This document shows positions 1-64,000 of a DNA stretch of 64,000 nt, piece after piece. Source of the DNA: Alternaria dauci (lineage: Eukaryota; Ascomycota; Dothideomycetes; Pleosporales; Pleosporaceae); contig NC_091277.1 of the NCBI RefSeq assembly GCF_042100115.1, forward strand, positions 2,170,001 through 2,234,000, given 5' to 3'. A model generated the notes under the pieces. It was not told the origin of the DNA, did not search any database, and saw only the letters and a list, made by a program, of their open reading frames with translations. Both the position numbers and the translations under genes were made by a program. Numbering within the stretch: the first letter of the stretch is position 1; each line of letters opens with the position of its first letter.

Positions 1-1
1 C

Positions 2-771
2 GTTCCTGTTGGAGCTGCAGATCTGAGCGAGACGAGCATACTGGCACCCACCAATCCATACTCGGCGAGTAAGGCTGCAGCGGAAATGATGGTCAGCGCG
101 TACCGGAGCAGTTTCAAGCTGCCACTGATCACTATCCGGGCGAACAACGTGTACGGGCCGCATCAGTTCCCCGAGAGTAGGCACTTTCGCCAATTTAGAA
201 TAAAGGCACGAAGTTGACTGATACAGAAATTATCCCCAAGTTTATCATGCTGCTGCAACGGAACCAGAAGCTCCTTCTGCATGGTGACGGATCACCCACA
301 CGACGCTACCTTTACGCGGCAGACATTGTAGATGCACTGGACACTATATTGCACAAGGGTCAAGTTGGTCAAATCTACAACATCGCCTCAAAGGACGAGA
401 TTTCGAATTCGGAAATATGTAGCAGGCTGCTTGATGTCTTCGGAATACGCCACGACTCTATGGCGGAAATGTCCAAATGGGTAGAGTACACAGAGGACCG
501 ACCATTTAATGATCAGCGCTATGCGACAGACGGTTCGAAGCTCACCGCGCTGGGCTGGGAACCCAAGACGAGTTTCGACGAGGGTCTGAAGATTACAGTG
601 GACTGGTATCGGCGGTTTGGCGAGGTATGGTGGGGAGACATCAGTCGAGTCCTGACGTCGTTCCCTGTGGTGGCAGGAAATGAGATATGGACAAAAGAGG
701 AACACGAAGACCTGCCATCCTCCGATGGAGAAGTCATGCATGAAGACGATAGCGCAGTCTGGACAACCTAG
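2..771 (+). CDS. NAD-dependent nucleotide-sugar 4,6-dehydratase (RmlB-like), 3' part
   Basis: Partial gene: the 5' end lies outside the window. Exons are 2-176 and 227-771, with an intron at 177-226 (donor GTAGGC, acceptor ATACAG) that joins PHQFPE to KIIPKF in frame; about 239 residues are visible. The extended SDR family signature is clear: the catalytic YSASK (YxxxK), then TIRANNVYGPHQFPEK, GDGSPTRRYLYAADIVDA and GQIYNIAS, all hallmarks of dTDP/UDP-glucose 4,6-dehydratases. Such enzymes convert dTDP- or UDP-glucose to the 4-keto-6-deoxy sugar, the first step to rhamnose, in the cytosol. The fungal relatives are usually UDP-glucose-specific. The acidic C-terminal tail after WYRRFGEVWWGDIS goes beyond the catalytic fold. 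Substrate cannot be settled because the N-terminal Rossmann part is missing. Confidence 0.9.
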
Positions 772-1550
772 CGTTACCGATACTTGGCGTTGGAGAGCGA
801 CTTGCTGTTCGTTGGCGTGAAGAGTCTGTCGCACTTTGTGTATCTCGCGATGTCGCTAAAGGCTGTAGAAAGACGATACCCGGACTTCACGTAATAGATT
901 CAAACTCAGACGTGTTGAATAGAGCTCCATTGCGCAAGAGACGTGAACGTGCTTCCGTGATATGCAGGGACCAAGTTGATGTGGGTACCTAGGTATGTGG
1001 GCCCGGGGATGCGCCAGCCTGACGGGCCTCGATACCCAAAACATGATGACAAAATGGGTACAGAAAGCTCGAGAGATTGAAGCGACAGCCAAAGTCGTCT
1101 GAACTCTTCTCCAAGTTTTTCAGCTGTGTCCTCACCCAGACTGGTGAACTATTTCTGGCATCGCCTCAGCCACAAGCGGTGGCGTACTCCACTCACTCCG
1201 CCTTCCCACTAGCGGCAGGTTGGGCGCTTGAAGCGATTGAAACACGGGACGCAGCAAAACATCGAGTGCTCAAACACGATTTCTTGTGTCTGTGACATTC
1301 ATATACCGCGACGTCGCCTCTCCACCGTGTGCCTTCCTTCCATCACCTTCTTTCGAGTTTGCACGTGCGATCAGAGAGGACGTCGAGTAAACCTTGAAGA
1401 GGCTAATCGATAAGGCACCCCCACAATTCCCTCTGTGCTTCCCGACCTGTCAGCTTTCACCGCACCGACCCCTAACACCGACACATACATAGACGACACG
1501 AATTCTCGGCCCAAATCTCCTCCCAAATCTCCTCCAGCCGCACCTCAACC
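772..1550. other. Intergenic region: 3' UTR of the dehydratase and promoter of the SNARE gene
   Basis: No coding frame with a credible start, codon pattern or splice sites is visible on either strand. The last roughly 250 bases before the next ATG are pyrimidine- and CA-rich (CCCAAATCTCCTCC appears as a near-duplicate pair around 1509-1536), typical of a filamentous fungal core promoter and leader. Confidence 0.5.
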
Positions 1551-2967
1551 ATGGGACTGTTCTCCAAGAAAAAAGACAAGGCCGGAACAGCCAGCCCAGC
1601 AGCCCAGAATCCCTATGCCGCGCCTGTAGCCAAGGACCCGTACGCGCAGCCACCCCCATCCTACTCTCCTGGTGGTCAGGACACGTCGCTTCGGCAGGAG
1701 AAGACGCCCGCCGTGACAGGCCCGGGCCAGAGCTATGGGCAGACGCCAGGTGGATACGGTGCCCAGGGTGGAAGCTACGGCATGCAGTCAGGCTATGGCA
1801 ACGACCGCTACGGCGGAGGTGCACCCCAGCGCCCTGGCGGTTACGGAGGCCTTGGACGGACCGCGTCCAACGACACCATGAGCACCGAGGCAGGCCGCAA
1901 CGAGCTCTTTGGCAATGCGCCCCAACGCCAGAAAGCGCAGCCGCCCCAGCAGCCCAGCGCCCCCGGACAGAGCGGTGCCTATGGAAGCACCCCGAGCGGC
2001 GCATATGGCAGTGCTGCTCCTGGTGGTTACGGATCCGCCCCCGGCGGCTATGGAACCTACGAAGACCGTCAGCTGACGGCTGAAGAACAAGAAGAGGAGG
2101 ACATCGACGCCACAAAGCAGGAGATCAAGTTCATGAAGCAGCAAGACGTTGCTAGTACGAGGAATGCTCTCCGTCTAGCTGAACAAGCTCTGGAAACTGG
2201 TCGTGGAACTCTGGGAACCCTGGCCGCACAAGGAGAGCGTATTCACAAGTGAGTTTGGCCGGACTCGGCCATGCAGATGCACAACTGACTCGTCACTAGC
2301 ACTGAACGCAACCTCGACCTTGCCTCCATCCAGAGCGACAGAGCCAATGGCCAAACCAAAGAATTGGCTCGTAAGGACGCACTATACATTACCAGCGATA
2401 ATGTTGACTAAAGCGTCTCCAGGCATCAATGCAAGCATGTTCTCCATCGTCCCCAACCCCTTCACGGGCAACTCCAAGCGCGAGAAGCAAATGCAACAGG
2501 CCATGGACCAGCACGCCCGCGACCGCGAGACGCGGGAAGCCACCAACCGTGCCAAGTGGGAGTCTGGAGCTCGCGCGAATGAAGCCCAGCGCCAGCTACA
2601 ACAGGGAGGTGGCCCGACGGGCAACAACAAGAGTTCGCTTGCCGCGCGCTCCAAATTCCAATTCGAAGCCGACGAGGAAGACGATGCTATGGAGAATGAG
2701 ATTGATGGCAACTTGGGTATGTCTCTCCTGTTCATCATCCTGTATTAGAACGCCACGTCACCATGGATGGCCGTGAATGCACATATACTGACTATTCTAT
2801 CACCAGATGCACTCCACGGCATGGCCAAGAACCTCAACCACCTCGGTCGTGCGATGGGCGAGGAGGTCGACAAGCAAAATACCCACATTACCCGCATCAC
2901 TGGTAAGACGGACCAGGTTGATGACAAGATTGCCAGGAACAGACTCAAGTTGGATCGCATCCACTAA
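1551..2967 (+). CDS. sec9: Sec9-like t-SNARE (SNAP-25 family, Qb/Qc)
   Basis: Four exons: 1551-2248, 2300-2370, 2423-2716 and 2807-2967, giving 407 residues. Introns have GTGAGT, GTAAGG and GTATGT donors. The protein starts MGLFSKKKDK in a strong context (CAACCATGG). Residues about 15-170 are low-complexity Gly/Tyr/Pro/Gln-rich with repeated GGYG/GAYGS. A Qb SNARE helix follows (about 180-255, from EEQEEEDIDATKQEIKFMK through ERIHNTERNLD), then a linker containing INASMFSIVPNPF, matching the conserved SNAP-25 linker, and a C-terminal Qc SNARE helix (about 355-405) ending KIARNRLKLDRIH. There is no membrane anchor, as expected. Sec9 pairs with Sso-type syntaxin and Snc-type synaptobrevin to fuse secretory vesicles at the plasma membrane. 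It is shorter than yeast Sec9 (about 650 residues), the difference being in the disordered N-terminus. Confidence 0.93.
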
Positions 2968-3320
2968 GCTCGTTTCAATTCGGACCAATGAGCGGGGTGA
3001 GTGCCCTACAGTGCAGCCAAGTTTCCTCTTTCTGAGAGTCGTGGTATAATGCCCGGTGAAAGTCGAGCGATGGATGCATAGAGCTTGGGACATGGCATTA
3101 TCGGCGTTTTGGATACAGTGTATTGAATTACAACATCATATCGAATAGCATGCTGGCTATTGATACTTTGACACGTAGTGTTATGTTTGATGCTGAGCGA
3201 TATATGCTGAGACGCTGCGAATGACCCAAGAACCCATAACTCCACAAACCTGAATGAGTGTCCATGTACATACAGCTCCTGTTCCTGACTCATCACCCGT
3301 CAAATGATCCGCGTCACCAT
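2968..3320. other. Convergent 3' UTR interval
   Basis: Only 353 bases separate the stop codons of the SNARE gene (+) and the mannosidase gene (-). No gene is visible; the stretch must contain both polyadenylation regions. Confidence 0.6.
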
Positions 3321-6300
3321 TTACGCCAGAATGAGCTTGTATGTCGCGACCTCGAATGCGCGAATCTCGACCGGCACACCCTGCTCGCTCTTCTCTTCTG
3401 TTCCGACCCTCATGTCGCTAATCATTAGAGGCTCGCCCTCCTCGTCTTCCAGTGCATTAACTCTGATCACTTTTTTGACGTCGACATCACCCCACGTAAG
3501 TACGCCCTTGCTCTTTCCACCCAAGCTGTCGTAAATACGCAGAATAACGGAATGACCCTTCTTGACCGGCAATTCGCCACGGCTGACATCCTCGTCATCC
3601 TCGCCGCGCTTGATAGTGTCTAGCACAAGGTTGGGTGCACCGTAGATGTGGAAAGGATTCAGGAGACTGCTGTGCAGGGTAGACAAAGGACCCTGACGTC
3701 CAACAATCTTGAGTGGGTTGTTAAACTCGAAGGCTTTGCGGACCGTGCGTTCATCCACGCTGCCCTTATGAGGGAAGATGGCATAACGAGTCTTGTGGCT
3801 TCCCATATCGGCGTGGGCGTCGGGTGCTTTAGGCGAGCGAAGAAGGGAGAGGCGCATGACGTTGCCGGCTACCGCGAAGCCGTATTTGCTGTCATTCAGA
3901 ATGGCGACACCGTATGTGGCTTCGGACAGATCGGCCCACTTGTGGCAGCAAACTTCGAATTTGGCCATGTCCCAAGTTGTGTTGTAGTGTGTGGGTCGGC
4001 GTACGATTCCAAATTGCGTCTCATAACTGGCTTCTGTATTCACAATATCAACTGGAAACTCGACCTTGAGGAACTTCATCGTCTCGTGCCATTCAATTTC
4101 TGCGTCAAATTCAATAGCACTGGGTGTGTTTCCAACAGCTGCAGGCAGACTGAGGGTTGTCTTGATCCAGGACTTGTCGGAAATTTTCGTCTCAATCTCA
4201 AGACTGACTCGGTGTACGCTGTTCTCCGATATGGTCACCTTGCTCGGCTCAAGTTCTTGGCGGGATTGTAAGTGATAGACTTCGACGTCCCAGGCTTGCC
4301 AATAGAGTGGCTTGTCGTCGTAGATGACGAGCTGGCCGGCTTTGGCACCCTTGGGGATGAGTTCGCGATCAGCGGCAATGTCGAAGAGCGAGCTGATGGC
4401 GCCATTAGCGACTTGCACAATGAACTGAGAGTTACGAAGCTCGAAAAAATTAGCGTGAATCTCTTCAATAGACGCCTTCGAAGCGGGGTATGCTGAGGTG
4501 AGTGGGTAGACGTTAAGAGCGCCCAAGCCCTTTTGAGACCCATCACGGTGCGCGAGACCGTACTGAGCATTGGCCATCCCATACTTCGTTCGGCTTGCCA
4601 AACTAGGCAGCTTCACGATTTCGGTGCGGTTCCACGGTAAGGTGTTGATTGCGAAAAGTTTCGTGTCATGGTCCCAGTGACTTTCGTCGTTGAACCCGAG
4701 TTCAGCAAGGGCATCAGAGAGCAAACGCTCGCCAGTCGCAAACACTTCGGCATATATCTAACAACAATCAGTAGTAGACCGAAGAAGCGAGGAACAGCAA
4801 CTTACGCGGTCAGAGTCGTCATAACACATCTCAATTGAACTCCCAGGTAAACAGTCATGAAATTGACACAACAGCACATTTTCCCACATGTCGTCAATAT
4901 CTTTCTTGGGGTATTTGTACGAGCCCTTCTTGCCGAAGCCGTTCTTGATTGTGGCCAGGGTCGCAAGATACTCGATGTCTCTGAGCATGATTTCAGACTT
5001 CCGGTTATTGCGCTTGTTGTTGGATTGCGTGGTGTATGTACCACGGTGGAGCTCAAAGTACAGTTCGCCGTACCACGTCACAAGCTCGGTACCGTTTGCG
5101 ACCTTCTTCTCTAGACGGTCGAAGAAGTCGTCCGCTGAGTCGCCCAGCTTGACACGGGGTAAAAGACCGGCTGTGTCACTGATGCCGCGGCAACGCCTAA
5201 GCTTCTCAAGATGCTGCCATGTTGGGCCACCGCCTCCATCTCCTTTACCAAAGACGATCAAAGACGACTTGTCCTGGTCAAGCGACTTGTGTTGTGTAAC
5301 GCTGCGCTTGACATCTCCGAAATTTGCTTCGCACGTATATGTCTCTGATGGCGGCATGTGACAGATGACCTGGCTGTTGTCTAACGCGACCCAGTTGAAT
5401 GTTGTATGTGGGAAATTGTTTATATTGTTCCAACTCAGCTTCTGTGTGAGAAATCTCGTCATGCCGGAAATGCGGCAGATTTGGGGTAATTGCGTCGAGT
5501 ATCCGAATGTGTCAGGTAGCCAGAAGGTACGACATCTCTGGCCGAACTTGCTTTCAAAGTAGCGTTGGCCGTACAAGAACTGCCTGATGAGCGATTCTCC
5601 GCCAGGAAGGTTGGTATCGTGCTCGACCCAACTGCCGCCAATAGGCTGGAAGCTGCCCTCTTTGACTTTCTTCTTGACACGATCAAACGTGGAAGGGTAG
5701 TACTGCTCGAGCCACTTGTATTGTTGCGCCTGTGAACAGCAGAAGCGAAGCTCGGGGTATCGTTCGATGAGATCGCATTGGTTCGACCATGATCGGTTGA
5801 CCTTGCGCTTGGTCTCGTCGAAGGGCCATAGCCAACACGTGTCTATGTGGCAATAGCCAATGCCGTGCACAATGGCCTCCTGGTCGCTCTCGTACACCTT
5901 GTGCGAGTCAACGTCCTTGCCCACGTACTCGGCGGCAACCTTGCGCGCTGCTTTGATGCTTTCTCGACTTCCATTGCCGGCGATAAAGGTGTCGATGATG
6001 CGATTGCAGACCTGCTGGGCATCGTGAGCCTGTGTCGAGTCTCCAGGAAACTCGCGAGCGGCGTCTGAGATCTCCCAGAAGTCAAAATAGAGGGCCCTCG
6101 CGTCCAGATTGACGGCCTGTACCTCGGCCGTGTGCAACGTGTAGTACTTGTCGGGTGCGGGTGGCTGGATGGAATCGCCACCGGGCGCGTTCCCGAACAT
6201 GCCGTTGCAAGCCATCTCGACGTAGAAGGTGTGCTCCTTGCCGTCTCTGTAGGCCTTGGGCAGGATCCACTGTGTTCTCTCACCACCACCGGTCAGCCCG

Positions 6301-6806
6301 TGAACAGTGTGTCCATCTTCGGTCCAGATGAGCCCCTCGTTGTTGGCGTCCCACACGAACTCGAGATGCTCTTTGTCGAGCATGTGCTTGGGAACCGTGA
6401 GCTGGACCCTGAACCAGTGCGTCGACCAGCTGGGGCCGAAGGACTCGCCGACCTTGGTGGGGTGGAAGGCATGAGAGGTAGCTTCCTTGAAGAGAGGGCG
6501 CGAGAGGTTTGGGGGCGAGTAGACGGAGAGCTTGACCCAGTCGGAACCCGAGGCAACAGCTTCGGTGAGCTTGCTATATGACGTATGAGCATCTCTTGAA
6601 GCCAGGCACCGAGTCGAAGCTGTGGGCGTGGTGGAACTGCATGCTTACCCTATAAGACTCTGTTCGCGGTACTGCCCGCCATCGACAAACTGCCTCAAGC
6701 GGCTCTGGTAGATGCTGTGGATCTGCTTGCCAACCGGACCAGCCGCCAGCGTGGGATAGTCGTTCGCGACGGGCACCGGCATATTGCGGTGAGACTCTCC
6801 ACCCAT
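3321..6806 (-). CDS. ams1: Alpha-mannosidase, glycoside hydrolase family 38 (vacuolar Ams1 type)
   Basis: Three exons on the minus strand: 6806-6649, 6573-4806 and 4757-3321, separated by introns of 75 and 48 nt; 1,120 residues, close to yeast Ams1 (about 1,080). The GH38 catalytic core is complete: the zinc ligands HID in GYCHIDTCWLWP (H295, D297), the nucleophile D407 in TFWLPDTFGYS, and H625 in CQFHDCLPGSS. The N-terminal jelly-roll and C-terminal beta-domains fill the rest. No signal peptide is present (MGGESHRNMPVPVANDYP), in agreement with direct cytosol-to-vacuole delivery of Ams1 rather than secretion. It trims free and vacuolar alpha-linked mannose oligosaccharides. The first exon was assigned from the junction that joins QSLIG to KLTEAVASGSDW in frame. 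The gene is convergent with the SNARE gene. Confidence 0.95.
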
Positions 6807-7744
6807 GTTGGATGTGGATAGAAGCGTGGGAGCAACTTTGGGCGCCGCTTATGTAGAGATGGCTTCAACGTCAGCTGCGCGCTACAACAGTTGTGGTACC
6901 TTGCATGGCTGGTGCCGTGAGCCATCCGTGTTGGGGCAGGAGCTCTCCCCGCATCTTGGCGAGAAAGGCCCATGCTCCCTGCCCCCTCCCCGTATCCATT
7001 ACCCGCTCATCTCCACTTGGTGCCTCTTTGCTTCTTGTCCTCTCTTCCCCTATCGTCTCCATGCTTCGGCATGTCGTGGCAAAAACGCGGTGAATCTGCT
7101 GATACGTGTTTGAACGACCTTGGCGTCACCATGCTGACGTGAGTTGTTGTTCTCCCACTGGAGCTCCTGGTGTGTCTGACGGGCGACTCCTATTGTTCCA
7201 TCTGATCGCAAAGACGTCATGGTAATCTTGAACGGAGCGAAGGCGCAAGGAGGCCTGTCACATAAAACTAATCATTTTTGACATGAAGATGAAAATATAA
7301 CGAGACATGTTCTACAGGAAACGAATTTCCAAAACCCGAAGAAAATAAACGCACGACGCTCCAAGTTCAGAGTGCAGAAAGAAGATATTTGTCAAACATG
7401 GCAGGACATGCAAACAAGGTATATGTGGATGACCACCGTCTAATCAACCGTTTCCCAAATCTTACCGGCCAAGGACGTAAGATTTCTCATGTGTAGTGAC
7501 GACACAAAGAAGTAGAATTGTAACGGCATTCAAATGACCGATTTTCCTGACCTCTACACTATTGTACCAACGACAAACCTTCTTGAACCCCTCTAACACT
7601 GACTCTGACTGTCCGCAACCCGCTGTCCACCGACCGCGCCGTTGAATCCCTTGAACAGAGTATACCTCCCTTTAACACTAACCTTGTACGTCGTGTTCTT
7701 CGTCTGGTCACTACTCGTGGCACCATTACGAGTAACACTACTGC
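6807..7744. other. Promoter side of the mannosidase gene and intergenic DNA
   Basis: No supported gene. The first 250 bases upstream of the mannosidase ATG hold C-runs on the plus strand near 6975-6995 (CCCTGCCCCCTCCCC), i.e. AGGGG/GGGGA stress-element-like words on the coding strand; that regulatory reading is a guess. From about 7260 the DNA becomes more AT-rich and shows no codon structure. Confidence 0.45.
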
Positions 7745-8020
7745 TCACCCCCGTTCAAGTGGCCTGGCCACCCGAACTCGGGCTACCACCTGCTTCGGTG
7801 CACCCACACCCGCCGCACACGCTGCATAGGCAGAACTCTTCAACCAGTAGGTATCCTTGCCACCTAGGTGATCAGACGTCCTTGGTACGCGGACGCCGAA
7901 AGAGTAGTCCACCGGATGGGAGACGTCGGGAAAAGGAGCATCCCGTGGGGCTGTCCGGGAGTGGAGCAAAGCAGGTAGTGCCGTGATCGTTGCGATGAAC
8001 AGGATTAGAGCAAGACGCAT
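7745..8020 (-). CDS. Possible small secreted protein, 91 residues
   Basis: Weak prediction. A minus-strand frame starting at the ATG at 8020 (context TTGACGATGCG) encodes 91 residues that begin with a good signal-peptide pattern: MRLALILFIATITALPALL, with positive charge, hydrophobic core and small residues at a potential cleavage site. The rest (PRDAPFPDVSHPVDYSFGV ... CAAGVGAPKQ) matches no family I recognise and has a single cysteine. The overlapping frame shifted by two encodes a cysteine-dense stretch (EEFCLCSVCGGCGC) before its own stop, so an unrecognised intron could yield a different C-terminus. It is isolated in a gene-poor 2.7-kb interval. It may be spurious. Confidence 0.3.
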   Translation of the reverse strand: MRLALILFIATITALPALLHSRTAPRDAPFPDVSHPVDYSFGVRVPRTSDHLGGKDTYWLKSSAYAACAAGVGAPKQVVARVRVARPLERG

Positions 8021-9572
8021 CGTCAAGAAGATTTGGGTATGGTTAGACGAGGACATTGTGAGATACAAATCGGTCATTGTGAACGAAAGCACACATTCTT
8101 GTAAAATTTCCATCGCAGGCGTTAACAGTATCAGACTGCTCTCTTTACATCATATGTGGACCGCAGTCGTCACTTGATGCCTTTTGAAAGCCTTCTGCGA
8201 ACACTCCTTAGGATAGGCCAGGCGTTCGCTCTCAGTTCTACATGCTCCTAATGTGTGGGCAAAAGGGCGCCGACACACTACGGCATCCTCTAGGATTCCG
8301 CAGGTGCTCCAAGGAGCCTTCAAAAGGCGTAGTACATGTAAGCTCCAATGGGACAGGGAAAATTGTCGTCCGCCGCATACGAAGAAGGAGTTGGTGTAAC
8401 TTTACTAGCATCCTAAATATAGGCGTCGTAGCCGTACGGCTCTGGAGAGGAAGGAAAACTTGGTTGCAGTGTAGATTCGTCATCCAGCCAAGTGCCCTCA
8501 TTGAATGCCATGATGGAGGGCCACCCCAAACACTGTTAACATGATACGTCGGGAAGGGAAAATCGGACACAGCTATGACAGAAAGCGTTCGGATTTTCTA
8601 TTCCCTAGCGTGTACGCAATGGTGGCGCGAGTGCCGAGTGGATTGGTCGATAGCTAGCCAGTCTTCACGTTTTGTAGTGAGCTACCAATCTTTTAGTACA
8701 ACGTAAGTTCAGTCGACAGTTATGATTACCAGGGCTTATGTATGTAAGCAAGTAGTTTCGGTGTCAATAGAGTGACCCCAGTGAACTAAGGCCCCTGGAG
8801 ATAAACACACAGGCCCAATATACTTTGCTGGACCAATTCGATGTTGTCTATGCAAGGCTGCGGTCATGCTCCGAGACATGCGTCTCTACGCTGGTCACAT
8901 ACTAGAGACTTTGCTCATTACAGGAAAACGATGGCTTTACAATTTCCGGTCTCTGTACACGCAATGGCATGGGCACTTGAGTCGTTTGCGCGAGTAAATG
9001 CAGGAAAAGGAACAATGCTTGCGAAATGATGGCTGCACTTGACTAGTAACCTACGCCTGTGGCACGCTAGCTTCGGACCGGCCCATATCGGCGGAAAGCG
9101 CACACAATTTGAGGACTGTCAAGATTGGACACTGAAAAGACGCGCAATGCGTCTCCATGCTGGGGATATGTACAATGTGAGTGCACCTACCTGCGCAAAG
9201 ACATTGCGAAGCAGAAAATTAGGGGTTTGCAACACACGCCGAGGAGCTGATTGGGTACTGTGCATCAAGTGGCTTCTCCTCAACCTTTGCGCAGCTTCGG
9301 GTCCGAGCGTCGACACCATCCCAAAGCGAAATATCAAGAAGTCATTGATGTCATCCCAACGCGCTTGCGAAAGGGGCGAAACGTGCTGTACCAGTTTCCG
9401 AGGTGCTCTGGCTGCCCACAGAAGAATTGTTAAGACTTGATGATGTAGGTGATTTAGGATGGCTGGATGCTTAAGATGAGGAGGATTGGGGCTTACGCAG
9501 GTGCCTGTGCGTCAGTGGTAGGAAATCTGGGGTAGTACAAAGATTGGTTTGCTGGACGCCCATGCTTCTGGA
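8021..9572. other. Gene-poor interval
   Basis: About 1.5 kb without a convincing gene. A minus-strand reading from 8511 gives a 32-codon coding-like start followed by an in-frame TAG and then another coding-like stretch up to a TGA near 8325, which could be a decayed gene. The other open frames here are short, lack splice signals and overlap on both strands. Confidence 0.4.
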
Positions 9573-10620
9573 ATGTATCGCACGCTGTTTCCCCGATCAT
9601 TGTCGTTTGCTGTCGCGTACCGTGCGCCTTGCGTTACTATAACTCCTTCAAGATTCGCTACTCGATCAGTATCATCGAAGATGCCTTCCCAGACCAACGA
9701 TAAGTACACAGATCCAGAGCTCCGCGACGAGGTCAAGGAAGAGATTCAGGCTGGCGGAAAAGGAGGTGCGCCCGGCCAATGGTCCGCTCGAAAGGTATGT
9801 CCACCGATCTTGAGTACTTTGGGCAGCGCTGACACATCGATTGTAGGCGCAGATGATGGCTTCTGAATACAAAAAACGCGGTGGAGGCTATACCACAGAT
9901 AAGAAGGACAAGAGTGCGAAGCATCTCGACCAATGGACAGAGGAGGATTGGCAGACAAAAGAAGGTAGTGGAAACGCGAAGGACGGAAATGGTCTAGAAC
10001 ATCGGTACCTACCGAAGAAGGCCTGGGAACAGATGAGTGAGAAAGAGAAGGAAGAAACAGATGAAAGAAAGCAGGAGGGAAGCAAAGAGGGCAAGCAACA
10101 CGTTGCCAACACCTCAAAGGCTTCGCGCGCCAGGAGGGATGCTAGCAAGGACGACAGTACCAACACATATACCAAGATTGAAAAAAAGAGCAAAACGGAC
10201 TGTACCACGCAATGGGACGACCCAGACCATATGAAGAACGACCAACGAGAATACCAGAAGTTTCTGGAGGCCAACCGCAAGTCCAGGAGCGGAGCGCAGG
10301 ACGAGCATCCGGGCACAAAGCGTGGACGCGGTGCCAATGCAGAGGCTCCGAGCAAGAAACAGAAAAGTGCGGGCGGAAAACGTGACCAACCAATTGGAGC
10401 TGCCGGTGACAAAACTCGGGTACCGAAGAAGGGCCAGAAAGTGCAATGGCACTCGCTACCTGGTTACATCGACGGCGAAGTAGTTGAGGTCCTGTATGAG
10501 GGAAAGACAGTTGATGGAAAGAGCGTCAAGGCGAGCAAAGAGGATCCCAGAGTAGTACTCAGGAGCGACTCGTCTGGAAAGATTTGTGTGCATAAGCCTG
10601 AGGCAGTATACTTTGACTAG
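9573..10620 (+). CDS. DUF5872 - HVA1/TUDOR (DUF2945) protein
   Basis: Two exons: 9573-9794 and 9847-10620 (52-nt intron, donor GTATGT, acceptor TTGTAG), giving 331 residues. From about residue 44 the protein reads YTDPELRDEVKEEIQ, GGKGGAPGQWSARKAQMM and YKKRGGGY, the pattern of the DUF5872 domain found in bacteria, fungi and some large DNA viruses. A lysine/glutamate-rich disordered middle follows with basic clusters (KRGRG, SKKQK). The last about 65 residues (KKGQKVQWHSLPGYIDGEVVEVL ... HKPEAVYFD) match the hypervirulence-associated TUDOR domain, DUF2945. The first ATG gives a 36-residue basic/hydroxylated leader with FATRSVSSK that resembles a mitochondrial presequence; a second in-frame ATG at 9681 (MPSQTNDKY) would give a 295-residue form without it. 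Molecular function is unknown; a nucleic-acid or chromatin role is only a guess. Confidence 0.82.
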
Positions 10621-12071
10621 CTTGACAGTCGATATTGTGGACTGGACTGTAAGCAAACGTCCACGGATGTTCGGAGTAGCACGTGATGGAGCGAAGGTTT
10701 CGGCGCGGAAGCGGCAGCGTTGTCGGTCGCATCGTCTTGAAAAACTCGGCTTCGGCACACAGCAAGTTGTTAGGGCCTGTAACGCCATCTGGCCGTTGGT
10801 CAATAAATCTTGGTTAATCACTCCAGACTGGATGCACATCGTCGCTCAGGTGGCGAAGGTCGCTAACGCAAAGCTAGTGTGGGGAGGGTGTGGTGCTGCG
10901 CTGCGCTTGCACACGATTTGTCGGGACACATCCAACGTCGAGGTCCCAGGATGGTTCCCTGATGAATGTCGAATGGGAATGGTACGGAGCGGGAATAGCA
11001 CATGTACGGTTCGCTCCACCTTGCAGTGTGTAATGCCTATATGGCCGCAGACAAGCCCGGCTTAGGTGCAGACGTCGCGGGCCTGGGCCGCGTCCAAGCA
11101 GGACGGGGATGGAACAGAGGTGCATGCGCCGAGGGTGTGATTGGGCGGACAGAAGCGATCTACACGTCTTGCCAGGTTGGTGTATCCACGGCGACGCTGC
11201 AGGTCCTGGCGAGGGGCACGATTGTTGTTGGAGAGCAATAACGACACAGGTGGTGCAACGTTGGGCTGTGTCAATTGAGGGGCTATGGTGATGACGCTCG
11301 GCTGACGATGGCGTGAACACGCGTTTGAGAAGCTGCACGGCAGCCACTCGACGTTATTGTCCGAGCAGTCTAGTTATCGTTTGGCGCAGTGGCCAGCACT
11401 GGGGAAGAGGGGCTGATGGTAAGGGCTGACTACAAGCGTGGTTTTGCAGAATAGTGTTTACGTGCCCGCATGCTGTCTGAAGATGCGCCGCCTGTGGTTC
11501 GTCTCGCGTCGTCCAAGCGGACAAGAGACATGGGCGGGCAAATAACACAATGGGCTGCACTTGATCCAGGGATTACCACGAGCATGCAGAGGAAGCAGCG
11601 GTCAGTCGATGGGAGGCCTGTGGCGGGCAGACGGACAGACAGACAGGCAGACAGATGAACATGGCTGCGAGAGGAATGGTATGCCGTCGGCCTCTTGCTG
11701 ATTCGATGCCGTCTGTCGCTGGGGATTGATTGCGCAACGACGGGGCGGGCGTGGCAGTGTTGGGTGAAACGGAAAAAAGACGTTCTGCCGTTATTTTGGC
11801 GGCCAGCATGTGCCGCCGTAGCTGGGGGCGCTAGCCCGCCCTTAGTCTCCGCCCACTGCACGGCTGTTTTCCGTGTGACTTTCGCTCGACGCGTGCTTTG
11901 CGTGCTGCGTGGGGACCTTTGCCAGCTGGATAGCGTGCCGAAGAGGCCCATTCCATGCCTGCAGCTGCTCATCCGCTCGCCTGGCGTTGTTTCTTTTTTG
12001 TCCACGCCGTCTCCCCCAACTTGTCGTGCTGCCGGCTGAGACGTCGACTGTGTGCCCCTCTCCCGTCTGCT

Positions 12072-12095
12072 CACCACCACCACCACCACCACCAC
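12072..12095. repeat. CAC trinucleotide microsatellite
   Basis: Eight uninterrupted CAC units in the promoter/leader of the kinase gene. Confidence 0.95.
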
Positions 12096-12167
12096 GACAA
12101 TCACCGACGAGGCCGCCGAATAGGGAATACCCTACCCATCACCAGCACCCTTCAGACACTACTGCCC

Positions 12168-12187
12168 ACACGCACGCACGCACGCAC
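12168..12187. repeat. CACG tetranucleotide microsatellite
   Basis: About five CACG/CGCA units just downstream of the CAC array in the same leader region. Confidence 0.85.
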
Positions 12188-12244
12188 CCACCACCAAGGC
12201 TCGATTCGACGCTCATTACATCACCCAATCGCTCCCCTAGCACC

Positions 12245-12262
12245 ATGATGCAGCTGGACTAG
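12245..12262 (+). promoter_or_regulatory. Upstream ORF 1 of the Rim15-like gene (MMQLD-stop)
   Basis: Two consecutive ATGs in a good context (CACCATGATG) are followed after three codons by TAG. It lies 230 nt before the main start. If the transcript begins upstream of it, it would reduce scanning to the main ATG. The transcription start is not known from sequence. Confidence 0.4.
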
Positions 12263-12389
12263 TCCCCTCATCCTGGTTTCGCGGCCCACTCTCGTTGCAG
12301 TCAGCAAGCACTACCCACCGTCCTGCTCAACAACGCGTACCTTTGCCCTACACGCCCGACTCTTCCGGACCGTCGTCTCTTTTCCCACC

Positions 12390-12416
12390 ATGGTCCTGGC
12401 AGCTGTCTGCGCATAG
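12390..12416 (+). promoter_or_regulatory. Upstream ORF 2 of the Rim15-like gene (eight codons)
   Basis: The ATG sits in a near-ideal initiation context (CCCACCATGG) and reads MVLAAVCA before TAG, 76 nt ahead of the main start at 12493. Its context is better than that of the main ATG (CTCAATGT), which suggests translational control or re-initiation. An unrecognised leader intron could remove it. Confidence 0.45.
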
Positions 12417-12492
12417 CCCAGCACCAGCCAGCCCTCGGGCACCCGCCCATTACCCCCCCGGCGACGGGCTCTCGCAGCGATAGCGGTACTCA

Positions 12493-15400
12493 ATGTACGC
12501 GCAACAACCCACCTCAGCCATGGCCGACGACAAGAAGCCGACGACGCTCGCCCCGCCCGCAGTCACTGCTCTCAAGCAGGAAGCTGTGGGCTCCCTCGGC
12601 CACCGCCAGAACATGGAACGCACCGTCAGCCAGGACATGCGCAACGAGCGTGCAGACCTCAAGGAGGCAGCCGAGCACAGCCTCAACATCATCATGGACC
12701 TGGACCTCGAGGGCAAGATTCGCTATGTCAGCCCTTCGTGGACCGACGTCATTGGCTCCCTGCCCAAGGAAGTCACGGGCAAGCCGGTGCTAGAAATCAT
12801 ATGCGGTGGAGCCGACAGCTTTGCCGACGCCATCGAGTCGGTTAGGAAAGACGATTCCAGGAGTCACATTGCCCGCTTCACCGTACGACTAGGCCCTCAT
12901 TCCATCCTACGCAAGCGGCAGTCGAGGCACCCATCCGCAGAGGGCCACGAGTCGCTGCCCATGTCTCCGACCCACGTCGAGGAGGAAGAGGATCAGCTTC
13001 TGAACCTTGAAGCACAGGGGATTATGGTCTACGACCGGACCACTGGAGCGGAGAGCCATGTACGTCCCAACTCCTTCCTCCATTTCAACAGACTGACCCA
13101 GGCAGACAATGTGGATGGTCCGGCCATCGATTATTCGTGAGGTGACGATTGATCTTCCAGAGGTCCTTGTCGAATCTCTTGGAGTCGGGGCCGAAGTCCT
13201 TGCCCATTACCTCACCGGCCTCGCCGAGCAGAGCGCGACAGACCCTGGTGACGTCGCACCACCACTTCCTGTCCTCTGCCGAATCTGTGAACGGCAAATC
13301 ACGCCCTGGTGGTTTGAAAAGCACTCCGAACTGTGCTTGCAGGAACATCGCGCAGAAATGGACGTACAGATGGCGCAAGAAACACTTTCTGAGCACCGTA
13401 ATGCTATCGTAAAGGTCCTAGACACCCTTGAATCCCATAGCCAGCGTTCAAGGGCCGCAGCAGTCGACTCGGTACAACCGCTTCAGCCTGCTGAGTACAA
13501 GGGACTAATTATTCATTCGACATCAACACCATCATCAGGTACACCATCAGGCCGCAATTCCCCTGCATCGCCGCCTTCGAGATCACGCGAGCGCTCCGAG
13601 CGTTCGACTGGATTCGGTCACCATCGCGCACGATCCTTCGCTGTTCGAAGGCCTTTGGCTCGTATCGTTGAACTTGTCTTGGATTTGTGCGATACAGCTC
13701 TAGAGATCAATACGCCGGCAGTCAAGGATAACGGGCGTGGCCCAGCAGCTACCGAAATCCGCACACAATCACCGCAATCAGAGAATCGCATATCGCAAGT
13801 TCTCCAGTGGCAATCACCAACTACAGGCTCGGTCGACCATACGGAGGGTCTGAAGCTTTTGTGTGAAGATACCAGCCGGCTCGCCAGAGCAAAGATCGAC
13901 GCTGTTACTCGCCATAGGAGGGTACTTGAGTACTCTGAGCGTCTCCGTATCGAATTCGATATATTAGTCCAGGAATGCATCGAAGCTGCAATCCTGAAAG
14001 CCGCTCGCATTGCGGCTGGCGAGGATAGTTCTTCAGAAGACGAGCAGCCCGAAGAAGAGATACCGTCAGACGCCAATGATACCGATACAGCCCCTGGTGA
14101 AGAAGGAATTTTCCCTGGATCCTTCGATGCTCCTTCAACAATGGCGCAAGCTCTTCGTAACACATCAGACGCTTCATTACCAGCCAGGGTCGGACGCCGC
14201 GAATCTTCAGTAGCCGGTTCAAACCGTTCTAGTAGTCCTAGAGGAGGATGTCAAACACCGCGATCCCATGCAGGAGCGATTAGTATCGCAACTCAGAGCA
14301 AGCGCCAATCTATGCATTTCGAAAGTGATGCTGGTGCTGAGAGTGATACCAGCATGCGTTCGTCTGTCTTGTCTGGTCCTCGTCGAGCCGATTCACCAGC
14401 AACGTCGGATGTAGGACTGAGCAGGGTAGCTAGTTCACGCGAACGCAAGCGTAAGAGCTTGATACTCCCAAGTGTAATGTCTAGTCGACAGCATTCGCCC
14501 GCCCGCTCCATGGTGCCCCCACCATCTTCGCCTCTTCGAACAAACAAGCCACGCCTCCCAAGTGGTGTCGAGGCTTTGCAGTCACCTATAACGTCACCAA
14601 TCTTACCTACCACGGAATTCTCTTCGCCGGCAATGGTCCATGCTCTCAACCACCACCGCCGACAGTCGTCTACCGCGGGATCGGATGGCCCTAGGCCTGT
14701 CTCTCCTCGCTTGATTCCTACTACGCAGCCGCAACCGCGCGCAGTACCTCCATCAATCAAGGACTTTGAGATCATCAAACCAATTAGCAAGGGTGCTTTC
14801 GGTAGCGTTTACCTCGCCAAGAAGAAGTCCACTGGAGAATACTACGCCATCAAGGTGCTGAAAAAGGCCGACATGGTTGCCAAGAATCAAGTCACCAATG
14901 TCAAGGCTGAGCGAGCCATAATGATGTGGCAAGGTGAGAGTGATTTTGTGGCTAAACTATACTGGACCTTTTCGAGCAAGGACTATCTCTATCTTGTAAT
15001 GGAGTATCTGAATGGTGGTGACTGTGCCTCATTGATCAAGGTTCTGGGCGCTTTACCGGAAGACTGGGCGAAGAAGTACCTTGCTGAGGTTGTCCTTGGT
15101 GTGGAACATCTGCACAGCCGGGGCATCGTCCATCGCGACCTCAAACCAGACAATTTACTCATCGATGGAAAAGGCCATCTCAAGCTTACTGACTTCGGTT
15201 TGTCGCGTATGGGTATGATTGGTCGACAAAAGCGTGCACTCAAGTCAGTTGAGCCTGCGCCCGACCTGCTTAAGACCGGCCCGTTCCATCGCGCCACATC
15301 TGTGGGGTCCTCACGATCTGCATCCTTTGATCTGAACCACTCGCCTTCGCACACACCCTCCATGACACCTGCTCTTGCTGGAGATATTGGTCAGCCGTCT

Positions 15401-18400
15401 TACTTCAGCCTGAACCGAGAGTGCTCCCATCAAAGCCGGGAACGGTCAAGGCGGGCCTCAGGAACCCGGAGCGACAGCCAGGATAGCGATGCACTACAGG
15501 CTATGTTCCGTCGCTTTTCCATTGCTGATGACTCCTTCGGCCAGCCACGCGGACGATCTCCAATCGAAGAAGAAGCGTATAGTGACGATGGTTCTCCCGA
15601 CCTTTACCCTGCGCCCAACTCAATGAGCCAGTCTGTAATAGCTCAGAACAACACGCTTGCACCATCATCATCTGCAATGCCACCTCCGCCCATGACTCTG
15701 TTTGATCCGGAAGATAGCGACCGAAAGTTTGTTGGCACACCGGATTACCTTGCCCCAGAGACAATCGCTGGTAACGGGCAAGATGAAGTAAGCGATTGGT
15801 GGTCTCTGGGCTGCATCTTGTTCGAGTCCTTGTATGGGTACCCTCCTTTTCATGCAGATACACCGGATGAGGTTTTTCAAAACATCCTTGCACGAAAAAT
15901 CGACTGGCCAGAGGACGATGATGAGTTGTACGACATATCGGATGATGCAAAGGATCTCATGAACCGTTTGATGTGTTCTGATCCTGCACAACGACTCGGA
16001 GCGAACAAGGATGATAAATACACCAGTGGCGGAGAAGAAATTCGGAGCCACCCATGGTTTGCAGATATCAACTGGGATACCCTGCGGGACGATGAAGCAT
16101 CCTTTATTCCGGCACCCGAGAACCCGGAAGATACAGAATACTTTGATACCAGAGGAGCCGCGATGGCAAATTTCAGTCCCGAGTTCCAGGATGAATCGAC
16201 CACACCAGCGGGCACACCGAGTACTGATTACCCTGACCGACCTCATGACGCCCTGTCCAGAGTGCGATCACAAGTGACTGTGTCGACAATGAAGCGGGGC
16301 CTGATTCCTCTTCACATTCCAGCTCACGTACGAGAGGGCAGGTCACGGAGGCTCAGTGAACCAATGGCAACTGATGATTTTGGAAACTTCAGCTATAAGA
16401 ACTTGCCCGTTTTGGAGAAAGCGAACAAGGACGTTATCCAGAAGTTGCGTGCAGAGGCGATGCTTCCACAAAACAAGCCTGCACCTCCGCTGCAGTCACC
16501 TAGCGTCACTTCACCTTCACCATCCTTGGAAAACAGCCCGATGCTGCCAGGCCCGCTCAAACGTACCCTATCCACCAACAAGGCCAACGGACGGCCATCC
16601 TCTCCTTCAGTCAGTGGACCACACTCCTCTCCTAGTCGTGGCTCGCAGCCATCATCCCCTTTGCTCGTGCAATTCAGCACAGGACAGCATCACGATCGAC
16701 GTAAGACATCTAGCAGCTCGTCCACGCTATCGCATTCGACAAGCAATCCGTCATCGCTGCAACCGGGCAGCTTCTTCGACCCCTCCCGCGTGTCGGGCTT
16801 GCGACCTTCTCCTGAGGCTGTTTCACCCAACAGGCTTCCGAAAACACCATCAGCCCCGTCCACGACGTCCCAAGAGAAATCCGTCTCCAGACAGCGTCAA
16901 TCATCTTTGGGTCAGACCGCGGCTTCGTCACCTCGCGCTCGATCTCAAACTCTTGGCTCTCAAGAGGACGACGTTGTGCGTGATCTTTTACCAGGACACT
17001 ACAAGCGCCGTAGTCAAGTGCTTGATGTTTCTCCTTCATCTTCCGATACTGAAGACTCTCGCGCAAAGGCTCTGCTGCGCGTGCAGCGACGCCGACAGAG
17101 CTCTCGGAGGCTTTCACAGATCAGCTTTGGTGATGGTCCTTTCTTCCGACCACTGGACGTATTGATATGTGAGGATCACCCGGTATCACGACTCGTCATG
17201 GAGAAGTTGCTGGAAAAGCTGCGCTGCCGCACTTTGACTGTCACTAATGGGTCTGAAGCTATACGGTATGCCATGGGCGAAGTCAAATTCGATGTTATCA
17301 TGATGGAGTTTCGACTTCCTCAGGTCAACGGCGCAGATGTTGCTCGAATGATTCGAGACACGAAGAATGCCAACACCCATACTCCGATCGTCGCTGTCAC
17401 TGGTTATCTGAAAGAACTACAGGCGCCTCACTACTTCGATGCACTTATCGAAAAGCCGCCGACTGTAGCTAAGCTTACGGATACGCTGAGTCGGCTTTGC
17501 CAGTGGAAAGCACCCCCACCAGGCTGGACGCCGAACCAGGTATATCCGTCAATCATGCCTTCTGGACTCCGGCAAGAGTCTTCCCGTCAAGAAGATAGCC
17601 CTACGACCTCGAATTCTTCCGGCTACCCACCCGTGCCTTCTGCCAGCTATAGAGGCTCTAGCCGGGAAGACTCCATTAGCTCTAGCTTCTTCGGCGACAA
17701 CGATAGTCGTGCAGGCGAGGATATGTCGGTGAGAGTTCACAACGCCGACGATTGGAGGGAGCGAGACATCGCGCGAGCCATGAGTGGCTTGGGAATCTCG
17801 GATGACGCAGCTAATGTCGATCACAAAGCAGCTAGTCCCAGCCGTGTCGGTGCACCTGACCTACCCCACGGTGAATCCGCGCCAGTTGTTCTTGAAGAGG
17901 CAACGATCCGTCGTCAGCGGTCGGCAGAGCAAGTAGGTGCAAAACGTCGCATACTAGAGACACGCAAACACGAGTCAGCAGAATCAGGAGATGACGAAGA
18001 CGATGAGTTAGGCCATGCCCCTGTTCGCACTCGCAGTCCAAAGACCAGACCAAAGTCTGCATCCAAGCTCGGTATCGAGATGATGCGAACGAATAGCAGA
18101 GGCAGTGTAATTTCCGTTGACGAGGTTGGTCAAGCAGACTCAGCACTACCTTCGTCCCCACCCCCAATGATCACAGAGGACCCCACCGCAGAGGAACATG
18201 AGAGCAATCTCGATGCACCCACAGTCGCACCGGTGCTGCTTACGCCTCCAGTAATGTTCCCCGAAGAACCCGGCGATGATGTTGCCGATTTTGTCATTGA
18301 GACACCTAAGCCAACAAAGGATGCAACTAGTCCAGATCCAGATCCTACACCAAAAGCAAAGTCTGCCAGAATACCAGAAAATGATCCTTCCCGATTAGTC

Positions 18401-18418
18401 AATGCGACAGACTTCTAG
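12493..18418 (+). CDS. rim15: Rim15/Greatwall-type serine/threonine kinase with PAS, zinc-finger and receiver domains
   Basis: Exons 12493-13059 and 13106-18418 (46-nt intron, donor GTACGT), 1,959 residues. An in-frame TAG at 12481 makes 12493 the earliest start; a second ATG at 12520 in better context (MADDKK) would drop nine residues. Order of domains: PAS-like (about 55-115, LNIIMDLDLEGKIRYVSPSW), CxxC...HxxxC zinc finger (about 246-268), AGC kinase (about 741-1175) with GAFGSVY, AIKVLKK, HRDLKPDN (D867), DFG (D885) and GTPDYLAPE (from G1066), and a receiver domain (about 1540-1645). The 180-residue insert between DFG and the activation segment is diagnostic of Rim15/Greatwall/Cek1 kinases. 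Rim15 integrates TOR, PKA and nutrient signals and, through endosulfine phosphorylation, inhibits PP2A to drive quiescence and stress survival. The receiver has Glu1590 (MMEFRLP) where the phospho-accepting Asp is expected, so it is probably not phosphorylated in the classical way. Confidence 0.95.
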
Positions 18419-18779
18419 GTGATGCCGAGCCTGTCGTTCGGCACCTGTTCAGTAGATTGTACGTTTGATTCCGAAGCTTGAGTACACTTTTCGCAGCATG
18501 GCGTTGGCGGTGTTTTTCACTGAGTGCTTGACTTGGAAAGTGCCATTGCAGCGAGTTCTTCATGGTCTCTCTTTTCCTCCACGCCCTGGTTAGCTGCCCA
18601 TAGTAGCCATGTATGGGCTGTGTCGAACGCTTGCGTTCCCAAACTATATGTCTATATTCAACGTTCTCTTTATCGAGCCTACAGTAAGATGTTCCAGCCG
18701 TTAGAAGTGGAAAATCTTATTCTTCGCTTTTTTAACTATATTACATAGCCTATATACAAAATACTTATTTAGTTAATAA
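18419..18779. other. 3' flank of the kinase gene and edge of the AT-rich block
   Basis: GC-balanced 3' UTR sequence up to about 18700, then within a few tens of bases the composition switches to AT-rich DNA without CA/TG dinucleotides. No gene seen. Confidence 0.6.
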
Positions 18780-18892
18780 TTTTTTGTTTTCTATAAGCGT
18801 AGGGGTATTATTAAAATATAACTTAAAGGAAATAAAAAGTAGCTATCCCTCTACTTATAAGTCGTAAAAGTCTATAAGAAAGATAAAGTAAT
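18780..18892 (+). mobile_element. Family A repeat, 5'-end fragment (copy A01)
   Basis: Matches the first about 110 bases of family A (TTTTTGTTTTCTATAAG ... AAAGATAAAGTAATA) and is cut off where a second 5' end begins, i.e. a nested or recombined remnant. Forward orientation (the orientation of the degraded ORF) is given as plus. Confidence 0.75.
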
Positions 18893-19240
18893 AATTTTTT
18901 TATTTTCTATAATAGGGGGATATCATCAAAATAAAACTTCAAAAAAGTAAAAAGTAGCTATCCCTCTGCTTATTAGTTATAAAAGTTAATAAAAAAAGAT
19001 AAAGTAATAACGCGATTTAAACGCTAGACTAATTAGTATCTTAGGGTAGTAAAGCTCTAACGCTTTTATATAAAAACTAAAATTAAAAAGATTTACTAAA
19101 GGTAACTAAAAAAAAGACTATTAGATCTTTATAGGCCTAATAGGGATTACTAGCTATTATTAACTAGTAACGTAATTATAATATATTATAATAAGGAGTA
19201 AGGATATAGTATATTTACCATAACTAAGAAGTATTATATA
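18893..19240 (+). mobile_element. Family A repeat, 5' part (copy A02)
   Basis: Second family A 5' end directly after A01, followed by the conserved 5' region up to about the GGATATAGTAT motif, after which homology is lost. RIP-degraded. Confidence 0.75.
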
Positions 19241-20518
19241 GGGGTTTACTATACTTCTCTAATCTTAGTCTATACTAAGGTAAGATAGGTTTAGGTAATA
19301 GTCTATAAGGTAAAATAAGGAATAATTAAATAGAAAAGAGATTTTTTTTTTAACGAAAAGGTAAAGAATACTAATTCTATAAATAATAGAATAACTAGTT
19401 AATAATCTATATAAGAGATAAACTATTTAAGTTAACTATAATAAGTATAATAATAAGATCTAATATATTCTTATACTTATTACCTTAAGTCTTACTATCT
19501 CTTATATTACTTCTATCTCTAGGATTATAAGCCTTAGTAAGAAAGTATATTATACAACTTCCTTAGCTCTATAATAACTATTACCTTCTAATATAATTAC
19601 TAGTTAGCCTTTAACCCTAACCCTTATATTTAGGAGAGAATCCTTTTATTACTTTATAATATTATCCCCCCTCTTAGGTATATTATCTTAATACCTTAGA
19701 TTATTAATTTTCTATACTATATATTAAGATATTAGCTATATATAAGGTTAGTAAGCCTTAGGCTATTATAGCTACCTCTTCCTTCTTTTAGTATCCCTAA
19801 CTATACCTAAGGTTTAGTCCTTTTACTATTCTTATAAATATACTTTAACTAAGGAGTATTAAGCTTATACTTTAAGGATTAAGAGCGCTTATCTAGAGAT
19901 AGTTACTAAGTATAATTATTATAAAGAAAAAAGGCTTTATTACTTTATTAATACTATATTAGGTTAGTATACTATATATATATAGCTATAAAGGCTAAGT
20001 ATAGCCTTTTTATTTCTAATAAAGATTAGGAGAAAGTTTAGTAAGAGAAGTATATAAAGTATTTAGAGGTTATATAGCTAGAAGCTTAGCTAGCTTAGAG
20101 TAAGCTAGAACTTCTAAAGGCTAAGGCGTAAGAGTAAGTATTTACTAATTAAGATCTTACTATTCTAAATCTTTAGGATTACGTAAAAGAGTAAGCTAAG
20201 GGGAACTCTACCCTTAGTATAGACTTTTAGTTAACTAAACTATTACTACTTAGACTATTAACTAACTTAGGCTAGTTATAAGATAATACTTCTTTTAATC
20301 CTTTTTTTAAATTCTTTTCTTCCCTTAAGGACTTAGTCCTCTATTCTTTAAATGTCTCTAATAGTACTTATATACCTATAACTTATAATTTATTAAATTT
20401 TCCTTTAGTTCTTAAGTATTCTAGCTTTCTAGCTATCCTAGCTACTTAACTAAGTATTTCTACTAATAACTAATTTTCTATAAGTCCCTAATTTCTTTAA
20501 CCTTATACTTATTATCTT
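19241..20518. other. Unidentified RIP-degraded sequence
   Basis: About 1.3 kb between two family A copies with no match to family A or to the recognisable gypsy parts. It is AT-rich with CA/TG almost absent, so it was probably a repeated element once. I could not identify a coding family. Confidence 0.4.
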
Positions 20519-21748
20519 TAAGCTTTAGCCTTTATAGACTTTTTTTTTATTATTATAATATATTTAGAGACTTTTTTAAGATAAAGTATTAACTAAGTAA
20601 CTTTAGGCTTATACCTATATTTAATATAGCTAGTATATATATAGTATATTATAAATACTAGATACTAAAGATATATAATAGTAGTAAGTTATATATAGAC
20701 TAGAGACTATAAGATATAACCTTCTAATATATATACTATCCTCTACTATCCTCTACTATCCTCTACTATCCTCTACTATCCTCTACTATCCTCTACTATT
20801 TCTACTCTTTATAACCTTTATAGCTACTCTTTATAACTACTACTACCTCTACTACTACTACCTCTACTACTACTACTACTACTACCTCTACTACCCCTTC
20901 TTAAGAATAACTAACTAACTACCTATAGTATAGCTACTACTATCTAATAATTAGCTTTAGTTAGAGGAATATTAGTATTAATACTATTTATACCTTATTC
21001 TCTTATCTTTATAGTATCTCTTTAAATTCCCTCTTCTTAAGCCTAAGATACTAGTCTTTAAGTACTCTTTTAATATTAATAGCTTAGTAGTATAGCTATC
21101 TCTTAGTCTCTTTACTCTACTTACTAAAGGTTAGGTAGGTAAGGTAGCTAAATATAAAGAGATTAATAAAGTAGTAGGTATTAATATAGATAATCTCCTT
21201 ATACTTTATAACTTTCTTTAGATACTATATTCTAGTCTACTTATAAGTTACCTTTATAATAATATTATTAACCCTAGACCTCTTAATAAGGTACTAGCTA
21301 ATAGATTTACTATTACTAAGGATTTAGAGTATTAGAGGTATTTACTCCTTTAGCTCCTTACTAACTACTAGATTTAGCTCTTAGGTATATATAGTAGTAG
21401 GGCTTATATTATTTATATTTAATAGATTAAGGGGCTCCTTACTAGAGAGGGTATACTAGCTTAGCTAGATAGCTATAATAAGTTACCTTAAGGGATATAT
21501 ATTTATATATAGTATAATTTAATTATATATAGTAAGATACTTAAAGTAAGTTTATATTAGTATAAAGGTTAGAAGTAGCTAGGTTTTTATATAACCCTTC
21601 TTAGTTATAGTAAATATACTATATCCTCTCTCCTTTTTATAATATATTATAATTATATTACTAGTTAATATTAGCTAGTAATCCCTATTATACCCTCCTA
21701 AGGTTTAATAAGTTTTTTATTTTAGTTTCCTTTAGTAAATTTATTTAA
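20519..21748 (-). mobile_element. Family A repeat, subtype 2, reversed (copy A03)
   Basis: Begins with the family A 3' terminus read in reverse (AGCTTTAGCCTTTATAGAC), contains a 10-bp minisatellite and the degraded subtype 2 ORF on the minus strand, and stops about 200 bases before the true 5' end, where copy A04 begins in the opposite orientation. Confidence 0.85.
20740..20801. repeat. 10-bp minisatellite (ACTATCCTCT)
   Basis: About six tandem ACTATCCTCT units. Shorter versions occur at the same place in most family A copies, just beyond the C-terminal end of the degraded ORF. Confidence 0.9.
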
Positions 21749-22146
21749 TTTTTAATTTTCTATAATTAGGGGGGTATAATTAAAATAAAACTTAAAAAAG
21801 TAAAAAGTAGCTATCCCTCTACTTATTAGATATAAACGTTAATAAAAAAGATAAAGTAATAATATAGTTTAAACGCTAGACTAATTAGTATTTTAGGGTA
21901 GTAAAGCTCTAATATTTATATATAAAAACTAAAGTTAAAAAGATTTACTTAAGGTAACTAAAAAGATACCTATAAAATCTTAGTAGGCCTAATAGGGATT
22001 ACTAGCTATTATTAACTAGTAATATAATTATAATATATTATAAAGGGGAGAGAGGATATAGTATATTTAAAATAACTAAGAGGAGGTTATATAAAAGCCT
22101 AGTTACTTCTAACCTTTATACTAATACTAACTTACTTTAGGTATCT

Positions 22147-22240
22147 TACTATATATAATTAAATTATACTATATATAATTTAATTATACTATATATAATT
22201 AAATCGTACTATATATAATTTAATTATATTATATATAGTA
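22147..22240. repeat. 20-bp AT-rich tandem repeats within family A
   Basis: Four to five units of about 20 bp (ACTATATATAATTAAATTAT) forming imperfect palindromes. The same array lies at the equivalent place in other family A copies. Confidence 0.85.
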
Positions 22241-22305
22241 ATATATATTTCCTCTTTATCCTTATCTAAGAGGTCTTCTAGCCTAGCCTAAAAACCTTAG
22301 CTAGA

Positions 22306-22317
22306 TAGGTACTAATT
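22306..22317 (+). repeat. 12-bp target-site duplication, left (TAGGTACTAATT)
   Basis: Identical to 23669-23680. Only one copy is present at this place in uninterrupted family A elements. Confidence 0.9.
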
Positions 22318-22711
22318 TATTCAAATGATAAACGTGCTGGTAAAAGACGCAAGCACAACACTGTTGAAAGACACTGTGATAAATCGCGGTAAAGGTGTGT
22401 TTCCCAAACACCTGGTTTCACTGTATGCAGCTGTATATATTCGACAATAGATGGGTTGAAGCCAAAGCCCTGAACTTCAGGCGGTTCTGGAAAGTCGCGG
22501 CGACGTTGGGGAGAAGAGGAGTTGAAGCAGAAGAGGAGTTTTTCGGTCGACAACCGTGGTTCGTGGCTCGCATCCAGTCTCGCGACCATGGTACTCGAGA
22601 ATGAAGAAATATTTGAGCAACTGCTGGCTCTTCAAATTTCCATTTCTCAACTTCCACTTCAACACTCCATCCCGAAGCTTACCACCAAAGAGAAACACCT
22701 TCTTCAACACC

Positions 22712-23203
22712 ATGCGCCTTGTGACGTGCGATCGCGTCATGGGCGTCGAGCGGCCATTCCTGGAGTTGCAGACGGCACTCAACGTCGACACCGACGCAGA
22801 CGCAAAGCACTGGTACACCAAGGATCAAATCAGCTTGAACTACGATGATCTCAAGCCTCATGGTGTCTTGAGCCCCTTCCTGGACGCCTGCCTCTCCTCT
22901 CTGAACTTGTCGGATGATACCACTGAGGACCAATATGAAATTCTCTTCCACACGGATGGCCCGTTTGCCGTGACTCTTGTTCGCCTGGGCAGCGTCGCTT
23001 TGCTGGCCAGCACCGGGATAAACACAGAAGCGAGGTCATCTGTTGCTGTAGAGCAGAACGTTCGCATCGAGAAGCTGAGTGACATGATAGCGGCTGGGGG
23101 CACGCTCACGATAGAGCAAGAGGCGTATGTCAAGATGGTCATGAGCGGGGACTACGATGGATGGCTGTGGTGGGTCCTCGGCCAGCTCATCCCCATCTTG
23201 TGA
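22712..23203 (+). CDS. Orphan protein of 163 residues carried by the insertion unit
   Basis: Single-exon ORF starting in a strong context (CAACACCATGCG) and ending TGATCG. The frame stays open upstream to 22556, but the ATG at 22712 has by far the best context and is preceded by a CA/CT-rich leader. The product begins MRLVTCDRVMGVERPFLEL, is acidic with Asp/Glu-rich parts (NVDTDADAKHWY, LSDDTTEDQYEILF), has a hydrophobic centre (VTLVRLGSVALLAS) and a tryptophan-rich end (YDGWLWWVLGQLIPIL). No signal peptide, membrane anchor, coiled coil or known catalytic motif is seen, and I do not recognise the family. Codon use resembles the genes of the left region, so it may be expressed. The homologous ORF in the second copy is destroyed (ATG turned to ATA and many stops). 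Confidence 0.7.
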   Translation: MRLVTCDRVMGVERPFLELQTALNVDTDADAKHWYTKDQISLNYDDLKPHGVLSPFLDACLSSLNLSDDTTEDQYEILFHTDGPFAVTLVRLGSVALLASTGINTEARSSVAVEQNVRIEKLSDMIAAGGTLTIEQEAYVKMVMSGDYDGWLWWVLGQLIPIL

Positions 23204-23349
23204 TCGTATCGAGTAGGTACGGCTGACGATCGATTCGACAACGACGATGATGACGCGGGAGGCTTAGGATACGGCACAATAGGACCTATTAGGTGCGTAG
23301 CGGCTGCGGAGGAGTTTAGGCGATAGTAATGTATAGGCTTTGTAGCCGC

Positions 23350-23420
23350 TTAAAGGGAATTGTAATTGTAATCGTAATTGTAATTGTAACTGTGACCGTG
23401 ACTGTGATCGTGATAGCGGC
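23350..23420. repeat. Hexanucleotide array TGTAAT/TGTGAC
   Basis: About ten degenerate 6-bp units (TTGTAATTGTAATCGTAATTG ... shifting to GTGACCG/GTGATCG) 150 bases after the orphan gene. The array is conserved, in RIP-mutated form, in the second copy of the unit. Confidence 0.85.
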
Positions 23421-23668
23421 GGTGCTTGCGCTCTTGAAATGTGATTGCTGCGATGCGATAGAGCTTAATCTCTAGGTAGTATTAGCAGTGATCGTGATAG
23501 TGGGGATGTTGAGGCGGTGCAGGGCGTGATGTGGGGGATAGACGGAGAGGTGTTGTGGGCAAAAAGAGACTTCCGGACACGCTAGGACAGTTCAGGCTTA
23601 GTTTCAAAATTTCTTGGCAACGCAATATGAGATGACACTGTAGGCCCCGTCCCTAAGGCCCAGAGGGG

Positions 23669-23680
23669 TAGGTACTAATT
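23669..23680 (+). repeat. 12-bp target-site duplication, right (TAGGTACTAATT)
   Basis: Exact match to 22306-22317 at the other edge of the island. Confidence 0.9.
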
Positions 23681-24546
23681 AATATATCTATAAGTACGTA
23701 ATATACTTACCTTATATATACTTAGGAGCTAAATCTAGTAGTTAGTAAAGAGCTAGAAGAGTAAATACCTCTAATACTCTAAATCCTTAGTAATAGTAAA
23801 TCTCTTAGCTAGTACCTTATTAAGAGGTCTAGGGTTAGTAATATTATTATAAAGGTAACCTATAAAGAGACTAGAATATAGTATCTAAAGAGGGTTATAA
23901 AGTATAAAGAGATTATCTACACTAATACCTACTACCTTATTAATCTCTTTATATTTAGCTACCTTAACTACCTAACCTTTAGTAGGTAAAGTAGAGAGAT
24001 AAAGAGATAGCTATACTACTAAGCTATTAATATTAAAAGGGCGCTTAAAGACTAGTATCCTAGACTTAAGAAGAGGGAACTTAAAGAGATACTATAAGGA
24101 TAAGAGAATAAGGTATAAATAGTATTAATACTAATATTCCTCTAACTAAAGCTAACTATTAGATAGTAGTAGCTATACTATAGGTAGCTAGTTAATTATT
24201 CTTAAGAAGGGGTAGTAGGGGTAGTAGAGGTAGTAGTAGTAGAGGTAGCGGTAGTTATAAAGGGTAGTTACAAAGGTTACGAAGGGCGGAAATAGTAGAG
24301 GATAGTAGAGGATAGTAGAGGACAGCGTATATATTAGAAGGTTACGTCTTATAGTCTTTAGTCTATATATAACTTACTACTATTATATATCTTTAGTGTC
24401 TAGCGTTTATAATACACTACGTACGTACTAGCTATACTAAATATAGGCTTATATAAGCCTATAGTTACCTAGTTAGCGCTTTATTTTAAAAAAGTCTCTA
24501 AACGTACTATAATAATAAAAAAAAAGTCTATAAAGGCTAAAGCTAA

Positions 24547-24721
24547 TTTTTTAATTTATATTTTAATAATACTCCCTACTTATTAAAAATAAAAAATTAT
24601 AAATAGTATTATTCATAATTCTTTATATTAGTTTTATCTCTTATATTAAATTAAACTAGTACTAGATAGCTATATAATTCTTATTAATAGCTTATTAATA
24701 GCTTTATAGTTAACTTTAATT
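24547..24721 (-). mobile_element. Family A 5'-end scrap and unassigned AT-rich sequence
   Basis: 24547-24601 matches the reversed extreme 5' end of family A (TTTTAATAATACTCCC ... AAAAATAAAAAATT). The rest up to about 24721 is AT-rich sequence I cannot assign. Confidence 0.55.
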
Positions 24722-27030
24722 AACTTTAACTTTTATAATCCTTTTATTATTACTATAGTATATTTAGAGACTTTCTTAAGTTAAAGTACTAAGTTACTAT
24801 AAGCTTAAATTTATATTTAGTATTACTAGTATATATATAGTATACTATTAATACTAGATATAAAGATATATAATAGTATTATATAGTAAATATTAATTAA
24901 AAGATATAGCCTTCTATCTTATATACTATCTTTTATAATCTTCTACTATCCTTTACTATCCTTTACTATTTTTACTCTTTATAACCTTTATAGTTACCTT
25001 CTATAACTACTACTAATACCTCTACCCTTTCTTTAGAATAATTAACTAGCTAGATATAGTATAACTAATATTATTTAATAATTAGCTTAATTAGAGGTAT
25101 ATTAGAACTACTACTAACTATAGCTTATTCTTTTATTCTTATAGTATTTCTCTAAACTCCTTCTTTTAAAGCCTAAGATATTACTCCTCTAACGCCCTTT
25201 TAATATCTTTTATCTACTAGTGTAGCTAGTTCTTAGTTTTATAGCTAAAGGTACCTTATTTAAGAATAATAAGATAGCTAAATATAAAAAGCCTATAACT
25301 ATAGTAGCTATCTATATAAGCTATATATACTAGTTCTTCTACTTTCTTCTTTATCTATATCCTCCTCTACTTTATAACTACCTTTATAATAATATTACTA
25401 ATACTAAAGGTATTAACCTAAGAGGCCTTTCTATTCTAAAATAATAAGTAGAACTTATATAATTACTTATTTAACTTCTTAAAAACTACTTTAAGTAGCT
25501 CCTAAGAATATATAGAATAAGTATATTATATACTTATAGAAATATTAATTAGTACCTATTTAGTTAAGGTTTTTAGGCTAGGCTAAAAGACCTCCTAGAT
25601 AAGGATAATTTTTATTTTCTATAAGTATAGGGGTATTATTAAAATATAACTTAAAAAAAATAAAAAGTAACTATCCCTCTACTTATTAGTTATAAAAGTT
25701 AATAAAAAAGATAAAGTAATAATATAGTTTAAAAATAAGACTAATTAGTATTTTATAAGAGTAAAGCTCTAACGTCTATATATAAAAACTAAAGTTAAAT
25801 AAATTTATTAAAGGTAACTAAAAAAAGATATTTATTAAAGCTTAGGAGTATATAATAGTAATTAATAGTATTAGCTAGTAATATAATTATAATATATTAT
25901 AAAGGGAAAGAGAGGAGGATATAGTATCTTTACTATAATTAAGCTTACTTAGAATTTTATATATTTCTATAAAAGCTTAACTACTTCTTACCTTTATACT
26001 AATACTAATATATAAGCTTTAATACTATATATAATTATTTTATACTATGTATAATTACCTTATATATAAATACTATAGTAATCCTTAATATATTATACTA
26101 TAAGAATAATTATACCCTAGTAGGGGAGGTCCTACTTATACTATTTAGTAATATAAAAGATCTAAGTATTATATATATTAGTAAGCTACCCCTAAAAGTC
26201 TTCTAAGAGTTAGAGGAGCGTAAACCTAAGGTCCTTTAGTACTTTTACTATACTAAACCTAATAAGGACCTTATAAAAGAGACTAGGGTTAGCTTTATTA
26301 TAATAGAGGAGAGGGTAGAGGAGACTATAATAATAATCCTAAGGAGGAAGGGGTTTAAGTTAATATTTATTATATATACTAATACGCGTTACCTTATTAA
26401 GCTTATTAGGTATAGCTACTTAGCTATAGTAGCTTTAGGGGTTAGTAAGAAAACTAAAGAGTAGCTATACTAATAAATCCTAGATATTAATAAGGTAGTT
26501 AAGGAGAGGGATCTAGGTATTATAGAGAGAGAGTTTAAATATATACTATAAGGTAAGTAAAATAAGGTATAGATAACTATACTATTAGTATTCTTCTAGC
26601 TAAAGTTAATTATCTAGTAGTAATAGTATTATAGATAGTATTTAAATAAGGCTATAACTATAACTATAAAGATAGTAAAAGGAGGTTATAGTTAGTAGTA
26701 ATATAGATATTATAAGGAAGGGACGTAGTAAGGGTAGCTATAAAGGGTAGAAATAGTAAAGGATAGTATATAAGTTAGAAGGTTACGTCTTATAGTCTCT
26801 AGTCTATATATAATACTATTATATATCTTTAGTGTCTAGCATTTATAATACACTACGTACGTACTAGTAGTACTAAATATAGACTTATATAAGCCTATAG
26901 TTACCTAGTTAGCGCTTTATCTTAAAAAAAGTCTCTAAATATACTATAATAATAAAAAAAATCTATAAAGGCCGAAGCTAACTAGATAAGGATAAAGAAG
27001 AAATATATATATATATATATATTATAGAAT
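24722..27030 (-). mobile_element. Family A repeat, subtype 1, reversed, split by A06 (copy A05)
   Basis: Parts 24722-25608 and 26982 to about 27030. It is interrupted by copy A06 within CTAGATAAGGATAA, which is duplicated exactly on both sides. The remainder after the interruption is short and runs into gypsy-derived sequence. Confidence 0.8.
25609..26981 (+). mobile_element. Family A repeat, subtype 4, full length (copy A06)
   Basis: 1,373 bp from TTTTTATTTTCTATAAG to GGCCGAAGCTAA, flanked by a perfect 14-bp duplication CTAGATAAGGATAA (25595-25608 and 26982-26995). It carries a divergent version of the family ORF between about 26100 and 26700; nearly all in-frame stops are TAG/TAA, as expected for CAG/CAA codons hit by RIP. 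Confidence 0.9.
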
Positions 27031-28935
27031 TTAAGTAACTATAAGTATAGATTAATTAAGATAATATAGTACTTTAAATACTATTTAAAGTAGGCCTTAA
27101 AGAAAAAATTTAGGATAGTCTAATATACTATAATAAGCTTAGAATACTATATACTTTAATTAAGCTAGCTATATATATAGATAATAGGCTTTAGGAATAG
27201 AATAACTAGAAGAAATACTTTTAACCTAACTTACTAAATATAAAGAAGTAATATAAAAGGTATAATAAAGATAGTAATACTATTATAACTAGTAAGGTAT
27301 AGGAAAAGTCTAAAGATAAAAGGACTTAAGGATAAAGATAGGATAGTCTCTCTAAAGAAGAATACTAGAAGTATTATAATAATAAAGTATATTTCTATTA
27401 TAGTAAAGTAGGATACTTTACCTAAGACTATAAAGAAGAATAAGTTAAATAAGTAGTTATCTAAATCTAGATAATTAGATAAGGTATACCTTACCTAGCT
27501 AAGATAGAGCTAGATAATAACTTAAGTAACCTAGACCTCTATAAGGAAGTATACTTAAAGGATAAAGAAGGCTATAAAATTATCCTAAGAGTTAAACTAG
27601 ATAATAAAGTTCTTACTATAGAATTACTAAAGAAGATTAACTAGAAGGTTAAGGGTACTATTATAATAGAATAACTAGCTAACTAGTAGTATTAGATATA
27701 TAGAGATACTATATACTATACTAATAACTTTAGGATTTAAAGATAAATTATAATTACTAGTAAAGATACTAAAGCTATAAGGTACTAAGTAGTAACCTAA
27801 TAACCCTACTTTAAAAACTTAGAAGTTAAGGGTAGAGCTTAAGAAATATCTAAAGAAGAGGAAGATACTAAGGAATATAAGAAAATATATTAGTATAACT
27901 ATAAAATTAATTACTTATTCTATAAAGAGGATAAGGAGAAGTAAAAAAAAACTAAGACTAGTACTATTATCTAAGTCTTTAAATAGATAAGTATTTAGTA
28001 AATAACTACTATTTTTATAAATTAAAGAAAATAAATATATATTAATAACTCTTTTAGATATAGTATAGAAATAGGTATAACTTCTATTATAAGTAGCTAA
28101 AGGAAGTATATAAAGTATATAATTATTATTAATATACTTTATTATTAAATATTTATAAAGTTATAGACTATTTAATATATAAAGCTAAGAAGGTATAACT
28201 AAGGAAGAGGATTACTAAGGAAAAGATACCTTATTAGAATATTTATTAGAGCTTCTATTATAATAATAAGTACTTAACGTACTATAGCTTAAAGAATAAT
28301 ATAAGCTACTTTCCTTAGTATAAGGGAAAGAAGTAGCTAAAAAACTAAGATACTATTAGGGATAAGGTTATACTAATAAAAGTATACCTAAAAGGACCCT
28401 TAGGAAGGTATAGGATACTAATAGTTAAGTGAAGTAGTTACTTATAACTATATCTATACTAAGTTAAGATATTTAGGTACTTATAGATAGTAAGGCTATA
28501 AGGATAATAATCTTACCTAGAGTAGTAGAGAAGTATAAGATAGTTTACTAACTTAAGGATAAACTTATACTAGTAGTACTAGCTAATAAGAAACCTATGG
28601 AATATAGAGGTAGTATAATAAGGTTAGAGATAAAACTAATAAAGCTATAAATAGTAGGTATTAAGTACCTTATAAATATTTATATAATAGAACTAAGAGG
28701 ACTAAATATATTAGTTAAGTATAACTAGTTAGGTACTTATAACCCTACTATTAACTAGTAAATAAAGATAATACTTAGAAGAGAACTTATATATAAAGTT
28801 ACTAGAGTATACTAAAGAGTAAGCTTAAAGGACTAGAGCTTAACCTAAAATAAGAGGTTTAGTAAGATCTTGCTTTATAAGATTAAGAGAATCTATAAGA
28901 AAGACTTTAAAAGAGTAAGAGTTATATAAATAAGA
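27031..28935 (+). mobile_element. Ty3/gypsy gag-protease fragment
   Basis: RIP-degraded forward frame. A gag-like region is followed near 27370-27440 by a frame reading like a CCHC zinc knuckle (CFYCGKVGHFTQDC after allowing CpA to TpA changes), then further downstream (about 28490-28780) a retropepsin-like region. It has no LTRs and is bordered by family A copies, so it is an internal fragment. Confidence 0.65.
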
Positions 28936-30238
28936 TTTAGCCTTAGCCTTTATAGACTTTTTTTTTTATTATTATAGCACGTTTAGAGACTTTTTTTAGG
29001 ATAAAGCGCTAGCTAGGTAACCGCGGGCTTATACCTATATTTAGTACTACTAGTATATATATAGTATATTATAAATACTAGATACTAAAGATATATAATA
29101 GTATTATATACTTACTAGAGATAAGATATAACCTTCTAACTTATATACTATCCTCTACTACTATTTTTACTTTTTATAACTACTACCTAGTTCCTTCCTT
29201 AAGAATAACTACCTAGGGCTACTACTATACTTTTAACTTTAACTAGAGGAATATTAGTAGTAATACTATCTATACTATATTCTCTTATCTTTATAATATT
29301 TATTTAAATTCCCTCGCTTTAAGCCTAAGATATTAATCCTTTATTACTCTCTTAATATTAACTACTTACCTATATAGCTAGGACTAGGTTTCTTAGCTAA
29401 AGCCCCCTTAGTTTAGGAGAAAGATATAGCTGAATATAAAGAGCTTATAGCTATAGTACTTATTAACCTAAGCTATATACTTAAGTTCCCTAACTTTCTT
29501 CTACTATTTCTATATCCTCTTCTCCTTAATAGTCTCTTCTATAATAATCTTACTAATATAGAGGTTAATCTAATCTCTTTTAGATACTCAACTCTCTTAG
29601 AATATATAGTAAAACTTTAGGAATTACTTATTTAACGTATTATAAACTACCTTAGGCGGCTCTTAGGTATATATAAAGCTAGTATATTATATATTAGATA
29701 GATTAATTAGTACTTATCTAGTTAGGGTTTTTAGGCTATAATAAAAGACCTCTTAGAGGATAATATAAAGGAAATATATTATATACGTAGGTTTAAATAT
29801 AGTGTAAGTCTTATAAGAAGTCTTAAAGCTTATAAGTTAGTATTAGTATAAAGGTTAGAAGTATTTAGGCTTTATAGAAATATATAAAATTCTAGGTAAG
29901 CTTAATTATAGTAAATATACTATATCCTCTCTCCCCTTTATAATATATTTTAATTATATTACTAGTTAATAATAGCTAGTAATCCTTAATAGACCTCTAC
30001 TAAGGTTTCTAATAGGTATCCTTTTAGTTACCTTTAGTAAATTTTTTTTATCTTTAGTTTTTACGTATAGATATTAGAACTTTACTACTTTAAAACGCTA
30101 ATAAGTCTAGCGTTTAAATTATATTATTACTTTATCATTTTTATTTACTTTTATAACTAATAAGTAGAGGGATAGCTACTTTTTCCTTTTTTAAAGTTTT
30201 AATTTAATAACACCCCCCTACTTATAGAAAATAAAAAA
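28936..30238 (-). mobile_element. Family A repeat, subtype 3, reversed (copy A07)
   Basis: Both family A termini are present in reverse orientation. The flanks are unrelated gypsy fragments and no duplication is visible, so the copy probably sits at a recombination junction. Confidence 0.85.
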
Positions 30239-31698
30239 CTATTCTACTAGTATAGTCCCCTAATAATAAAATAATAAAGGTTCTTTAGATAATAGTAGCC
30301 TTACTCTAATAGCTAAGAAGCTAAGACCTAATAGTAGCTATATAACTCCTACTATACTTAGCTAAAATAGTTTTAGTCTTTAATAGTACTAATATTACTA
30401 TATTCTTAGAATACTTTAAAGATATATCTAAGTGCTATAGGTTTAGTAATAAAGGTATAGTTAATAAGCTCTTAGCCTACTATAAGTAGAAGTAGTAGAC
30501 TATTATCTAAGTTTCTAATACTTATAATATAGCTTAAGTAAATAAGTCTTAGAAAGACTTTAGAGAAGTGCTTAGGAGGTTATTTAGGAGTAATAACTAG
30601 AGCTAATAAGAAGTATAAGCTAAATACTTTAAATATTAGCTTCTTTAGTATTAAGTAAGGTCTAATCTAAATATTAAAGAATACTTATAAGAGTTCTAGA
30701 TCTATAGTAAGTGTTATATTAAAGCTATAACTATTAATAAAGAATACTAAAGTTTCTATCTAGTTAAGGGATTACTACTTAGATAGGTAACTAAAGTACT
30801 TAAGAGATTTAGCCTTAGAATTAATAGCCCTAAAGAGTTTAGCTATAAGAAGATTAGTAACTACCTAACTACTTACCTTAAAGTAGAAGAGGAAGCGTAT
30901 ATACTTAACCTATTAGAGGTAATTAAAAAAATTACCCTTAAGGTAGAGTTTACCCTACCTAAGTTAATAGCTATTTAGTATATACTTATAGTAAGCTATA
31001 ACCTACCTAATATCCTTATATAAATTTTCTAAGCCCTAAAGTTATCTATCCTAGTTAGGGAAGATAATTAATACTATTAACTAACTTAGTTACCCCTTAG
31101 AAAGGCCCCTACTAATATAGAAGTAGATAAGTTAGTTAATAAAATACTAAACCTAAGAATTAATTAGGCTAGCCTAGAACTTAAACCTTAGAAGCTATAA
31201 TAAATATCTTAAGAAATAGAGCTTATAAGTAACTTAAGTATTTATATAGAAGTAGAGTATAGAGTTAATAATATAGTAAACTAGAACTACTTAATAAATA
31301 GTTAGGAACCTAAAAAGCTATAGCTAGAGGGTTAGTACTAATCCTAATAGTATAGTAGATATTAATAGAAGGGTTATTAGACTTATAATAACTAATTATA
31401 TACTACTAATACCTAAGGTTACTAAAACTATAACTCTTAGTATAGTTAAGGTAAGAACTAAATATAGTCCTTTAATGTAGCTATAAACTACTAAGTATAT
31501 AATAAACCTAGTTACTATAAGAATAATTACCTTATACTATAAGTATTTATAGATAAAGGTTAAGTATACCTTAATAAGTAATCTATACTCTAGTAAGGAA
31601 TAGAAGAAAACTTATAAAGTAGAGTACTTAATCTTAGCTAATAGCTCTAGGCTAAGAATCTTTTAGCTTAGATTAAAAAGAGGTAGCTTAAATAAGAT

Positions 31699-31712
31699 AT
31701 TAACTTACTAAC
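31699..31712 (+). repeat. 14-bp target-site duplication of A08, left
   Basis: ATTAACTTACTAAC, matching 33083-33096 (ATTAACCTACTAAC) except for one C/T difference of the RIP type. Confidence 0.88.
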
Positions 31713-33082
31713 TTAGCTTCGGCCTTTGCAGACTTTTTTTGTTGTTACAGCACGTTTAGAGACTTTTCTTAAGATAAAGCGCTAACTAGGTAACTGCGGG
31801 CTTATGTAAGCCTATATTTAGCACTACTAGTACGCACGTAGTGTGTCACAAACGCCGGACACTAAAGATATATAATAGTAGCGGTAGTTATGCGCCTACT
31901 AGAGATAAGACGCAACCTTCTAATATACACGCTATCCTCCGCTATCCTCTGCTATCCTCTACTATTTCCGCCCTTCGTAACCTTCGCAGCCGCCCTTCGT
32001 AACCGCTGCCGCCTCCGCTACCCCTTCTTAAGAATAACTAACTAGCTACCTATAGTATAGCTGCTACTGTCTGATAATTAGCTTTAGTTAGAGGAATGTT
32101 AGCACTAGCGCTATCTACGCCTTATTCTCTTGTCCCTATAGTATCTCTTTGAACTCCCTCTCCTTAAGCCTAGGATATCGCTCCTCTAACACTCTTTTAA
32201 TGTCCTTTATCTACTAGCGCAGCTAGTTCTTAGTTTCCTAGCTAAAGGCACCTTATTTAAGAATAACGAGGTAGCTAAACATAAGGAGCCTGCAGCCGTA
32301 GCGGCCGTCTATATAGGCTATGTATACTAGCTCCTCTACCTTCCTCCCTATCTACGTCCTCCTCTACCTAACAGCTACCTCTATAATAATATTACTAACA
32401 CTAGAGATATTAACCTAAGAGGCCTTTCTGTTCTAGAACAGGAAGCAGAACTTAGGTAATCGCTTATCCAACTCGTCGAGGACCGCTCTAGGCAGCTCCT
32501 AAGTGTATATAGGGTAGGTATATTACGTACTTATAGATATATCAATCAGCACACGTCTAGCTAGGGTTTTTGGGCTAGGCCAGAAGACCTCCCAGATGAG
32601 GATAAAGAGGAAATACATTATATACGCGACGGTTCGTATGCGAGGCGAGTCTTAAAAGTATTAAAGGTATTAAAGCTTATAAGTTAGTGTTAGTATGAAG
32701 GTCAGAAGCAGCTGGGCTTTTATGGAAACGTACAAAATTCCAGGTAAGCTCAATTATAGTAAAGATACTGTATCCTCCTCCCTTCGCAACACATTGCAAT
32801 TGTATCGCTAGCTAATGCTAGCAATCCCCGTTAGGCCTACTAAGGTTCGATAGGTGTCTTTTTGGTTGCCTTTAGCAAATTTTTTTAACTTTAGTTTTCG
32901 CGCACAGACGTCGGAGCTTTACCACCCTAAAACACCGATTGGTCCAGCGTTCGAATCGCGTTGTTACTTCATCTTTTTTTATCGACTTTTGTGACCGATA
33001 AGTAGAGGGATAGCTGCTTTTCACTTTTTTGAAGTTTTATTTTAATGATACCCCCCCACTTGCAGAAAACAAAAAATTAAAA
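31713..33082 (-). mobile_element. Family A repeat, subtype 1, least mutated copy (copy A08)
   Basis: 1,370 bp in reverse orientation, TTAGCTTCGGCCTTTGCAG ... TTGCAGAAAACAAAAAATT. CA and TG dinucleotides are still frequent (for example GCACGCACGTAGTGTGTCAC near 31830), unlike in all other copies, so this is the youngest or least exposed to RIP. The minus-strand ORF (about 32600 to 32000) still has TAG/TAA at likely Gln positions. Near 32947-32959 lies GCGTTCGAATCGC, resembling a pol III B box. Confidence 0.92.
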
Positions 33083-34685
33083 ATTAACCTACTAACTATT
33101 ATAGCACTATTTAAGGAAAAACCCCCTATAGTAATAGTAGAAAATAATATTATCTTAGTATAGCTAATCCCTAACTCTACTAGAAGCTTTTAAGAAGATA
33201 AAGTAGACTAATACTAGAAATTATCTAATATCTTTACTAAAGATAAGTTAGACTTTAAGCTATAGCTAACTACCTTTAGTAAATATAATAATAATATAGT
33301 TACTTCTACTATAATAATATATATAATAGTAGAATAGAAATCCTACTCTAGCTATAATAAGTCTAAAGTATAGAAACTAACGTAGAGAGCAATCCTGCGA
33401 AGACTAAGTAATAAGTATATTCTATACCTAAAAGGTTATAAGAGCTAATCTAAACACCTTTTAAGTAATAGGAATATTAATAAGGATAGGATAGTATAGT
33501 TTAAAGAAACTAACGACGCAATAGACTAGGACACTAACATTAATAACTATTAGAAAGAGGCGGCAGATAGTAAAAGAGATAATAATAACTAGTAACCGTA
33601 AAAGAAGAAGATTATAGATAAGTTAGAGCCTAATATATAATTAGTTATTAAGAGTATCCTAAATATAATAATACCTCTTTAAATTAATACCCTTCTAGGT
33701 AATATACTAAAGGTGTATAAAAGCCTATTTAATATAATTTATATATTAAAGGAGCTACACTTATTTAAAATTAACTTAATAGTTAAAAAGGACTATTAAA
33801 TATAAGACCTACCTAAGCGCTATTAAGGAAGTAATATTAATATACTCTACTTAGTAAATACTCCCCTTAACTACGTCTTAGTAGAATCTTAGGAAGGCTA
33901 GGTTATTAACTACTAAGGTATTAAAGTAGAGTACTAGGTAGACCTAGAGATTAACTATATCTAAGAAAATATCATTACTAGTACTAAGCCTAATAATATA
34001 GAAGAGGATAACTATAACTATTTAAAAGATAATTAAAAGCTATATAATAAGGTAATAGGTATTAAACACCTCTAATAAGACTACCTAAAAGTACTAATTA
34101 ATATCTAAAGTAATATATTTCTTATACTACTTAATTTAGGAGTAGAGCTTAATATAATTAAGAGAGAATTAGCTAAGAAAGCTATACTACTAATAACCTT
34201 ACTCCTAGGAAGTATAAGGGCTACCTAGATAGTTACTACTAATAATAGTATAGTAAACTTTATAAAGATTATCTAAGGAGTCCTTATTATTAAAGGATAA
34301 GTTAAAGTCTAAATAAACTTCTTTATAGTAAAAATCTATACTAATCTAATTATATTAGGGAATTTATTTTTAATAGACGCTTAGGTAATAATTAAGTATA
34401 TAACTAATAGGCTAATATACTATTATATTTTTAGTATTAATAAATAATATAATACTAAGTTTATATACGCTAGGAGTAATTAACTATCTAAACCTAACCT
34501 CTATACTAGACCTATCTTAGGAAAAGGAATAAGAGTATAGAGACTAGTACTCTACTCTATTAACTTACTAAAAGGCTAGAAAGTAAAGTATTATTTAGTA
34601 TAGTAGAGGTAATAGAAGTTAGAATAAACTTAGAAGAAGAGCTAAAAGGTAGTTAGCTAAGGATAAAATTTATAGGTAAGTAGGA

Positions 34686-36109
34686 TTTTTTATTTTCTAT
34701 AAGTAGGGGGGTATTATTAAAATAAAACTTTAAAAAAATAAAAAGTAGCTATCCCTCTACTTAGCAGTTATAAAAGTTAATAAAAAAGATAAAGTAATAA
34801 TATAATTTAAGCGCTAGACTAATTAGTATTTTAGGGTAGTAAAGCTCTAATGTCTATACGCAAAAACTAAAGTTAAAAAAATTTACTAAAGGTAACTAAA
34901 AAAGATACCTATTAGAAACCTTAGTAGAGGTCTAACAGGGATCACTAGTATTAGCTAGTAATATAATTATAATATATTATAAAGGGAGGAGGATATAGTA
35001 TCTTTACTATAATTAAGTTTACCTAGAATTTCATACGTTTCTATAAAAGCCTAGCTACTTTTAACCTTTATACTAATATTAACTTATAAGCTTTAATACC
35101 TTTAAGACTTTTAAGACTTACCTTATATATAAACTACTATATATATAATATATTTCCTCTATATTATCCTCTAGGAGGTCTTCTATTATAGCCTAAAAAC
35201 CTTAACTAGATAAGTACTAATTAATCTATCTAATATATAATATACTAGCCCTATATATACTTAAGGGCCGCCTAAGGTAGTCTATAATAAGTTAGATAAG
35301 TAATTACTAGAGTTCTACTATATATTCTAGGATAGTAGAGTATCTAAGAGGGATTAGATTAATACCTATATTAGTAATATTATTATAGAAGAGACTATTA
35401 AGGAGAGGAGGATATAGATATAGTAGAAAAAGGTTAGGGAGGTTAGGTGTAAGGCTTAGCTTAATAGGCGCTATAGCTATAAGCTCCTTATATTTAGCTA
35501 TATCTTTCTCCTTAACTAAGGGGGCTTTAGGTAAGAAACCTAGGCCTAGCTACGTAGGTAAGTAGTTAATATTTAATAAGTAATAAAGGATTAATATCCT
35601 TAGCTTAAGGAGAGGGAATTTAAATAGATATTATAAGGATATAAGAATATAGTGTAGAAAGTACTACTACTAACGTTCTTTTAGTTAAAGTTAAAAGTAT
35701 AGTAGTAGCCCTAAGTAGTTATTCTTATGATGGGGTAGTAGAGGTAGTAGTAGTAGAGGTAGTAGTAGTAGAGGTAGTAGTAGTAGAGGTAGTAGTAGTA
35801 GAGGTAGTAGTAGTTATAAAGGGTAGCTATAAAGGTTATAAAAGGTAGAAATAGTAAAGGATAGTAGAGGATAGTAGAAGATAGTAAGGGATAGTATATA
35901 AGTTAGAAGGTTACTATAAATTATCTTATCTTTAGTAGGTGTATAATACTATTATACATCTTTAGTGTCTAGCGTTTATAATATACTACGTATATACTAG
36001 TAGTACTAAATATAGGTATAAGCCTATAGTTACTTAGTTAGCGCTTTATCTTAAAAAAAGTTTCTAAATATACTATAATAATAAAAAAAGTCTATAAAGG
36101 CTAAGGCTA
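34686..36109 (+). mobile_element. Family A repeat, subtype 3, full length (copy A09)
   Basis: 1,424 bp with both termini in forward orientation. The ORF end is followed by a GTAGTAGTAGAG-type array (35740-35810). No clear duplication is visible at the edges. Confidence 0.87.
35733..35815. repeat. Tandem GTAGTAGTAGAG array inside A09
   Basis: Five to six units of the 15-bp motif GAGGTAGTAGTAGTA. Read in the ORF frame with RIP in mind this would be a Gln/Arg-rich C-terminal tract. Confidence 0.85.
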
Positions 36110-37079
36110 TAGTTATTATATAAGTTAGTCTAAATAGCTATTAGCACCTAATCTAATTTAAAAGTAGAGTTTAGTTAATAATAGAGTAAGTGTAAGGTAG
36201 ACGTTACGTACAGAAAGGCGAGCTAGTTATAAAGGTAGCTTATATTTAGAAGAGAGAATAGTAGATAACCTCTAGAAGAGAGGAAGAGGGAAAGGAGGAA
36301 GATATAGTAAGAGGAGAGAGAGCTAAGAGAAGAGCTAGGCCTAGTTAGGCCTAGTATCCTCTAGGTAGTAATACTCCTTTATAGTAAGACTAAGTCTCTA
36401 GTAAATATAAGTATAAGGCGCTACTACTTGCCCTAAAGAAGTTTTAATTATATATCTATAAGGTATAATTTATAGTAGAAACTAATATAAAGATACTTAT
36501 TATATAGCTATAATATAGTACTATTAACTTACTAAGAGCCCTAATTACGTAATAGCTAGCCCTCCTTAATATATAGGACTTTAATATTATTTATATTATA
36601 GGTAAGAAAAATGTTATAGCTAATATACTATTAAGAAGACTAGAGCTAGAAGGCTAAGAACTACTAGAAGAGCTAAAAGAGGATATAGAAGACTTTATTA
36701 ATATATACCTAAATATAGTTTAGCTTACCTTTAAGGAAGTACTAGTACTCTAGTATAGTATCTATAACGTAGACCTTTATTTAATAAAAAACTATTAGTA
36801 GAAGGTTATAATAAGAAGTTATAAGCTATTATAGCCTAGCTCTAATTCTATAAGCGCCTAGAATACCTCTTCTTAGCTAAGGTCTATAAGTTTAAGATTA
36901 AGGCTCTTTAAATAATAGTTAGAGAGTACTATCTATCTATAATACTTATAGGTAGAAGATATTTATATAGGGTTATAGATAACTTAAAAGATTAGCTAAG
37001 GGTTATTTAGTTACTCTATAATAAGTCTAGTTACTAAGGTAAGGAAGGGATATAGAGGTAAGTATAGGTAAGATACTTA
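36110..37079 (+). mobile_element. Ty3/gypsy RNase H - integrase fragment
   Basis: Forward frame about 36400-36680 reads as gypsy RNase H and the connection (YKALLLALKKFQLYIY, VETN, IIGKKNVIANILLRR, i.e. the VPGRKNVVADALSRR-like motif). Downstream (about 36840-37070) the start of an integrase zinc-binding region is plausible. No LTR is seen. Confidence 0.65.
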
Positions 37080-37567
37080 GGTTTAGCCTTTATTTACTTT
37101 TTTTTATTATTAGAGTAAGTTTAGAGACTTTTTTAAGATAAAGCACTAACTAGGTAACTATAGACTTATACTTATATTTAGTATAGCTAGTATATACGTA
37201 GTGTATTATAAATAGTAGATACTAAAGATATAATTTTTTATTTTCTATAAGTAGGGGGGTATTATTAAAATAAAACTTTAAAAAAGTAAAAAGTAGCTAT
37301 CCCTCTACTTATTAGTTATAAAAGTTAAAAAAAAAAAATAAAGTAATAATATAATTTAAATACTAAACTAATTAGTATTTTAGAGTAGTAAAGCTCTAAT
37401 ATCTATATACGAAAACTAAAGTTAAAAAAAATTTACTAAAGGTAACTAAAAAGATACCTATTAAACCTTAGTAGGCCTAATAGGGATTACTAGTATTAGC
37501 TAGTAATATAATTATAATATATTATAAAGGGAGGAGGATATAGTATCTTTACTATAATTAAGCTTAC

Positions 37568-39009
37568 TTAGCTTTAGCCTTTATAGACTTTATTTATTAT
37601 TATAATACGTTTAGAGACTTTTTTTAAGATAAAGCGCTAACTAGGTAACTATAGGCTTATATAAGCTTATATTTAGTACTACTAGTATATATATAGTATA
37701 TTATAAATACTAGATACTAAAGATATATAAGAGTATATATATAAATAACTTAGAGTCTTTATAGTAGTTATACACCTACTAGAGATAAGACGGAACCTTC
37801 TAATATATATACTATCCTCTACTATTTTCTACTATTTCTGCCCTTTATAACTGCCGCCCCTTCTTAAGAATAACTAACTAGCTACCTATAGTATAGCTAC
37901 TACTATCTAATAATTAGCTTTAGTTAGAGGAATATTAGTACTAGCGCTATTTACGCCTAATCTCTTATCCCTATAGTATCTATTTAAATTCCCTCTCCTT
38001 ATGCCTAGGATGTTAATTATTAACTAGCCTCCTAACGTTACCTATTTACTATTATAGCTAGGTCTTAGTCTCTTAGCTTAATCCCTTTCCTAATACTAGA
38101 ATAGTAAGATAGCTAACTATAAGGACTTTACTACTACTAGTATTATTAATCTAGGCCTTATAGATAACCTCCTCTACGTCCTTTAGTATCTATATTCTAC
38201 TCTTCTTTACTATCTCCTCTACTTTAATATTACTAATATTAGAGGTATAGATAATATTAATATTATCTACTATCTTAGTCTATAAGACGTAGTAGAACTT
38301 AGGTAATTACTTATCTAACTTATTAAGGACTACTCTAGGCGGCTCCTAAGTATATATTAGGTAGGTATATTACGTACTTATAGATATATTAATTAGTACC
38401 TATTTAGCTAGGGTTTTTAGGCTAGGCTAGAAGACTTCCTAGATAAGGATAAAGAGGAAATATATATATTTATATATAGTGCGATTTAATTATATATAGT
38501 ACGATTTAATTATATATAGTACGATTTAATTATATATAGTATAATTTAATTATATATAATATAATTTAATTATATATAGCGCAATTTAATTATATATAGT
38601 AGAATACTTAAAGTTAGTATAAGTATAAAGGTTAGAAGTAGCTAGGCTTTTATAGAAACGTATAAAATTCTAGGTAAGCTTAATTATAGTAAAGATACTA
38701 TATCCTCCTCCCTTTATAATATATTATAATTATATTACTAGCTAATACTAGTAATCCCTATTAGGCCTACTAAGGTTTAATAGGTGTCTTTTTAGTTACC
38801 TTTAGTAAATTTTTTTAACTTTAGTTTTCGCGTATAGACGTTAGAGCTTTACTACCCTAAAACACTAATTAGGCTAGTGTTTAAATCGCGTTATTACTTT
38901 ATCTTTTTTTATTAACTTTTATAACTAATAAGTAGAGGGATAGTTACTTTTTACTTTTTTAAAGTTTTATTTTGAATAATACCCCCCTACTTATAGAAAA
39001 TAAGAAATT
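37568..39009 (-). mobile_element. Family A repeat, subtype 1, full length, nested (copy A12)
   Basis: 1,442 bp inserted in reverse into copy A11. The 14-bp duplication ATAATTAAGCTTAC is perfect (37554-37567 and 39010-39023). It holds a 20-bp satellite array at 38466-38600 (seven units of ATATATAGTACGATTTAATT). Confidence 0.93.
38466..38600. repeat. 20-bp satellite (ATATATAGTACGATTTAATT), seven units
   Basis: Near-perfect tandem array, the longest version of the array seen in family A. Variation is mostly CG to TA/CA, compatible with RIP. Confidence 0.92.
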
Positions 39010-40120
39010 ATAATTAAGCTTACCTAGAATTTTATACGTTTCTATAAAAACCTAGCTACTTCTAACCTTTATACTAATACTAATATACTTTAAGTATCCT
39101 ACTATATATAATTAAATTATACTCTATATAATTAAATTATACTATATATAATTAAATTATACTCTATATAATTAAATTATGCTATATATAATTAAATTAT
39201 ACTATACAGAAATATATATATTTCCTCTTTATCCTTATCTAGGAGGTCTTCTAGCCTAGCCTAAAAACCCTAGCTAGATAGGTACTAATTAATATATCTA
39301 TAAGTATATAATATACCTACCCTATATATACTTAGGAGCTACCTAGAGTAGTCCTTAATAAGTTAGATAAGTAATTACCTAAGTTCTACTACCTCTTATA
39401 GACTAAGATAGTAGATAATATTAATATTATTATAGAGGTAGCTATTAGGTAGAGGAGGATATAGATAGCGAGGAAGGTAGAGGAGCTAGTATATATAGCC
39501 TATATAGATAGCTACTATAGCTATAGGCTCCTTATATTTAGTTACTTTATTATTCTTAAATAAGGTACTTTAAGCTAAGAAAGTAAACACTAGCTACGCT
39601 AGTAGATAAAGGATATTAAAAGGGTATTAGAGGAGTAATATCCTAGGCTTAAGGAGAGGGAGTTTAAAGAGATACTATAAAGATAAGAGAATAAGGTATA
39701 AATAGCGCTAGTACTAATATTCTTCTAACTAAAGCTAATTATTAGATAGTAGTAGCTATACTATAGGTAGCTAGTTAGTTATTCTTAAGAAGAGGTAAAA
39801 GTAGTAGTAGTAGTTATAAAAGGTAGAAATAGTAAAGAATAGTAGAGGATAGTAGAAGATAGTAAAGGATAGTATATAAGTTAGAAGGTTACGTCTTATC
39901 TCTAGTAAGTGTATAATATTATTATATATCTTTAGTGTCTAGTATTTATAATATATTAAGTATATACTAGTAGTACTAAATATAAGTATAAGCCTATAGT
40001 TACCTATTTAGTACTTTATCTTAAAAAAAAGTCTCTAAATATACTATAATAATAAAGAAAGTCTATAAAGGCTAAGCCTAACTAAAGATATATAATAGTA
40101 GTAGGTTATATATAGACTAC

Positions 40121-41480
40121 TTAGCTTTAGCCTTTATAGACTTTTTTTTTTTTATTATTATAGTACGTTTAGAGACTTTTTTAAGATAAAGTACTAACTA
40201 GGTAACTATAGGCTTATATAAGCTTATATTTAATATAGCTAGTATATATATAGTATGTTATAAACGCTAGACACTAAAGATATATAATAGTAGTAAGTTA
40301 TACGCCTACTAGAGACGAGATATAACCTTCTAATATATATGCTATCTTCTACTATCCTCTACTATCCTCTACTATCCTTTACTATATCCGCCCTTTATAA
40401 CTACTACTACTGCCTCTACTACTACTACCTCTACCCCCTCCTAAGAATAACTAACTAGCTACCTATAGTATAGCTACTACTACTACTTAATAATTAGCTT
40501 TAGTTAGAGGAATATTAATAGTAGCGTAGCCTATACCTTATTCTCTTATCCTTATAGTATCTCTTTAAATTCCCTCTCTTTAAGCTTAGGATAACAGTCT
40601 TTAAGCGCTCTTTTAATATTAATAGCTTAGTAGTATAGCTATCTCTTAGTCTCCTTACTCTACTTACTAAAGGTTAGGTAGGTAAGGCAGCTAAATATAA
40701 GGAGATTAATAAGGTAGTAGATGTTAGTATAAATAATCTCCTTATACTTTATAACCCTCTTTAGATACTATATTCTAATCTACTTATAAGTTACCTCTAT
40801 AATAATATTACTAACCCTAGACCTCTTAATAAGGTACTAGCTAATAGATTTACTATTACTAAGGATTTAGAGTATTAGAGGTATTTACTCCTCTAGCTCC
40901 TTACTAACTACTAGATTTAGCTCTTAGGTATTTATAGTAGTAGGGCTTATATTATTTATATTTAATAAGTTAAGGGGCTCCTTACTAGATAGGGTATACT
41001 AGCCTAGCTAAATAGCTATAATAAGTTACCTTAAGGGATATATATATTTATATATAGTATAATTTAATTATATATAGTAAGATACTTAAAGTTAGTATTA
41101 GTATAAAGGTTAGAAGTAGCTAGGTTTTTATATAACCCTTCTTAGTTATAGTAAATATACTATATCCTCTCCTCCCTCCCTTTATAATATATTATAATTA
41201 TATTACTAGCTAATAGCTAGCGATCCCTATTAGGCCTACTAAAGTTTAATAGGTGTCTTTTTTTAGTTACCTTTAGTAAATATTTTTAACTTTAGTTTTC
41301 GCGTATAGATATTAGAGCTTTACTACTATAAAACGCTAATGAGTCCTATATTTAAACCGCGTTATTACTTTATTATTTTTATTAACTTTTACGACTAATA
41401 AGTAGAGTGATAGCTACTTTTTAATTTTTTTAAAGTTATATTTCAATAATACCCCTACACTTATAGAAAATAAAATATTA
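40121..41480 (-). mobile_element. Family A repeat, subtype 2, reversed (copy A13)
   Basis: Both termini present (TTAGCTTTAGCC ... ATAGAAAATAAAATATT). The ORF region closely matches A03 and the 3' part of A04 in reverse. Flanks are other family A fragments. Confidence 0.88.
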
Positions 41481-42272
41481 AGTACTAGATACTAAAGATT
41501 TATAATAGTATTATATATAGACTAGAGACTATAAGACGTAACCTTCTAACTTATATACTATCCTTTACTATTTTTACCCTCTATAGTTACCCTCTATAAC
41601 TACTCTTACTCTTACTCCTACCTCTACCTCTACTATATCTCTTCTTTATAATACTTATATTACTATTAACTATAACTATTAAAGCCTTTTACTACTCTTA
41701 TAGTTATAGTTATAACCTTATTTAAATATAACTATTTATAATACTATTACTACTAGATAATTAACTTTAGCTAGAGGAATACTAGTAGTATAGTTATTTA
41801 TACCTTATTTTACTCTCCCTATAGTATACGTTTAAACTCCCTCTCTATAATACTTAGATCCCTCTCCTTAACTACTTTATTAATATCTAGGATTTATTAG
41901 TATAGCTACTCCTTAGTCTCTTTACTAATATCTAAGGCTACTATAGCTAAGTAGCTATACCTAATAAGCTTAATAAGGTAACACGTATTAGTATATATAA
42001 TAAATATTAACTTAAACCCCTTCCTCCTTAGGATTATTATTATAGTCTCCTTTACCCTCTCCTCTATTATAATATAGCTAACCCTAATCTTTCTTATAAG
42101 GTCTTTATTAGGTTTAGTATAATAAAAGTACTAAAGGACCTTAGGTTTACGCTCCTCTAACTCCTAGAAAACTTTTAGGGGTAGCTTACTAATATATATA
42201 ATACTTAGATCTTTTATATTATTAAATAGTATAAGTAGGACCTCCCCTACTAGGGTATAATTATTCTTATAG

Positions 42273-42504
42273 TATAAGGGGTAGTTACAGGTAATAGTAT
42301 TTATATTATACTATAAGAGAATTATAGGGGATAGCTCTATATTCTAATAGTATACTAGGTAAAGTAATAATAATAATTCTTACTAGTCTTCCTGCGCGTA
42401 AAGTGTAGGTTAAGAGTAAGTTCCTTATCTATAGAGATAATAAGAGAAGTAATTATATTAGGACTATAGTACCCTTCTAGCTAAGCTATATCCTATATAT
42501 TATA
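42273..42504 (-). repeat. 3' LTR of the chromodomain gypsy element
   Basis: 232 bp, aligned end to end with 50204-50435. Starts TATAAGGGGTAG and ends TATATTATA; the expected TG...CA ends now read TA...TA, as CpA to TpA mutation predicts. Confidence 0.85.
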
Positions 42505-43589
42505 GAACTTCCCCTCTTAGGCTAGCGTCCTTAATAGTCTTAGCCTTAATAAAAACCTAAAATCCTTATTAGAAAATAGGAAAGGAGTATCTAGTCTTTT
42601 AGTCTACTTTACGCGCGTCTATCCTACGCTATATAGATATAGCATTAGGGTAGAGTATATTATATTTATTACTAAGTCTAGGAGTAATATAGAGGTAACT
42701 AAGGATTTTAGGATAAGTTACCTTTACGCTTTTTACTTTATTATAGTAATAGTAACCTTTATTTACTTCCTCTTTAGGGTTATAGAATTTTTAGTAAGGT
42801 AAGAGTAGAATTTTCTATAGTAACTATCTATTTATTATTAATTATAATAGAAATTTTTCTAATACCTTACTTAATACCTTTACACTAATACTAATATATA
42901 CCTTAATTATACCCTCTACGTAAGCTATAAGCTTTCTAATATAGTCTATTATCCTAATCTATAATATATTAAGAAGTCCTACCTCTAGAATACTATAGTA
43001 TTTACTTAGAGTAATAGTAATAAGTATACTAATATAATTACTACTTACGTAACTTACCTATACTATACTTAAACTATCTATAAGTAAAAGTAGATTTATA
43101 AGAAGCTAGATAAGTATTACTATAATTACTATAGTTCTAGTAACTATAGTAGTTATACTTTAGTAAGTTCTTTAAAGTCTTTTAGGCGTATTATACTTTA
43201 GCTAATCTTTATAAGTTCTTACTAACTTAAATACCTATATTAATTATCTATACTACTTACGTATAAAGTATAATACTACTATAAGGGGTACTACTACTCC
43301 TAAGACTAATACTATAGTACTTTATATAAGTATTAAGCTTATATATACGTAGCGCTAGTTTAACTTAGAGCTTACTAACTACTAATATATTATTACTTAC
43401 TCTAGGACTCCTTTAGGAGTTCCTACCTAGATTCCTATAATATCTATTAACTTTCTTAGCCTAATTCTAGTTAAGTAGTATAAGATTACTACTACCTTAG
43501 AGTAGTTAGTTAGTTATATAGTAATTATAGTATACTCTTATACTTTATCTTCTAACCTTATTTATCTTAACTAACTTTTTCTAGAATAG

Positions 43590-43830
43590 TACTAGTAGTA
43601 ATAGTAATAATAATAATAATAATAATAATAGTCTATCTAATAAGGAGAGTAAAGATAATACTATTAACGCGCTAGCTATATAGCTAAGAGATACTAAGTC
43701 TAAGTATAGTATAGGTAAGGATAGTAAGGATAGTAAAGGTAGTAGAGATAGTAAGGGTAATAAAAGTAGTAAGGGTAGTAAGGATAGTAAGGGTAGTAAA
43801 GATAATAAAGGTAGTAAGGCTTAATTTTTT
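43590..43830. repeat. Low-complexity AATAAT and GGTAGTAA arrays in the gypsy 3' region
   Basis: Nine or more AAT units (about 43600-43630), then degenerate GGTAGTAAG/GATAGTAAG units up to 43825, upstream of the integrase/chromodomain end on the minus strand. Confidence 0.8.
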
Positions 43831-46279
43831 CTTTTTCTTTTTTATATTTTTTACTTTTTATATATATAGATACCTAAAATCCTATACTATAGGATTTACG
43901 CTTTAAGTATATTATAAATTCTTTTATTATACTCTTTTTTATTACCTTATATACTATAAGCTTTATAATACTTTAAAGTCTTAGAGTAGTTCTTTTATAT
44001 CTTTAAAGTTAGAGGCTAAGGTCTAAGTATCTTAGGATTTATTATATTCTTTCTATCTTAGCTAGTACTATAACTAGCCTTTTCTTATATATTTTCTAAA
44101 GATTTTTTTAACTACCTAAACTTCTTAACCTTCTAGGGTAACTTCTAGTAGTTATATATTATTATTTTTTATTTTCCTAGAATTCTATTATTCTAGAAGA
44201 GATACGTAAAAGACGTTATAAATATAATAATAAGGTAGTAGAAGTAAGTAATATACTTATAACCTAACTATATTCTAGACTTAAAATAGTCTAATATACT
44301 TACTAAAAAGCTTTTTACTAAATTAGTTAACTAAGTTAATATACTTTATACTTAAGAAGATAAAGTCTCCTTTATAAAAAATATCTAGCTTATATTTCTT
44401 ATTATAGTAGTAGCTTTAATATACTTATACTTTTAATAGATAATCTATTACTACTATATATATACTATATATATACTAAACTCTATCTACTATATCTAGT
44501 ACCTCCTCTTCTTACTTACTATCCTTAGGAGGTATTATAAGTAAGGGGTACTTACTATAAATAAAGTAGAAAGGAGTAGTTTTTATTAATTTATAAATAG
44601 AGTTATTATAAGTAAATTATACTATTAATAATAATTAGGCTTAGTTATCTTATTTTTTAGACATAAAAATTCTTAAATATTACTCTATAGTCTAATTCTA
44701 GCGTTTAGTTTACTTATCTATCTATAGATAGAAGGCTATACTAAGCTTACACTTTACTTATAGTTAGTAGTAGATCTCTATCTAAAATATAGAAGTAAAT
44801 ATAAAGCCTTAGTCTAATATAATACTTTTCTATACTTTATATTTTAAAATAACTTAATTAAAGTAAGATTCTATAAACTATTTTATATCTTAGGTTTTTA
44901 AAGTAAGTATATAGATAACTATCTTAGAGAAGTAGTCTATAATTATAAATACTATATTAAAGACGTAACCTACTCTTTCTTTTAATAGTAGTAATCTTAT
45001 AATAAAAATTTAAAAAGACTTCTTTAAAGATATCCTCTAGGATTAGTAGTAATACTAGCTTACTATATTTACTATATTATATAACTTTACTTTTTTAATA
45101 TATAGTATAAGTTCTTATATATTCCTAGACGTCTTAGCTAAGTAATAGCTAATAGTAGTACTTACTAATAAGCTTAAGTATCCTATATATACTAAAGTAG
45201 CCTACTATATATATATTATAGTATTAGGATAAAATTTCTTACCTAATAGCTAGTTCCTCTAAAATATAAATTTTACTATTATATCTTAGGACTTCTTTAT
45301 AATTAGTATACTAAACTTATATACCTCTATAGCTTTAAGTATATAAAACTTACTTAAAGTCTATAACTTATTACTAGGTAAAGGTATCCCTTTACTATAA
45401 CTAGAGTAGAATATCTAGTAAAGCTTTAGACTCTATTAATATAAGTTTACTACTAACTAATACCTTAGCTTATAAGTATAGTATATATAATATATATCCT
45501 ATAGTACTAGTAGTAGGGGCCTAACTAGTTCTATAAATATTAGTAATATATATTTTATATATACTTACTAAACTAAGCCTAAGTATAGATCCTCTTACTC
45601 TACTAAGTTTATTCCTTACTAGAAGCTTATTCTATAAGGTAAGTAATAACTAAGTTAAGGATATATTCTCTTACTTATAATCTACTCTTCTTAAGGGTTT
45701 ATCTACTAGGTTAGTATTCCCTAGATAGTATTTTACTTTAAAATTAAATACTCCTAAATAAAGTACTTAATATACTTAATAGGGGTTAAGCCTCTATATA
45801 ATATATATAGAGCGTAGGTTATTATAATCTATTAAAACTTAAATAGTATAATAAGTACCTTCTAAGTAATACTACTATTACTTAAAGCTATATACTATAG
45901 CTAGAAGTTTAAGATTATATACTTTATAATTTAGTTCTATAGCCTAAAGCTTTCTTAAGATAAATACTACTAGATACTATTTCTTATCTTTAAATAGCTA
46001 AGAAAGTATACTAAAGACTATAAATATTAAGGTATCTATCTTAATATAAATCTATAGTAATTTATTAAAGTAGTATAAGATAGGTATATATATAAAGCGC
46101 TCTTTTAGCTTAGTAAAAGTAGCTTCTATAGTATTATCTTAGTAGAAGACTTAATTCCCTTTTAAAATATTAGTAAGAGGGGCTATTTCCTAAGTATAGT
46201 ACTAAATAAAGTATTAATAGAAATTAATAAACCTTAGGAAAGATTATAGCTCCTTAATACTAGTTAGGGTTAACTATTA

Positions 46280-46291
46280 GAGTACTATCTC
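46280..46291 (+). repeat. 12-bp target-site duplication, left (GAGTACTATCTC)
   Basis: Identical to 47706-47717. Both flanks continue into gypsy pol sequence. Confidence 0.88.
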
Positions 46292-47705
46292 CCCCCCTAG
46301 GCCTTAGGGATAGGGCCTACAGTGTTATCTTATATTACGTTGCTAAGAAATTTTAAAACTAAGCCTAAACTATCCTAGCGTATTCAGAAGTCTCTTTTTA
46401 CCTATAATACCTCTCCGTCTATCCCCTATATTACGCCTAGCTGCACCGCCTTAACGTCCCTACTATTATAATTACTACTAACACTACCTAGAGATTAAGA
46501 AGCTTTATTATATTATAGTAATTATATTTTAAGAGCGTAAGCACCGCCACTATTATAATTATATTTATAGTTATAGTTATAATTATAATTATAATTATAA
46601 TTATAATTCCCTTTAAGTAGTTATAAAGCCTATATATTACTATCGCCTAAACTCCTCTATGGCTGCTACGCACCTAATAGGTCTTATTATACTATATCCT
46701 AAGCCTCCTACATTATTATTATAATTATTAAATTAATTATCTACTACCCTATTAATACCTACCCTACGCGCGTAATTATTAGCTATACCTACTTAATACA
46801 ATTATAAGATAGGGATAAGCTAGCTAAGGACCTACTATAGCTATCTATTATAGTCCCCGCTTATAACTATCTTAATATACGCTTCTTACTCTATTATAAG
46901 CGTGCCCCTAGCCACTATTATATTACTTAGCTTCTTAATATAAACGTTCTGCTCTATAGTAATAGATAACCTTACTTCTATATTTATCCTAGTACTAGCT
47001 AGTAAAGTAACACTACCTAGGTAAATAAGAGTTATAGTAAATAGGCTATCTATATAGAAGAGAATTTTATATTAGTCCTTAGTAGTATTATCTAATAAGT
47101 TAAGAGAGGAGAGGTAGGTATCTTAGAAGGGGCTTAAGATACTATAAGGCTTAAGATTATTATAGTTTAAGCTAATTTAATCCTTAGTATAGTAGTGCTT
47201 TACGTCTATATTAGTGTTAACGTTAAGTACTATCTATAACTCTAGGAAGAGCTACTTAACGCCTATAACGTAAATATATATTATAAGGCGTATAGTATTA
47301 AAGAAAGTATTTCTCTTTAGTAGTAAGCTTTAGGATAAAGTATTAAAGTAGAAGTTAAGAAATAGAAATTTAAAGAGCTAGTAGTTACTTAAATATTTCT
47401 ACAGCCTTAAGTACTATAGTTATAAGCCTAGAGGTGAGCTCTAAACTATAGTTATTAACTAAAAAACTCCTCTTCTACTTTAACTCCTCTTCTACTTTAA
47501 CTCCTCTTCTCCCTAACGTTACCGCGACTGTCTAGAACCACTTAAAGTTTAGGGCTTTAGTTTTAACCTATCTATTATTAAACTATATATAGCTATATAT
47601 AGTAAAAATAGGTGTTTAGGAAACACACCTTTACTATAATTTATTATAGTATCTTTTAATAGTGTTATACTTACGTCTTTTACTAGCACGTTTATTATTT
47701 AAATA
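46292..47705 (-). mobile_element. Gene-carrying insertion unit, RIP-mutated inverted copy
   Basis: 1,414 bp aligning end to end with the reverse complement of 22318-23668, from CCCCCCTAGGCC to TTTATTATTTAAATA. Differences are mostly C to T and G to A in CA/TG context, plus small indels: an extra GAGGAGTTAAAGTAGAA unit in the leader and about 40 extra bases after the ORF. It lies between the RT and RNase H parts of the gypsy element. Some CA/TG remain, so RIP is strong but less complete than in the surrounding DNA. Confidence 0.85.
46760..47300 (-). pseudogene. RIP-killed copy of the 163-residue orphan gene
   Basis: Reverse-complement alignment to 22712-23203. The start codon reads ATA, several Gln and Trp codons are TAG/TAA, and no long frame remains. 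Boundaries are approximate. Confidence 0.8.
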
Positions 47706-47717
47706 GAGTACTATCTC
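47706..47717 (+). repeat. 12-bp target-site duplication, right (GAGTACTATCTC)
   Basis: Exact match to 46280-46291, followed by the continuing RT sequence. Confidence 0.88.
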
Positions 47718-50203
47718 TATATATATAGGATTAGCGCGAATACTACTCCTTATAATAATAAATCTTAAGAAATAGACTTTCGTAGCTATAAAGGTATACT
47801 TCTTTAGGTTTATATAAAGTTTAGCTTCCCTAAGGGACTAAAGTATAGTATATACTACGCGCTAGTATAGCTTAAGATTATTATTATAAGTATAGATAAG
47901 AATATTATTAAGGTAAACTATATAAATATAGTTTAAATATCTACTTAACACCTTATTAATATAGGCCTAAAAGCTTACTAGAGTATTAGTTAGCCTAAAA
48001 GGTATAACTAAGTACTTAAAGTAGCTATATTAAGTTTAAAAAGCTATCTTTTATTTATCTCTTACTTTTATTTATATATAATAGTAGGTGTCCTTAAGAT
48101 CTAGCGTTATATAGTATTATACACCTAATAAGTAATCTAGTATCTCTCTAATAAGTAGGAGTAAGTAATAGTCTTTTATAATAACTATATTTAGACCTCT
48201 ATAATCTATATAAAGGTAAAGTATACTATCTTTCTTTAGTATAAAGAAAATTAGTAAGCTTATAAAGCTAGTACTATATTAGATCTATCCCTTATAAAGA
48301 GCCTCTTCTATATATTTATAGAGCAGCTAAAGCTCCTATAAAGAGAGCGTATAGAGTAGTTAGCTCCTATAAAGAGAGCGTATAGAGTAGTCTATATAGT
48401 AGCTCTTTACTAGGTTAGATAGGAATTATATAATCTAAACTCTTATAACTTAGAAAAGTTATAGCCTTTATATTATTAAATATATCTATATATTCTAATA
48501 AAGCGTTAAGGATACATAGTTCCTACGCTATATAGACGTTATATACGCGCGTATTATAGTCTAATAAAGTATTAGTTGATTAGAGAGTTCCTAAGAGGTA
48601 GGTATAACTAGAATCCTTTTTACTTTTTTAGAGAGTTTCTATACTTACTAACTAGATATTAGCTTTAGTTAATCCCTAGCGCTATTTTTAGCGCTTATAA
48701 TTAATAGAAATATCTTCTTATTTAAGAAAAGGATTCCTTAGAAGAAGAGGAAGTCCCTCTTTATCTACCCTATTTATAGTTACTTAGGTAATATATTCTA
48801 CACTATTATTATCTAATAAGTATACCTAGAACGCGTATACTATATAGGTGCCTTAATATTATAGACTAATCTATCCTAATCTTAGGAGCTCTATATTCTC
48901 TATAGGCTTTATACCTATTTCTATAGTAGTAATTTAATTAATTAGACTAATATCTACTTAAGGATTAAGAATAACCCTAAGTTTTTTTTCTTAACTAGAT
49001 TCTACTTATATACTATATATACGCTTTATACTTAGTAAGATATTAATTTATAACTACCTTACTAATCTTAGATTTTTAAGTAGGCTTACCCTTTTCCTAC
49101 TTAGTTAATATTAATAGGTACTTAGTTTAGGTTACTACTTTAGTACTTATTAATATAGTACCCCTTCTTCTAGTACTTAAAGTATATAATTAAGCTATTA
49201 TCTTTTAGCTTCTTTAGTAGGTTATACTATAGAGTTAGAGAAAGAGCCTCTCTATACTTTCCTTTATAAGCGCTTTAGGCCTATTATTTATATATAAGGG
49301 CTACTCTACGTAAGTTTCTTTTAAGTATAAATACTAGTATAATAAAGTCCTCTCTAGTAGCTAGAACTTAGTAATAGTTAATAATAGCTTACTATAACTC
49401 TAGCTATAGTTTTATAAATAAGTATTATACCCTTTACTCCTTAATATAAGTAAGGAGTTAGTCTTCTAAGACTTCTAAGTAAGTAGTAAAAGAGTAAACT
49501 ATTTAGTCTTTTTACTATATAGTATTATTATATACTATAGCTACTTTAAGGCTATAGTTAATAGGATTAGAAAGTAAGTTAAGTAGGTACTACTTAAAGT
49601 ATTCTTAGGTAGGATCCTCCCCTTATACTTTAAATATATACTTATAGTATATATACTAAAGCTCCTTAGGTTCTCTTCCTATATACTATATAGACTATAA
49701 AACTTTATTATAGTTAATAGAAATCTCTTATAGTAGTAGTTAAAAAGCTATCTTATAAGAATAGATAAATTTATAATATTCTTTAATTATTTTTCTTTAG
49801 TACTCTATAGGGTCCTTAGGTTTTAAAGTATATTTAGGGTATATAGCACTTATAGGTTTAGGTATATATTAGGTATACGTAATAGGATCCTTTATACTAA
49901 AGGTAATATAGCTTACTTCTACTTAAAGTATATCTTATCCTATTTCCTCTAGTTATATAACTTTATCTTCTAGCTTATATAGCTATTAGAGGGTAAGTAG
50001 TTTATCCTATTAGTTCTTAACTACTATAATACGCTCCTCTAGTATTATAAGTATATTTTCTACTAGTAGTATATATTTACTATATAGTATTTATATTAGG
50101 CTTAAAAGGCTAGAACTTTAGCTCCCTACCTTAGCTTAGGTAGTAGATTACGTTAAAGGAGCTATCCCTAGACTATTTACCTTATAAGAGAGAAGAATTA
50201 TTA

Positions 50204-50435
50204 TATAAAGGGTAGTTATAAGTAATAGTATTTACTTTATACTATAAAAGAATAGTAGGGGATAGCTCTATATTCTAATAGTATACTAGAGAAAGTAATA
50301 ATAATAATTCTTACTAGTCTTCCTACACGTAAAGTATAGGTTAAGAATAAGTTCCTTATCTATAGAGATAATAAGAGAAGTAATTATATTAGGACCTTAG
50401 TGCCCTTCTAGCTAAGCTGTGTCCTATACGTTATA
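50204..50435 (-). repeat. 5' LTR of the chromodomain gypsy element
   Basis: 232 bp, same length and ends as 42273-42504, with differences mostly of the C/T, G/A type. The adjacent inner bases (about 50180-50203) should hold the primer-binding site, no longer recognisable. Confidence 0.85.
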
Positions 50436-51528
50436 TTATAGTATAATATATTAATAATTACAATAGTATTTATATATAAGGTAGTTATATATAGTATAAT
50501 ATAATTATATATAGTATTAAAGCTTATAAAGTAGTATTAGTATAAAGGTTAGAAGTAGTTAGGCTATATAGAAATGTATAAAATTCTAGGTAAGCTTAAT
50601 TATAATAAAGATACTATATCCTCTTTTCCCTCCCTTTATAATATATTATAATAATATTACTAGCTAATACTAGTAATTACTATTATACCCTCCTTAGGAT
50701 TAATAGGTATCTTTTTTTATTTACCTTTAATAAATTTATTTAACTTTAGTTTTCGCGTATAAATAATAGAGCTTTACCCCTATAAAACGCTAATTAGTCT
50801 TATATTTTAACTATATTATTACTTTATCTTCTTTATTAACTTATATTACTAATAAGTAGAGGGATAGCTACTTTTTATTTTTTTAAAGTTATATTTTAAT
50901 AATACACCTATACTTATAGAAAATAAAAAAAAATTATAACTTCTACTAGAAGTAGTCTAGCTAGTACCTAGTCTAGAATAGCTTTAGTAGCTACTAGCTA
51001 GAGAAGTTTAGGGTAAAAGATAGAAAAGGTCCTACCTAGTAGTTAGTAAGCTTCTTAGAGTTCTATAGTATACTCTAATTAATAGTAGATATCTAAACTT
51101 TATTACTTAGACTATAGTATAGAACTATATATTATTTAGTATTTACTTAATTTAATTATTCTTAACTAGCCTATTAGAGCTATTCTTTAAAGTATATAAC
51201 TAAATCTAAGTATAAATTTATTATCTCTTTAGCGTAAACTACTTAATCCTTTACTAGTCTTAGTAGATTTACTTCTATATTCTTATATAGGTAAATACTA
51301 CTTCTTAGATAGTATCCTAAGTTAGTAAAGAATAGGATTATACTAGTACTAGTATTAATAGTATTATTAACTTAGAATTTAGCTATATAAAGTAAGGTAG
51401 CCTAGTTATCTTATATATTATTAAAAAACTGGTATAGGTAGGTTTTAAGAGACTAGTTAGTATATTCTATTTAGCTATCTATTTCGAGGTAATAGGTAGT
51501 AAATAAGATTTACTTTATCTAGAGGTAT

Positions 51529-52939
51529 TTAGCTTTAGCCTTTATAGACTTTTTTTTTATTATTATTATAGCACGTTTAGAGACTTTTTTAAGATAAAGC
51601 GCTAACTACGTAACCTTAGGCTTATACTTACGTTTAGTACTACTAGCACGTACGTAGTATATTATAACGCTAGATACTAAAGATATATAATAGTATTATA
51701 CGCCTACTAGAGATAAGACGTAACCTTCTAACTTATATACTATCCCCTACTATCTTCTACTATCCTCTACTATCCTTTACTATTTCCGCCCTTTATAACC
51801 TTTATAGCTACCCTTTAAAACTACTACCCCTATAAGTACTAGAAAGTTAATTACTATAATAAGAATATTATAGGTATCTAATAGCTATATAGTCCTAAGA
51901 ATAACTACTTAAGGCTACTACTATACTTTTAACTTTAACTAGAGGAATATTAATAGTAATACTATCTACGCTATATTCTTATATCCTTATAATATTTATT
52001 TAAATTCCCTCTCCTTAAGCTTAAGATATTAATCCTCTATTACCTATTAAATATTAACTACTTACCTACGTAGCTAGGCCTAGGTTTCCTACCTAAAGCC
52101 CCCCTAGTTAAGGAGAAAGATATAGCTAAATATAAAGAGCTTATAGCTATAGCACCTATTAAGCTAAGCTTTATACCTAACCTCCCTAACCTTCTTCTAC
52201 TATATCTATATCCTTATCTCCTTAATAGTCTCTTCTATAATAATATTACTAATATAGGTATTAATCTAATCCCTCTTAGATACTCTACTATCCTAGAATA
52301 TATAATAGAACTCTAGTAATTACTTATCTAACTTATTATAGACTACCTTAGGTAGCTCTTAGGTATATATAGGGCTAGTATATTATATATTAGATAGATT
52401 AATTAGTACTTATCTAGTTAGGGTTTTTAGGCTATAATAGAAGACCTCCTAGAGGATAATATAGAGGAAATATATTATATATATAGTAGTTTATATATAA
52501 GGTAAGTCTTAAAAGTCTTAAAGGTATTAAAGCTTATAAGTTAGTATTAGTATAAAGGTTAGAAGTAGCTAGGCTTTTATAGAAACGTATAAAATTCTAG
52601 GTAAGCTTAATTATAGTAAAGATACTATATCCTCCTCCCTTTGTAATATATTATAATTATATTACTAGCTAATACTAGTAATCCCTATTAGACCTCTACT
52701 AAGGTTTCTAATAGGTATCTTTTTTAGTTACCTTTAGTAAATTTTTTTAACTTTAGTTTTTATATATAGACGTTAGAGCTTTACTACTATAAAATACTAA
52801 TTAGTCTAGCGTTTAAATTATATTATTACTTTATCTTTTTTATTAACTTTTATAACTAATAAGTAGAGGGATAGCTACTTTTTACTTTTTTAAAGTTTTA
52901 TTTTAATAATACCCCCCCTACTTATAGAAAATAAAAAAT
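51529..52939 (-). mobile_element. Family A repeat, subtype 3, full length (copy A15)
   Basis: About 1.41 kb in reverse orientation within the integrase region of the second gypsy element. Flanked by TATCTAGAGGTATT (51516-51529) and TATCTAGAGGCGTT (52940-52953), a 13-14 bp duplication with two RIP-type differences. Confidence 0.9.
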
Positions 52940-55426
52940 TATCTAGAGGCGTTTATAGACGTATTTCTAAAAAGGGATAATAAAATTAGTACTATAGTCT
53001 AAAATAATACTAAGGGGTAGTCTATAGTACTTAAAGACGTCTATAAAGTAGTATAAAGCTTCTACTATAGTCCTTCTATATATTAGGTAAAAATAGTACC
53101 TTTTAGTAAGATAGTCTACTACTACTAAGATATTATAGAATTCTCTTCTATCTAGTCTAAAGGGGGGTAAGTCTTAAATAAAGTCTACTATAAGGTTAGA
53201 CTAGCGTTAGTTAGGTAGAGGTAATAGTCTAAGGTATTTATATTTACTATCTTATAGTATTTTTATTTAGGTATAAACTATATAAGTATTATAGTATTTA
53301 GTAATAGACTAGCTTATCTTTAGCTAGTAATAATAGTTATATATTAGATATAGTATTAAACGTAGGCCTTTATACCCTAAAATCTTATAGTTATAGTAGA
53401 GGTTAAAAATATAGTAGTAGAAGTAGGTATCTATAGGGATATAGAGTCTTATTTTATTAATAAATAAATAGCAGCTTAGGCTATCTCTAATAAAAGAGAT
53501 ATTAGTAGTACTAAAGTAGAATCTATACTTATAAAACTACTTAGAAAGCTTAGTCTAGTAAGTATTAATAGCCTTAAAGGCCTTTATAGCTATTTTATTA
53601 TTAGTATAAGCTTAATTAAGTAGTTCCTCTATTAGTTATAGATCTTCTTTATAAGGGGGAAGTAAGGGATTAGTAACTCTATTAGGTAAAAGTAATTTAG
53701 TTATCTCTTTAGCCTTATTATTATTATTCTCTATATTAGTTACTATTATTCTAAAAACGTATTCTTATTCTAGGTAGAGGTAGTTAGAATAGTAACTAGA
53801 AGCTAAAGTCAAGGCTTAAAGTACTATTACTATACCTAGCTATATACCTAGGGACAGGTTCTTAGGACCTAGAATAATAAATTTCTAAGTATAGTAAGGG
53901 TCTTTAAAGTTATCTAGAATATCCTATAGCCTTCTACTAAGGGCGTCTACTTTAAAGTTAGAGGCGCCTAGTTAGTAGATAATTTTAAAGTTAAACTAAG
54001 ATAAGAATTATAACTAAAAAGCTAAGTAATAGGTAAGCGCCTTAGTAGTTATAAATATTATTAAATTCTTATAATTAGAGACTATATATATTTAGTATCT
54101 AGAGCCTATAAGTTTAGGTTCCTATTCTTTAAATACTTAAATAATACCTATTAGCTCTAAGTTATAGATATTATAGTTATATTCTTTTAGTAAATACTTT
54201 CTTAAAAAGAAGGTAATTAGTTAAAGTATACCTTAGATATTAATCTATTTTATAACTCCTCTAGTAGCTTAGGCTAAGATATCTATAAAGATATTAATAA
54301 GTTTAGATAGGTTAGAGTATATTAAGATAAGGCTAGGGTAGAAGCTAGCTTTAAGTATATTAAAGGCTACTTTATATTCTATATCCTAAATAAGTAGTTT
54401 ATATACTATCTAGCCCTTACCTTTAGGTTTTTTACTAAGTACTACGTAAGCTTTAATATATTTTACTAAGGAGAGGCTAATAGTAGAGTAATTTTTAATA
54501 AATTATTAGTAGAATCTAGTATAGCTAAAGGAATATAAGAGTTCCTTTATATTAGTTAGTATCTCCTATTCCTTAATAGTAGATACTTTAGCTAAGTCTA
54601 TTTCTATACTATAACTAGTAATAATTATCTCTAGGAACTTAATATAGGTTTTATAGAATTTAGACTCCTTTAGGTTAATATAAAATCCTTAGGCTTTAAG
54701 TCTTTAGAGGACCTTTTTAACTTATTTAATATAGTCCTTTTTATTCTTAGAGTACACTAAGATATCATTTAAGTAAGTAGTATAGAACTTATTAAGGTAT
54801 TCTAAGAGGGTACTATTAATTACTCTTTAAAATATAGCTAGAGTATTATAAAAACTAAAGGGTATAACTTTATACTTATATATCTTATACTATATAGTAA
54901 AAGCTATAAGCTACTAAGAATCTTCCTTTATTCTAAAATAGTAAAACGCGTAAATAATATTAAATTTAGAGGGGATTATTACCTTATTTAGCTTAGCTAG
55001 CGTTTTATAGAAGAATAGAATTAGATATCTATTTATAATAGTAGTATTATTATAGTTATAAAAGTCTATATAGACCTATAAATCCTTATCTAGTTTAGTA
55101 ATAATAAGGAGTAAATTTCTTATAAGTAATTTAGATAGAGTAATATATTTATATTCTTCTATATCTTTAATATAAGTAGTAATAGCTTCTTCTTAGATAC
55201 CTAAGAATAAGTAGGGCTTATAATTTAGTATCTTAACCCCTAGTTCTAGTTTAATCTTATAGTTATACCCTAAATAATTACCTAATCTAGATACTACTAC
55301 TTTATTAAAGGTAGAGATAAACTCTATATATTCTTTAAAAAGTTCTAGTATAAGAGTATCTTCTAATTCAGTATCTTAAGGCTTAGGAAAAAATTTCTTA
55401 TAGTTATCCTCTATAGTAGTAAATTC

Positions 55427-56852
55427 TTTTTTTCTATAAGTAGGGGTATTATCAAAATAAAACTTTAAAAAAGTAAAAAGTAGCTATCCCTCTACTTATC
55501 AGTTATAAAAGTTGATAAAAAAGATAAAGTAATAACGCGATTTGAACGCTAGACTAATTAGCGTTTTATAGTAGTAAAGCTCTAACGTCTATATATAAAA
55601 ACTAAAGTTAAAAAAATTTACTAAAGGTAACTAAAAAAGACACCTATCGAACCTTATAAGGGTATAATAGGGATTACTAGTATTAGCTAGTAAAATAACT
55701 ATAATATATTATAAAGGGAGGAGAATATAGTATCTTTACTATAATTAACCTTACTAAGAATTTTATATATTTCTATTAAAGCTTAGCTACTTCTAACCTT
55801 TATTCTTATAATAACTTTTAAACTTTAAGACTTCCTTTAAAACTTCTTTTAAGACTTCCTTTAAGACTTATACTATATATAAACTTATATATATAATATA
55901 TTTCCTTTATATTATCCTCTAAGAGGTCTTTTATTATAGCCTAAAAACCCTAACTAGATAAGTACTAATTAATCTATCTAATATATATAAGGCGTTAAAT
56001 AAAAGTTAATATAAAGATTTATTAAAAGTTAAATATATAATATACTAGCCCTATTTATACCTAAGAGCTACCTAAGGTAGTTTATTATAGGTTAGATAAG
56101 TAATTACTAAAGTTTTACTATATATTCTAAGATAGTAGAGTATTTAAGAGGGATTAGATTAATACTTATATTAGTAATATTATTATAGAAGAGACTATTA
56201 AGGAGAGGAGGATATAGATATAGTAGAAGATAGTTAAAGAAATTAGGTATAAAGCTTAGCTTAATAGGCGCTATAGCTATAAGTTCCTTATATTAAGTTT
56301 TATCTTTCTCTTTAACTAAGAGGGCTTTAGGTAGGAAACCTAGGCCTAGCTATATAAGTAAGTAGTTAATATTAAATAAATAATAGAGGATTAATATCTT
56401 AGGCTTAAGGAGAGGAAATTTAAATAGATATTATAGAGATATAAGAATATAGCGTAGATAGTACTACTACTAACGTTCCTTTAGTTAAAGTAAAAAGTAT
56501 AGTAGTAGCCCTAAGTAGTTATTCTTAGGAAGGGGTAGTAGAGGTAGTAGTAGTAGAGGTAGGAGTAGTTATAAAGGGTAGCTATACAGGTTATAACAGG
56601 TAGAAATAGTAAAGGATAGTAGAGGATAGTAGAGGATAGCGTATATATTAGAAGTTTACGTCTTATTTCTAGTAGGCGTATAATACTACTATATATCTTT
56701 AGTATTTAGCGTTTATAATATACTATATATATACTAGTAGTACTAATTATAGGTATAAGCCTATAGTTACTTAGTTAGTGCTTTTTTTTAAAAAAAGTCT
56801 CTAAACGTACTATAATAATAATAAAAAAAAAGCCTATAAAGGCTAAGGCTAA
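55427..56852 (+). mobile_element. Family A repeat, subtype 3, full length (copy A16)
   Basis: 1,426 bp in forward orientation. Flanks CTATAGTAGTAAATT (55411-55425) and CTAGAGTAGTATATT (56853-56867) match at 13 of 15 positions, probably an aged duplication. Splits the second gypsy element. Confidence 0.85.
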
Positions 56853-59325
56853 CTAGAGTAGTATATTAGAATTAAGTAAGTTCCCTTAGTTATTATATTA
56901 TTAAGTAAAGATCTATTTAATACTTTTTAGCTAGTATCTAAATAGCCTTAAGTAATACTTTATTAATTTCTACTTTAGGCTTAGGGGGTTATTCTAGTTC
57001 CTCTAGATATACTATATTAGGAGGAATATCTTTATTATCTAAATCTTTATATACTAGATCTAGTTTACTTACCTTAGGGTCTATAGTCTTTATATCTAAA
57101 TTCTATTTAGTAGTACTACTATAGTAGGTATTATAAGGGGTTTATTCTCTTTAGTTATTATCTTAGGCGTTTATATAGCCCTTATAATAGATAATAAGTA
57201 GTTATTCCTTAAGCTAGTAGTTTAGTTAATAGTATTTATCTATAAATTTAATTATGCTATCTTAGTAGTTTAACTAAGAGTAATAGAGTTTACGCTATTT
57301 AAACCTAAGGACTAGATTAAATAACTTATAAGAGTTTACTATATAGGCTATTATTTATTTAATATAATTATTTATCTATAGAGAGAATTTAATATAATAG
57401 GTAATAGATTCTAATAGTTTACTATTATAACTACTATAAAGAACGTTTTTAACTAGGGGAATTAGCTAAAAAGTATAGATTTAATTAAGAAACTTCTAGG
57501 AAATATAATTATAATTAGCGCTATTATAAGCTAATATATAATAAATATATAGGACTATATAGGAGCGTCTAATAAAGGAATAAAATATAAATTTAGATAG
57601 TTTATCTTATATTAGGGTTAATACTTAAGATTCTTAAGTAGAGACCTATTATAGAAGCTTAGTAGATTCCTATAAGGTAATACCTATATAGGAGTCTACT
57701 AACACTTCTAGCTATAGCTATCTATCTACTCTAGGGGGTAGCCTAGCTCTTAGAGTTTTTAGTTTTCTAACTTAAACTCTAATTTAATATTATTAGACTT
57801 ATATTCTTTAGCTAAAGGAGAGTTAAAACTATAATCTAGGTAAGTATAAAACTAGTATTAGGTAGTAGTTTCTACTTTAATTTTAGTAGAGCCTTTATTA
57901 GTAAGTTTATTTAAGTAATTATAAACTAAGTAGTTTACTAATCTATAAGTAAAGTAAGTCCTTAGATCCTTAGAAGCTAATAGCTTTTTAGCTTTTAGTA
58001 AATTATCTATCTTTAGTAGGTTATTAGCCTTAGGGTAGCCTATTATATAAAGAGCTCTAGTACCTTTATTAGTACTAAATTAACCTTTTAAGTATAGTAT
58101 ATTACTTTATTAGTTTTAGTTAACTTTTAAATCTAAGAAGCCTTTAAGCTAAGTAAAGTTATACTATAAGACATATTAAGTAATTTCTATTAGTATCTTA
58201 TTATATAAGGCTTAAGAGTCTAGAGTTTAATTAATTAAAGCTATATTCTAGATATAGTATATAAGTAGCTTTTAGAAAATATAACTTCTCCTAGACTAAA
58301 AGGGAATATTTAAGTTCTAAGCTAAGGATATAAATTAGACTTTAAAGGATACTTAGGCCTCTTTATCTATTTTAAATTCCTTTAGTATAAGTAGGTAGGT
58401 AAGAGTTATTATAAAGGCTTTATTTATAATAAAAGGGTTTAGGTCTCCTTAAATATTAAAGAGTACTATAAAGTATTTAATTTCTATCTTATAAATATAT
58501 ATAAAGCTTATTAGTCCTCTTACTAAGGTATCTCTAGCCTCTCTACTTATAAATTAAAAGAGAGACTAGATATACTAAAGTAGATATTAGTAATACTTAC
58601 TATTAGTTTACTAGTATAAAAGTATATTTCTAATAGATTTATATAAGTATTAGGTACTACTCTTAAAAATAGTTAATTTAAAGTTATTCTAGTCTTTAGA
58701 GTTATAAAACTATTAAAGTAAGTTAATAATAGTTATTACTCTTTATAAAGGTTCTAGAATAGGGATAGCTTCCTTATTAGCTATAAAAAATATATTATTA
58801 TTAGTAAGTATTAGTAGTAGGTTATAGGACTAGTATCTAATTACGTTAAGCTTATTTACTAATAAGAGTTAATTATAGTTAAGGAAAGAAGGAAGCTAGT
58901 TTAAGAATAATTAGTAAGCTAGTTAATATAAGCTTAGCTTAGTATCTTAAGCCTAAATTTACTAAAGAAAAGTATTACGCTAAGCTATATATAGCTTATT
59001 CTAAATATTAGTAAGCTACTATTAATAGCTAGTATAGTATAACCTCTACTCCTCTATAAGCTTAGTATATATATCCTAATCTATGTACTCTTATTCTAGT
59101 ATTTATTAAAGGTTCTTACTCTCTTTATTCTTTATAATTTTATCCTTAAGTTATATTTATACCCTCTGCTACTCCTTATATACTCTAATTTATAAGTTAT
59201 AATTATACTAGTATATAGAGTAGATAGCTATAACTAGATTACTAAGGCCTTCTTTATTAAGGGCCTTAAAACTAGTAAGGTAGCTAGAGGATAGTAACTC
59301 TTAAACTAAGAAGAAGAAGGTAGGA

Positions 59326-60677
59326 TTTTTTATTTTCTGTAAGTAAGGGGGTATTATTAAAATAAAACTTTAAAAAAGTAAAAAGTAACTATCCCTCTAC
59401 TTATTAGTTATAAAAGTTAATAAAAAAAGATAAAGTAATAACGCGATTTAAACACTAGCCTAATTAGTGTTTTAGGGTAGTAAAGCTCTAACGTCTATAC
59501 GCGAAAACTAAAGTTAAGAGAAATTACTAAAGTTAACTAAAAAGATTACTATTAATCCTTAGTAGGCCTAATAGGGATTACTAGTATTAGCTAGTAATAT
59601 AATTATAATATATTATAAAGAGAGGAGGATATAGTATCTTTACTATAATTAAGCTTACCTAGAATTTTATATATTTCTATAAAAGCCTAGCTACTTCTAA
59701 CCTTTATACTAACACTAACTTTAAGTATCCTACTATATATAATTAAATCGCACTAAATATATATAATATATTTCCTCTTTATCCTTATCTAGGATATCTT
59801 CTAGCCTAGCCTAAAAACCTTAGCTAGATAGGTACTAATTAATATATCTATAAGTATATAATATACCTACCCTATATATACTAGGGAGCTACCTAAAGTA
59901 GTCCTTAATAAGTTAAATAAGTAATTACCTAAGTTCTACTACCTCTTATAGACTAGGATAGTAGATAAAATTAATATTATTAATACCTCTAATATTAGTA
60001 ATATTAAAGTAGAGGAGATAGTAAAGAAGAGTAGAACATAGATACTAAAAGATATAGAGGAGGTTATCTATAAGGCCTAGATTAATAATACTAGTAGTAG
60101 TAAAGTCCTTATAGTTAACTATCTTACTATCTTAGTCTTAGGAAAGGGATTAAGCTAGGAGACTAAAACCTAGCTATAATAGTAAATAGGTAACGTTAGG
60201 AGAGTAATTAATAATTAATATCTTAGGCTTAAAGAGAGGGAATTTAAATTAATACTATAAGGATAAGAGAATAAGGCGTAGATAATATTAGTACTAATAT
60301 TCCTCTAACTTAAGCTAATTATTAGATAGTAGTAGCTATACTATAGGTGGCTAGTTAGTTATTCTTAAGAAGGGGCGCTAGAGGTAGTAGTAGTAGAGGT
60401 AGTAGTAGTTATAAAGAGTAGCTATAAAGTTAATAAAGAGTAGAAATAGTAGAGGATAGTAGAGGATAGAATATATATTAGAAAGTTATATCTTATCTCT
60501 AGTAGGTATATAATACTATTATATATCTTTAGTATCTAGTATTTATAATATACTATATATATACTAGTAGTACTAAATATAAGTATAAGCCTATTATTAC
60601 CTAGTTAACGCTTTATCTTAAGAAAAGTCTCTAAACATACTATAATAATAAAAAAAGTCTATAAAGGCTAAAGCTAA
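59326..60677 (+). mobile_element. Family A repeat, subtype 1, full length (copy A17)
   Basis: 1,352 bp from TTTTTATTTTCTGTAAG to GGCTAAAGCTAA, ORF degraded by RIP. No clear duplication at the edges. Confidence 0.88.
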
Positions 60678-63600
60678 AGAACTTATACTTTAAGTTACTT
60701 TCAAGGGGGTTAATCTTAATAATAACTTTATACTTACTATACTACTTAATAGTAACTACTATTGTAGTAGAGTATTTCGTTACTAATTCTCTATTAGGAA
60801 TAGGTGCTTAATGCAGTAGGTAGATATAGAAAAATTAAAAGGAGTGTATATTATAGTTGTTGTCCCGTAGCTAAACACTATTTAGCTAGTTTCTATAGGG
60901 CCTCTTTTTCCTGCGCTACCCCTAAGCCTAATAGTTCTTTAACTACTTATACTTCCTTTAATTTCTCTACTATATCCCTCCTTTACTTAAGAAGAAAGCC
61001 TCCTCTTCTTTAACTAGAATAACTTTTAGACTTACTACTGTATAATAAAACCTATACGTAACCCTAATAAGTAAACCTATAAATCCTAAACTAGATACTA
61101 AAGTCCTCCCTCTTAGTATAATTTACTAACTATCTATCTTATACCTTCCTTTACTATATCCCCTAATTTCTATTATAATTTTAATTCTTCCTTACTATAC
61201 TATCCTTATTCCTTTCCTCTTCCCTTATAGTTCTTAGGATAGACTACTTCTTCTTCTAATAGTCTTTTAGGATTTATTAGAAGTTACTTTATATTTAACT
61301 AAGTTCCTATAGCTATCTACTATTCTTTTTATTTAATCCTCTTTCTACTCTACTTAACTAATCTCTATACTATCTAGAATACCTCCTCTTCCTTTAATAG
61401 TACTATATAGGTTACCTTTTATATCTTAAGTATATTCTAAATATCCTTTAGTCTTAGCTATAGGACCTACTTTTTCTATAAACTTTAATATTACTTTAGC
61501 TCTATTTATTACTAAAGGCCTTTTAGTACCTAGTAACTAAATACTAAATAATAATAATATTACTTCTACTTACTTCTACTTACCTACTTCTTCTTTCTCT
61601 CTACTATCTTATTACTTTATTTATATTACCTTACTAGCTTTATTACTCTTTTACTATTTCTCTTAACTCTACTATACTTTTATTATAATATCTTTTCTTA
61701 CTATTAACTCCCTTAAGAAGCTAAAGCGCTTTTATATTTAGTATAGTACTAGGCTACTTAGGGAGTAATCTACTACTATATCTATACTACCTAATTCCTC
61801 TACCTTATTTACTTATATACCTCTACTAGCTATTACTAAGGATACTATTATAACTAAGAGGGCTTTAGTATTAGGCTCTAATAGTAAGTCTAATTCTATT
61901 TCTAATTCTTTACTATATTACTTAGCTTTACTTATTTAAGATCTTAATAACTAATCTTAAGGAGAGTAGGACTCTAATAGTTTATTTTTTAACTAGAATA
62001 TTTAGGATCCTATCTTTATAATATCTAAGGGTCTACCTATACTACCTAAGAATACTTTAGTAATAAACTATAATATCTTAGATTCCCCCTCTCTTTACCT
62101 ATCCTACTACTACTATATAAAGCCTTCCTTAATTATTACTAAGGCTATCTTAGGGTAAGAATAGGTAAGTATAGCTAATTAGGCTACTATTACTTAGCTC
62201 TTTAAGTAAGATAATAATAAAGATATTTATAATTCTACCCTTATACTTATAGACCTAGTAAATATCCTTTAGGCTATACCTTCTCTTATCTAGCCTAACG
62301 CTAGTAAAGCTAAACCTATCTCTCCTTTAAAGAGAGTAGTTCCTAGTAGTAGAAGTCCTATTAATCTTAAGCTCTTTACCTATCCTTCTTCTAATTCTAG
62401 TTATAATAAGGTTATAGAGTACTATAAGTTTTAAATTCTATTTATTATCCTTCTAAATATCCTTCTAATATCCTACCTTATATAGTTATTAATAATACTA
62501 ATAAAGTCCTCTCTTATAATTAGATTAGATCCCTTTAGCTCTACTTCTAGAGACTTAAGTATACTAGTTTTACCCTTAGACCTTTACTTTTAGTATTTAT
62601 AATTTACCTTAATAATAAGTTTTTAGACTTTTAGGTTAACTCTAAGAGGTTACTTAATCTTCTTCCTAAGTTTAGGACTATTAGCTTATACTTCTACTTA
62701 TTTAGCTTTATAAAGTATACTATTATTAATTCTAATATTAAGGCTTTAATACTAAGCGTCTATTAGGGCGCTATAATAATTAGTAGTATTAATAACTTTA
62801 ATAATATTAGTTATATATATAACTACTATAACTCTAACTATTACGCTAAAGTTTATAGCCTCTATATTATTATATATATTAATAGTAAGCTATATAAGAA
62901 TAGTATTTATATTAATTATATTTATAGTAGTACCTTAGATACCTATTCTTTCTACTATAAGTACTTAATTATCTTTTAGATAGCCTCTTCTTTTCTTCTT
63001 TATATATTTTACTAATTTAAACTTTTTTTAGGTAATATTCCTATTTTTTATAGTATTACTTATATTAGCTAACTCTCCCCTATCCTTTCCTCTAATATCC
63101 TTAATACTCTTACTTTACCTCTCCTTACTTATACTAGTACTAGTAAGGTTATAATACTTACTAAGAAACCTCTATTTACTTACTCTTCCTTTAGCTAGGT
63201 TAGTAAGAAGTCTACTACTAGCTATAGTCTTTATTTAAGCTAGTTAAATAAAGGTAAGGCTAGTAACTTTAAGCCTAAGCTTAGCTTAGATACTAATAAT
63301 ATTATCTCTAAGGATTTAGCTCTTACTAAGCTACCTTTAGCTAGGGAGTTAGGTAATAACTAAGTTATTACTCTATCTAAGCTACCTAAGAAGGCTACTT
63401 ATAAGATACCTACTCCTCTTAAGTATACTACTACTTAAAAGCTAGTAATACTATTACTAATAAAGAAGAAGGCTTTTTATAAGAAGTCTTTTACTTTAGC
63501 TCCTCTAGCTTCTTCTAAAGCTTATTTAGTTTAGCGCTCTCTTTATAAGCTAACTATTAAGGCTCTAAAGGAGTAGGTTAAAAAGTATAAGAAGGCCTCT

Positions 63601-64000
63601 CCTTATAAGTATCTTCTTAGTAGCTAATATCTTATTAATATTAGTAGTCTTAATTATTATATAGAGTTAATTAATTCTACTCTTTAGCCTAAGGTTCCTA
63701 TTATTAAGCCTATTACTATAGTTAAGGATACCTTTATTACTAAGTCTAGTAGTAATAGTACTAGTTTCTAGTCTTTATTATATACTTCTTTAGGTTTTAG
63801 TAGTAAGTAGTTAGCTAGTTATATTACTACTATCTTAATAGGCTTTTAGCTATAGTTCTTATAGAAATCTATATCTAACTATCTTATTTTACTTCTTATT
63901 CCTTTTAAAGATATTAGTATTACTTCTAATCTTCTTTCTCTATAAAGTATTTATACTACTCCCTCCCTTACTTAAGAAATTAAAGGTCCCTTCTTTTTTA
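60678..64000 (+). other. Unidentified RIP-degraded element with a long coding-like frame
   Basis: No family A or gypsy match. From about 62560 to the window end the plus strand has one frame of more than 1.2 kb whose only interruptions are TAG/TAA. The predicted product is Asn/Tyr-rich first, then Lys/Ser/Thr/Pro-rich (KKATYKIPTP, KKAFYKKSFTLAP). This is what an ORF with RIP-converted Gln codons looks like. I do not recognise it; an ORF1/gag-like nucleic-acid-binding protein of a retroelement is possible. It runs off the window. Confidence 0.45.

Follow-up and report, generated by a model that had tools for sequence, protein, structure and literature searches.

A mobile unit of Alternaria dauci read as the probable retrocopy of a spliced RNA from an intron-dense master gene beside LINE-type genes

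What is the 1.35-kb unit that occupies positions 22318 to 23668 of the window, i.e. of the 64,000-nucleotide stretch of Alternaria dauci DNA analysed here, and how did it reach its site? An earlier note had described it as a discrete, gene-carrying mobile unit, possibly moved by retroposition or by an undescribed mechanism. We propose, with a probability of roughly 0.88, that the unit is the integrated cDNA of a spliced RNA of about 1.35 kb, made from an intron-dense and stationary master that lies beside LINE-type genes, and that this system is present twice in the genome.

The insertion itself can be read from the window. The unit is a minus-strand copy of 1351 nt of what we call the family 1 RNA, with the RNA 5′ end CCCCTCTGGG at 23668 and the 3′ end CATTTGAATA at 22318. 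The duplication TAGGTACTAATT is perfect on both flanks (22306..22317 and 23669..23680). A single, pre-insertion copy of it stands at 38391..38402 in an uninterrupted repeat, where the left flank matches 38558-38388 and the right flank 38402-38342, so that the two flank alignments overlap by one copy of the duplication. A second copy at 46292..47705, on the plus strand, is bounded by its own 12-bp duplication GAGTACTATCTC (46280..46291 and 47706..47717), and its two ends both align with those of the first (73.8% over 920 columns and 80.2% over 434 columns). It is an old, RIP-mutated copy, with C>T or G>A changes making up 329 of its 359 mismatches to the source, and is adjoined by a decayed RVT_1 match at 47763-48212. 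We found no inverted repeat between the ends of the 22318 unit and no poly(A) at the 3′ ends of family 1 copies, where CATTTGAATA passes directly into the flank. No enzyme is encoded inside the unit, ARAGORN predicts no tRNA gene in the 64-kb window, and a search for known RNA families or ribozymes gave no Rfam match. The insertion at two unrelated sites, the shared ends, the readable empty site and the lack of terminal inverted repeats and of poly(A) are thus all as the earlier note had them.

A search of the whole genome (34.9 Mb on 10 contigs) returned at least 58 family 1 matches, with 40 of 227 candidates scored. At least seven of these are full-length copies at 96-100%, the 22318 unit included, and there are many old copies besides. 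The seven recent copies start with TATTCAAATG (in one case AATTCAAATG) and end on the same bases, AGAGGG(G), each has a duplication in its flank, and the flanks differ in most of them, which upholds the claim of a discrete mobile unit. Two recent copies, L010 (C2:195136) and L012 (C1:2113329), occupy the same position of one repeat with slightly different duplications; this is either one target used twice or a duplicated segment.

We compared 35 family 1 insertions. Exact duplications of at least 8 nt are found in 24 of them, against 0.6% of 2038 shuffled pairings. The median length over all 35 is 12 nt and most copies have a duplication of about 9-15 bp, a length of which up to 3 nt may be the element-terminal ATA held in common with the target. 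Twelve of the 24 duplications begin with this ATA, which is also how the family 1 RNA ends, as though the end of the RNA paired with the target. The 11 insertions without a duplication of this length (L021, L022, L025, L029, L030, L031, L032, L034, L035, L074 and L076) include five of the six 5′-truncated copies in the comparison. These duplications vary in length, unlike those of a DNA transposon with terminal inverted repeats or a MITE.

The key to the origin of the unit lies on contig C3. At C3:2815990-2818211 the genome search gave a match broken into 13 collinear blocks, which splice alignment resolved into 18 short exons and 17 introns of 44-60 bp. This is the only intron-bearing family 1 locus among the matches scored, and the whole of the 22318 unit is contained in its exons, except for a short stretch in exon 16. 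The donors are GT (one GC) and the acceptors AG, mostly with CTRAY branch sites. All 17 introns lie on the RNA strand, and the RNA is therefore read as running on the minus strand of the window. A gene with introns on the plus strand was tried and rejected, as forcing GT-AG there gave ragged exons and the opposite strand fitted. Together with the 17 introns of a second family, treated below, 33 of 34 fit GT/GC...AG on the RNA strand as coded and none of 34 on the other strand; CTRAY motifs are present in 24 of the 34, compared with 13% of shuffled introns. The aligner accepted only GT/GC...AG jumps, but its break points have no more than 3 nt of play and unconstrained BLAST gave similar blocks. 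The exception is intron 15 of family 1 (38 nt in the first model), for which a 2-nt shift, seen by eye, gives a fitting intron of 52 nt; the isoform and intron-motif analyses used the placement 2 nt off. The source has a normal composition (TpA/ApT of 0.64, against 1.55-2.18 in 21 old, AT-rich copies), no target duplication by eye, and no long sense ORF in its RNA of about 1.35 kb.

How do the copies relate to this gene? We aligned 29 of them to it, one per locus, using a RIP-tolerant aligner that jumps only between known exon borders. In this set 21 copies are full length with both ends in common, a count that leaves out L036 with its large internal deletion. All 17 introns are gone in 12 of the 29, including all seven recent copies; the others are truncated, have an extra exonic stretch near the junction of exons 8 and 9, or retain introns. 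Retention is seen in three old copies (introns 2 and 3 in L023, intron 13 in L028 and intron 16 in L024), and 43 of the 45 mismatches in these introns are RIP-type. At intron borders the recent copies differ by slips of 3-6 nt, which is what alternative acceptors would produce, and small slips are found at the junctions of introns 3, 4, 6, 7, 8, 14 and 15. Spliced RNA has been turned into DNA at new sites, with duplications, and the earlier preference for retroposition over a DNA transposon is borne out by the intron loss and by the variable duplications.

Two further candidates for splicing variants were rejected. Retention of intron 8 had been suspected in ten old copies, and the three inspected hold the extra exonic stretch, not an intron. 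The short copy L036 (C8:1705764-1706016) joins early exons directly to last exons and has a duplication of 14-16 bp; exon skipping was considered for it, and the junction looks like microhomology rather than a splice site. A short copy of the second family with the same kind of join, at C8:151762-152244, is known from the match table alone.

That said, the present C3 gene is not, to the letter, the parent of the copies, because a stretch of 14-17 nt in exon 16 that it lacks is present in 26 of the 29 aligned copies, and because its exons 1, 3-8 and 15-16 differ from those of every recent copy. RNA positions 449-1004 are identical in the source and the seven recent copies. Variation among family 1 copies runs exon by exon: exons 2, 9-13 and 17 have one form and the other exons two to five, in reshuffled combinations that call for recombination, for several parents or for mutations that recur.

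Which enzyme would have copied the RNA? An open frame of 1102 aa (C3:2810836-2814141; ORF2) lies upstream of the source, on its strand and 1.8 kb from the RNA start. It contains Exo_endo_phos_2 (PF14529) and RVT_1 (PF00078) domains, and its best solved relatives are LINE-1 ORF2p (5.7e-20) and R2 (2.9e-17). The frame meets an in-frame TAG at C3:2814142, over which no intron could be placed; 111 more codons follow, then by eye an intron and a last piece that ends about 1.2 kb before the RNA start. A gag-like ORF1 of 617 aa, about 860 bp upstream of ORF2 and facing away from it, contains a CCHC knuckle (Pfam zf-CCHC, E 0.0018, below the cut-off of that model). A relative of ORF2 annotated in Alternaria burnsii shares 84% identity with it over 657 residues. 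A DNA search of the genome, which can miss heavily mutated copies, found no further copy of ORF2, of ORF1 or of the sequence immediately before the RNA start, and no 3′ tail common to the RNA and the enzyme gene was found. The moved products found are spliced RNA only. The earlier description of the unit as an autonomous carrier of its gene has to be given up: it is a processed copy of a spliced RNA from the opposite strand, whose source and LINE-type enzyme gene lie elsewhere, at the master loci. The genome holds 112 RVT_1 matches, of which 26 have an equal top score; the one top-score match that was scanned, a 958-aa frame piece, is LTR-type and has domains for protease, RNase H and integrase. 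Two of the 112 were examined as LINE-type, and these are the ones beside the two RNA genes. The adjacent ORF2 is most likely the enzyme for the RNA, an assignment made by position and type of duplication.

The same layout is found a second time, far away on the same contig. Here an RT match at C3:3101913-3102707 (minus strand) belongs to a gene with EN (PF14529) and RT (PF00078) domains and probable introns between and within them. Another 17-intron RNA gene, at C3:3098271-3100698, begins about 60 bp after the RT stop, on the strand of the enzyme, and an ORF1-like frame lies on the opposite strand. The second part of this frame was scanned and has no Pfam match; its two parts match the ORF1 of the first locus weakly (E 0.001 and 0.017). 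The RT parts of the two loci are 39.7% identical (E 1e-76), and their RNAs have at most 11 nt in common. Introns 3, 4 and 5 of the second RNA gene (L078) have common stretches of 35 nt at 83-86% identity, as introner-like elements would.

The second RNA gene also has many spliced copies. In one of them, C1:1710200-1711535, 17 of 17 introns are absent, 1306 of 1336 positions are identical to the source without gaps, and the duplication measures 9-13 bp; 26 of its 30 differences from the source fall within RNA positions 719-871. A search with this copy gave at least 94 matches (40 of 203 candidates scored), of which at least 12, itself included, are full length and contiguous with the spliced query. 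In the window family 2 has 13 copies, eight of them full length. Three of the full-length copies lack 17 of 17 introns, 28940..30242, 31716..33079 (with the fewest RIP-type changes of the eight) and 40124..41480, all on the plus strand. Two retain an intron, 51532..52942 (+) intron 6 and 55423..56849 (-) intron 10. The others are 34680..36107 (-), 59320..60674 (-) and 37571..39012 (+), which holds the empty site of the 22318 insertion. The incomplete copies comprise 5′ parts at 23672..24543 (-) and 26271..26978 (-), 3′ parts at 18896..19228 (-, exons 14-18 joined) and 50479..50938 (+, exons 12-18 joined), and a partial copy at 20522..21760 (+). The copy at 23672..24543 forms, with 21748-22317, a single copy split by the 22318 unit. 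The earlier note was right that the unit had inserted into a repeat, which it called family A; that repeat is itself a retrocopy, of this second system.

From duplications of the LINE type and from the enzyme gene adjacent to each RNA gene, we infer that the spliced RNA is copied by target-primed reverse transcription, in which the endonuclease and reverse transcriptase of the ORF2 upstream on the same strand would nick the target and prime synthesis. The protein of the divergently oriented, gag-like ORF1 may assist. The second locus, with its ORF1-like frame, ORF2 and 17-intron RNA gene, made the other repeat family of the window.

A more modest account is that these are ordinary processed retropseudogenes: an intron-rich long non-coding RNA is mobilised in trans by any LINE enzyme, and the neighbouring RT gene, the antisense ORF discussed below and the escape from RIP are incidental. 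Each step would be known LINE biology, and the non-coding RNA WEIRD of Magnaporthe is described as retroposed by a LINE with duplications of 10-20 bp in the sections of PMC2104539 drawn on here. The family 1 RNA lacks a long sense ORF and 5′-truncated copies exist, as this account would have it. Against it, two far-apart loci repeat one arrangement: an ORF1-like frame, then ORF2, then a 17-intron RNA gene on the strand of the enzyme. Both repeat families examined derive from just these two RNAs, copies with both ends predominate, and the enzyme genes have left no copies that we could find. We consider it possible, if rather doubtful.

Could the introns instead be late arrivals? An intronless mobile element would then have come first, and introner-type insertions would have filled the minus strand of its C3 copy. 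Dothideomycetes do have introner-like elements (PMC4457414, as far as the portion cited goes), a figure legend on them names Alternaria brassicicola, and introns 3-5 of the second locus are alike. Leaving these three aside, however, BLAST among all 34 introns yielded no more than two matches, 15 and 23 nt long. Introns, one or two at a time, are found in old copies and not in young ones, which is the wrong order for stepwise gain, the slips at acceptors look like alternative splicing, and the C3 locus lacks a target duplication. An intronless ancestor that gained introns cannot easily yield both retained introns and border slips, and we regard late gain as quite improbable. A non-autonomous DNA element or a segmental duplication, alike by chance at two sites, would suit the absence of poly(A) and of an internal enzyme and the common flanks of L010 and L012, yet is very improbable in view of exact intron loss at 17 places, an intron-bearing source, constant ends in differing flanks, duplications of variable length and the lack of terminal inverted repeats.

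Under the reading that we prefer, of spliced RNA copied from a master beside LINE-type genes, parts of the RNA may also move. The last exon of the 22318 unit (exon 18, 121 nt, 22318..22438 on the minus strand) is found alone as a separate insertion of 117-121 nt at seven examined sites (L071-L077, at C7:63482, C6:1706687, C1:3913781, C4:2339779, C4:280239, C6:236513 and C3:466811), five of which have a duplication of 11-14 nt. These insertions are 93-100% identical, lie in DNA of 43-49% G+C and start at the splice acceptor or within 3 nt of it; the last exon thus resembles a SINE-like unit that begins at a 3′ splice site. One more such insertion is present at C6:1868526. A structured 3′ exon was considered and rejected, as the 121 nt fold no better than shuffles (z +0.66). 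In a subtelomeric setting a spliced fragment of the 3′ end of the family 1 RNA, at 91%, stands behind a frame of 1462 aa (L041:3932-8320) with CCHC knuckles and AAA_11/AAA_12 domains, which was scanned in L041 alone. The same fragment occurs near the contig ends of C1-C6, and the unit with the frame recurs about every 25 kb on C1.

The introns may also matter for the fate of the master. Source and recent copy match exactly over at most 176 bp in family 1 and 171 bp in family 2, whereas three pairs of copies that were measured match exactly over 621-961 bp. In Neurospora, RIP between close repeats can just be triggered by an identity of 155 bp and is substantial at 220 bp (PMC4858203, in the part consulted for these values). 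The 176 bp found here are above the first of these lengths and below the second. The longest of 18 exons, 176 nt, is only slightly shorter than random cuts would make it (P 0.06 per family); with a minimum exon of 25 nt the same test gives P of about 0.35. We infer that the introns may let the master escape the RIP by which its copies are destroyed, because with them no uninterrupted piece of homology between master and copies exceeds 176 bp.

What then of the gene that the unit was said to carry? The 163-codon ORF is there, at 22712..23203 on the plus strand, and it is antisense to the mobile RNA. In the source it is interrupted by introns 9-12, with no antisense piece longer than 98 codons; it is contiguous only in retrocopies, and its sequence is the same in all seven recent copies as in the source once the exons are joined. 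Its codon use agrees with that of three frames of this genome taken as reference (z 3.6 and 5.3), although the in-register sense frame, which has a stop, scores nearly as well. Markov sequences of its length stay open in 13 of 4000 cases, a single-frame figure. Among the seven recent copies variable columns number 0 of 495 inside the ORF and 63 of 883 outside it (p 4e-13). Fourteen older full-length copies have one distinct indel inside (6 nt, in frame) and 48 outside, where some are one event placed a base apart. The recent copies have no synonymous change inside the ORF either, and protein-level selection alone therefore does not explain its constancy. In the old copies non-RIP changes are equally frequent inside (49 of 489 sites) and outside (87 of 834), the pattern that decay following insertion would leave. 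The predicted protein has no homologue at E 0.001 among 124 candidates, and no Pfam domain.

Family 2 has an antisense frame of 274 codons, a length at which 1 of 4000 Markov sequences stays open. Its protein has no homologue at E 1 among 56 candidates and one Pfam match far below the cut-off (E 0.07). A conserved ORF was rejected here: in the eight full-length window copies and the C1 copy, non-RIP variable sites make up 150 of 504 within the frame and a smaller share, 128 of 832, beyond it. Frameshifts occur as well, and the excess at third codon positions is slight (61, compared with 47 and 42 at the other two). Homology between the two antisense proteins is suggestive only (BLASTP E 0.4-0.6; shuffle p 0.035 local and 0.001 global). 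With no homologue, with changes equal inside and outside in the old copies and with the more variable frame of family 2, a real gene is plausible for family 1 only, where its function is putative. A stationary, RIP-proof master might then hold an antisense protein gene split by sense introns, its spliced RNA would be copied by the enzymes, and only fresh copies would be readable until RIP reaches them; we put this forward tentatively, and think it more probably wrong than right.

How does the system compare with those already described? SINEs are non-autonomous RNAs moved in trans by the enzyme of a partner LINE; they go back to tRNA, 7SL or 5S RNA and have a Pol III promoter. The family 1 RNA is likewise non-autonomous and probably moved in trans, and its last exon alone behaves in a SINE-like way; it differs in having no tRNA gene in the window, no Rfam match, a length of 1.35 kb and an intron-bearing source. 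The retrotransposition-indicator genes mHIS3AI and mneoI carry an antisense ORF broken by sense introns, whose pieces are joined only once the RNA has been spliced, reverse transcribed and integrated. Introns 9-12 of the family 1 source likewise break an antisense ORF that is contiguous in the seven copies; here the arrangement is natural, with 17 introns overall, four of them within the ORF, and expression of the ORF is putative.

The closest fungal likeness is WEIRD/MINE of Magnaporthe, a non-coding RNA of 1113 nt copied by a LINE enzyme (the passages of PMC2104539 cited above). Its authors report there that the source gene was not found, and its copies are fused to 3′ parts of LINEs or SINEs by template switching; here no LINE part is attached, and the source gene has been found, with 17 introns and beside enzyme genes, twice. 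Human L1 SpIREs are also spliced LINE RNAs that were reverse transcribed and integrated. They are described as generally dead ends with reduced promoter activity (PMC5860796, in the portion used), whereas here the RNA from which 17 introns are removed is the only mobile product found. The protection of intron-bearing DNA from a genome defence recalls the HUSH silencing of intronless DNA, a human and transcription-based system in the extract of PMC8770142 relied on; the defence here would be homology-based RIP. The copying process is thus of a known kind. The open-licence literature searched showed neither retrocopies with an intron-dense gene as the source of their RNA nor an antisense indicator gene occurring in nature; the architecture of the master locus and the antisense arrangement are absent from it.

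A spliced source would explain why repeats such as WEIRD can be reported without a source gene, which splicing would hide from view. The persistence of retroelements under RIP is an open problem, as duplicates are mutated and yet copies of very different age are present here. A split system, with enzyme genes that are not duplicated and a template cut too short for RIP, would directly answer it. If the antisense ORF is expressed, it would be a gene assembled by splicing and reverse transcription, and if our tentative account of it is true, this genome would express a protein only from its own fresh retrocopies.
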